The notes below the pieces were generated by a model. It was not told the origin of the DNA. It did not search any database and saw only the letters and a list, made by a program, of their open reading frames with translations. The position numbers and the translations under genes were made by a program. From assembly GCA_018333655.1 (NCBI GenBank), contig JAGXTJ010000018.1:1-41941 (forward strand): DNA of 41,941 nucleotides. The letters run 5' to 3'. This document shows positions 1 through 41,941 of the stretch, one piece after another. This DNA comes from Bacillota bacterium (lineage in GTDB: Bacteria; Bacillota; UBA994). Positions within the stretch are counted from its first letter, which is position 1, and the number at the start of each line of letters is the position of its first letter.

Positions 1-36
1 CCATCTCCCCTCCCCCCTAGGGGGGAGGGGAGATGG
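1..36. repeat. 36-bp perfect palindrome
   Basis: Every base of this stretch pairs with its mirror partner around a central CTAG; each 18-base arm is a C-run interrupted by single T's and an A. There is no T-run on either side, so it is not a standard intrinsic terminator, although the RNA hairpin would be extremely stable in both directions. It may mark the edge of a small mobile element or act as a transcription or recombination barrier. It touches the window edge, so its left context is unknown. Confidence 0.85.
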
Positions 37-187
37 GAGCCCATCAGCTACGTTGCTCAACAAAAAGTAAGATTATTATTTGAGTGAGCTATCACCGTTG
101 GGTAAGATTTTTAAATGAGTGGACACGGAGTTCGCAATCACTCATCTATAGCCTTCCCTAAAGCCATGCAACATGTTCCTCGCAACA

Positions 188-203
188 GGATCCGTCCCTA
201 GCG
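188..203. repeat. REP-like core repeat, copy A
   Basis: This copy has the core GGATCCGTCCCTAGCG. The same core (GGNTCCGTCCCT) recurs at 718-746 and 1611-1625. It sits where a short reading frame downstream of the DUF433 gene is stopped by its TAG. The arms are less complete here than in the 718-746 copy. Confidence 0.55.
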
Positions 204-215
204 TAGCTTTTTCAT
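198..215 (-). pseudogene. Five-codon stub of a gene downstream of DUF433
   Basis: The DUF433 stop codon TGA overlaps an ATG (ATGA), which is the usual coupling between a toxin-antitoxin gene pair. The frame opened by that ATG reads M-K-K-L-R and then hits a TAG that lies inside the repeat core at 188-203. In the DUF433 family the coupled downstream gene is often a DUF5615 PIN-like toxin. I infer that such a gene was cut off at this repeat. No recognisable toxin sequence follows to position 37. Confidence 0.4.
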
Positions 216-457
216 GATGGGCTAAATGAAGCCGGCATAGGGCGATGATATTCTCCGGCAAGCCATGCTGCATAGCCAATGGCTTGAAGTATGTCTTCTG
301 TCTTGAGTTCTGGGTAGGCCTTCAGAATTGCCTCGTTAGTCATACCAGAAGCCAGCAACTTGAGAACAAAGGCCACAGTAATGCGTAGTCCCCTAATGAC
401 TGGCTGCCCCATGCAAATCTCAGGATCCACAATTATGCGACCAAATGGTTTCGTCAT
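212..457 (-). CDS. DUF433 family antitoxin-like protein
   Basis: This 81-residue protein has the DUF433 signature: an N-terminal GRI-x-x-DP-x-ICxGQPVIRG motif near residues 6-23, then a helix-turn-helix-like part (residues 24-60) with GMT-x-E-x-ILKAYPELK-x-EDI and an AIGYAAW tail. DUF433 proteins are small DNA-binding antitoxins, usually encoded beside a DUF5615 PIN-fold nuclease. Here no toxin gene is intact. The last residues (about 72-81) do not look family-like and may be read-through into foreign sequence. The start overlaps the stop of an upstream remnant by ATGA. This is most likely a leftover antitoxin; family assignment is firm, partner assignment is inferred. Confidence 0.8.
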   Translation of the reverse strand: MTKPFGRIIVDPEICMGQPVIRGLRITVAFVLKLLASGMTNEAILKAYPELKTEDILQAIGYAAWLAGEYHRPMPASFSPS

Positions 458-567
458 GTCAAACCCTCCGTGTATTGATTCAGCTTCGCTAATGCCTCGT
501 CAATCATCTTGCCAATATTATAGCCAATGCGCCGTCGTTTAGCTACACTTGGTGCTTCAAGAGCGCT
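454..567 (-). pseudogene. 3' remnant of a gene upstream of DUF433
   Basis: A 37-codon open stretch ends in a TGA that overlaps the DUF433 ATG (ATGA), as in a coupled operon. It begins right after an in-frame TGA and has no convincing start codon or ribosome site, so it looks like the tail of a broken gene. The readable C-terminus includes KRRRIGYNIGKMIDEALAKL. I do not recognise the family. A short real protein starting at the internal ATG (17 residues) cannot be excluded. The rest of 568-717 holds nothing I can identify. Confidence 0.3.
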
Positions 568-717
568 TCACGATTCAAACACGCCTCGTTGCAGTCCTGA
601 CTGCCGGATATAGGATCCTCTTCTGCATGATAATATTGCTACCTCGCCTCCGCACCTCAACAAAGCTGTGCGCAGAAAAAATCACGCACAGCTCTTTGCC
701 GCTAAGTACGCGCAACT

Positions 718-746
718 CAAGCGCTAGGCTCCGTCCCTAGCGCTTG
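718..746. repeat. REP-like hairpin, copy B, at the galU 3' end
   Basis: An 11-bp perfect stem (CAAGCGCTAGG with CCTAGCGCTTG) encloses the 7-base loop CTCCGTC. The stop codon and last codons of galU lie inside the hairpin. The loop plus inner stem is the core shared with 188-203 and 1611-1625. Read on the minus strand the core is GGGACGGAGCC, similar in style to REP-type hairpins mobilised by single-strand transposases; no such transposase is in the window. Confidence 0.7.
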
Positions 747-1593
747 GCGTGGCTAAGATCTCTAGGACTCGGTCTCTCATATCTGGCCGGCTTAGGGCCA
801 TGCCGATATTGGCTTCTAGCAAGCCAAGTGGGTTGCCCGTGTCAAAGCGCTGGCCCACAAACTCGCATGCCCGCAGGGGGAGCCCGGCCTTAATCATCGA
901 CGCTAAGGCGTCCGTCAGTTGCAGCTCGCCACCCGCGCCGGGCGTTAACTGCTCTAAATGCCTAAACACCTCTGGCTGTAAGAGGTAGCGCCCAACCACC
1001 GCCAAATTGCTGGGAGCCTCACTCGGGCGGGGTTTTTCCACTATGCCCTTTATGAGGCCTGTGGCCTCGTCAATGCTTACTACTCCGTACTTCTCTGTGT
1101 CTTCAAGCGGAATGCGCTGCACGGCAATGACCGACTCGCTAGGGCTTTGCATCATCGCCAAAAGCTGCCTACACACCGGCACCTCGCTCAACACCAAGTC
1201 ATCCGGCAGCAGCACAAAAAAGGGCTCCGAACCCGTGAAGCCCTTGGCGCAACCCACGGCATGCCCTAACCCCAAAGCCTGCTGCTGCCGCACAAACGAA
1301 ATGCGGGCCAGCGCTGCCGGTGCAAGCACCTTAGCCAGCTGTTCAGTCTTCCCCCGCGCCTCAAGACAAGCCTCAAGCTCCGGCAGGCGGTCAAAGTGGT
1401 CTTCTATAGCCACTTTCCCCCGCCCAGTTACAATCAGTACATCGGTTACGCCACTCTGCACAGCTTCCTCAACCACATACTGAATAGCCGGCTTGTCCAC
1501 CACCGGCACCATTTCCTTCGGTATCGCCTTCGCCGCCGGTAGCATCCGTGTGCCGAAGCCAGCGGCGGGTATTACAGCGCGGTATATAGTCAT
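724..1593 (-). CDS. galU: UTP--glucose-1-phosphate uridylyltransferase
   Basis: Makes UDP-glucose from UTP and glucose-1-phosphate, a precursor for surface glycans. The nucleotidyltransferase signature GFGTRMLPAAKAIPKEM is at the N-terminus, followed by VVDKPAIQYVVEEA, and LPDDLVL and VEKPRPSEAPS in the body; a length near 290 residues is normal for GalU. I start it at the ATG at 1593 because AGGGGG lies seven bases upstream; a TTG two codons earlier is possible. It is the last gene of the polysaccharide locus. Its final codons fall inside a repeat hairpin, so the C-terminal tail (S-A-R-D-G-A) may be repeat-derived. Upstream lie a repeat core and a long palindrome that separate it from the sugar synthase gene. 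Confidence 0.93.
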   Translation of the reverse strand: MTIYRAVIPAAGFGTRMLPAAKAIPKEMVPVVDKPAIQYVVEEAVQSGVTDVLIVTGRGKVAIEDHFDRLPELEACLEARGKTEQLAKVLAPAALARISFVRQQQALGLGHAVGCAKGFTGSEPFFVLLPDDLVLSEVPVCRQLLAMMQSPSESVIAVQRIPLEDTEKYGVVSIDEATGLIKGIVEKPRPSEAPSNLAVVGRYLLQPEVFRHLEQLTPGAGGELQLTDALASMIKAGLPLRACEFVGQRFDTGNPLGLLEANIGMALSRPDMRDRVLEILATPSARDGA

Positions 1594-1610
1594 AGGCAAA
1601 CCCCCTAATT

Positions 1611-1625
1611 CTAGGCTCCGTCCCT
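1611..1625. repeat. REP-like core repeat, copy C
   Basis: Core CTAGGCTCCGTCCCT, identical over these 15 bases to the copy at 718-746. It lies directly between the galU ribosome-binding region and the palindrome at 1628-1665. The right arm is missing, as if the palindrome had replaced it. Confidence 0.55.
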
Positions 1626-1627
1626 GT

Positions 1628-1665
1628 TGAGGGGATAGTGCGCGCGTGCGCGCACTATCCCCTCA
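1628..1665. repeat. 38-bp GC-rich palindrome overlapping a stop codon
   Basis: Two perfect 18-base arms (1628-1645 and 1648-1665) flank a central GT. The arms contain alternating GC (GTGCGCGC), so the DNA could extrude a cruciform or form Z-DNA. The TGA of the upstream sugar-synthase gene is the first three bases of the palindrome on the minus strand. There is no T-run, so any termination would be atypical. It may protect the 3' end of the upstream mRNA or uncouple galU from the operon. Confidence 0.8.
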
Positions 1666-2574
1666 CAGCCCCAAGGTTAACTTGCAATCTTTGATGGTGT
1701 CCGACAATCCTTGATGCAATGATACATTTGGTCGCCATCCTATTTTCGCTGCTGTTTCAATATTTGCTTTCGAGTGCATGATTTCATTTTGCCGATATGG
1801 TAGTGAACCAAAGCGTAAGTAGGTATTAGCCTGGGTTAAATGAGCGACACGCTGCACGAAGTGTCTAATCGTGTTCGACTCGCCTGTGCCCAGTTCAAAA
1901 TCTGTGTAGGCGGAGGTGAACTTCTCATAGCTATTGAGCATGCATGTGTAGGCTCTGACTACGTCCGAGACATATATGAAGTCTCGCTCTTGATCCCCTG
2001 CGGTCAATTCTAACTCTACAACGTTTCTCAGGCATTGCTCAATGATATAGGGTACGAATTTCTTGCTATCATCTCTTGGACCATACATATGCTCTAGCCT
2101 TACATTACAAATGCGCGTTGTCCTGGCATTTAATCTGAGCCATTCGCAGAACTGCCTCTTTGACAATGCATATCCACTTAAGTGTGCATAAGCGTGGTCA
2201 ACCTTGCTAAAGAAGGTATCCGTGTTTATGAATGTTTTGGCGCCGTACAACTCAGCGTATTCATATAATCGGAGAGGGAAAACCATGTTGCTTAGCATTA
2301 TATGCGAGCCCTCTTCAAGTCGCTGACCATAGCTTGTTGCTGCATGTATAACATGGTCGACCCCGCCAGCAGCATGAAAGGGGGCAGCCAAATCACCCTC
2401 GGAATCAAACCACTGCACTCGATGTTTGATATAGTCCACACGCCAAAGATCGGACGTTCTTCGCCGAAAAGCATACACCTCATGTCCAGTAGATAGAAGT
2501 TCTTTCAACAAATGGCTACCTAGAAAACCTGTCGCCCCCGTTAGCAACACTTTTTGTAAAGATGGAATGCTCAT
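1663..2574 (-). CDS. rfbJ: CDP-abequose synthase-like NAD(P)-dependent reductase
   Basis: A 303-residue extended short-chain dehydrogenase with the Rossmann motif [12 protein letters not shown] near residue 13 and YALSK as the catalytic YxxxK. It shares family-specific stretches with Salmonella RfbJ as I remember it: [42 protein letters not shown] and GWRPN. RfbJ reduces CDP-3,6-dideoxy-4-keto-glucose to CDP-abequose; RfbS makes the epimer CDP-paratose, and the family alone does not fully separate them. The start overlaps the rfbH stop by ATGA, so the two are translationally coupled. Position after RfbF, RfbG and RfbH supports the role. The stop codon lies in a long palindrome. Confidence 0.78.
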
Positions 2575-3917
2575 CTTGCCGCTCCTCTAAAAAAATCCTT
2601 GATGCTCTCGACGATAGCATCCACCATAGCTCTCTGTAGACCGGGATAAACACCCACCCAGAAAGAGTTACTCATAATCCGATTTGTATTAGAAAGGTTA
2701 CCTACCGCCCTAAAACCGTCGTTGCTCTGTCTCATTTCATCAAAACATGGCTGCTTTAGTAAATTGCCTGCAAATAGCATTCTCGTTTGTATATTCCTGC
2801 GCTCTAGAAACTTGACAATTTCGTCTCGGGTAAAACCCGCATCATCTCTGACGGTTAGCATAAACCCAAACCAGCTAGGTTGGGTGCTTTCTGCGGCTTC
2901 AGGTAGAACCAGCTTGTCTGAAAGCGGATCGAGCTGGGCACGTAGTATCTCCCAATTTTGTGACCGTTGTTCGATGAAACTCGGTAATTTTTCTAATTGA
3001 GCGCATCCTATCGCGGCCTGCATTTCAGTGACTTTGAGATTGTACCCAAAATGTGAATAGACATATTTGTGATCATAGCCGTGGGGCAGTTCACCATGTT
3101 GCCACCCAAATCGCATTTGGCAGGTATCGTCGCTGCCCGATGGGCACCAGCAATCCCGCCCCCAGTCACGGAAGGATTCAATAATGTGTTTCAACTGCTG
3201 ACTATTGGTGTAGACTGCACCACCCTCACCCATAGTCATATGATGTGGGGGATAAAATGACGAAGTTCCAATATCGCCAATAGTACCGGTATAGCGCCAC
3301 TCGCCCTTGTAAAAATACTTGGATCCTAGCGCGTCACAGTTGTCCTCTATAAGCCAGAGGTCGTGTTGCTCGCAAAAAGACTTTACAGCGCTTAGGTCAA
3401 ATGGGTTGCCTAGCGTGTGAGCTAACATTACCGCTTTAGTTCGCTTTGAGAGAGCTTTATCTAACTCAGCGCAGTCAATATTGTATGATGGCAGGGCTAC
3501 GTCAACAAAAACGGGCACGGCTCCGTACTGAATAATCGGAGTCACGGTCGTAGGAAAACCAGCTGCCACAGTAATAACCTCGTCGCCTCGAGCTATCCTT
3601 CTCGCACCAAGCTTCGGCGAAGTGAGCGCCATAAAGGCAAGTAGGTTGGCTGAAGAACCAGAATTGGTCAGAGAGCAATATTTCACACCTAAGAAATTGG
3701 CGAATTCGCTCTCAAACTGCGCCGCATAGCGACCTGCAGTCAACCAAAAGTCCAGCGAAGCGTCAATGAGATTGGTGATCTCTCTCTGGTCAAATATGCG
3801 CCCGGCATAGGGGATACGGTCCCCGCTTACAAATGGTTTAACTGCCCTGTGCTCAGCTTCATAATACTTGACTGCTGCATCGATAGCCTGCTGACGCAAC
3901 TCTTTTTTTTCATCCAT
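2571..3917 (-). CDS. rfbH: CDP-4-keto-6-deoxyglucose 3-dehydrase (E1)
   Basis: A B6-dependent, iron-sulfur dehydrase that removes the C3 hydroxyl of CDP-4-keto-6-deoxy-D-glucose, the defining step toward 3,6-dideoxyhexoses. Seen in the sequence: [11 protein letters not shown] near residue 38, [11 protein letters not shown], the EDNCDALGS cofactor pocket, and [14 protein letters not shown], where the usual PLP lysine of aminotransferases is histidine (HH), which is the RfbH/ColD-type hallmark. Cysteines in RDWGRDCWC and further downstream fit the 2Fe-2S ligands. I start at the ATG at 3917, two bases after the rfbG stop, with AAGGAAGG upstream. The length (about 448) matches RfbH. The electron donor (E3-type reductase) is not encoded in the window. 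Confidence 0.92.
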
Positions 3918-3919
3918 AC

Positions 3920-5002
3920 TTAGCACCCTTCCTTTCCCGAGAGAGAATAAAGGTTAATCTGCTCCTGGCATTTTGCTCTCATACATTCGTTTCGTGTGTA
4001 AGCCTGTGTCCAGTCTACGATACTATCGATCGCCTGGTCAATTGACCAACGCGGACGCCAGCCTAATTCTGCCCTAGCTTTAGAACAGTCAAGCCTGAGT
4101 GAGCGTGCCTCATGAGGATGCGAAGAAGCGTCAACAGAAAAAGCGGCATTACCGCCCCATTTTGTACAGAGACGGTTTACTATCCATTCAACTGGTTTAG
4201 CATCTTCATCAAGGGGGCCAAAGTTCCACCCCTCCGCATAGCGCGGACCTAGCTCGTACAGCCGCTGTGCTAGCAACATATACCCGCTAAGAGGTTCTAA
4301 CACATGCTGCCAAGGCCTAATTGCATAGGGGTTACGAATAAAAATTTTTTCCTTTGCTAAAAGGGCCTTGATACAATCTGGAACAAGCCTGTCCGCAGCC
4401 CAGTCCCCGCCACCGATAACATTGCCTGCCCGTGCTGAGGCGACAGCTATACAACGTTCCGCATGGTGGATAGGGTTAAAAAAGGAACTGCGATAGGCAT
4501 TCGTGACTAGCTCTGAGCATGCTTTGCTGCTAGAATACGGGTCATATCCACCCAATGCTTCGTTCTCCCGATAACCCCATACCCATTCTCTATTCTCATA
4601 ACATTTGTCAGTGGTTACATTGACAAATGCTCTTACATTACTGCTTTGGCGCACAGCTTCGAACAAGTTTACTGTGCCCATTACATTAACCTCAAAAGTA
4701 TCGCGCGGGTTTTGATAAGATTCTCTTACCAAGGGTTGGGCAGCCATGTGGATGACAATGTCAGGTCGCGCCCGCTTCACTGCGGCTACAAGCTTACTGT
4801 GGTCACGCACATCTCCAATGCCAGACTCTACTAGTTCATTAATCTTACACAACTCAAAGAGACTTGGACTGGTAGGCGGGGTCAGGGCATAGCCTGTTAC
4901 TTCGGCACCCAGCATGTGAAGCCATAAACATAGCCAAGATCCCTTAAAGCCTGTGTGCCCAGTAACAAAGACTCGCTTACCATGCCAAAAAGAAGCTATC
5001 AT
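3920..5002 (-). CDS. rfbG: CDP-glucose 4,6-dehydratase
   Basis: Converts CDP-D-glucose to CDP-4-keto-6-deoxy-D-glucose, using bound NAD. The N-terminus carries [17 protein letters not shown], the RfbG form of the Rossmann motif. Further on come [30 protein letters not shown] (YxxxK), [11 protein letters not shown] and [13 protein letters not shown], all typical of CDP-glucose dehydratases. I choose the ATG at 5002, which overlaps the rfbF stop as ATGA and has GGAAGG at good spacing; the 12 codons before it are just the end of rfbF in another frame. Length is about 360 residues, as usual for the family. The product feeds RfbH. Confidence 0.93.
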
Positions 5003-5775
5003 CTCCAAACCTTCCATGCGGCGTTGCCAGCTCTCCACAATTCCTCAAGCTGATTCTTGTCACGAACCGTATCCATAGGCTGCCAAAAGCCGTGATGCTT
5101 ATAGGCCACAAGCTCCCCTGACCGAGCCAAATTTTCTAGTGGGCCTCTCTCGAGAACAGTGTCATCGTTATCTATATACTGAAATACCGCAGGCTCCATA
5201 ACAAAGAATCCGGAATTGACCCATGCCCCATCTCCCTTTGGCTTTTCCTGGAACGCGGTTACAACATTATTGTCCGCTAGACTTAGAGCACCGAATCTTC
5301 CTGCGGGCTGCGTAGTCGTAACAGTGGCCAACTTGCCCTGCGCGCTATGGTAAGCTAATAAGGCGCCGATGTCTACATTGGCAACTCCATCTCCGTAGGT
5401 AAGCATAAATGTATCTTCACCAACATATGGTTGAACTCGTTTCACTCGGCCTCCGGTCATGGTATTAAGCCCGGTATCAACTAAAGTCACACGCCAAGGC
5501 TCGGCAGAATGGGAGTGAACTACCTCTTGGTGGGATCTGGTGAAGTCGAAAGTGACATCCGACTCATGAATAAAATAATGCGCGAAGTATTCCTTGATGC
5601 TATAACCCTTGTACCCTAGACACACAACAAAATCATTGAACCCATAATGCGAGTAAATCTTCATTATATGCCAAAGTATAGGACGCTCCCCTATCTCGAT
5701 CATAGGCTTCGGTTTGAGGTGTGACTCTTCACTTATCCTCGTACCGAAACCTCCTGCCAAAATAACCACTTTCAT
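4999..5775 (-). CDS. rfbF: Glucose-1-phosphate cytidylyltransferase
   Basis: Makes CDP-glucose from CTP and glucose-1-phosphate and so commits sugar to the CDP-dideoxyhexose branch. The 258-residue protein opens with MKVVILAGGFGTRISEES and KPKPMIEIGERPILWHIMK, the classic nucleotidyltransferase start. Later come GYKGYSIKEYF, MLTYGDGVANVDI and FQEKPKGDGAWVNSGFFV, all hallmarks of RfbF rather than RfbA. A GGGGGG ribosome site lies upstream of the ATG. It is the first gene of the coupled block rfbF-rfbG-rfbH-rfbJ. The 212 bases upstream, to the GT2 stop, show no gene or clear promoter. Confidence 0.94.
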   Translation of the reverse strand: MKVVILAGGFGTRISEESHLKPKPMIEIGERPILWHIMKIYSHYGFNDFVVCLGYKGYSIKEYFAHYFIHESDVTFDFTRSHQEVVHSHSAEPWRVTLVDTGLNTMTGGRVKRVQPYVGEDTFMLTYGDGVANVDIGALLAYHSAQGKLATVTTTQPAGRFGALSLADNNVVTAFQEKPKGDGAWVNSGFFVMEPAVFQYIDNDDTVLERGPLENLARSGELVAYKHHGFWQPMDTVRDKNQLEELWRAGNAAWKVWR

Positions 5776-5987
5776 ACTGCAGCCCCCCTTAACTCTACCG
5801 TTGCTCGGGTCACTTGCAAAGTCGATGCCACTGAGTCAATTACTCTACATCAAGACGTTGCAACAATCAGTCCTTTTTTTGTGGCATAAAAAACGGCATA
5901 GCTGTACAATATGCGCCTTGCACTAAGTTATCATGGTGCAAAACGACGACTTTATGCTGACTAGTTGCCCAGCGCAAAATACCATCT

Positions 5988-7121
5988 TCATTTGCGGCCG
6001 AGTCCTGGCATCATCGCTAACGCCTTCTGCCACCCTTGCCGCACGCAGATAACTGTTGGCCGGACTAGCCATCGGACTATACCCATATAAAACCATAGGT
6101 TGCTCCAGTGAATTGAGAGCATCTTCTGAGCGGAAATACTCTCCTCTGTTTTGACGCGTCCACCACGAATGTGTCGGTGGAGCATATAGGGCACGAACCA
6201 CCGCCCGACTACTCCTCCTACCCACCTACGACACCTTCTAACTTGCCGTAATTGGAGTCCACCGCTCGCATATTCGTCCACAATTTCATCTAGCACTTTA
6301 AGGTAGATTACTGGCAAGGAGCTCTGCCATAAAGTAGACCCACTATCGGTTGCCCACTCCCTCACTCCATCCCCCGCCACAATGCAAGCTTTGCCATGAT
6401 ACCAGGCCTGTCGTCCAACAAATGCCTTGCTGAATACATAGCAGTGTGGGTATGTATTGTGTATTCGGGAAAACGCTCCGCTGACCGCAGCCTCATCCAA
6501 AGTAACCGATAGCCATAACGTTCGCCTGAACACATTCGCCATCACCGAACCCAACATGACGTTTTCAAACTTGGGGTCAACCAGTTCATCCCAAATGCAT
6601 GCCTTGGAAATTTTGTGTGCCATAGCCGTTGCTTGCCAGTCAGCTTCCTTTGGCAGTCCCTCCTCGATTTCTCGAATCCACCCGCCAGCATTGGCACTTC
6701 GCAAATTAATGGAGTCGAACCCTATGCTGATAAAATCGATATTGGGCTGATTCCGAATTATGCCTAAAATGTCGCGCACTCCGCTGGCCAGAACAAAATC
6801 ATCCGATCCAACTATCCAACAAAACGTGCCTGCGGACTTCCTTACTACTTCTAGAAAATTAGCTGCCATCCCACGATTCTCCGACAGAACTGAGTAGCGT
6901 ACAACTACCCCTGGATTCTCGGAAGCTAAGTGTTGCACAACGTCGCAAATCGGTTCGGTTGACGCGTTGTCGCTAACAACTATCTCGACTAAATCCTCAT
7001 AACCGCTCGCGGCCTTAATAGCACACCTTAGCGATTGTTCAAAAAGCAGCACCCGATTGTAGACCGGAATACAAATAGATAGTAGCGGAAAAGATATATC
7101 TCGCGATTGCAGCGTCATCAT
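5988..7121 (-). CDS. GT2 glycosyltransferase, abequosyltransferase-like
   Basis: A 377-residue family 2 transferase. Residues 12-25 (LLSICIPVYNR) and 45-60 (EIVVSDNAST) form the nucleotide-sugar site, and CWIVGSDDF near residue 100 holds the DxD-like metal motif. The overall pattern (SDNAST, CWI-x-GSDD, NTYPHCYVF) resembles Salmonella RfbV, which adds abequose to the O-antigen backbone. It lies directly upstream of the CDP-dideoxyhexose genes. I infer that it transfers abequose or a close relative as a side branch. The substrate is not proven by sequence. It is cytoplasmic or peripheral membrane; the C-terminal part is rich in Arg and Trp. Confidence 0.75.
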   Translation of the reverse strand: MMTLQSRDISFPLLSICIPVYNRVLLFEQSLRCAIKAASGYEDLVEIVVSDNASTEPICDVVQHLASENPGVVVRYSVLSENRGMAANFLEVVRKSAGTFCWIVGSDDFVLASGVRDILGIIRNQPNIDFISIGFDSINLRSANAGGWIREIEEGLPKEADWQATAMAHKISKACIWDELVDPKFENVMLGSVMANVFRRTLWLSVTLDEAAVSGAFSRIHNTYPHCYVFSKAFVGRQAWYHGKACIVAGDGVREWATDSGSTLWQSSLPVIYLKVLDEIVDEYASGGLQLRQVRRCRRWVGGVVGRWFVPYMLHRHIRGGRVKTEESISAQKMLSIHWSNLWFYMGIVRWLVRPTVICVRQGWQKALAMMPGLGRK

Positions 7122-7285
7122 TCACACACCTCTCACATAACTCGCCTCAATGCTATATTTGCTTCATCATATTGACTCGGTCAAAGGGGGGATTTTGTTG
7201 CGTCCAAGCACCAGCAACTAACAAGTGGGACGATCAGGATGAAGCCAATGAATCTGGGCGTCGTCAAAATACCTCTTGCGCATCT

Positions 7286-8611
7286 TTAAAGTCGACCATC
7301 TCTGCTCCCATCTTTTCTCATTAATTGCTCACGCGTGTCTATCCCTAGACTATAAATAACGCCAGGGGTCACAAAAAACACCATGGATATAATGGGGACA
7401 GTCATCATCGTATTGATACAACCCAACAGAAAAAAGGTGATCATAGCGCACAAATACGTCTGTTTTTGAGTGCCTAAAACAAGGCGGCGATACACACACC
7501 GCACATTCGAATATAGGCTGACAAACAGAAGCCATGCGCCTACGATTCCATACTGGGCCAGATGGTCAAAGAAGGATGCATGCCCTCCAATCACATCATA
7601 TGTGACGTAGACACCATATCTGCCACCAACACCTAAAATAGGGGCAGACAAAAATGTGCGGGCGGAAAGCGCTATTAAGCCTAATCGCCCTGCTGTGCTT
7701 ATCGAACTCTCAAGACTAAGAGTCCTGCTAATTATTGCTAGTTCGTGAAAGCGCTCTGACAAAGCTTCGTGTCCCACTGAATCGCCGAGCACATGCAAGG
7801 CTGTACTCACAACAGGAGAGATTACCAGTAGAAACAATAGAATATATATGGTAGCTATTGCAAAATGCGAAGTGTTCTTTATTTTGAGGAGCAGCAACGT
7901 CACGGATATGGCCAATAGCAACAGCGCAATGGTGAAAGCGGCAGAGAAAATAGTATAAACAAAAATTACCGCCAAAGCAACTGCAGCAAATCTATGTTTT
8001 GCTAGAGTGCCGGCTCTAGTTGAACCGAGAATCGCGACGACAACAAATACGAGCCCATAGATAAATCCATAACTCCCTATGCCCATGCCTGCTAGTCCGA
8101 TAGTCAGCTCCTCAATCCCAGTGGATAACAGCCGTGCAGCCATGGGATTCAGTGCCAAGCCTCGCAGCGTAGTAAGTGAAACAAAAAAAATGCAGATAAG
8201 CGCAAAAACGCTGAGCACTCTAACGGCAATCAAGTCGCTGCATTCCAAATAGTATCTAAAGAAGATCATGAAAAAGCCAATCCCAGCATAGTTAAATACA
8301 CGGTCAAGTCCGGCACCATGCATATGACCGGCGAAAAAGAAAACACCATAGATTAAGAGCCATAAGTATACGCTATACGATTGAACGTTACGAACAATAT
8401 ATGCTCTGACGAACGCCTTTGGATTGGACAGAACGGCCAAGGCAGCCCACAATGCAAGCAACACTCCAAAAAAATGAACTCTCAAAAACCCAGGCACAAT
8501 GCTCATCATCAATAACCCTGCAGCACTGGTATCCCGAAGCATTATGAGTAAAATAGTCTCTCTTTTTCTCGTTTGTGGCAAAAAAGACCTTTTCTGCACA
8601 GCTACCTCCAT
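7286..8611 (-). CDS. wzy: O-antigen polymerase/ligase-like membrane protein (Wzy)
   Basis: About 441 residues with roughly ten to twelve hydrophobic helices, starting with a TM pair near residues 25-65. A large loop holds GRLGLIALSARTFLSAPILG, VGGRYGVYV and GHASFFDHLAQYGIVGAW, a layout seen in O-antigen polymerases and ligases (Wzy_C/O-ligase). It would join lipid-linked repeat units on the outer face of the membrane. The start is set at the ATG at 8611, preceded by GGGAGGAGG; the upstream in-frame codons run through the ribosome site. A decayed paralogue lies upstream at 9110-9870. Wzy families diverge strongly, so polymerase versus ligase is inferred from context. Confidence 0.75.
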   Translation of the reverse strand: MEVAVQKRSFLPQTRKRETILLIMLRDTSAAGLLMMSIVPGFLRVHFFGVLLALWAALAVLSNPKAFVRAYIVRNVQSYSVYLWLLIYGVFFFAGHMHGAGLDRVFNYAGIGFFMIFFRYYLECSDLIAVRVLSVFALICIFFVSLTTLRGLALNPMAARLLSTGIEELTIGLAGMGIGSYGFIYGLVFVVVAILGSTRAGTLAKHRFAAVALAVIFVYTIFSAAFTIALLLLAISVTLLLLKIKNTSHFAIATIYILLFLLVISPVVSTALHVLGDSVGHEALSERFHELAIISRTLSLESSISTAGRLGLIALSARTFLSAPILGVGGRYGVYVTYDVIGGHASFFDHLAQYGIVGAWLLFVSLYSNVRCVYRRLVLGTQKQTYLCAMITFFLLGCINTMMTVPIISMVFFVTPGVIYSLGIDTREQLMRKDGSRDGRL

Positions 8612-9109
8612 TGACAATTTCCTCCTCCCTTGCGCAAATATCCACACGATCTAATTTTTGACAAACACCTCTTGCCCCCTAAGACAAACGGCTTTACAGT
8701 CACACCCTTTGCAAGACTCTGCTTCTTGTACGGCGGTTCTGCGCGAATCAGATTCTTAGAACCGCGCTTCGACTAGCGAGCTTTCAGAAAGATTGCCCTC
8801 AGCATGAAACTCGCCTGCTAGGTCGCGCTACAGATATTCCAATTGCTGCTTGAGAAAATCGAAAGCAAGTCGTGACTTTGAATGGGTATTAGTATTGCAC
8901 ATAGCCACACCATTTACACTGAGACTCCGGAGCCAATACCCCACTTCCGTAGCACAAAGGCCTCAGCTCGAGTCACCCGCTCGTAGTAGTTGAACAAATT
9001 ATATACCTTCATACATTGCAATGAGCCTCACGTCACCCTCGGTCGCTCCATAAATCCAAAGATGCTAAGTTAGGTGTGACAGGCAATGCTAAATGGCTGA
9101 AGCACGGTC
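8612..9109. other. Gene-free stretch with possible Wzy debris
   Basis: No convincing gene on either strand. On the minus strand next to the pseudogene, short pieces can be read in shifted frames (for example IYGATEGDVRLIAMYEG around 9010-9060) that weakly echo the QYGIVGAW region of the intact Wzy, with several stops between. An imperfect inverted repeat (GCGGTTCT/AGAACCGC) lies near 8733-8767. I see no promoter I would defend. Confidence 0.4.
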
Positions 9110-9870
9110 CTATGCCTGTTTTCGCGAGTAACTCCACCTTCCAAGCATATTCACTGTTCCTTCGAAGGTGCCTTGTTGCAACGCATACGCGAACTCATTT
9201 ACACGCATCGACAACGCCGGGTGTGCTACCGTGTGCCCAAAGTAAGTCAGTCTCCCGTGCAGCGGGAACGCCGAGAAAAGCAGACTGACTACCGCAATCG
9301 ACAAGAGAACAGCTCCTCGCAGTGAGTTCTTGGCGTTAACTACATTCAGAGCGTACGCGACCACCACCAGCAACAGAGCCATGAATAGCCCAGCAGAGCA
9401 TATTGTGCAGAGGAGGAGCGCTACTAGGGCAGCAAACTTACCCCAGGGATGTCTGATGAGATTCATGCGCAGCATGCCAACTATGGGAACTACAACACAT
9501 ACCGATCCGTAAACCAATCCGTAGCTACCGATATGTTGACCAGCAATGCCCTCGACCAGCTCGGCGCGCCCTGTAGCCAAAACTCTAGCTGCCATTGGAT
9601 TATGCGCTAAAAACCGCGCCGTGTTTATCGAAATCCCAGCAATGGTAACTAAAGCTAGAACGATTAGTTGCTTTAGCGCTTACAGATCACCTTGATGAAT
9701 GTAGCATTTAATAAACACACTCGAAAATCCTAGTCGAAAATGATTCATGAGACGAGAGACCTCGGAGCAACGACTAAACCTGACTGTACTAAAGTCATAA
9801 GTGATTGCCTCGTAGAAACTAGACGAACAATCGTCACCCCTGCACCTCTCTCCCAAAATTACACATGGAA
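9110..9870 (-). pseudogene. Decayed paralogue of the adjacent Wzy
   Basis: The translated stretch 9110-9595 aligns along its length with the intact protein at 7286-8611: MAARVLATGRAELVEG against MAARLLSTGIEELTIG, GSYGLVYGSVCVVV against GSYGFIYGLVFVVV, and an NMLGR end against TAGRLG. Upstream the similarity goes on through SRLMNHFRLGFSSVFIK (matching DRVFNYAGIGFFMIFFR), with an in-frame TAA between, and then through IVRLV in a shifted frame up to about 9860. The C-terminal third is lost. This is a duplicated or replaced polymerase in decay, with at least one stop and one frameshift. Confidence 0.8.
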
Positions 9871-9872
9871 TT

Positions 9873-11075
9873 CTAATCCTGCACCTCAGATATCAGTTTT
9901 ACAAGCTTGTCTACTTGAACATTCCATGTTTTTTCACGCAACACATATTCTCTGGCCGCAGTCGCTTTTGCAGCCAAAACATCGGGCGGTAGGGACAAAA
10001 CAAATTCCAAGCCCGCAGTGATAGCGGATACTGAATCATCCTCAAAAACGTACATATGACTGAGATACTCCTCCGTCAATCCATTGAGCTTTGTTGTAAT
10101 AATTGGCGTACCACTCGCCATATACTCAAGGATCTTGGAAGGAAAAGTGACTCTGCTGACTGGGTGGTCTACTAGGCGTGGATTTACAAGCAGAGTCGCA
10201 GCCTGCTGGGCAGTTATCACTTCTGAGTTAGGCTTTACACCCATATAACAAATTCTTAGATCTTCGCTACATGCTTTCTTTACATCAGGAACGAGAGGGC
10301 CATCTCCATACAAATCTAATCTAAATCTAGGGTTCTTAACATTCTTGGCTGCAGACAGCAAAGCGCGTATCCCGTTGTACTCAATGACCGCGCCGCTAAA
10401 AATGACCCGCAGGGCTTTGTTAGTAGAGTGGCCCAAAATATTGCTATCCGAGAGGGGGAAGTCGTTAGGATCGAGGCCCCCTTCTATTCGAACGGAACGC
10501 AATCCGGGCGCATACTCTATTGCCGCTCTGTCGTTTAGCACAACTACCGCAGAGAATTTTTTGATGCTACTCACTGTTGTGGCAGCCTCCAGACGCTGCG
10601 CAACACGGCCAACCAGACTTCTACTCATTACCTCTAAAGGCGGATCAGCTAAAATACAAATTACTTTAAACCCGAAAACTCTTGATGCCCATAGTAGTGG
10701 CAACGCCACGTATGGGTAGGCATTGTAACACAGGGCAATTTTAGGTTCACGCTTGAATTTCCAGCCCCATGCAAGTACCATAAAAAATGCGAAAACAATA
10801 AGGGTAAGTTGTTTTAACAGGAACACATTGATAAATGGGACTATTTTTGACTCCATGTGGCTTGTTAATTTCAATGTGTCAAACCCCATGCCAAGAATTC
10901 TCTCGCGTGGGTATGCTGCAACTGGGTACTCGGTTAGTATATGCAAATTTTGCCCATAGAGTTCAAAGAGTGCTTCCAAAAAACCAAGCTGCATTTTGTT
11001 CCCCGCCACTGATGGTCCGCGATGTCGTGTGCAGTCAACTGTTCTTATGGCACTCCCCAAAAAAAGCACTTTCAA
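9873..11075 (-). CDS. GT4 family glycosyltransferase
   Basis: About 400 residues with two Rossmann halves. The N-terminal half starts KVLFLGSAIRTVDCTRHRG; residues near 90-110 are hydrophobic (LTLIVFAFFMVLAWGW) and may anchor it to the membrane. The C-terminal half shows VIFSGAVIEYNGI, LYGDGPL and FPSKILEYMASGTPIITT, the GT4 nucleotide-sugar site with its conserved acid. It probably adds one sugar to the lipid-linked repeat unit; donor unknown. I prefer a TTG start at 11075 with GAGGTG six bases upstream; a GTG three codons earlier is the alternative. It ends three bases before the region where Wzy remnants begin. Confidence 0.82.
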   Translation of the reverse strand: MKVLFLGSAIRTVDCTRHRGPSVAGNKMQLGFLEALFELYGQNLHILTEYPVAAYPRERILGMGFDTLKLTSHMESKIVPFINVFLLKQLTLIVFAFFMVLAWGWKFKREPKIALCYNAYPYVALPLLWASRVFGFKVICILADPPLEVMSRSLVGRVAQRLEAATTVSSIKKFSAVVVLNDRAAIEYAPGLRSVRIEGGLDPNDFPLSDSNILGHSTNKALRVIFSGAVIEYNGIRALLSAAKNVKNPRFRLDLYGDGPLVPDVKKACSEDLRICYMGVKPNSEVITAQQAATLLVNPRLVDHPVSRVTFPSKILEYMASGTPIITTKLNGLTEEYLSHMYVFEDDSVSAITAGLEFVLSLPPDVLAAKATAAREYVLREKTWNVQVDKLVKLISEVQD

Positions 11076-11099
11076 TTCGGGCACCTCACTTCCATGCGC

Positions 11100-12143
11100 C
11101 TACTTCTTTGGTCGTATTAACGAGCAAATCGCCTTAGCCCAGCTGGCAGCATCGTCGCCGTCACAATAAGTGACACTGCCTTTGTATTGGCCGATTACCT
11201 CTCGATACATTCCCAAGTTGTTGGCAATAATGTGGAGTGAAAAGCTTTGTGCTTCTAGCAGGGGCAGCCCGAAAGTCTCGACTTTGCTCGGGAAAACTAG
11301 GGCGTCTACAGATTGATAGTAATTCATAACTTGCTGGTAACTTAACTTGCCAGTTAAAACGACGTTCTCTTCAAGCTTGAATCCCTTTATGCAAGACCAT
11401 GCTTTAGGGTTGTCGGGATCTAGCGTTAGGTAGAGCACGATTCCTTTCTTGCCAAACTTGTTCACAACTAATTCCATGGCTCGGTATAGAACTTGGTGAT
11501 TTTTATACACAACACCACTTGCAGGATAAAATAGCTTTACCTCTCCCTTGAGGCCGCTCACGCCGCCCAACTCGCCAAGGTCAATTGTACCAATGTCCGG
11601 CCGTTCGACCACTATTTTTTCGTGGCTAACACGGCAACGCTCTGCCACACTACCTCTCATCCATTCAGTCTGAACGATCACTTTATCCGCCTCTGCAACA
11701 CTTTTCTTTATAAGGTGGAAGTAAATGTTGCGATAGAACCACAGCATTCGCTCATCTTTGTTGAAGACGCCCCACTGATAGTCGAAAAACGGGAGGGACT
11801 GATGCACGTATACAGATTTGAACTTGACTCCACTTTTGAAGCCAAAAGGAAAATAGTTTTGCATAGAGAATAACTCGTCAGGCCACAATTTGTTTGCCCT
11901 ACACCAATTTTGCATTCCAAGTAGGTTCCAGTAATCCCTACTTGTATAGTGAGGGTTAGCAGAGTTCTTCACTATCATGACATTGCTCGGGATGTTCACA
12001 CTGTTACAGCTATCGGGAACAAACAAGTAGTACCTACTTGTGCGGTCTGCATTGAGGCTCAACCTTGCAATGTACTGGTTAAGTATAGTGAGCCCTCCGC
12101 CAGAAGCGAGAGATGTAGCATTAACCATAACAATCTTATTCAT
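11100..12143 (-). CDS. GT4 family glycosyltransferase
   Basis: About 347 residues. The N-terminus KIVMVNATSLASGGGLTILN has the glycine-rich acceptor loop typical of GT4 proteins. The middle has VIVQTEWM and VVERPDIG, and the C-terminal half has LFYPASGVVYKNH, VVLTGKLSYQQVMNYY and LVFPSKVETFGLPLLEAQS, the usual donor site with the EX7E-type acid pair. It should transfer one sugar to the growing unit; the donor cannot be told. ATG at 12143 is chosen since GGGGAG stands at good spacing; an in-frame TTG at 12164 would overlap fnlC. It is fairly AT-rich compared with the fnl genes just upstream. Confidence 0.82.
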   Translation of the reverse strand: MNKIVMVNATSLASGGGLTILNQYIARLSLNADRTSRYYLFVPDSCNSVNIPSNVMIVKNSANPHYTSRDYWNLLGMQNWCRANKLWPDELFSMQNYFPFGFKSGVKFKSVYVHQSLPFFDYQWGVFNKDERMLWFYRNIYFHLIKKSVAEADKVIVQTEWMRGSVAERCRVSHEKIVVERPDIGTIDLGELGGVSGLKGEVKLFYPASGVVYKNHQVLYRAMELVVNKFGKKGIVLYLTLDPDNPKAWSCIKGFKLEENVVLTGKLSYQQVMNYYQSVDALVFPSKVETFGLPLLEAQSFSLHIIANNLGMYREVIGQYKGSVTYCDGDDAASWAKAICSLIRPKK

Positions 12144-12160
12144 AGGAGCACGCTCCCCGC

Positions 12161-13294
12161 TCAATCATGAATGTCCCCCCACACCGTCCGGCGAACATAA
12201 TCCGTATACGACAAAATAATCCGCAACACCTTGTCCGACACATTTGGTGCGTCGTAGTCGCGCACTAGGCGTATGGCACCTTTAGGTTGGGTTGCGAGTA
12301 CCGCTAGCCCCTGCAAAATACGCTCTTTGGTGAGCCCCACCATCATGACCGCCGCCTCTTCCATGGCCTCGGGGCGCTCGTGGGCTTGGCGGATGTTTAG
12401 CGCGGGGAAGCCTAGGATGGAGGCTTCTTCGCTGATGGTGCCGCTGTCGCTAAGCACGGCTTTAGCGTGTAGCTGCAGCTTGATGTAGTCATTATACCCT
12501 AGGGGTTTGTGGATGTTGATGTGGGGGTGAAGTTCTAGCCCCTTGGCCTCTAGCCGCTTGCGCGTGCGGGGGTGAGTGCTAAAAATAACGGGCATGTTGT
12601 AAGTTGCGGCAACTGTGTTTAGGCTGTCGATTATATCAGTGAAGTTTACGTCGTTGTCGATGTTTTCTTCACGGTGGGCCGAAACAACGAAGTATTGTTC
12701 GGGCGTGAGGGCTAGGGTGTCTAAGATGCGCGATTTAGCGATGTCGTCACGGCGGGAATTTAGCACTTCGAGCATGGGGCTGCCGGTCTTTATGATGCGG
12801 TCTGGCGGCAGGCCCTCACGCAGCAAGTACTCGCGGGCGATGTCACTGTAGGTGAGGTTTATATCGGCGATGTGGTCGACGATTTTACGGTTGGTTTCTT
12901 CGGGGACGCGCTGGTCGAAACAGCGGTTGCCGGCCTCCATGTGAAAGATGGGGATGCGCTTCTTCTTGGCGGCAATGGCGCAGAGGCAGCTATTGGTGTC
13001 ACCTAGTACAAGGAAGGCGTCTGGTTTTACTTCGTCAAGAACTGGGTCTATCTTGATTAAAATATGGCCGATAGTTTCAATCGCTGTGCCCGTGGCGGCG
13101 TTGAGCATGAAATCCGGACGGCGGAGATTGAAGTCCTTGAAAAAGACTTCGTTAAGCTCGTAGTCATAGTTCTGTCCGGTGTGGACGAGCACATGCTCAA
13201 TGCTGGGCGATGCCTCAAGCTTTTGGATTAGCGCAGAGAGGCGGATTATTTCAGGGCGGGTGCCTACAACAGTCATCACTTTAAGTCTTTTCAT
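12161..13294 (-). CDS. fnlC: UDP-N-acetyl-L-pneumosamine 2-epimerase (FnlC/WbjD type)
   Basis: Final enzyme of the UDP-L-FucNAc pathway; belongs to the WecB 2-epimerase family. Seen: KVMTVVGTRPEIIRLSALI at the N-terminus, HTGQNYDYEL, DTNSCLCAIAAKKKRIPIFH, MEAGNRCFDQRVPEETNR, VVSAHREENID, and LSDSGTISEEA in the C-terminal half; all are WecB-fold signatures. About 377 residues, as expected. The start at 13294 follows the fnlB stop by two bases with AGGTGTGAG as ribosome site. Being downstream of FnlA and FnlB makes the L-FucNAc role much more likely than plain ManNAc synthesis. Confidence 0.92.
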   Translation of the reverse strand: MKRLKVMTVVGTRPEIIRLSALIQKLEASPSIEHVLVHTGQNYDYELNEVFFKDFNLRRPDFMLNAATGTAIETIGHILIKIDPVLDEVKPDAFLVLGDTNSCLCAIAAKKKRIPIFHMEAGNRCFDQRVPEETNRKIVDHIADINLTYSDIAREYLLREGLPPDRIIKTGSPMLEVLNSRRDDIAKSRILDTLALTPEQYFVVSAHREENIDNDVNFTDIIDSLNTVAATYNMPVIFSTHPRTRKRLEAKGLELHPHINIHKPLGYNDYIKLQLHAKAVLSDSGTISEEASILGFPALNIRQAHERPEAMEEAAVMMVGLTKERILQGLAVLATQPKGAIRLVRDYDAPNVSDKVLRIILSYTDYVRRTVWGDIHD

Positions 13295-13296
13295 GC

Positions 13297-14406
13297 TCAC
13301 ACCTGCAAAAAGAATGTATCTGGTCGTTGTGGCTCGAAGGCTTCGCTGGCCCACATCAGGGTGACTAGGTCCGCTTCGCCTATGTTCTCGATGTTATGCG
13401 TGTAGCCAGGGGGGATTTCGACTACCTTTAGTCTTTCGCCGTCGGTAGTAATGGCCACTACGCTGTCACTGCCGACTGCGCGTAGCCTAATTACCCCTTT
13501 GCCGCTCACGACTAAGAACTTTTCGTGCTTGGTGTGGTGCCAGTGATTGCCCTTGGTGATGCCCGGCTTGGCGATGTTTACTGAAAACTGGCCCTGACCC
13601 CTGGTGCGTGCAAATTCGGTGAAGGAACCGCGGGCGTCGGTATGCATATGTAGCTCATACGCCAAGGATTCCTCTGGCAAGTAGCTCAGGTAAGTGGCAT
13701 AGAGTTTTTTGGTGAAGGCATCGTCAAGCGCAGGTATGGCAAGGCTTGCGCGCGCATGGTGAAATGATTGGATGAGGTCGGCCAGTGCCCCGACGGTGGT
13801 GCTGTGTGCCACAGGCAAAGAGGCGAACCGCCCAGTAGGGGTGACTACGCCGCGCAAGGCACGTAAGAATTCGTCTACCACATCATCCACATAAACTAAG
13901 GTGAGATTAGCACTTTGGTCGTTAATAGTGATGGGTTGTGCGCGGGCAATGTTGTGCAAGAATGTCGCCACTACGCTGTTGTAGTTTGGCCGGCACCACT
14001 TGCCAAAGACATTGGGCAAGCGGTACACGAAAACCGGGGCACTTGTCGCGTAGCTGTGAGCGAAGAGCAGGTCTTCGGCAGCTTTTTTGCTCTGCCCATA
14101 GGGGTTGTCTAGCGCTGCTTGCGCAGAGGAGGCAAAGAGAATGGGGCAGCGGTTACCATGTTTGCTTAAACTAGACAGTAAGGTGGCCGTAAAGCCCGCA
14201 TTGCCGGGCATAAAGTCGCCAGCGTCTGGTGGGCGGTTAACCCCAGCGAGGTGAAAGACGAAGGTTGCCTCTTGGCAAAAGGCGGACAACTGCTCGGGCG
14301 TGGTGTCGGCGTCGCACTCGTAAACACTTTCGTATCCTTCATTGTGCAGGGTGGCTACAAGGTTACGCCCTATAAAGCCCTTAGACCCGGTAACAAGTAT
14401 GCTCAA
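13297..14406 (-). CDS. fnlB: Bifunctional C3-epimerase/C4-reductase (FnlB/CapF)
   Basis: Second enzyme of UDP-L-FucNAc synthesis. The N-terminal two-thirds are a short-chain dehydrogenase (ILVTGSKGFIGRNL near residue 5; NPYGQSKKAAE holds YxxxK; YRLPNVFGKW). The C-terminal third is a cupin: HMHTDARGSFTEFARTR, HWHHTKHEKFLVVSGKGVIR and PPGYTHNIENIG, with histidines that bind zinc in CapF. This SDR-plus-cupin layout is diagnostic. The TTG at 14406 overlaps the fnlA stop as TTGA and has GGAGG upstream; a GTG four codons earlier is possible. Confidence 0.92.
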   Translation of the reverse strand: MSILVTGSKGFIGRNLVATLHNEGYESVYECDADTTPEQLSAFCQEATFVFHLAGVNRPPDAGDFMPGNAGFTATLLSSLSKHGNRCPILFASSAQAALDNPYGQSKKAAEDLLFAHSYATSAPVFVYRLPNVFGKWCRPNYNSVVATFLHNIARAQPITINDQSANLTLVYVDDVVDEFLRALRGVVTPTGRFASLPVAHSTTVGALADLIQSFHHARASLAIPALDDAFTKKLYATYLSYLPEESLAYELHMHTDARGSFTEFARTRGQGQFSVNIAKPGITKGNHWHHTKHEKFLVVSGKGVIRLRAVGSDSVVAITTDGERLKVVEIPPGYTHNIENIGEADLVTLMWASEAFEPQRPDTFFLQV

Positions 14407-15425
14407 GCCCGCCTCCACCCTTCTAGTTCGTTACGTACGTATTCTAGGTCTAGTAGCTTGGCTTTGATCTCCTCAACTGACATGCGCGTGGTATTGTGAG
14501 AATTATACTCGGTGCCTAAGGTGAGCCGTTCGTCCCCTTGCACAAAGTACTTGTCGTAGTTCAGGTCGCGCTTATCGGCTGGTACGCGGAAAAACCCGCC
14601 GAGATCTTCGGCTACGGCATATTCCTCTTTGGTAAGTAAGGTTTCGTAGAGCTTTTCACCATGGCGCGTGCCAATGATGCGCAGTTCGTTAGGGGCGACA
14701 AAAAGTTCAAGTAGGGCCTGCGCCAAGTCGCCCACTGTCGCTGCCGGCGACTTTTGCACTAGCGTATCGCCTGCAACGGCATTTGCAAAAGCAAAGAGCA
14801 CTAGGTCTACCGCTTCGGGCAGGCTCATAAGAAAACGCGTCATGTGAGGAGCCGTCACGGTTAGCGGCCGCCCGCTCTTGATTTGCTCGATAAACAAGGG
14901 AATAACTGAGCCGCGCGAGGCCATGACATTGCCATAGCGTGTACAGCAGATGAGCGTGAGTGTAGGGTCTACCGTGCGCGCCTTGGCGACTAGCACTTTT
15001 TCCATCATGGCCTTAGAGATACCCATAGCGTTGATGGGGTAGGCCGCCTTATCCGTAGAGAGGCCGATGACCTTCTTAACGCCCATTTCGACAGCTGCCG
15101 TCAAGACGTTGTCGGTGCCAAGGACATTGGTCTTGACTGCCTCGAGGGGGAAGAACTCACACGAAGGCACCTGTTTTAGCGCAGCGGCATGAAAGACATA
15201 GTCCACACCATGCATGGCGTTTTTGATGCTGCCGATGTCGCGTACATCACCTAGGTAGAACTTAAGCTTGTCGCTTTGGTAGCTACGGCGCATATCGTCT
15301 TGCTTCTTTTCGTCGCGAGAAAAAATCCGAATCTCGCCGATGTCGGTTCGTAGAAAGCGTTCCGCTACAGCGTTCCCGAAGGAGCCTGTACCGCCGGTGA
15401 TTAAGAGGGTGCGGTGTTGGAACAT
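14403..15425 (-). CDS. fnlA: UDP-GlcNAc 4,6-dehydratase/5-epimerase (FnlA/CapE)
   Basis: Starts UDP-L-FucNAc synthesis by converting UDP-GlcNAc to a 4-keto-6-deoxy-L-sugar. The 340-residue soluble form has LLITGGTGSFGNAVAERFL at the N-terminus, FSRDEKKQDDMR, AALKQVPSCEF, STDKAAYPINAMGISKA (Met in place of the usual catalytic Tyr, as in this family), and MTRFLMSLPEAVDLV. Length and absence of TM helices separate it from the long membrane dehydratase at 20889. The ATG at 15425 follows GGAGGTCGC; the reading frame upstream of it merely overlaps the WbuB gene end. The real overlap with that gene is 25 bases. Confidence 0.93.
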   Translation of the reverse strand: MFQHRTLLITGGTGSFGNAVAERFLRTDIGEIRIFSRDEKKQDDMRRSYQSDKLKFYLGDVRDIGSIKNAMHGVDYVFHAAALKQVPSCEFFPLEAVKTNVLGTDNVLTAAVEMGVKKVIGLSTDKAAYPINAMGISKAMMEKVLVAKARTVDPTLTLICCTRYGNVMASRGSVIPLFIEQIKSGRPLTVTAPHMTRFLMSLPEAVDLVLFAFANAVAGDTLVQKSPAATVGDLAQALLELFVAPNELRIIGTRHGEKLYETLLTKEEYAVAEDLGGFFRVPADKRDLNYDKYFVQGDERLTLGTEYNSHNTTRMSVEEIKAKLLDLEYVRNELEGWRRA

Positions 15426-16645
15426 GTGCGACCTCCAGCAAAATGCTTCATGATAATTTCGTAGGAATGCTTGGCTGTGTAGTTGTTTTCTAGATATGCC
15501 CTGCCGGACTGCCCCATCCTGTGGCGTGTCTCTGCGTTGCAGAGCAAGTTCACCTTCTGCATAAAGACACTTACGCTTCGGGATTCGCACCAAAAGCCGA
15601 ACTTACCCCCCTCGATGATCTCACCCAAATCAGTGTGCGGGTCAGTGGCCGCCAATATCGGCAAACTGGCCTGCATATACGTCAGGAGGCGTGAAGGGAA
15701 ATTAGGGACAGTAAAACCTTGATGGAGGAATATAAGACCGACGTCACACGCGGCACAAAGTAGATCGAAATCCTCCGCCGGTAGAAATGGCAGCAGCTTT
15801 GCCGCGCGTGGCTTGGCAAGCTCAAAGTAGCGCTGCAGTTTGGCATACTCAGTACCTGCCCCAACAATAACAAAAAATGCTTGATCGTCATGCTCGTTTT
15901 CTTTGAGGCATTCGATGATAAACTCCACGCCGTGCGGGGCCCCGATGTTGCCTCCGTAGATAAAAATGGGCTTATCGTGCGGTAGGCCATATTTCGTACG
16001 CCAATACTCACGTGCTGCAGCGGTTAGGGTTAAATCTTGTGGTTCTATGCTGTTAGGGCACACCTCGACAAGGTTGGGTGCGATTTTGGGATTCTGTTCG
16101 AGGAGGAACTTGACGTTAGCTGGCGACATACACCCAATGTGGTCAGAGAGGCGGTAGAGCTCATGCTCAGTGGAGCGAAAGTAGCGGTAGGGGAGCCCTA
16201 GCAAGCCGCTTGCACGCATCATCCCCAAATCTACAGCGTTCTGTGGGAAGATGTCCTTTAACAACAGATAAGTCTTTAACCCATCGCGGGCGCGTAAGTA
16301 GCGTATAGTCTGCGTCAGAGTGACGGGTGGCGTTGAATACAACAATACATCAAACTTGATATGTGACAACTTTAAAGCGACTGCCCGCTTAAGCCTTGTG
16401 TCTAGGGTTATCGTGTTCCACGCTTTCCGTATTGCGCCTGTCTTCTGGATACTTCCACTTGGCACTTTTACGATTAAAGCCCGCCCTTCTTCGTGCACTG
16501 TAACACCCGACTGGGCACTAGACGCACTAGGTGACACGACAGCAACAAAATGCCCATTAGCGACAAACTCGCGCATCAAGTCAGGATATATGCCCCGCTC
16601 TTGCAGCGATCGCATATCATACAAAGTAATTAACATTACATTCAT
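15401..16645 (-). CDS. wbuB: WbuB-like GT4, probable L-FucNAc transferase
   Basis: A 414-residue family 4 transferase. Motifs: YDMRSLQERGIYPDLMREF at the start, YSTPPVTLTQTI and LKDIFPQNAVDLGM near residues 105-140, FIYGGNIGAPHG at the start of the donor domain, and NFPSRLLTYMQASLPILAAT for the donor site. This is the WbuB pattern; in several Enterobacteria wbuB directly adjoins fnlABC and adds L-FucNAc. Here it precedes fnlA on the same strand and overlaps it. The ATG at 16645 has GGGAGAGGG upstream. L-FucNAc specificity is inferred from family and gene order. Confidence 0.82.
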   Translation of the reverse strand: MNVMLITLYDMRSLQERGIYPDLMREFVANGHFVAVVSPSASSAQSGVTVHEEGRALIVKVPSGSIQKTGAIRKAWNTITLDTRLKRAVALKLSHIKFDVLLYSTPPVTLTQTIRYLRARDGLKTYLLLKDIFPQNAVDLGMMRASGLLGLPYRYFRSTEHELYRLSDHIGCMSPANVKFLLEQNPKIAPNLVEVCPNSIEPQDLTLTAAAREYWRTKYGLPHDKPIFIYGGNIGAPHGVEFIIECLKENEHDDQAFFVIVGAGTEYAKLQRYFELAKPRAAKLLPFLPAEDFDLLCAACDVGLIFLHQGFTVPNFPSRLLTYMQASLPILAATDPHTDLGEIIEGGKFGFWCESRSVSVFMQKVNLLCNAETRHRMGQSGRAYLENNYTAKHSYEIIMKHFAGGRTCSNTAPS

Positions 16646-16698
16646 TTTTGCCCTCTCCCTCGTCGGCCGCGGTGCATTACCATCGCCACTAACTGACC

Positions 16699-17826
16699 TT
16701 AATCCACTATCGCCATAACTCCCGCGATCACCCTCGCCTGTTCATCTTCAGTTAGGCTTGAGCCTGAAGGCAAGCAGACCCCTTGGGCAAAAAGCTCGGC
16801 GCCGACATCAGTGTGGTGCGGGAAGAAGGGGTAGGCCGAAAAGACTGGCTGCAGGTTCATGGGCTTCCACAGGGGGCGGGCCTCGATGTTCTGCTCCTGC
16901 AGGCACAGGACAATGTCGCGGGGGGTAACTTCGCTTGCGGGGTATATAGTGACGGCGGTCATCCAGTAGTTTGGCTGGCCGTAGGGCATAATGGGCAGAA
17001 GGCGAAGTGGGGTGTTAGCGAAGGCTGCTGCGTATCGCGCAAAGATCTGCTGCCGAGCGGTGATTCTTTCGTGAAGTACGGCTAGCTGCCCCCGCCCGAT
17101 GGCGGCACAGATGTTAGAGAGGCGGTAGTTGTAGCCGTAATCCACATGTTCGTAGTGGAGTGCGGGCTCGCGGGCTTGAGTAGCCCAGTAACGCATTTTA
17201 CGTAGGGCCGCTTCATCGTTTGAGACCACCATGCCGCCGCCCGAGGTGGTGATAATTTTGTTGCCGTTAAACGAAAAAACGCCGAAGTGCCCGAGCGAAC
17301 CGCATTGCTTGCCTTGGTAGGTGGCCCCGAGCGCCTCGGCGGCATCTTGAATGACCGGCACACCATAGTTCTGGCATATAGGTAGAAGCGCTTCGTAGTC
17401 GGCGCTCTGACCATAGAGGTCGACAATTATTGCTGCCTTCGGCAACTTGCCCTGCTCTGCCGCCCAGTGAAAGGCTTCTTCTAGCGCGCGGGGGGACATA
17501 TTCCAGCTGCTTGGCTCGGCATCTATAAACACCGGCGTCGCCTGTTGGTACATAATGGGGTTGCAGCTACCGGCGAAAGTAAGGCTTGAACAAAACACAT
17601 AATCTCCTTGCCCCACACCGAGGTAGCGCAAGATAAGGTGAATGGCGGCCGTACCTGAGGTGAGAGCCAAGCCGTGCGCAGCACCCACGTAGCGACAAAT
17701 CTCTTGCTCAAAAGCGTCGACTTGTGGCCCTAGGGGAGCAATCCAGTTAGAGTCGAATGCCTCTTTGATATACTCCATCTCTAGCCCGCTCATATGAGGA
17801 GGGGAGAGGTAGATGCGTTTACTCAT
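16699..17826 (-). CDS. DegT/DnrJ/EryC1 sugar aminotransferase (PglE-like)
   Basis: A 375-residue PLP enzyme that adds an amino group to a 4-keto-6-deoxy nucleotide sugar. Seen: LSPPHMSGLEMEYIKEAF, SNWIAPLGPQV, ALTSGTAAIHLILRYL, VIQDAAEALGATYQG (acid that contacts the cofactor), SFNGNKIITTSGGG (Lys that binds PLP), and GYNYRLSNICAAIGRGQL. These match aminotransferases that act on UDP-4-keto-GlcNAc, such as PglE and PseC-type enzymes. With the membrane dehydratase at 20889 it would give UDP-4-amino-4,6-dideoxy-GlcNAc. It lies 42 bases downstream of the FemAB-like gene. Start ATG has AAGGGGG upstream. Confidence 0.85.
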   Translation of the reverse strand: MSKRIYLSPPHMSGLEMEYIKEAFDSNWIAPLGPQVDAFEQEICRYVGAAHGLALTSGTAAIHLILRYLGVGQGDYVFCSSLTFAGSCNPIMYQQATPVFIDAEPSSWNMSPRALEEAFHWAAEQGKLPKAAIIVDLYGQSADYEALLPICQNYGVPVIQDAAEALGATYQGKQCGSLGHFGVFSFNGNKIITTSGGGMVVSNDEAALRKMRYWATQAREPALHYEHVDYGYNYRLSNICAAIGRGQLAVLHERITARQQIFARYAAAFANTPLRLLPIMPYGQPNYWMTAVTIYPASEVTPRDIVLCLQEQNIEARPLWKPMNLQPVFSAYPFFPHHTDVGAELFAQGVCLPSGSSLTEDEQARVIAGVMAIVD

Positions 17827-17868
17827 AAATGCCCCCTTAAATTAGTGCGCCTTACTGGATTGAAGTCG

Positions 17869-18933
17869 CTAAGAGCGATAACTTGGAAAGAAGTCGTGAT
17901 TTATGGGCTGAGAATACTTTTCACGGGCGCATACTAACTCGGCAAACACTTTCTCATCCAATATCCGTTTGCCCACCTTAAAATCGATGCAGCCTTTCGG
18001 GGCAAAACTATGTTTGTATTGAAAAATCCCGTCTTCTCCACAATAACCCCCGCCAAGTACATATTGTTCGCGGGCTGTATACTGCCCCCATCGAATAATC
18101 TCGTACTTTAATAGATCATTGGGCCGGTATCTATAATAGCTCTCGTCTGTACCCCCCAGAAAGGAGTAGATCGTTTTTTCGGAGAGCAGTACTAGCTCCG
18201 TGGAAACAACTTTACCCTCTACTATGGCATAGAAAAACTTCAAGTTGTCTGCCAGAGTGTGCTGCATCTGCGAAAAAAACCTTGCGTCAAAATGGTAGCG
18301 TGAGTCTGCGGATCGTCGTGCCATTGTGCTAGTATAAATGCTAATGAAGTGTTCGAGTCTTGAGCCTTCGTCGTATACCACTTCAACTCCGAGCTCCCGT
18401 GCACGATTCACGTTCTTCCGTACCTTATGATCAAACTCCATCCAAACATCAATGCCCGTGTCTAATCGCCTGACAACATTTCGCCCTCTGACTTCAATTT
18501 CTCCTGGATAGCCAGCATTGTCATGTCCACCCAATGGAAAGCGCACAAATTCGGAGACCACTTTATGGGACATCATCCATTCAGTTAGGCCTTGCCAAAA
18601 TGCGCTAACGCTCTGGCTAGAAGGCTGTCCCCCTAGCAAAATGGGGCCGCCATATCCGTATGGCGATACTACGTCCCAAGAATGTCCAAGGTGGGCGGGA
18701 GTGAACTTCTCTATATGCAAAGGCCTTAATACAAAAGGATATATCACTGAGCCAGAATCAGAAATACAAAGTGCGCACATTACCCTATCACTTGGTCTTG
18801 CGAAAAGACTCGCGTAGCCAGGCAGGTGCATCGGTTCATTCGAAAACCTGCTGCGCACAACTTCTTGCCAAATTCTCTCGTCACTACAGGTGTTGTTGTT
18901 TAGAATTACTCCCCACGCGTAAGTTTCCATCAT
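17869..18933 (-). CDS. FemAB/BioF2-like GNAT acyltransferase
   Basis: A 354-residue protein of the FemAB-like double-GNAT superfamily (Acetyltransf_6 type). Supporting pieces: PLHIEKFTPAHLGHSWDVVSP-like N-terminal part, VRKNVNRARELGVEV near residues 170-185 (the typical KxRRNxRKA-like helix), IYTSTMARRSADSRYHF, and the second GNAT half LKFFYAIVEGKVVSTELVLL with YSFLGGTDESYYRYRPNDLL. Members attach amino acids to peptidoglycan precursors or acyl groups to glycans. Its place beside a DegT aminotransferase suggests it modifies the new amino group of the sugar. GAGGAG precedes the ATG. Substrate is unknown. Confidence 0.7.
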   Translation of the reverse strand: MMETYAWGVILNNNTCSDERIWQEVVRSRFSNEPMHLPGYASLFARPSDRVMCALCISDSGSVIYPFVLRPLHIEKFTPAHLGHSWDVVSPYGYGGPILLGGQPSSQSVSAFWQGLTEWMMSHKVVSEFVRFPLGGHDNAGYPGEIEVRGRNVVRRLDTGIDVWMEFDHKVRKNVNRARELGVEVVYDEGSRLEHFISIYTSTMARRSADSRYHFDARFFSQMQHTLADNLKFFYAIVEGKVVSTELVLLSEKTIYSFLGGTDESYYRYRPNDLLKYEIIRWGQYTAREQYVLGGGYCGEDGIFQYKHSFAPKGCIDFKVGKRILDEKVFAELVCAREKYSQPINHDFFPSYRS

Positions 18934-19117
18934 ACTACTCCTCTAAGGTCCCTCTCTTAACAATCAACATACGCCCTGCAACACAGAACAGCAACAAAGC
19001 AGATCCCTACTGGCGTTACATAAACTAAGTCAACTACTCTACACTATTAGCAAATTTGTTGAGACGAGTCGCAATACTACCCTTGCAGACAAGGATGTGC
19101 TTTGTCCAGCTCTAGTG

Positions 19118-19651
19118 TCAGCCACTTACCCAACAACAATTAATCAGCGCATCTATGAGGTCGGGGTAGTAAGATTTATCCTCATCTGGATGAACTGGCA
19201 AGTTTAAAATAGAACGCGACAAAGCAAGTGCTTCTGCATGACGAATATTTCGCAAAGGTGGGATGGAAGACTTTGTGCCAAGAAAAAAAGTTATCTCTGA
19301 CAGATTAACTGCCCGACGATAGAATGAAAGAACCCCATGCGCATTATCGTCAGTACGAACCGCTCGATGCTGCTTTACCAAGTCGAGGACTCAGAGATCT
19401 CTCGCATCAGTAAATCCAAAGTAATTAACTAACATAACGGCACGGTGACCTTGATCGCACCCTACAAGGAGTGATTCGAGACTGGAAATGTCCACTTCTA
19501 ATTCTTCCGTCCTTCGATAAAATCCTGTGCGAAGTGAGGGTTCTTGAGAAACTGGATCCAACATGCCATTCCCTTCGCGCGCGGACCAGCCCATAAGCCA
19601 GGGAGATTTAACCATTAATGCCGCGATACTGCACCAAGTAAAAGGGCACAT
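19118..19651 (-). pseudogene. Broken DegT/DnrJ/EryC1 aminotransferase
   Basis: One frame runs through both parts with a single internal TGA at 19391-19393. Before it: FYRRTEELEVDISSLESLL and AVMLVNYFGF; after it: VKQHRAVRTDDNAHGVLSFY (cofactor-contact acid) and FFLGTKSSIPP, where the Lys fits the PLP lysine, and then a jump to a C-terminal piece AEALALSRSILNLPVHPDED. The middle of the usual fold is missing, and so is the N-terminal part. It differs in subtype from the intact enzyme at 16699 (FYR and YFGF forms), so it is not a recent copy. It sits between the FemAB-like and GNAT genes, suggesting a lost pathway variant. Confidence 0.7.
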
Positions 19652-19737
19652 CTACAAGGGCAACTAGTGCTTTGTCGCAATGCACCACTTAAGACTATGC
19701 CAACTAGAATTTGGTCTTCCCTTAAGAATCTTAATTA

Positions 19738-20193
19738 TCATTTAGACAAAACCTTGAGCATCTTGTAGCGCTCCACGTAATATCCCCCCTTCTGGTAGCA
19801 GCGTACAGCACGATCATTACAAGCGTTTACCATCAACTCAAGCTCACATATGTTACGCAAAACTGCTATATGCTCTATTGCATGCATAAGCTCAGTCGCA
19901 ACACCCTGCCCCCGAAAATCAGATTTAACGCCTATCATGTTAATGTGGATACGTTTATGATCAAAATTATCAACTTCATACCCCCACAAAATGCCGACAA
20001 GTTGACCTCTATCAAAAGCTCCAAACAGTATCGCGGTACCATTCTGCAAGAAAACAATCAACTTATCATAGTAGGCCCCAGCAAAGTCACCTTCAATATC
20101 CGAGAAATTTGCGGTTAGTATTTCAGACAAAAGGGCACGTACTTCAAACTCATTCGCCGCTACTTCCTCTTCGTTTATCTGTTTTATGTCCAC
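19738..20193 (-). CDS. GNAT family N-acetyltransferase
   Basis: A 151-residue single GNAT domain. The acetyl-CoA loop reads IGVKSDFRGQGVATELMHAI near residues 88-107, followed by LELMVNACNDRAVRCYQKGGY, the usual last strand and helix with the Tyr that can act as acid. Lying between the initiating transferase and sugar aminotransferase genes, it may N-acetylate a UDP-4-amino sugar, a job done in other species by PglD (a different fold) or WecD (GNAT). That is inference. GTG start with AGGGGAGGGG upstream; the gene is AT-rich. The 86 bases between its stop and the broken aminotransferase hold no gene. Confidence 0.72.
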   Translation of the reverse strand: MDIKQINEEEVAANEFEVRALLSEILTANFSDIEGDFAGAYYDKLIVFLQNGTAILFGAFDRGQLVGILWGYEVDNFDHKRIHINMIGVKSDFRGQGVATELMHAIEHIAVLRNICELELMVNACNDRAVRCYQKGGYYVERYKMLKVLSK

Positions 20194-20213
20194 ACATACA
20201 CCCCTCCCCTAGA

Positions 20214-20825
20214 CTATCGCTCTATGTCTAAGTCCTTGAAGTCTAAATTAGAAGCACACTCCGTGACATCTTTGCGTGAGACTACTCGTGCAACTGTGCT
20301 TAGCAATATTTTACAATCCAGCACAAAGGAAAGATTGTCCACATAACGCACATCGAGAACAAAACGCTGTGCCCATGGCAGATTATTCCGTCCGCTAACT
20401 TGAGCCAAACCTGTGACGCCTGGCCTAACAGTATGACGGCGCCTTTCGTGTTCGGAAAAATGGGGCAAGTACTTCACGAGCAATGGTCTTGGTCCCACTA
20501 ACGACATATCGCCCTTCACTACATTCCAGAGTTCCGGTAGCTCATCCAAACTTGTGGAACGTAACAACCGACCGAAAGAGGTAAGTCGCTCTGAATCAGG
20601 CAATAGCTGACCACGCGAATCACGAGCAGAGGTCATAGTCCGGAACTTATACATGTTGAATATTTTCTCATTCAGCCCAGGCCGCGGCTGCACAAACAAT
20701 ATGGGACTGCCGAGCTTTAGCCGCACAAGTAGCGCCACAAGCGCCATGAGTGGTGAAAACAATGCGATCGCAGTAATCGCTATCGAAAAATCAAAACACC
20801 TCTTCAAATATCGCCTATACATCAT
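20214..20825 (-). CDS. Initiating phosphoglycosyl transferase (PglC-type)
   Basis: Transfers a sugar-1-phosphate from UDP-sugar to undecaprenyl phosphate, the first membrane step of repeat-unit assembly. The short form (203 residues) has a positively charged start YRRYLKRCFDF, one re-entrant hydrophobic helix (about residues 14-36), RPGLNEKIFNMYKFRTM, the catalytic Asp-Glu pair in TSLDELPELWNVV, and GDMSLVGPRPLL, then RPGVTGLAQVSGRN. No extra N-terminal TM domain, so it is PglC-like rather than WbaP-like. PglC enzymes often use diNAcBac, which agrees with the dehydratase, aminotransferase and acetyltransferase nearby. Confidence 0.9.
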   Translation of the reverse strand: MMYRRYLKRCFDFSIAITAIALFSPLMALVALLVRLKLGSPILFVQPRPGLNEKIFNMYKFRTMTSARDSRGQLLPDSERLTSFGRLLRSTSLDELPELWNVVKGDMSLVGPRPLLVKYLPHFSEHERRRHTVRPGVTGLAQVSGRNNLPWAQRFVLDVRYVDNLSFVLDCKILLSTVARVVSRKDVTECASNLDFKDLDIER

Positions 20826-20888
20826 GCTTATCTGCCCCTAACATATAGCTCTCATGCTAAACTAACAGCGAACAAGCCGGCAATCCCC

Positions 20889-22772
20889 TCAATCAATCCC
20901 CACAACCGCGCAATGTTCCAGTGGCCCGCCCCCCACACCCGCCGCCACTTCGTCGAGGGCTTTAGGGGTAAGTAAGTGTTCTAGCGCGCAGACATCAAAG
21001 CCTTTGCCTGCGGCGCAGAGCTCCCTCAGCTCGCTGAGGCAGGAGGCTAGGGCGATGGCGCAATGGTGGTTTTGCCGTGCCACCATGATCTGCTTATGCT
21101 GCGTGGCAGCCACGCCTTCTTCGGCCGTCAGTAGTTCTTCGTACAACTTCTCCCCTGGGCGTAGCCCAGTAATAGCTATCTCTATGTCTTGGCCTAGCTT
21201 CAGGCCTGAGAGAGTGACTAAGTCCTTCGCCAAGTCCATAATCTTTACTGGGGCGCCCATGTCGAGCACGAATACTTCGCCGCCTTGGCCCATGGAGCCG
21301 GCTTGGATGATGAGGCTGACGGCCTCGGGGATGGTCATAAAGTAGCGGGTCATTTCGGGGTGGGTGACGGTGACGGGGCCGCCGCGGGCGATTTGCTCTT
21401 TGAAGCGGGGCACGACACTGCCGCGGCTGCCGAGCACATTGCCAAAGCGCACGGCCATAAACTTGGTGGTGTTTGGTCCGTTCATGCCTTGAATGAGGAG
21501 TTCGGCAATACGCTTGGTGGCACCCATGACGGAGGTGGGATTAACGGCCTTGTCGGTGGAGACGAGCACGAAGCGTTCGGCTTGGTGGCGCGAGGCCGCC
21601 TCGGCCATGATACGGGTGCCGAAGACATTGTTCTTGATGGCTTCGGTCGGGTTTTGCTCCATAAGGGGCACATGCTTGTGGGCGGCGGCGTGAAAGACGA
21701 CCTGGGGTTTGTGCGCGGACAGTAGGTGGTCGATGCGCTGGGCGTCTTGTACGTCGGCTATTAGTGGGGTGATTTTAAGAAAGGGGAAGCTATGCACTAG
21801 CTCTTTATGTACTTCGTAGATGCTGTTTTCGCCACGCCCGAGGAGTAAGAGGTGAGACGGGGTGAAGCAGGCTACTTGGCGACTGAGCTCAGCGCCGATA
21901 GAGCCACCTGCGCCGGTGATGAGCACTGCTTTGCCGCGGAGGTAGGAAGCAATGCCGGTGTAGTCGGTTTTAATTTCGGGCCGCGGGAGCAAGTCTTCTA
22001 TTTGTACTTCGCGGATGGTGCTGACATCGATGCAGTTTTGGATGATGCTGTACAGCCCGGGCACGGTACGCGGCTTAATGCCAAGTGCCGTGCAGCGCTG
22101 AAAGAGCTCGCGTATGCGGCCTGCGGGGGCAGAGGGAGTAGCGATAATGACTTGCGAAATGGCGTGTGAGGACACGATCTGCTCTAGCAAGGACATGGGG
22201 CCGAGGACGGGAATGTTGTCGATACTTAAGCCGATTTTGCCTTTGTCGTCATCAAGAAAGCCTACTACTTGGCTGTCTATTTCGGGGTGTTTGGCCAGCT
22301 CTTTAACTGTGATGCGACCGGCGTCGCCTGCGCCTAGGATGAGGGTTTTTTTGCGGCCCGTTACACGGGGCCTCTTTTTGTAGGCGGCGAGCAACCGCAC
22401 CATGAAGCGCATACCCCCTACCGCGGCTACGTTACCAAAGGCGGACATCACTATGACGCTGCGCGGAAAGTTAAGGCTTGGGTTTACGTACATAAAGCCG
22501 AAGAGCGCGGTTGTGGCGAGGGTAACGGTGCCCGCGATAGTGACGAGGTCTTCGGCCGAGGCGTAGCGCCAGAGGCGGCTGTAGAGGCCGAAGTAGTAGT
22601 AGATTACGATGTAGAGCGGGACGGCGACGACCATGTAACGCAGCCAGGTGTAGATAAAGATGGCGTCGGGCCGAAAATCAAAGCGGAGGTAGAGCCCGAG
22701 AACGCCGGAAACTACGAGGGCCAGGGCGTCGCCTGTAGCGAGAAGAAACTTGTATTTTACACTAGCTGACAT
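20889..22772 (-). CDS. Membrane UDP-GlcNAc 4,6-dehydratase (PglF/CapD type)
   Basis: A 627-residue protein: four TM helices in the first 120 residues (AL-rich LRFDF start, WLRYMVVAVPLYIVIYYYF), a nucleotide-binding domain with TLILGAGDAGRITVKEL near residue 145, then a dehydratase domain with VLITGAGGSIGAELSRQV, HAAAHKHVPLME, STDKAVNPTSVMGATKR (Met for the usual Tyr) and MTRYFMTIPEAVSLI. Long members dehydrate UDP-GlcNAc with retention at C5 and feed diNAcBac or FucNAc4N synthesis. It is followed by the PglC-type transferase. The high GC and the AGGTGA ribosome site look like the core genes of the window. Confidence 0.9.
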   Translation of the reverse strand: MSASVKYKFLLATGDALALVVSGVLGLYLRFDFRPDAIFIYTWLRYMVVAVPLYIVIYYYFGLYSRLWRYASAEDLVTIAGTVTLATTALFGFMYVNPSLNFPRSVIVMSAFGNVAAVGGMRFMVRLLAAYKKRPRVTGRKKTLILGAGDAGRITVKELAKHPEIDSQVVGFLDDDKGKIGLSIDNIPVLGPMSLLEQIVSSHAISQVIIATPSAPAGRIRELFQRCTALGIKPRTVPGLYSIIQNCIDVSTIREVQIEDLLPRPEIKTDYTGIASYLRGKAVLITGAGGSIGAELSRQVACFTPSHLLLLGRGENSIYEVHKELVHSFPFLKITPLIADVQDAQRIDHLLSAHKPQVVFHAAAHKHVPLMEQNPTEAIKNNVFGTRIMAEAASRHQAERFVLVSTDKAVNPTSVMGATKRIAELLIQGMNGPNTTKFMAVRFGNVLGSRGSVVPRFKEQIARGGPVTVTHPEMTRYFMTIPEAVSLIIQAGSMGQGGEVFVLDMGAPVKIMDLAKDLVTLSGLKLGQDIEIAITGLRPGEKLYEELLTAEEGVAATQHKQIMVARQNHHCAIALASCLSELRELCAAGKGFDVCALEHLLTPKALDEVAAGVGGGPLEHCAVVGID

Positions 22773-22816
22773 AGTTCACCTGCCTTCGCGCCCGCTTTAT
22801 ATTAGAGATACGTGGA

Positions 22817-23512
22817 CTAGGACTTCGTCCTGCGGCTGCCATAGTAGTAGTAATAGTAATCGTCCTGCGAGTCGCCTTCGACACCATTTAGTACCACCCC
22901 AAGGATGTTGGCCTTGACACTGGCTAGCTGGGCCTTGGCCTTGTTAGCCATTTCTTTGCTTACTTCACCCACGGCAACCACCAAAATAACCCCATCCACC
23001 ATGGAAGAAAGTATGGCTGAGTCGGTTACGGCTAGGGTGGGCGGGCCATCGATAATGATGATGTCAAAGTCTTTTTTAAAGGAATCCAGCAAGTCGCGCA
23101 TGCGGCCACTACCAATAATTTCTGAGGGGTTAGGCGGTATGGGGCCGGAACTGACTACCTTGAGGTTTGGCACACCGACGTCGCGCACGGCGATCTGCGT
23201 AGCTACATTTTGCATTAGCAGGTTGGTGAGCCCGAGTGGGTTGCTTGTTTTGAATACTTTGTGCTGGGAGGGCCGGCGCAAGTCGCCGTCTATAATGAGC
23301 ACCTTGCTACCAGTTTGTGCAAAGGCGATGGCCAGATTGGCGGCGGTGGTGGACTTGCCCTCGGCTGGAGCCGTGGAGGTGATTAAAATAGTCTTGACGG
23401 GTTTGTCGAGCGAGGAAAACTGGATATTAGTGCGCAGTACGCGGTAGGACTCGGCCACCCGCGAAGAAAGGTCGCTCGTTATGAGCTGGTGGTTTTTCAT
23501 TTTGTGCTTCAT
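22817..23512 (-). CDS. BY-kinase, CpsD/CapB family
   Basis: Bacterial tyrosine autokinase that works with the Wzz-like partner to set polysaccharide synthesis. The 231-residue ATPase has Walker A TSTAPAEGKSTTAANLA near residue 45, Walker A' VLIIDGDLRRPSQHK, Walker B DIIIIDGPPTLAVTD, and a C-terminal tail with six tyrosines in a row after DSQDD, the site of autophosphorylation. The start overlaps the partner gene as ATGA. The matching PHP-type phosphatase (CpsB/YwqE) is not present in the window. Confidence 0.92.
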   Translation of the reverse strand: MKHKMKNHQLITSDLSSRVAESYRVLRTNIQFSSLDKPVKTILITSTAPAEGKSTTAANLAIAFAQTGSKVLIIDGDLRRPSQHKVFKTSNPLGLTNLLMQNVATQIAVRDVGVPNLKVVSSGPIPPNPSEIIGSGRMRDLLDSFKKDFDIIIIDGPPTLAVTDSAILSSMVDGVILVVAVGEVSKEMANKAKAQLASVKANILGVVLNGVEGDSQDDYYYYYYGSRRTKS

Positions 23513-24243
23513 TTTGACGCCCCCACTTGCTCGCTCGCAAAGTCGTTTGCCTTAAATAGAGGTATGGTGCCGAGCAGGGGCAAGCCGAGGTGCTCTTGCA
23601 CATCTTCTGGCTTTTTAAAGGTGTTATCTAAGTAACTTAGGACAAAAGCAGCCCCAAGCCCAGCCATACCGCCCGCAAAACCCGCGACCACCATGGTGAG
23701 GAGTTTGCGCGGACTGATTGGTAATTCTGGCACGGTGGCAGTGTCTATAACTGTTACGTTCTCGGCATTCATGATGCGCAGGGTGTTGCTACGAAACGAC
23801 ATGGCCACCGCGTTGGCTAGGCGGGCCGCAAAATATGGGTCTTCGTTTTCGACTGTTATAGCGATAATTTCGGTGTCTCCACGCAGCGTTACGTCGACCA
23901 TGCTGCTAAGGTCGTCCGTGCTGATGTCTAGCCGCAGCAAATCGATAACCTCGCGAGCTACGGTGCGGCTACGGGCGATTTCGCGGTAGGTGCGAACTAA
24001 GAGGCGGCTGGCTAGGAGGTCGGAATGCACAACTTGGCCGGTGGTCTGGGCCGATGAACGCGCCCCAACGATGAGGGTGGTCTCGGCGCGGAAGATGGGC
24101 GGTAAAATGAAAAACACGGAGATGCCGGCAATTACAACGGCTACAGTGGGGACGATGAGTATTACCATTATGTACTTGCGGATGATGGAAAATACTTGCC
24201 TGAGGTCTAGTGTTACTTCGTCGTCAAATTCACGTCTCTCCAT
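23509..24243 (-). CDS. Wzz/CpsC-like polysaccharide co-polymerase
   Basis: A 244-residue membrane adaptor with a TM helix at about residues 26-50 (IMVILIVPTVAVVIAGIS), an outer loop with FRAETTLIVGARSS and a Pro-rich end VPELPISPRKLL, and a second TM near 185-207 (VVAGFAGGMAGLGAAF). The short cytosolic tail (KKPEDVQEHLGLPLLG) should stimulate the BY-kinase downstream. It regulates chain length or export of the polymer. It is the first gene after the SigH-like promoter; GAGAGGGG precedes the ATG. Confidence 0.92.
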   Translation of the reverse strand: MERREFDDEVTLDLRQVFSIIRKYIMVILIVPTVAVVIAGISVFFILPPIFRAETTLIVGARSSAQTTGQVVHSDLLASRLLVRTYREIARSRTVAREVIDLLRLDISTDDLSSMVDVTLRGDTEIIAITVENEDPYFAARLANAVAMSFRSNTLRIMNAENVTVIDTATVPELPISPRKLLTMVVAGFAGGMAGLGAAFVLSYLDNTFKKPEDVQEHLGLPLLGTIPLFKANDFASEQVGASK

Positions 24244-24278
24244 AAAGGGCCCCTCTCAAGATGAAATGTTCTACTACT

Positions 24279-24308
24279 ATCTTCGACAAATAAGATAGGA
24301 ATCCTGCC
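24279..24308 (-). promoter_or_regulatory. SigH-type promoter of the polysaccharide operon
   Basis: On the minus strand the sequence reads GGCAGGATTC, 11 bases, then GTCGAAGAT. The B. subtilis SigH consensus is RNAGGAWWW, 11-12 bases, RNNGAATWW, so the match is close with one clear mismatch (G for T after GAA) and a C in the AT-rich part of the -35. Expected transcript start is near 24272, about 29 bases before the Wzz-like ATG. The -10 also contains a TGTCGAA and so may double as a Spo0A site. Confidence 0.7.
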
Positions 24309-24315
24309 CTTATTT

Positions 24316-24343
24316 TTCGACAAGATTCGACAATCTTCGACAA
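24316..24343 (-). promoter_or_regulatory. Three tandem Spo0A boxes at 10-bp pitch
   Basis: On the minus strand TTGTCGAA occurs three times in exact 10-base steps (box cores at 24336-24342, 24326-24332 and 24316-24322 of the window). TGTCGAA is the 0A box bound by Spo0A, and tandem 10-bp spacing is how a Spo0A dimer sits on DNA. Relative to the predicted start they lie about 44 to 71 bases upstream, a usual activator position. A fourth box lies in the -10 of the promoter. Confidence 0.72.
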
Positions 24344-24431
24344 TTACTTACCTTAAATGTCAATCTGCAGGAAAAAGGCAACGACCTGATGATAACATGT
24401 CTGTGACACAGTTGTCAAACTTCTGCAACAC

Positions 24432-24456
24432 AAAAAACGTCCGCACCGCGGACGTC
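24432..24456 (-). terminator. Intrinsic terminator of the tRNA operon
   Basis: Read on the minus strand: stem ACGTCCGC, loop GGT, stem GCGGACGT, then a run of six T's in all. It follows tRNA-Val with its repeat-rich trailer and stops transcription before the polysaccharide control region. Confidence 0.85.
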
Positions 24457-24503
24457 TATCTTATCTCTTGCTTCTTATTTCTTCTTTTCCTTGCTTCTTA
24501 TCT

Positions 24504-24576
24504 CTTGCCTCTTGCCTCTTGCCTCTTGCCTCTTGCCTCTTAAATCATGCTTCTATTTTCTTGCCTCTTGCCTCTT
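24504..24576. repeat. CTTGCCT heptamer array downstream of tRNA-Val
   Basis: Five uninterrupted copies of CTTGCCT (24504-24538), then a gap, then two more (24560-24573) ending five bases from the tRNA CCA end. Flanking bases (24462-24503) are imperfect variants such as CTTGCTTCTTAT. On the transcribed strand the unit is AGGCAAG, a polypurine-rich RNA. Slippage could expand such an array. Function unknown. Confidence 0.85.
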
Positions 24577-24579
24577 GAA

Positions 24580-24655
<76 letters not shown>

Positions 24656-24660
24656 ATATG

Positions 24661-24805
24661 CGCTCTCTTTACTTCTTCTCGTGCCTCTTACTTCTCTTAT
24701 CCAACTTCTAACTTCTTGCCTCTTATTTCTTGCCTCTAACTTCTTGCCTCTTACTTCTCTTATCCAACTTCTTGCTTCTTATTTCTTGCCTCTTGTCTCT
24801 TGAAA
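24661..24805. repeat. Pyrimidine-rich tRNA spacer with heptamers and direct repeat
   Basis: The whole spacer between tRNA-CAU and tRNA-Val is built of CTT/CCT words on the plus strand. It holds several TTCTTGCCTCT units and a direct repeat of about 27 bases that starts GCCTCTTACTTCTC, once near 24683 and again near 24745. No gene is visible. The transcript would be an unstructured purine-rich linker to be trimmed during tRNA maturation. Confidence 0.7.
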
Positions 24806-24882
24806 TGGTGGGCCCACTAGGACTCGAACCTAGGACCAATCGGTTATGAGCCGACCGCTCTGACCAACTGAGCTATGGGCCC
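24806..24882 (-). tRNA. tRNA with CAU anticodon (Met or Ile2)
   Basis: A 77-base cloverleaf with acceptor GGGCCCA/TGGGCCC, D-arm AGCTCAGTTGGTCAGAGC, anticodon stem GTCGG/CCGAT, loop CTCATAA, T-arm TTCGAGT, encoded CCA. The stem lacks the three G-C pairs of initiator tRNA, so it is elongator Met or lysidine-modified Ile2. Sequence alone does not settle which. Confidence 0.92.
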
Positions 24883-24887
24883 AAAAA

Positions 24888-24962
<75 letters not shown>

Positions 24963-24980
24963 ATCTCTGACACAAGAACA

Positions 24981-25009
24981 ATTATACGCAAAACGCGCCT
25001 TGTCGTCAA
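24981..25009 (-). promoter_or_regulatory. SigA promoter of the tRNA operon
   Basis: Minus strand: TTGACG, 17 bases, TATAAT followed by TG. This is one base off consensus at optimal spacing. It lies between the rpoD stop and tRNA-Asn and should drive the three tRNAs strongly. Confidence 0.88.
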
Positions 25010-25028
25010 TGAAAAATTGCGCTAAAAA

Positions 25029-26147
<1,119 letters not shown>

Positions 26148-26178
26148 GGAAACAACCCCCCCAGTTGGGCAACTCTCT

Positions 26179-27963
26179 CTATCTAAGTTTCTTCTTACGG
26201 AGAACTGCGTCGGTACGTTCTTTTAACCATTGGTTTCTTTCTTCGCTACTTTGGGCCGATTCTATCTCGCGGTCAATTTGCGCTATCTGCAAAGACAGAC
26301 TATGCTCTTCTAAAGCGATAAAACATTCATTCGCCATGCTAGTAGTGTTTTCCTCTAAAATTTGCTCACTTAGCGCAATAAGAAGTTCGGACTTTAAGAT
26401 GCCCTCTAACTCGTGTGCCAGAGCTACCGGATCATCGGCTAAGGTGAGGTCTTCGGCCATCCACGCTGCTAAGAGACGATGCTTGTCATCGCTAAACCCT
26501 AGGTCACTCCACCGGCGAGCGATTTCGCCGCGCAGCAGGGGCTGTGTGGCCATGAGGTAGAGCAGGGTGCGGGCCGCCTTAAGCCAACCCGCCTTGGGCA
26601 ACGCCACATCTTTACCAGAAATATTATGCCGCCCTTTGGAAAGTTTATCCGAACTAGGTGATTTACCCATGACTTTAGCTAGTTCCTGCCGAAAAGACTC
26701 CCGCGGCAGGTGGTACTGATGCATAACTTTATCTAAGTAGCCTTCTCGCTCTACGGCGTTCTCGACCTCGGAGAGCAGCTTGGCGACACTGGCCGCAAAA
26801 GCACCCCGCCCTTCTGGGGTAAGCGTATCGTGCGACTTGGCAAGACTGGCAATGCGGTACTCTGTAAAGGGTATGCTCTCTTGCGATACTCTGACCAAAA
26901 AATCCTCTTTGCTGTGGGTGCGCAAGTAGTCGTCTGGGTCTTTGCTCGTGCCTAAGCTGGCGACGCCGCCACTAAGACCTAGGCGACGCACTACTTCAAT
27001 GCCCCGCATGGTGGCGGCCACACCCGCATCATCGGTGTCATAACAGAGTATAAGGCGATCGGCGTAGCGCTTTAAGATCGTCACTTGTTCTATAGTTAGC
27101 GCCGTGCCAAGCGACGCCACGACATTGTCTAGGCCGTGCTTCCACGCTGCTATGGCATCCATGTACCCCTCCACTATGACGGCATACCCTGCTTTAGAGA
27201 TAGCCTTGCCTGCCCTATCTAGCCCATAGAGCTCATGTCCCTTGTGGAATAGCTTTGTCTCGGGCGAGTTTAGGTACTTAGGCTGCGTGTCATCGAGCAC
27301 ACGACCCCCAAAGGCTATGACCTGGCCCTGGCGATTACGAATAGGGTACATGATACGATGCCGAAAACGGTCGTAGAGGCCCTTATCCCCCGCTACAGCT
27401 AACCCTACCCGCAGTAGCTCTTCTGGCGTGAAGCCGTCTTTCTCGGCGCGCTCGAGCAGGGTGCGCCATGGCGGCAGGCTGTAGCCAATTTTAAGCTCGG
27501 CCATAAGTTCGGGGGAAAGGCCCCGCTTGATTAAGTATTCGCGTGCCTCACGCCCTAAGGAGGCGTTCTGCAGTTGGCGGTAGTATATGTCGGCCGCCCA
27601 CTCCATGACCCTGATATCGCGTTCGCGCTCACGGCGCTTGGCCAAGAACGCCGCATCATCGACTTGACTAGTGGGCATCTCGAGCCCCGCTCTTTCGGCG
27701 AGACGTTCTAAGGCTTCGTTAAAGGACAGCTTGTGGTGCTCCATGAGAAAGCTGAGCGAATTGCCCCCGGCGTGGCAACCAAAGCAGTAGTACATTTGCT
27801 TTTCGGGGCTGACTTTAAAAGAGGGGGTTTTCTCCCCATGAAAAGGGCACAACCCCCAGTAATCTCGGCCCTTCTTGTTTAGACGCACGGCTTCACCGAC
27901 CACCTGCACTATGTCGGCGCTAGAGCGCACGAGCTCGACAAATTCTCTAGGGTAACTTGGCAT
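26179..27963 (-). CDS. dnaG: DNA primase DnaG
   Basis: Makes RNA primers at the replication fork. The N-terminal zinc ribbon has C39, H42, C60 and C63 (CPFH ... CFGC); the catalytic core has [15 protein letters not shown] and [11 protein letters not shown] of the TOPRIM fold around residues 260-310. The C-terminal third (about 450-594) is the helicase-binding domain, ending in a helix with many charged residues. Length 594 is usual. ATG with AAAGGTGG upstream; 31 bases before rpoD. Confidence 0.96.
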
Positions 27964-27996
27964 GCGGCCACCTTTCTGCCGAAGCTTTATGCCGGC

Positions 27997-28815
27997 TTAC
28001 TTGTCGGAACGCTCACGGCGATTGTAGTACTCAATAATCTTTGAGGCGGTTTCTTCAACGGCTTTCTTGGTGACGTCAATTATTCTACACCCGGCTTTGC
28101 GCATCACGCCTTCGCCGAAAGAGAGCTCTTCTCTGATGCGCTCGAAGCTAGCATAGCTAGCATTACTGGCCAGGCCAAGGGCCTTTAGGCGTTCTTGCCG
28201 GATGGCTTGGAGCTCATCGGCCCTAATGGTTAAGCCAAAGATGCGCGCGGGGTCCACCAGAAAGATTTCTTCTGGTGGGTTGACCTCGGGTACGAGAGGC
28301 ACATTGGCGACGCGGTACCCGCGATGCGCGAGGTACATGCTGAGGGGTGTCTTGGAGGTGCGTGACACGCCAAGCAAGACTAAGTCGGCCTTGAGCAAGC
28401 CGCGCGGGTCTTTGCCGTCGTCGTACTTTACGGCAAACTCCACCGCCTCGACTTCGCGGAAATATTCTTCATCTAACTGATAGATACGCCCAGGCTGAAG
28501 TTTGGGTAACGACTGAGCGATGGTCGCCAAGCCGTCCATCATGGGCCCTAGTACGTCGACCACACCTACCCCCGCTGCGGCGCAGCGGGTATTTACATGC
28601 TGCCTAAGCTCGGGCAGCACCAGGGTATGGATGACGAGAGAGCGATGCAGCTTGGCCTCGTCGACTACTTCATCTAGCGCCTCGATACTTGAAACGTAGG
28701 AAATGCGCTTGTACTCCATATGATTGTCAAACTGACTGACGGCAGCACGGGCCACACGATGTGCTGTCTCGCCTAACGAGTCAGACACAACATAGAGGAC
28801 GCTCTTTCTCTCCAC
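27997..28815 (-). CDS. ppsR: PPDK regulatory kinase/phosphorylase (DUF299)
   Basis: Switches pyruvate phosphate dikinase on and off by ADP-dependent phosphorylation and phosphate-dependent dephosphorylation. A 272-residue DUF299/YqfL protein: YVVSDSLGETAHRVARAA at the N-terminus and the P-loop LGVSRTSKTPLSMYLAHRG near residue 150, then VANVPLVPEVNPPEE. GTG start with AGGAGG upstream. Lies downstream of the CcpN-like repressor as in other Firmicutes, which links it to control of gluconeogenesis. Confidence 0.94.
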   Translation of the reverse strand: MERKSVLYVVSDSLGETAHRVARAAVSQFDNHMEYKRISYVSSIEALDEVVDEAKLHRSLVIHTLVLPELRQHVNTRCAAAGVGVVDVLGPMMDGLATIAQSLPKLQPGRIYQLDEEYFREVEAVEFAVKYDDGKDPRGLLKADLVLLGVSRTSKTPLSMYLAHRGYRVANVPLVPEVNPPEEIFLVDPARIFGLTIRADELQAIRQERLKALGLASNASYASFERIREELSFGEGVMRKAGCRIIDVTKKAVEETASKIIEYYNRRERSDK

Positions 28816-28826
28816 AATACAACCTC

Positions 28827-29462
28827 CTAGCGTATTTCCGCCACTTCGGCGAGTAAGGCATTGATGGTACGCAGTGAAATGACCCCGGTCACCTCGAGGT
28901 GCTGGCCAGCTGCTGTCTGTACTACTTTGGTGACCGGTAGCGAAGTTAAACCATGGGTTCTGAGCTTACGCGTGGCGGACAAAATGGTTTCGTCCGGTTG
29001 TAGAGTCACCAAGTTAGCGCTGCGGGTCATAATGACACTGACTGGCATTCTGTGTAGGTCGACCTGACCGATGGAGCTACGCAGGAGGTCGCTCTGCGAG
29101 AGTGCGCCTAGGAGACGTGCAGCCTCGTCGACCACAAAGAGGGTGTTGGTGTCCTCGACAAAGGTGGCCACGATGGCATCATACAAAGAGGAAGTGGCCT
29201 TAACTACTACGGGTACGCTCTGTACTTCGCGCACACAGAGTTCTAGGAGACGGGCTAAGGCCTCCCCCCCCTGCTCTCGACCAGCGTAAGTGTAGCCCAC
29301 CCGCGGGCGGGCTTCTAAGTAGCCGGACATGGTCAGGATGGCGAGATCGCCCCGTATGGTGGCACGCGACACTTTTAGTTCGGCGGCGAGGTCTTCGGCA
29401 GTGATAGGCTGAGACTGCTTTACTCTCTCTAAGATGCTACCTTGCCGTGGCGTAAGTTGCAT
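28827..29462 (-). CDS. ccpN: CcpN-like HTH/CBS transcription regulator
   Basis: A 211-residue repressor: N-terminal winged helix with ITAEDLAAELKVSRATIRG (about residues 17-36), followed by two CBS domains (YDAIVATFVEDTNTLFVVDE and VSVIMTRSANLVTLQPDETI) that sense adenine nucleotides in CcpN. In B. subtilis CcpN represses gapB and pckA. The start is the ATG at 29462, four bases after the recO stop with GAGGTG as ribosome site; earlier in-frame codons overlap recO. Order CcpN then PpsR is conserved. Confidence 0.9.
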   Translation of the reverse strand: MQLTPRQGSILERVKQSQPITAEDLAAELKVSRATIRGDLAILTMSGYLEARPRVGYTYAGREQGGEALARLLELCVREVQSVPVVVKATSSLYDAIVATFVEDTNTLFVVDEAARLLGALSQSDLLRSSIGQVDLHRMPVSVIMTRSANLVTLQPDETILSATRKLRTHGLTSLPVTKVVQTAAGQHLEVTGVISLRTINALLAEVAEIR

Positions 29463-29466
29463 GGCT

Positions 29467-30219
29467 TCACCTCGTTCCCCTTCGTAGCTCCGCCAAAAAG
29501 GCACGACTCTCGGGTGTTCGCTCTAACTTGTGGGTCATGATGCGGTCTAGTAGCACAGCCACCTCGCGCTCGGCGGGCGCGGGCTCCGGCCATGTTTCCA
29601 GGCGGCGCCAGCTGCCTTCGCTTAATGCCAGGAGCAAGTGATGAGCTTCTTTACTGACAGTGACCAGACTTTGGCTCTGCGCTCTGTTGCTGCAGGTGGG
29701 ACAGAGAAACCCTGGAGCCGCCAGCACAAGTTTTTGGCCTGCCTCACTGCCGCATTCCATACAATGCTCCACGCTGACGGCGAAACCGAGCCGGCTTAGC
29801 AAACGAAGCGTAAAGAACGCCAAAAGCAGCTCGTGGCGCTCACTATGACACAAGATATGAAGGCAGGCCGTGAGTAGACTTAGGATGTCGTCATGGCTCT
29901 GCCCATCGACCAAAGATAAATCCACGAGCTCCATCATGTAGAGGCCAAAGGCAATTTTGTCTAAGTTCTCACGCAGGGGGCGAAAACCCTCGACCATCTC
30001 TACCTGACTTAGGGTGTAGAGAGATTTTCCTTGGTAGAGGGTGAAACGCAGGTGCGAGAAGGGCTGGGTGACAGACGCAAAACGACTCTGTACCTTGCGG
30101 GCACCTTTTGCTACCGCGCGCACCTTGCCATGGCCGGCGACCAGTATTAAGAGTAGCCTATCCCACTCCCCCAAGTTGTAAGACCGGAGCACTAGGCCTT
30201 CGCCCTTAAGTTGTGGCAT
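29467..30219 (-). CDS. recO: DNA repair protein RecO
   Basis: Loads RecA on SSB-coated DNA with RecR. About 250 residues with an N-terminal OB fold (KGEGLVLRSYNLGEWDRLL, GKVRAVAKGARKVQSRF) and a zinc site of four cysteines, CMEC ... CPTC, in the C-terminal half. ATG at 30219 is preferred, with GGAGG 15 bases upstream (a long gap); a TTG at 30243 cannot be excluded. Its 5' end overlaps deoC. Confidence 0.93.
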   Translation of the reverse strand: MPQLKGEGLVLRSYNLGEWDRLLLILVAGHGKVRAVAKGARKVQSRFASVTQPFSHLRFTLYQGKSLYTLSQVEMVEGFRPLRENLDKIAFGLYMMELVDLSLVDGQSHDDILSLLTACLHILCHSERHELLLAFFTLRLLSRLGFAVSVEHCMECGSEAGQKLVLAAPGFLCPTCSNRAQSQSLVTVSKEAHHLLLALSEGSWRRLETWPEPAPAEREVAVLLDRIMTHKLERTPESRAFLAELRRGTR

Positions 30220-30877
30220 TCTGAGCTTGGCTTTCCTCCACAATGGCTACGCCAGAACTAGTACCAATGCGATTAGCGCCAGCGGCAACGAAGGCGAGCA
30301 AAGTATCTAAATTGCGTACTCCCCCCGAGGCCTTGACCATAACGTCGGGGCCGACGGTGCGGCGCATAAGAGCGACGTCGGGCAAGGTAGCGCCAGCGGG
30401 GCCAAACCCGGTAGAGGTCTTGACAAAAGCTGCCCCTGCTCTTTTAGAGGCGCTGCACACGGCTATCTTTTCTTCGTCATTTAGGAGGGCGGTCTCAAGA
30501 ATAACCTTGACGCCAACAGGCGCGGCTGCGAGTACCACGGCACGAATGTCGGCTTCTACTTCGGCCCACATACCTGCCTTAGCCCAGCCGATATTAATGA
30601 CCATGTCTATTTCGCTGGCCCCGTCTAAAATGGCTTGCTTGGTTTCTTGGCACTTGCTATAGGTCGAAGTGGCGCCTAATGGGAAGCCAACCACGCTGGC
30701 GACATGAATATCGTCATGAACGATGCTCTTAACCAAGGGCACGTAGCAGGCGTTGACGCACACAGCCGCAAAACCGTACTGATTGGCTTCGTGGCAGAGC
30801 TTTTCGATGTCGCGCGGGGTGGCGTCGGCCTTTAGTATGGTGTGATCGATATATTTTGCTACTTCTCTTGCTTGCAT
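30206..30877 (-). CDS. deoC: Deoxyribose-phosphate aldolase
   Basis: Splits 2-deoxyribose-5-phosphate to glyceraldehyde-3-phosphate and acetaldehyde in deoxynucleoside salvage. Seen: YIDHTILKADATPRDIEKLC at the start, VVGFPLGATSTYSK, EIDMVINIGWAKAG, VKVILETALL, AFVKTSTGFGPAGAT (Schiff-base Lys) and VKASGGVRNLDTL. About 223 residues, normal. Start ATG at 30877. It lies between era and recO, seven bases after era; together with cdd it suggests a small salvage function in this operon. Confidence 0.95.
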   Translation of the reverse strand: MQAREVAKYIDHTILKADATPRDIEKLCHEANQYGFAAVCVNACYVPLVKSIVHDDIHVASVVGFPLGATSTYSKCQETKQAILDGASEIDMVINIGWAKAGMWAEVEADIRAVVLAAAPVGVKVILETALLNDEEKIAVCSASKRAGAAFVKTSTGFGPAGATLPDVALMRRTVGPDVMVKASGGVRNLDTLLAFVAAGANRIGTSSGVAIVEESQAQNATT

Positions 30878-30884
30878 CCCAACA

Positions 30885-31772
30885 CTACCTTTCTCTCTCG
30901 TAACCAAGGCGCTGAATGTCGAGCTCTTTGTTGCGCCAACCCTTGCGTACCTTTACCCACAATTCTAAGTGGACTTGACTGCCTAGCAAGGCCTCCATAT
31001 CACGGCGTGCGGCTATGCCGACGGCCTTAAGAAGTGCGCCCTGCTTGCCGATGACTATGCCTTTTTGCGACTCGCGCTCGACATAGATGTTAGCTGAGAC
31101 ATGCACGAAGTTGCCCTTGTCGGCCATGCTCTCGACAACCACAGCTAGGGAATGCGGCACTTCATCGCGCGTTAACTCTAACAGCTTCTCTCTGATCATT
31201 TCAGCCGCCACAAAACGTTCGGGCTGATCGATAATCATATCGGTGGGGTAGTACTGGGGCCCTACGGGCAGGTTTAGCCGCATGTAGGCTAAGAGATCGT
31301 CTACCCCTTGGCCCTGCAAGGCCGAGACGACAAAGACAGCCTTGAACCGATAAACGCCCAAGTAGGCATCGAGAGTGCGCCTAACTTCGTCGGCAGAAAC
31401 GGTATCGGCCTTGTTGACGACGAGAACTACATGGGCGTTCTCTGGGAACAAGTCGATGATGTGCTGGTCACCCTTGCCTACGCTCGTGCTAGGCTCGACC
31501 ACAAACCAAGCCTGATCGACCTCGGACAAGCTGCTGACCGCGTTTTGCACCAGTTGCTCGCCTAGCTTGTGCTGTGGCTTATGTATGCCTGGCGTGTCCA
31601 AAAAAACGACTTGCAAGTTGTCCTCTGAGAAAATGCAGCGAATTTTGTTACGGGTGGTCTGCGGCTTGTCGCTGACGATAAGTATTTTTTCGCCTAGTAC
31701 CCGATTTAGCAGTGTGGACTTGCCCACATTAGGCCGGCCTACCACGGCCACAAAACCTGAATGAAACGTCAA
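30885..31772 (-). CDS. era: GTPase Era
   Basis: Binds 16S rRNA in late 30S assembly. Ras-like domain: G1 VVGRPNVGKSTLLNR at residue 10, G3 FLDTPGIHKPQH, G4 VVNKADTV. The C-terminal KH domain has KGIVIGKQGALLKAVGIAAR. Length 295 is usual. TTG start overlaps the cdd stop as TTGA, with AAAGGGG upstream. Confidence 0.96.
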   Translation of the reverse strand: MTFHSGFVAVVGRPNVGKSTLLNRVLGEKILIVSDKPQTTRNKIRCIFSEDNLQVVFLDTPGIHKPQHKLGEQLVQNAVSSLSEVDQAWFVVEPSTSVGKGDQHIIDLFPENAHVVLVVNKADTVSADEVRRTLDAYLGVYRFKAVFVVSALQGQGVDDLLAYMRLNLPVGPQYYPTDMIIDQPERFVAAEMIREKLLELTRDEVPHSLAVVVESMADKGNFVHVSANIYVERESQKGIVIGKQGALLKAVGIAARRDMEALLGSQVHLELWVKVRKGWRNKELDIQRLGYERER

Positions 31773-32170
31773 TTGATTTCCCCCTTTGTGAGCGACTGCG
31801 GACCAAAAGAATCGGGCAGTAATTTGGCAAGGCTTGTCTCGTGCACTTGCCCGTCACCGCCCACCAAGTAAACCGGAAAATCCTCGCCAAACTCGCGCAG
31901 TACCTGTCGACAGGCACCGCATGGTGAGGGCAGGCCTTTCTCGATAGCGATGGCCACGGCCTCTATAGAGCGCGGCGCACCGGCAGAAATGGCTGCAAAC
32001 ACGGCAGATCTCTCGGCACACATGGAGAGCCCGTAGGAAGCGTTCTCGACATTGGCCCCTAGGTAAATTTGGCCCCCACTCAAAATCGCCGCACCTACTC
32101 TGTAGCCAGAGTAAGGTGCGTACGCTCTGGTTAGGGCCTCTTGTGCCGCCTTAATCAATTCATTGTGCAT
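31769..32170 (-). CDS. cdd: Cytidine deaminase
   Basis: Deaminates cytidine and deoxycytidine. The 133-residue form has AYAPYSGYRVGAAIL, GANVENASYGLSMCAERSAV (zinc Cys and catalytic Glu) and SPCGACRQVLREF (second and third zinc Cys). Tetrameric Cdd type by size. ATG with GGTGGAAAAAGACC upstream. Coupled to era. Confidence 0.95.
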   Translation of the reverse strand: MHNELIKAAQEALTRAYAPYSGYRVGAAILSGGQIYLGANVENASYGLSMCAERSAVFAAISAGAPRSIEAVAIAIEKGLPSPCGACRQVLREFGEDFPVYLVGGDGQVHETSLAKLLPDSFGPQSLTKGEIN

Positions 32171-32221
32171 GGTCTTTTTCCACCTCTTAAATCACTAGTA
32201 TACCATTATTCCCACCCCGCC

Positions 32222-33265
32222 CTACCTAGACGGCAAAAAAGCTGGCAAGGTCATGTTACGCACCGGCACAACATCGACTTGTACCCCTCGCGTAGTGAGC
32301 AAGCTTGCTCTCACGAGACTGAGACTTGAATATAGTACGGCACTATCGCCCACGGCTTCGATGAGTACTGGGTCCACTACAATGGGACGCTGGTTCACCA
32401 GTATGACCGGACCGGCACAGCGTATAGAAGAAGTAGCGATAAGACGCTGTTCGCCTACGGCAATACCCGAGGCACCTGCGGCCAGCAACTCGTTGACAAT
32501 ATCGCGCACATCGCCATCGTGGACAATCTCTGCGGCATCAAGACCCCGAAAAGCGTCAAAAACCTTGATGCGCACCCCGGCACCAGTCAAGGGCAGGTGC
32601 CCCGCTTGGGTACGTAGAGCCTGCAGCTCTAGGCGCAGGGTAGCGGCTTCTTGCTCTAGCGAGGTCAACCGGTCGGTAAGTGAGCGCGGCAGGGGTGCAC
32701 GTACCTGCCCATTTTCGATCTCTATATTAATGAGGGAGAAATTGCGTGCTAGGGCGCGGTGGCCGTTTAGCTCCCTTAGAAGCGCTGGCGTAACCATGTC
32801 GGGCGGACCTTTAACGAGCACCTCGCGCCCTTCCTCGCGGCTAACGGTGAGCGTCGCCTTGCCCCGCAGGTTCTTTACGGGACCTTGTGTGCGTAACAGG
32901 GTGACGATGGCCTCGCGCCGCAAATTTTCGGCTTCTCTCGCCATCACCGTCTGCGCCTCAAGTATCCCCCGCTGCAAAGACTGCGATACTTCGTCTGCCG
33001 TGCGAGCCTTGTTCACCTCAAACAGCATCACCGCCAGGGTGTCTTGCATGGCCCGATTCTTATCTAAGCCATCACTCTCCGCGATTCTCGTCAAATGATC
33101 GATAACGAGTTCTGCCCCAGCGCGTGCAGTGGCCGCAGCATCGGCCTCCCCCGGCAAACGATAGAGGTTGAAACTACGCCCGAGCATAAGGGTATTAATG
33201 AGTAGGACGACCGCGACGACCATCGTAAGCCAAGGCCGCTCTCTCTGCAACACGCTTACTTTCAC
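32222..33265 (-). CDS. DUF881 family membrane-anchored protein
   Basis: A 347-residue protein with one N-terminal TM helix (WLTMVVAVVLLINTLML), a coiled coil around residues 195-225 (LTSLEQEAATLRLELQAL), and the C-terminal DUF881 domain: GAGVRIKVFDAF, IVNELLAAGASGIAVGEQRL and GPVILVNQRPIVVDPVLIEA. DUF881 (YlxW-like) proteins are usually found near cell-division genes; their function is unknown. Here it sits between dgkA and cdd. GTG start with GGGGGG upstream. A long middle part (residues 40-190) is not typical and I do not recognise it. Confidence 0.75.
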   Translation of the reverse strand: MKVSVLQRERPWLTMVVAVVLLINTLMLGRSFNLYRLPGEADAAATARAGAELVIDHLTRIAESDGLDKNRAMQDTLAVMLFEVNKARTADEVSQSLQRGILEAQTVMAREAENLRREAIVTLLRTQGPVKNLRGKATLTVSREEGREVLVKGPPDMVTPALLRELNGHRALARNFSLINIEIENGQVRAPLPRSLTDRLTSLEQEAATLRLELQALRTQAGHLPLTGAGVRIKVFDAFRGLDAAEIVHDGDVRDIVNELLAAGASGIAVGEQRLIATSSIRCAGPVILVNQRPIVVDPVLIEAVGDSAVLYSSLSLVRASLLTTRGVQVDVVPVRNMTLPAFLPSR

Positions 33266-33322
33266 TGTTCTACGCCCCCCTGTACAGGTAAACATGGCCT
33301 ACCTACATGCCTACTATACTGC

Positions 33323-33351
33323 ATTATATAGCGCTCGAGGTTGATACATGT
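33323..33351 (-). promoter_or_regulatory. Possible SigA promoter before the DUF881 gene
   Basis: Minus strand has a perfect TATAAT at 33323-33328 in the 106-base gap after dgkA, but the hexamer 17 bases upstream (ACATGT) is a poor -35. It may give the downstream genes (DUF881, cdd, era and so on) their own start. Confidence 0.3.
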
Positions 33352-33371
33352 GTAGAACTGCCTAGTAACAG

Positions 33372-33740
33372 CTAACGCCAGAGCGTATAGAGCCGCGGCC
33401 AAAAAACAATGGCGCCAATAGCGACTGCGGTGAGCGCGGCAATGAGTACACCCCCGGCAGCAAGACGCTTAGAGAGGGCCGCGAGGGGATGAAAGTTGGG
33501 CTCGACTAAGTCGACCACGCGCTCCACAGCAGAATTTAGCATTTCGCTAGTGATAACCAGCCCGGCGGCGAGCAGCACTAAGGCCCACTCCCATCTGTTT
33601 AGCCCCGCGTACCAAGAGGCGCCGAGCAGAATAAAGAACACGGCAAAATGAATGCGCATGTTTTTTTCTTCTCTGAAGGCGGTGGCTATGCCTATGAGGG
33701 CGTCTCTAAAGCTATCGGTAAGGCGGTGCGGGGCTTTCAT
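33372..33740 (-). CDS. dgkA: Undecaprenol/diacylglycerol kinase family
   Basis: A 122-residue membrane kinase with three TM helices. Seen: RDALIGIATAFREEKNMRIH (membrane-edge helix) and ITSEMLNSAVERVVDLVEP, which carries the catalytic Glu and metal-binding residues. Gram-positive members phosphorylate undecaprenol and recycle the lipid carrier. Start overlaps the ybeY stop as ATGA. Of note, the polysaccharide locus in this window depends on the same lipid carrier. Confidence 0.93.
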   Translation of the reverse strand: MKAPHRLTDSFRDALIGIATAFREEKNMRIHFAVFFILLGASWYAGLNRWEWALVLLAAGLVITSEMLNSAVERVVDLVEPNFHPLAALSKRLAAGGVLIAALTAVAIGAIVFWPRLYTLWR

Positions 33741-34225
33741 CGCTCCATACCAAGGTGGAGCGTCGAACGCTCCACCCCAACGCTCTCTAACAGGGCTTCG
33801 GTCACGGCTTTCATTTCGCCTTCGTTTTCAAGATCATGGTCTAGGCCGGCAATGTGGGCCAGCCCATGAGCCAGCAAGAAGGCAATTTCGCGCTCTAAGC
33901 TGTGGCCAAAAGACGTGGCTTGGGCCGCGGCCCTCTCTAGCGAAATGACGATATCGCCAAGTAGTAGTGGCTTGTCTGCCGTAGCTAGATGGGGCTCGCC
34001 TGAGGCGGCGAAAGCAAAGGACAAAACATCAGTGGGCCCAGCTTTGCCGCGATACTCTTGATTTAACTGACTGATGGCCGCGTCATCGACAAAAGCGATG
34101 CTGAGCTCACTATGCTCTGGGAAGTTAAACACTTCTGCCGCTCGTGCCGCGACACGGTGCAGTAGATCGTCAATAGCGCTGGGGAGTGATAGTTGGTCTT
34201 GTTCGTTGCTCCATAGTACCTGCAT
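33737..34225 (-). CDS. ybeY: Endoribonuclease YbeY
   Basis: Works in 16S rRNA maturation and ribosome quality control. The metal site is HGLAHIAGLDHD (H3xH5xH form) near residue 125; YRGKAGPTDVLSFAF is the other family motif. Length 162 is normal. The first 56 bases overlap the end of pgpH in another frame; AGGAGG lies 11 bases before the ATG inside pgpH. Confidence 0.94.
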   Translation of the reverse strand: MQVLWSNEQDQLSLPSAIDDLLHRVAARAAEVFNFPEHSELSIAFVDDAAISQLNQEYRGKAGPTDVLSFAFAASGEPHLATADKPLLLGDIVISLERAAAQATSFGHSLEREIAFLLAHGLAHIAGLDHDLENEGEMKAVTEALLESVGVERSTLHLGMER

Positions 34226-36269
34226 CGAGCATCATTCCTCCTTGCTGCTCTGGGTATTCAATCCGCCGGTGAAAGATCCCTGTGAGGTGGCTTATAAAAG
34301 CCGAACCGATTTTATCGATATCTCTTAACGTAAGTTCACTTTCATCTAGCTGGCCAGCATGTAGCTTATCGCGCAGTAGGGAGCGCACCCTTTGTTCTAT
34401 TTTAAGTGGTGTTGGGGCGGTCATCGCCCGTACGGCGGCTTCAACTACATCGGCCAACATCACGATGGCCGCTTCTTTGCTCCTTGGTCGCGGCCCTTCG
34501 TAACGGAAGTCGTCTTCTTTGGTATCGTGGTCGGCCTTTTGCGCCTTGTTATAAAAATACTGTACGACTGAGGTGCCATGATGTTCGCGTAGAATATCAA
34601 TTATTACTTCGGGCAACTTGTGTTGACGCGCTAACTTAACTCCGTCCTTTACATGGCTAGTAATAATTAGTGCACTTAAATGAGGCGAGTAATCGTCGTG
34701 GGGGTTTTCGGCCACCAGTTGGTTTTCAATAAAGAAGTAAGGTCGCTCTACTTTACCTGCATCGTGGTAGTAGGCTCCGACCCTAGTGCGCAGGGGGTCG
34801 GCACCAACTTGCAGGGCAGCTGACTCTGCCAAATTAGCTACAATCAAACTATGGTGGTAGGTGCCCGGGGCCTCAATGAGCAGGCGCCTCAGTAAGGGAT
34901 GCTGCGGATTGGCCAGCTCGGCTAATTTGATGCTTGAAACCACCCCAAAGGCGTTCTCTAAGAAGGGCAAGGTACCGATGGTAAGAATGGCGGAGAGCAA
35001 GCCATTAGTGAGGCCAAAGAAGGTGTCTCGCAGTGCTAGCTGTAGTACGTCACCTGATAAAAGAGCAAAGGCAGCCACCGTCACGGCATTGACGCCGCCG
35101 ACTACGAGCCCGCTCTGCACGAGGCTGCGCCTAAGCTCACTACTAGACACGGCATAGATACCAGCAGCCGAACCAAGCAGCGCCACCACGAAAAACCGCG
35201 GTTCAAACCCGGTAAAACCGGCCACCAAGAGGCTTAGCGCCACACCAATGCCGATGCCAACTCTGGCATCGACTAGGACGGCAATGAGCATGCTGGCGGC
35301 GGCCACCGGCATCAAGTAGCCCGTTACCCCGGCGAGAGCAAAAGAAATAAAGGCTACACCTAGGCAGATGACGGCAATCAGCCCTAGCTGCGCGGTGGAG
35401 GCGTAGACAGCACGATAGTGAAAGTACAGATAGGCTAAGGGAAAGAGCAGTATTAAGAGAACTAGCAGCATTACGCCCGCTATGGCGCGAAAATTAAAGC
35501 CCGTGCGCAGTAGGCCGAGGTCGCTCAGCAGGGTAATCTCTCTCGTCGTAGCTATTTCACCCTGGCCAATGATTTTTTGGCCCTTCTGCAAGAAAATAGG
35601 GCTCACAAGCCTTGCTGCCGCTTCTCTCTCGCGCTCGGTAGCGACCTCGTTCAGGCGCAAATTAGGCGTCATAAGCGGGGGAACTAGGGCTGCCAGTAGG
35701 CCCCGCTCATCACTACTAAGGGGCGTCTCGCGCAAGGCCTCGCGCAGGCGTGATCGCGCTAGCTCCATGCCGTCCTCTTTGATGCCTAGCCTGTAGAGAG
35801 GCTCTAGTACCTGCGTTAACTCGAGCAGGAGATCTTGTCGAGCGACCGCATCGACCCTGAACCCGATCTTAATGATGTTCTCAGGCAAGGCTAGGGGTAA
35901 CTGCGCCCGCGCCGCCTCTAGGCGGGCGGCCTCGGACATGTCTGCGGCGGCAATTGTTGCCAAACGCACTAGGGTGTCTTCGACCTTGTCGAGCACCTCG
36001 GTCACGGCTGCATTGTCTTGATCGTAGACTTCGCCAACAGCGGCCCTAGCGTTCTGCCTGAGGGCTTCTGTAGTGTACCTGTCTTCAACCCGTCGTGGTG
36101 CGCCGACAAAAGAGAGGCTGGCCTGCCCCACTCGCAGTGGGACGCTATCTGGTACTAATGTCGCTGTGAGCATGGCTGCGCAGGAGACGAACACTACCCC
36201 CAACAAAGTATAGCGATAGGCCTTGTTCTGCTCCACAAAGCGATGCCACAAAAGCGTGAGATATGACAC
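34170..36269 (-). CDS. pgpH: 7TM-HD c-di-AMP phosphodiesterase (PgpH/YqfF)
   Basis: A 699-residue membrane hydrolase. One TM near the N-terminus is followed by an outer domain (about 45-265), seven TM helices (about 270-450) and a cytosolic HD domain with TYHHSLIVANLAESA, YYHDAGKVERPYFF (HD pair) and IIDILREHHGTSV. Members degrade the second messenger c-di-AMP. GTG start with GGAAGG; abuts phoH with no gap. The C-terminal tail after GIFHRRIEYPEQQ runs into ybeY and may be an extension after loss of an earlier stop. Confidence 0.93.
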   Translation of the reverse strand: MSYLTLLWHRFVEQNKAYRYTLLGVVFVSCAAMLTATLVPDSVPLRVGQASLSFVGAPRRVEDRYTTEALRQNARAAVGEVYDQDNAAVTEVLDKVEDTLVRLATIAAADMSEAARLEAARAQLPLALPENIIKIGFRVDAVARQDLLLELTQVLEPLYRLGIKEDGMELARSRLREALRETPLSSDERGLLAALVPPLMTPNLRLNEVATEREREAAARLVSPIFLQKGQKIIGQGEIATTREITLLSDLGLLRTGFNFRAIAGVMLLVLLILLFPLAYLYFHYRAVYASTAQLGLIAVICLGVAFISFALAGVTGYLMPVAAASMLIAVLVDARVGIGIGVALSLLVAGFTGFEPRFFVVALLGSAAGIYAVSSSELRRSLVQSGLVVGGVNAVTVAAFALLSGDVLQLALRDTFFGLTNGLLSAILTIGTLPFLENAFGVVSSIKLAELANPQHPLLRRLLIEAPGTYHHSLIVANLAESAALQVGADPLRTRVGAYYHDAGKVERPYFFIENQLVAENPHDDYSPHLSALIITSHVKDGVKLARQHKLPEVIIDILREHHGTSVVQYFYNKAQKADHDTKEDDFRYEGPRPRSKEAAIVMLADVVEAAVRAMTAPTPLKIEQRVRSLLRDKLHAGQLDESELTLRDIDKIGSAFISHLTGIFHRRIEYPEQQGGMMLDAGTMEQRTRPTITPQRY

Positions 36270-37265
36270 TTAATCACCTTCCCGTTGGGAACTCTCTCCA
36301 TAAGCCTGGATAATCTTCTGCACTAGGGTGTGCCTGACTACATCTTGATAGGTGAGGTAGACAAAGGAGATTCCCTCTATACCTGCTAAGACGGCACGGG
36401 CGTCATCTAGCCCCGAAAGCTTACCCCTAGGCAAATCAATTTGGGTCACGTCACCAGTGACGATAGCGCGCGAGCCAAAACCCAAACGCGTTAAGAACAT
36501 TTTCATCTGTTCGGGCGAGGTGTTTTGCGCCTCATCCAAGATAACATAGGCGTCGTCTAGAGTGCGCCCGCGCATGTAAGCTAGGGGCGCAACTTCAATT
36601 ACGCCTTTTTCCATGTGCTTGGTAAAGGTCTCAATACCCAAGATGTCAAATAGGGCATCATAGAGGGGACGCAGGTAGGGGTCGACTTTATCTTGTAGGT
36701 CGCCCGGTAAGAAACCGAGTTTCTCGCCGGCCTCGACGGCGGGGCGCGTGAGCACTAAGCGGCTTACTTCGCGCGCCTTGAGAGCAGCCACGGCATGGGC
36801 CATGGCGAGATATGTTTTGCCTGTGCCGGCCGGGCCGATGCCAAAAACAATGTCATGCTTGCGCAGGGCCTCTACATATTGTTTCTGCCCGAGTGTCTTT
36901 GGCTTTACCTGTTTGCCGCGAAAAGTCTGCACGACCAAGCCGTTAACTAATTCACTCATTTTGATGCCCTGCGGAGCTTCTGCTAGCCGCAAGAGGTAGG
37001 TGACATCGCCAAGGCTAAGGCTGCCGCCGCTACGTAAGAGTTCGAGCATGCCCCTGACAACGTCTTCTACTTTGCGAACATTTTCGCGAGCACCCGTAAT
37101 CAATAATTCGTTGTCTTTACAGTATATGCCTACAGGAAAAACTGCCTCAATCGCTTTGACATGCTCATCGTGCAGGCCAAGTAGCGCGGCTGCCTCGCTG
37201 TTGTCACGGATGACAAGTTTCACTGCTTTAGCTTCGATGCAAATGCCCTCCTCAATGATCTGCAT
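36270..37265 (-). CDS. phoH: PhoH-like ATPase
   Basis: A 331-residue PhoH family protein: KH-like N-terminal part (ENVRKVEDVVRGML), Walker A IGPAGTGKTYLAMAHAVA near residue 140 and Walker B DAYVILDEAQNTSPEQM, with VTGDVTQIDLPRG in between the last helices. It is thought to be an RNA helicase or ATPase linked to ribosome and RNA quality control, often next to ybeY. ATG lies 14 bases inside the yqfD end. Confidence 0.94.
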   Translation of the reverse strand: MQIIEEGICIEAKAVKLVIRDNSEAAALLGLHDEHVKAIEAVFPVGIYCKDNELLITGARENVRKVEDVVRGMLELLRSGGSLSLGDVTYLLRLAEAPQGIKMSELVNGLVVQTFRGKQVKPKTLGQKQYVEALRKHDIVFGIGPAGTGKTYLAMAHAVAALKAREVSRLVLTRPAVEAGEKLGFLPGDLQDKVDPYLRPLYDALFDILGIETFTKHMEKGVIEVAPLAYMRGRTLDDAYVILDEAQNTSPEQMKMFLTRLGFGSRAIVTGDVTQIDLPRGKLSGLDDARAVLAGIEGISFVYLTYQDVVRHTLVQKIIQAYGESSQREGD

Positions 37266-38418
37266 GTGCGACGAACTTACCTATGTCTTCGAGAGTTTCT
37301 ACGGTGATGGTGACGGTCACCTCTGTTGCCGTTGGCGACCATTCTTCATGGTGTTTTCTTTCGACTATGCGTGCCTGTGGCGGAACAATAAGCCTAAGGT
37401 TCTGCTCGGCTTGCGCGCGGGCATCGGCTAGGACTTGCTCGCGCGAAACTGCCTCCATCTGCATTACTTGCTCGCGGAAGGTCACAACTACATGTTCGAC
37501 GAAAGGCGCCACAATCCTTTTCTCTGTGACGGCATCGTAGTACGGAAAGGGCGATGTCGATACCCCAGAAAGGTGGACTCTCGCCTCGCCCGCACCTAGC
37601 CAGGTACCCACAGCTACCCGGCCGGTGAAGCTTCTCTGCTGTCTATGCGTTGTGGCCTGCCCCTTGGCCTCGTACCACACGCGGGCCTCGGCCATGCCAA
37701 GAGCATGGACGGGCGGCATAGTCTGGCCATTAATGACCATGCGACCGCTAATGAGCACTTGACCGGCCGTAACAGTAGCATTTGCATTGACCACGGCCTG
37801 CCCTGTGTAGGCGATTAAGCGGGTTAGGAGCCCGTTCTTGGCGGCGACTATGTCCCCTGGCGGGCGATGGGGGGGAATGATGGTCTCGCGCTCCACTAGT
37901 TTAATTTCGGCCCGACTACCGCGCAAGGAGACGGCCACAAAAACTAACTCGGGGAACTTTACGCGCAGGGCCTGCGTGACCTCCTCTGTTTTTATTCTTT
38001 CGCGCCATGCCCCTATATATAAGCCTTGCTCCTTGGCTACTTGGGCTATTTCGGCCGATGATATAGCTACGCTAGGCTCAATGTCGATAAACCAGACAAT
38101 ATTCGAGAGAAGCCAGATAAGCAGCGCAAAGACAAGTATCCCACAGGCAAAAGACCATCGTCGGTACATGCGCTGCATAAAGAACGGTAAGCCATGGCGT
38201 CGCACCACGCGCACCGAGCAGCGGTTGCGGCGCGCAAGCTTGCGCATAGCAAAGAAGCCTTTGATGCTGGTAGAGAGAGTAATGTGGTCGTGCCGCACTT
38301 TGACTCTCCACAGCGGTAGGAGCAGACGGTGGCAGCTGTTGATAAAGTCTATGCGTCCTTCGCCGCCGATGCGGAGGGTTAGTACGCCAAAGAGAAAGGT
38401 CCACCAGTTATTTCTCAT
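37252..38418 (-). CDS. yqfD: Sporulation protein YqfD
   Basis: About 388 residues. N-terminal WWTFLFGVLTLRIGGEG, a basic stretch, then a TM helix near residues 92-112 (FACGILVFALLIWLLSNIVW) and a large outer part with TLRI-like folds, for example GLYIGAWRERIKTEEV and VEHVVVTFREQVMQ. YqfD is a SigE-regulated sporulation protein in B. subtilis. Two ATGs are close (38433 and 38418); the second gives the usual start and I use it, though neither has a strong ribosome site. The end overlaps phoH by 14 bases. Confidence 0.9.
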   Translation of the reverse strand: MRNNWWTFLFGVLTLRIGGEGRIDFINSCHRLLLPLWRVKVRHDHITLSTSIKGFFAMRKLARRNRCSVRVVRRHGLPFFMQRMYRRWSFACGILVFALLIWLLSNIVWFIDIEPSVAISSAEIAQVAKEQGLYIGAWRERIKTEEVTQALRVKFPELVFVAVSLRGSRAEIKLVERETIIPPHRPPGDIVAAKNGLLTRLIAYTGQAVVNANATVTAGQVLISGRMVINGQTMPPVHALGMAEARVWYEAKGQATTHRQQRSFTGRVAVGTWLGAGEARVHLSGVSTSPFPYYDAVTEKRIVAPFVEHVVVTFREQVMQMEAVSREQVLADARAQAEQNLRLIVPPQARIVERKHHEEWSPTATEVTVTITVETLEDIGKFVAHADH

Positions 38419-38689
38419 GGTTGTCTGTCTCATACCTTAGTATAGTGATCTTGCCTGCCACGACTACTTCCTCTCGCCCTATACTGAGCAAGGTCAAATC
38501 GTCCCCTTGTATCGTAAGACTACCTCCTTTAACGGCAATTCTTAAGCCAACGAGCTCGAAAGCCAGTATGCATAGATAGTTTTCTACAATCAAGTGCCTG
38601 TTGCCCACCATGGTCAGGCGTGGCAAATTAAAGACCATTTCTTCCGGCATATCGAGCATCGAGTTAAAAAAGCCCCGCCACCCCCGCAT
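38408..38689 (-). CDS. yqfC: Sporulation protein YqfC
   Basis: A 93-residue protein, the same length as the B. subtilis member. It has LDMPEEMVFNLPRLTMVGN and NYLCILAFELVGLRI, then KGGSLTIQGDDLTL; this is the YabP/YqfC family fold. Start ATG at 38689 with a GGGGGG ribosome site; an in-frame TTG at 38710 would put the ribosome site inside the gene. It overlaps yqfD and presumably works with it in the mother cell. Confidence 0.9.
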   Translation of the reverse strand: MRGWRGFFNSMLDMPEEMVFNLPRLTMVGNRHLIVENYLCILAFELVGLRIAVKGGSLTIQGDDLTLLSIGREEVVVAGKITILRYETDNHEK

Positions 38690-38736
38690 AGTCAGCCCCC
38701 CTCTCTTCAACTTATGTCTTTAACAGCCGGGGAATA

Positions 38737-38761
38737 ACAAAAGACGCCCGGAAGGGCGTCC
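38737..38761 (-). terminator. Intrinsic terminator after the two-component genes
   Basis: Minus strand: stem GACGCCC, loop TTCC, stem GGGCGTC, then TTTTGTTATT. It separates the sensor-kinase gene from yqfC, so the kinase pair and the core operon are distinct transcripts. Confidence 0.85.
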
Positions 38762-38801
38762 GTTGCGGAGAGGGCGGAGGGTCGTGATACTTGCCATGTC
38801 T

Positions 38802-40520
38802 TTAGGCAAGGTGTGGCAAAGTTATGATGAAGCGCGTGCCGCGCCCTGTTTCACTAGCTACGCTGATCTTACCCTTGTGCAGTTCGATGAGCTCTTTGAC
38901 AATGGCTAGACCCAGGCCACTGCCTCCGTGCAGGCGGGTGCGCGAGCTGTCGGAGCGATAAAATCGCTCCCAAATATGGGGCAAAGACTCGGGGGGTATG
39001 CCACAGCCTGTGTCATGGACGATGATCACGGTCTGCCTTTCATCTTGTTCTACCGAAATGCCGACTTCATGGCCGGCGCTGGTATAGGCGAAGGCGTTCT
39101 CAAAGAGATTGTCGAGCACCTGCTTCATGCGGTCTGGGTCAGCTAGGAGAGAGCCTGTGGCGTACACACTTTCTACAAAAGTGATGCCGTTTTTTTCGGC
39201 TAGGCGCCGCCAGGGGGTTACCACTTCTTCGATGTAGTTCATGAGCGGCAGCGGAAGCCGGCGGAGTGAGAGCGTGCGCGCGTCGCTTTGCGCCAAAGTA
39301 AGGAGGTCTTGACTGATACGACCGAGCCGCAGCGTCTCGCTAAGGGCCACGCGCAGATACTCTGATTTAGCCTTTTCGTCTACGGCCACGCCATCGAGAA
39401 CAGCCTCTATATAGCCTTGTATATGGGCTAGAGGCGTGCGTAGCTCATGTGAGACGATGGCCACAAAACCCCGCCGCGCGTCCTCGAGCTCTTGGCGCGA
39501 GCTAATGTCAATAAGGACAGCCACTGCACCCCACACTTTTTCGCGACTGACAAGTGAAGAAGCTCGCACCAGCAAGGTGCGCTCACCGAGCTTTAATTCT
39601 TCTTCTACCTGTTCGCTACCCTGTGATGACCACGCCAGACGCAAGGCGCGCGATAATTCTAGAGAGGACTGATTATATTTGAGTAATTCTCTGGCCACTG
39701 GGTTTATTTGCAGTACAGCCCCATCCGCCCCAAAGAGAACCACGCCTTCAGTCATGTTTTGCAGGATGCCATGAGCCTGCTCCTTCTCTTGCGCGAGCTC
39801 TGTTACAGCTGTGGCCAAGTTGTGGCGCAAGGCGTTAAACCCATCTCCCAGAGAGTCAATCTCGGCTATGCCCGTCGGCAGAATGCTGCCTGTATAGTCT
39901 CCCCGCGACAACCGGGTAGTGGCCATGGCTAAGGCTCCTAGGGGCGCCGTCATACCTTTCGCCAGCCAAAAACTTAAGAGTAGCGCACCAAGTACGCCGG
40001 CTAAGCCCGACAGCGCAATGGTGCGTCTTACTTCAGCCATGGCTTGGTCAATGCCAGCTAGGGGCGAGTGAATGTAGATGGCCCCTATGGTTATGTTGCG
40101 CTGCACAACGGGTATGCCCACCAGCAGGTACGGAGCTTGCAGCAGGTGGTGGGTTTGCCTGAGAACGATGGCCTCGCCGCGCCCGAGCTTGCGCCATTCC
40201 TCCACAGGCAAGGCACGTCCCACCAAGCGTGCCATGGGTGCAGAAGACGCCACGATTACGCCCTCATCGTTGACCACCCAAAAGTCTTCGTCTACTACTT
40301 GGCGAAGGAGGGCCCACTGCCGCAGGCTCATGTTGAAACCGAGGTCTTCGGTGCCGAAACTGAGGGCGATGCGCGAGGCCTGGCGCGACAGGTCGCGCAG
40401 CCTTTGCCCCACTACGACATTCTCCACCAGGTAAGCGATAAGAAAACCGCTCACCGAAACGGTGAGGAGCACGACGACCAAGTAACTACCAAAGAGGCGG
40501 CCCCACAAACTCTTAGGCAT
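38802..40520 (-). CDS. Sensor histidine kinase (HAMP-PAS-HisKA)
   Basis: About 572 residues: TM1 near residues 7-35, an outer sensing domain of about 130 residues, TM2 near 165-190 (GLAGVLGALLLSFWLAKGM), HAMP, a PAS domain with EGVVLFGADGAVLQINPVA, phospho-acceptor His358 in SHELRTPLAHIQGY, and a HATPase with DNLFENAFAY, DTGCGIPPESL and GSGLGLAIVKEL. ResE/PhoR/WalK-like. Start ATG at 40520 with GAGGTG lies inside the end of the regulator gene (8-base overlap). Signal unknown. Confidence 0.92.
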   Translation of the reverse strand: MPKSLWGRLFGSYLVVVLLTVSVSGFLIAYLVENVVVGQRLRDLSRQASRIALSFGTEDLGFNMSLRQWALLRQVVDEDFWVVNDEGVIVASSAPMARLVGRALPVEEWRKLGRGEAIVLRQTHHLLQAPYLLVGIPVVQRNITIGAIYIHSPLAGIDQAMAEVRRTIALSGLAGVLGALLLSFWLAKGMTAPLGALAMATTRLSRGDYTGSILPTGIAEIDSLGDGFNALRHNLATAVTELAQEKEQAHGILQNMTEGVVLFGADGAVLQINPVARELLKYNQSSLELSRALRLAWSSQGSEQVEEELKLGERTLLVRASSLVSREKVWGAVAVLIDISSRQELEDARRGFVAIVSHELRTPLAHIQGYIEAVLDGVAVDEKAKSEYLRVALSETLRLGRISQDLLTLAQSDARTLSLRRLPLPLMNYIEEVVTPWRRLAEKNGITFVESVYATGSLLADPDRMKQVLDNLFENAFAYTSAGHEVGISVEQDERQTVIIVHDTGCGIPPESLPHIWERFYRSDSSRTRLHGGSGLGLAIVKELIELHKGKISVASETGRGTRFIITLPHLA

Positions 40521-41199
40521 TGTCGCGCACCTCGAACTTGTAGCCAACGCCCCACACTGTCTGCACATAAGAGTATCGCCCCACGCACTCAAGCTTTTGC
40601 CTAACTTTCTTGATGTGGGTGTCTACAGTGCGTGAGTCGCCATAAAACTCGTAGCCCCAGACCATATCGAGCAGCTGCTGTCGCGAAAAGACTTGCCCGG
40701 GGTGGCGAATTAGCGCCCAGAGGACCTCGAACTCTTTGGCGGTCAGCTCTACGGCCTGTGCGCCTACGGTGACCGAGCGACGGGCATGGTCCATGGTGAG
40801 CTCGGCCATGGCAACTACCTGCGAGCGCTCGTCTTCGGGTAGCGTTCGCCTGAGGACCGCCCTCACCCTCGCCACCAACTCGCGCGGACTAAAGGGCTTG
40901 GTGATGTAATCGTCGGCACCCATCTCTAGCCCCCGCAGCTTGTCTTCTTCGGTGGTGCGGGCTGTCAACATAATGATGGGCGCCTTAGAACTAAGCCTCA
41001 CCTGTCGACAAAACTCCCAGCCGTCTATCGCGGGCAGCATAATATCTAGCAGCACAAGGCTGGGACGTTTCTCGCGAAAGAGAGAGAGGCCGATCTGGCC
41101 ATCGAGGGCGACAAAGACGGTGTACCCCTCGCGCTCTAGGTAGGCTTTCATTAATTCGGCCAAGTAGTTTTCGTCTTCAACAATTAAGATAGATGACAC
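40513..41199 (-). CDS. OmpR-family response regulator
   Basis: A 228-residue regulator. Receiver: E8-D9-E10 acid pocket, phosphorylated D52 in LVLLDIMLP, T79 and K101 in ITKPFSPREL. DNA-binding winged helix: VWGYEFYGDSRTVDTHIKKV and GVGYKFEV near the end. It is coupled to the kinase gene that follows. GTG start; ribosome site only moderate. Targets cannot be told. Confidence 0.93.
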   Translation of the reverse strand: MSSILIVEDENYLAELMKAYLEREGYTVFVALDGQIGLSLFREKRPSLVLLDIMLPAIDGWEFCRQVRLSSKAPIIMLTARTTEEDKLRGLEMGADDYITKPFSPRELVARVRAVLRRTLPEDERSQVVAMAELTMDHARRSVTVGAQAVELTAKEFEVLWALIRHPGQVFSRQQLLDMVWGYEFYGDSRTVDTHIKKVRQKLECVGRYSYVQTVWGVGYKFEVRDNA

Positions 41200-41241
41200 A
41201 GAGGAGGCCCCCCTTGCTTCTATAAACGTACACTCTCCACG

Positions 41242-41247
41242 ATTATA
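41242..41247 (-). promoter_or_regulatory. Possible -10 box for the two-component genes
   Basis: A perfect TATAAT on the minus strand about 43 bases upstream of the regulator start. The -35 at 17-18 bases is poor, so the promoter may need an activator, perhaps the regulator itself. Confidence 0.4.
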
Positions 41248-41305
41248 ATGCGTAATTGTGAATTTTTGTTGTTCAAGAATCTCGTTTCAGAATCTCTAGA
41301 TATAA

Positions 41306-41347
41306 CAAAAACCCACCTGCCCGAGCTCTGCTGGTCAGTGGGTTTTT
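41306..41347 (-). terminator. Terminator after rpsU (bidirectional shape)
   Basis: Stem AAAACCCAC / GTGGGTTTT with a 21-base loop that can itself pair in part (GAGCTC). T-runs occur on both strands. It lies 32 bases after the rpsU stop and would end that short transcript. Confidence 0.8.
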
Positions 41348-41378
41348 ATCTATAAAGCACAGTTTATGCTACTCTGCT

Positions 41379-41555
41379 TTACGTGAATTTACGCTTGCGG
41401 GCCGCCTCAGACTTTTTCTTACGGCGCACACTAGGCTTCTCATAATGTTCACGCTTGCGCACTTCGGAAAGTACGCCTGACTTTTGGCACTGGCGCTTAA
41501 AGCGCTTGAGTGCTTGGTCAAGGCTTTCGTCTTTCCTTACTTTAACTTCTGACAT
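41379..41555 (-). CDS. rpsU: Ribosomal protein bS21
   Basis: A 58-residue basic protein: [20 protein letters not shown] at the start and [20 protein letters not shown] at the end, the standard S21 form. It binds the 3' region of 16S rRNA in the 30S subunit. Start ATG at 41555 with GGAGGGA upstream; codons further upstream are not used. It heads the conserved gene block, and here is a single-gene unit with its own strong promoter and terminator. Confidence 0.97.
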
Positions 41556-41626
41556 TAAATTTCCCTCCCTCCGCCACTCACGAATGCTCGGAGAAGTCAC
41601 GGGTAGTTAATCTATACACTTTCGTA

Positions 41627-41655
41627 ATTATAACCTGCGATTAGGGAGGTGTCAA
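41627..41655 (-). promoter_or_regulatory. Full-consensus SigA promoter of rpsU
   Basis: Minus strand: TTGACA, 17 bases, TATAAT; both hexamers match consensus exactly. The transcript start should be near 41620, about 65 bases before the rpsU ATG. Confidence 0.92.
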
Positions 41656-41705
41656 CACGTTAGAAAATACCGCGCACTACTCTTCCTTGAGGGCCGCATA
41701 CACCC

Positions 41706-41755
41706 GTTAGTTTGACAGGTCCTTTTTTACGTTAGTTTGACAGGTCCTTTTTTAC
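41706..41755. repeat. 25-bp perfect tandem repeat
   Basis: Two identical 25-base units, each beginning GTTAGTTTGACAGGTCC and ending in T6 AC, lie at 41706-41730 and 41731-41755. They stand between rpsU and the transposase start and may belong to the left end of the insertion sequence or be its target-side scar. The rest of 41656-41889 is AT-rich leader of the transposase with no gene. Confidence 0.9.
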
Positions 41756-41889
41756 GGCAAGTCTGAAGACCCTTGAGCTACAAGGCTGCAGGGGTATATT
41801 TTTTTAGTTTTTCCTTCATTTTTCAGTAGCATAAATTGGCATAATATGTTATGATGCTAGTAGCTATAGGCTGAAGGAGGTTTTCGTAG

Positions 41890-41941
41890 ATGTACCTCAA
41901 GAAATCGTACCGCAAGGACAGCGGAAGAACATATCTTGTGA
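41890..41941 (+). mobile_element. 5' end of an IS1634-like transposase gene
   Basis: Seventeen codons are visible before the window ends: MYLKKSYRKDSGRTYLV. This opening is typical of IS1634/IS4-type transposases. GAAGGAGG is well spaced before the ATG. It is the only confident gene on the plus strand. The call rests on a short stretch, so family assignment is moderate; the rest lies beyond the window. Confidence 0.6.

Follow-up and report, generated by a model that had tools for sequence, protein, structure and literature searches.

Is a polysaccharide operon of this spore-forming Bacillota bacterium controlled directly by the sporulation regulator Spo0A? The question is raised by the DNA in front of a wzz-like gene in the window (the whole stretch of 41,941 nucleotides analysed here), where an initial annotation described a triple Spo0A (0A) box followed by a SigH promoter. 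The reading that we prefer, and hold to be reasonably probable, is that positions 24418-24250 form a two-promoter region like that of B. subtilis spo0A, in which Spo0A~P would hand the operon from sigma-A to sigma-H.

The triple box at 10-bp pitch was confirmed on the minus strand, and both its bases and its coordinates had been given correctly. It reads TTGTCGAA-GA-TTGTCGAA-TC-TTGTCGAA (24343-24316), in exact 10-bp steps, with box 1 at 24343-24336, box 2 at 24333-24326 and box 3 at 24323-24316, the last ending 8 bp from the sigma-H -35 element. The box centres lie at about -67, -57 and -47 from the inferred sigma-H start, and that of box 1 at about +43 from the sigma-A start. All three 8-mers are identical, each being the 0A consensus plus one base (core TGTCGAA), and the dinucleotides between and after the copies vary (GA, TC, AA). 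An origin of the array by tandem duplication alone was rejected, as the copies differ solely in the dinucleotides between the 8-mers.

The array is also rare. About one TTGTCGAA is expected in the 41.9-kb window, which has four, all within these 62 bp, and four copies anywhere were reached in 2 of 100 shuffles of the window. The wzz region is the sole site of the exact double box TTGTCGAANNTTGTCGAA in the 2.2-Mb genome. The exact triple, for which about 2e-8 occurrences per genome are expected if equal base frequencies are assumed, has no second site in the same genome and none in 398 sampled genomes of the phylum. When up to two mismatches are allowed, a triple is found in eight of 399 phylum genomes (reversed control pattern: 0), four of the eight being from one genus, with the triple before a zinc-ribbon protein gene. 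The triples of G016 and G051 (TTGTCTAA-TTGTCTAA-TTGTCGAA) look like another element and were set aside.

A fourth TTGTCGAA (24289-24282, minus strand) coincides with the sigma-H -10 element, which brings the number of box copies between -39 and -100 of wzz to four; a direct Spo0A target is expected to have one or more such boxes within about 100 bp of the gene. The additional box annotated on the -10 is present, but it adds no independent support, GTCGAA being what sites of the sigma-H motif in this genome usually have as their -10; it may be a 0A box or merely that -10. TGTCGAA is likewise found at the -10 of other sigma-H-class sites (L099, L101).

The sigma-H-type promoter itself, GGCAGGATTC-11-GTCGAAGAT (24308-24279, minus strand; -35 at 24308-24299, -10 at 24287-24279), is present as annotated and has a predicted start near 24272. 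It scores 20 of 22 weighted points against the consensus RnAGGAwWW, 11-12 bp, RnnGAATwW (p=0.01). By consensus alone the call is weak, the window having seven sites with up to two mismatches against 3.85 expected; since such matches are not rare, the wzz site needs further support, which is provided by a genome-wide motif class, by spo0A and by the corresponding sites of relatives. The pattern GGCAGGA-N13..16-GNCGAA, picked after the wzz and spo0A sites were known, gives nine matches in the genome against one in the control, and all nine are 5' of genes. One of these genes is spo0A, which carries GGCAGGAATACTATATTGCCTTGGCGAAATC and is preceded by GGCAGGAATA-12-GGCGAAATC, of the same sigma-H class as the wzz site. 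With a motif trained without the wzz sites, the wzz promoter reaches 17.5 bits (p=0.0025, the floor of 400 shuffles). Judged from sequence, GGCAGGA...GNCGAA is the sigma-H promoter of this genome. The motif GGCAGGAWT-N11/12-GNCGAA (L098-L106) also stands before genes of five kinds as read by eye: DnaD-like replication, lactate permease, Asp23/DAK, dicarboxylate carrier and EF-G-like.

Upstream of the boxes lies a second promoter that the initial annotation overlooked. It is of sigma-A type, TTGACA-18-TATCAT with TG before the -10 (24418-24389, minus strand), matches 11 of 12 consensus positions and has a predicted start near 24382, so that the boxes also fall at about +40 to +67 in its leader and could repress. 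Further upstream, the intrinsic terminator of a tRNA (Asn-Met-Val) unit (24457-24435, minus strand; 10-bp stem, 3-nt loop, T tract) separates that unit from the polysaccharide operon, while on the other side the ribosome-binding site GAGAGGGG (24257-24250, minus strand) leads to the wzz ATG at 24243. By sequence, the region follows the spo0A-type two-promoter order of sigma-A promoter, 0A boxes and sigma-H promoter. A structured leader RNA was rejected, the folding being ordinary (z = -1.3) and the Rfam matches being tRNAs alone. The place next to rpoD and the tRNA genes was likewise rejected as a conserved element: G002 and G004 have all three tRNA genes behind rpoD, other relatives have Asn-Met there, and neither the box array nor wzz was seen after the rpoD-tRNA genes of relatives as far as their contigs reach. 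Between the tRNA genes of the window, 24459-24577 and 24682-24802 consist of degenerate 7-bp/14-bp tandem repeats (CTTGCCT type), and different short repeats follow the tRNA-Met of G002 and G006.

The operon behind this region had been annotated as Wzy-type, and its first genes are those of a BY-kinase-type polysaccharide operon. All on the minus strand, they encode a Wzz/CapA/EpsA-type chain-length determinant (23509-24243; PF02706 1e-12, GNVR; TIGR01006 8.6e-49, yet below the curated cut-off), a BY-kinase, that is a CapB/EpsB-like tyrosine autokinase (22817-23512; TIGR01007 5e-70, above cut-off), a CapD-like nucleotide-sugar dehydratase/epimerase (20889-22772; PF02719 1e-121) and an initiating sugar-phosphate transferase (20214-20825; PF02397 6e-62). 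The remaining cluster (724-20193, minus strand) runs down to the contig end and comprises glycosyltransferases, UDP-GlcNAc 2-epimerase, DegT aminotransferase, CDP-glucose genes and a GalU-like gene, the last assigned from reading the translation. The Wzy assignment stands as a candidate, a polytopic protein with no family match (7286-8647), and no Wzx was recognised before the contig end. Next to the candidate, the frame at 9110-9595 (minus strand) is truncated and shares 37% identity with the middle of that protein; it resembles what is left of a polymerase gene after duplication or replacement. Around 19118-19651 (minus strand), some 800 bp between FemAB-like and GNAT genes hold two open frames whose translations resemble fragments of a DegT-type aminotransferase; the gene is probably broken. 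The genes at 2571-5775 (minus strand), glucose-1-phosphate cytidylyltransferase, CDP-glucose 4,6-dehydratase and RfbH (733 bits), make up the CDP-3,6-dideoxyhexose pathway, which is best known from Gram-negative O antigens and occurs here in a spo0A-bearing genome.

Both candidate regulators named in the initial annotation are encoded in the genome. Spo0A (TIGR02875, 368 bits), whose gene lies directly behind spoIVB (PF05580), has kept a recognition helix nearly identical to that of B. subtilis over SRVERAIRHAIEVAW, and SigH was found with 364 bits. Spo0A sites elsewhere in the genome are plausible: a degenerate triple array, GTGTAGAA-TT-ATGTCGAA-AT-TTGTAGAG, stands just before an AbrB-family gene, between the likely promoter and the gene, and the dnaA region has 0A boxes, with a similar sequence there in relative G004. 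The upstream region of the organism's own spo0A gene has its sigma-H promoter and no perfect 0A boxes. SinI was not found in the genome, and the indirect B. subtilis route through SinI is thus probably absent here. A near-perfect double 0A box (one mismatch) occurs at C30:13397-13414 (L003), about 100 bp before a gene for a small, possibly secreted protein that is followed by an ABC transporter ATPase gene. Two 0A-like double boxes (C55:86821 and C55:88549; L044, L066) precede signalling genes 1.7 kb apart, one SBP/HD-domain-like and the other PAS/GGDEF-like by eye.

How much of the control region is shared was asked of five relatives (G001, G002, G003, G005 and G006; two congeners and three other family members), in which 180 to 500 bp upstream of wzz are readable and Wzz is 61-66% identical to the query. 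The initial annotation had counted a lack of the boxes in close relatives against its own claim, and this is what was found: 0A boxes are absent before all five wzz orthologues (0/5), at a Wzz identity of merely 61-66%, and conservation of the array before wzz was rejected for these five closest orthologues. No such array was found at other polysaccharide genes of the five either. The best sigma-H match of G006, G003, G005 and G001, in contrast, lies at the same distance from wzz, -64 to -67 (about -65). Scored with the motif trained without wzz sites, and with p values uncorrected for the number of genomes, the G006 site reaches 16.6 bits (p=0.0025, the floor of the test), while the corresponding sites of G003, G005 and G001 give weaker matches (p about 0.04), G003 and G005 being near copies of each other; before wzz of G002 no sigma-H-like site was found. 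As a sigma-H-like match recurs before wzz in relatives that have no boxes there, this site seems to predate the array, which at wzz would have been added in this species alone. Four 0A-type boxes, scattered, lie upstream of wzz in G018, and G064, the one other genome of that family, has an identical Wzz. Distant Wzz relatives (L010-L013) were too remote and were left out, and viral contigs yielded no relative.

A comparable array does occur at another polysaccharide locus. A search of ten genomes for box pairs revealed in G007 an independent, degenerate triple array, ATGTCGAG-GC-TTGTCGAA-AT-CTGTCGCA, likewise at 10-bp pitch. It lies between the likely promoter and a CapD-like gene, 76 bp before the latter, and this gene opens an ABC-type (Wzm/Wzt) polysaccharide operon. 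No match to the Wzz studied here was found in G007. For an array of this quality, wherever it may lie, the expectation is about 0.002 to 0.016 per genome, and the two cases suggest a recurrent recruitment of arrays to polysaccharide operons. In G347, G213, G306 and G163, which are of one genus, a conserved triple 0A array (L071-L074) precedes a gene for a zinc-ribbon membrane protein, and in two of them the 3-kb stretch in question also takes in the end of rpoD. An element TTCGACA-gcaag-TGTCGAA-NNN-TATCGAA (L108, L112) is conserved between two genera (G002, G003), about 100 bp before the gene of a secreted protein of unknown function.

How might these parts work together? The boxes, both promoters, the regulators, the motif class common to wzz and the organism's own spo0A, and the sigma-H-like site of relatives are all observed; from here we infer Spo0A binding, the use of both promoters, the sign of regulation and its physiological timing. 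The polysaccharide operon would be transcribed vegetatively from the sigma-A promoter (24418-24389). Spo0A~P would then bind co-operatively to the three consensus boxes, which are on one face of the DNA (24343-24316), and their agreement with the consensus predicts high affinity, with occupation early, at low Spo0A~P. Once bound, Spo0A~P would block elongation from the sigma-A promoter and stimulate RNA polymerase with sigma-H at 24308-24279, the promoter 8 bp further down. As cells go into stationary phase, biofilm growth or sporulation, the operon would thus come under Spo0A~P/sigma-H control. The geometry suits both effects: for activation, the box centres stand at about -47, -57 and -67 relative to the inferred sigma-H start, and for a roadblock the boxes lie at about +40 to +67 relative to that of sigma-A. 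The stationary-phase or sporulation timing of the operon is plausible. Against this reading weigh the absence of the boxes before wzz of the five relatives and of any array at their other polysaccharide genes, the sigma-H-like site that is missing in G002 and weak in G001, G003 and G005, the spo0A gene without the boxes, and the choice of the nine-site pattern with the wzz and spo0A sites already known.

The alternative that survives best, although we think it unlikely, is net repression, in which boxes in the sigma-A leader act as a roadblock as at abrB, the sigma-H promoter would be blocked as well by the box on its -10, and Spo0A~P would turn off synthesis of the polysaccharide. In favour of it, the boxes lie 40-67 bp downstream of a strong sigma-A promoter, the B. 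subtilis spo0A model gives the 0A1-3 group a repressive role, abrB provides an example of a roadblock, and the arrays of the AbrB-family gene and of G007 likewise sit between likely promoter and gene. Against repression, the sigma-H-like site kept before wzz in box-less relatives suggests stationary-phase expression, and the array ends 8 bp above the sigma-H -35, a usual position of an activator. Less likely still, the promoter could be sigma-H-dependent and the triple box no working Spo0A site, being either a tandem duplication that arose by chance or a site at which some other regulator binds; at wzz the array is confined to this species and short tandem repeats abound nearby, but TTGTCGAA is the 0A consensus (core TGTCGAA) extended by one base, the copies differ solely between the 8-mers, and a similar array precedes the G007 polysaccharide operon, with triples before other genes and no control matches. 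Finally, it is very improbable that box 3 supplies TTGTCG as the -35 of a long-spacer SigA promoter of the spoIIG/spoIIE type at which Spo0A activates sigma-A polymerase, a lengthened-spacer arrangement known from spoIIG: TTGTCG-20-TATCTT can be read (TATCTT at 24297-24292), but each hexamer is merely a 4/6 match, and these bases are explained as well by the sigma-H motif, which relatives have in the corresponding position.

The handover from sigma-A to sigma-H that we favour has its closest parallel in B. subtilis spo0A, where the order is Pv(sigA), 0A1-3, Ps(sigH) and 0A4, the last overlapping the Ps -10, and where 0A1 represses Pv, 0A3 activates Ps and the effect of the group is net repressive (PMC12090719). 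The order of parts is the same here, including the 0A box on the sigma-H -10. Unlike in B. subtilis, the region drives a polysaccharide operon, its boxes are contiguous, perfect 10-bp tandem copies, and the organism's own spo0A gene has a sigma-H promoter without perfect boxes. In spoIIA of B. subtilis, Spo0A sites lie directly upstream of the sigma-H -35, as they do here, but the spoIIA sites are near-consensus, whereas the three boxes of the wzz region are perfect, which predicts early, low-threshold occupancy. The abrB promoter shares the position of 0A boxes downstream of a vegetative promoter; their role there is repression, whereas here a sigma-H promoter comes after the boxes. If the reading is true, the perfect three-box array would offer a clean natural test of tandem Spo0A binding on two promoters at once.

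Like the operon studied here, epsA-O of B. subtilis is of the chain-length protein/BY-kinase type, and the BY-kinase of the operon studied here is separate, as in epsAB/capAB. Control of epsA-O by Spo0A is indirect, through SinI-SinR-SlrR (PMC10134886). Here, by contrast, the operon has the boxes in its own promoter, and no SinI was found. The SinI-SinR-SlrR relay is a step in the choice of B. subtilis between matrix and spores, and a direct Spo0A/sigma-H link without a recognisable SinI, if true, would show a further route by which a coat or matrix of polysaccharide can be linked with sporulation. We tentatively extend this to the family, whose polysaccharide operons may, on a view that we advance as a possibility short of even chances, be wired directly and repeatedly to the sporulation switch, with a sigma-H base to which arrays were gained independently at different operons, once copying the spo0A two-promoter plan and bypassing the SinI/SinR relay. 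In the literature searched, which was covered in part, we found no description of a capsule or EPS operon that carries direct Spo0A boxes. The parts are all known ones; their direct wiring to a polysaccharide operon, with a spo0A-like control region, appears to be unusual.
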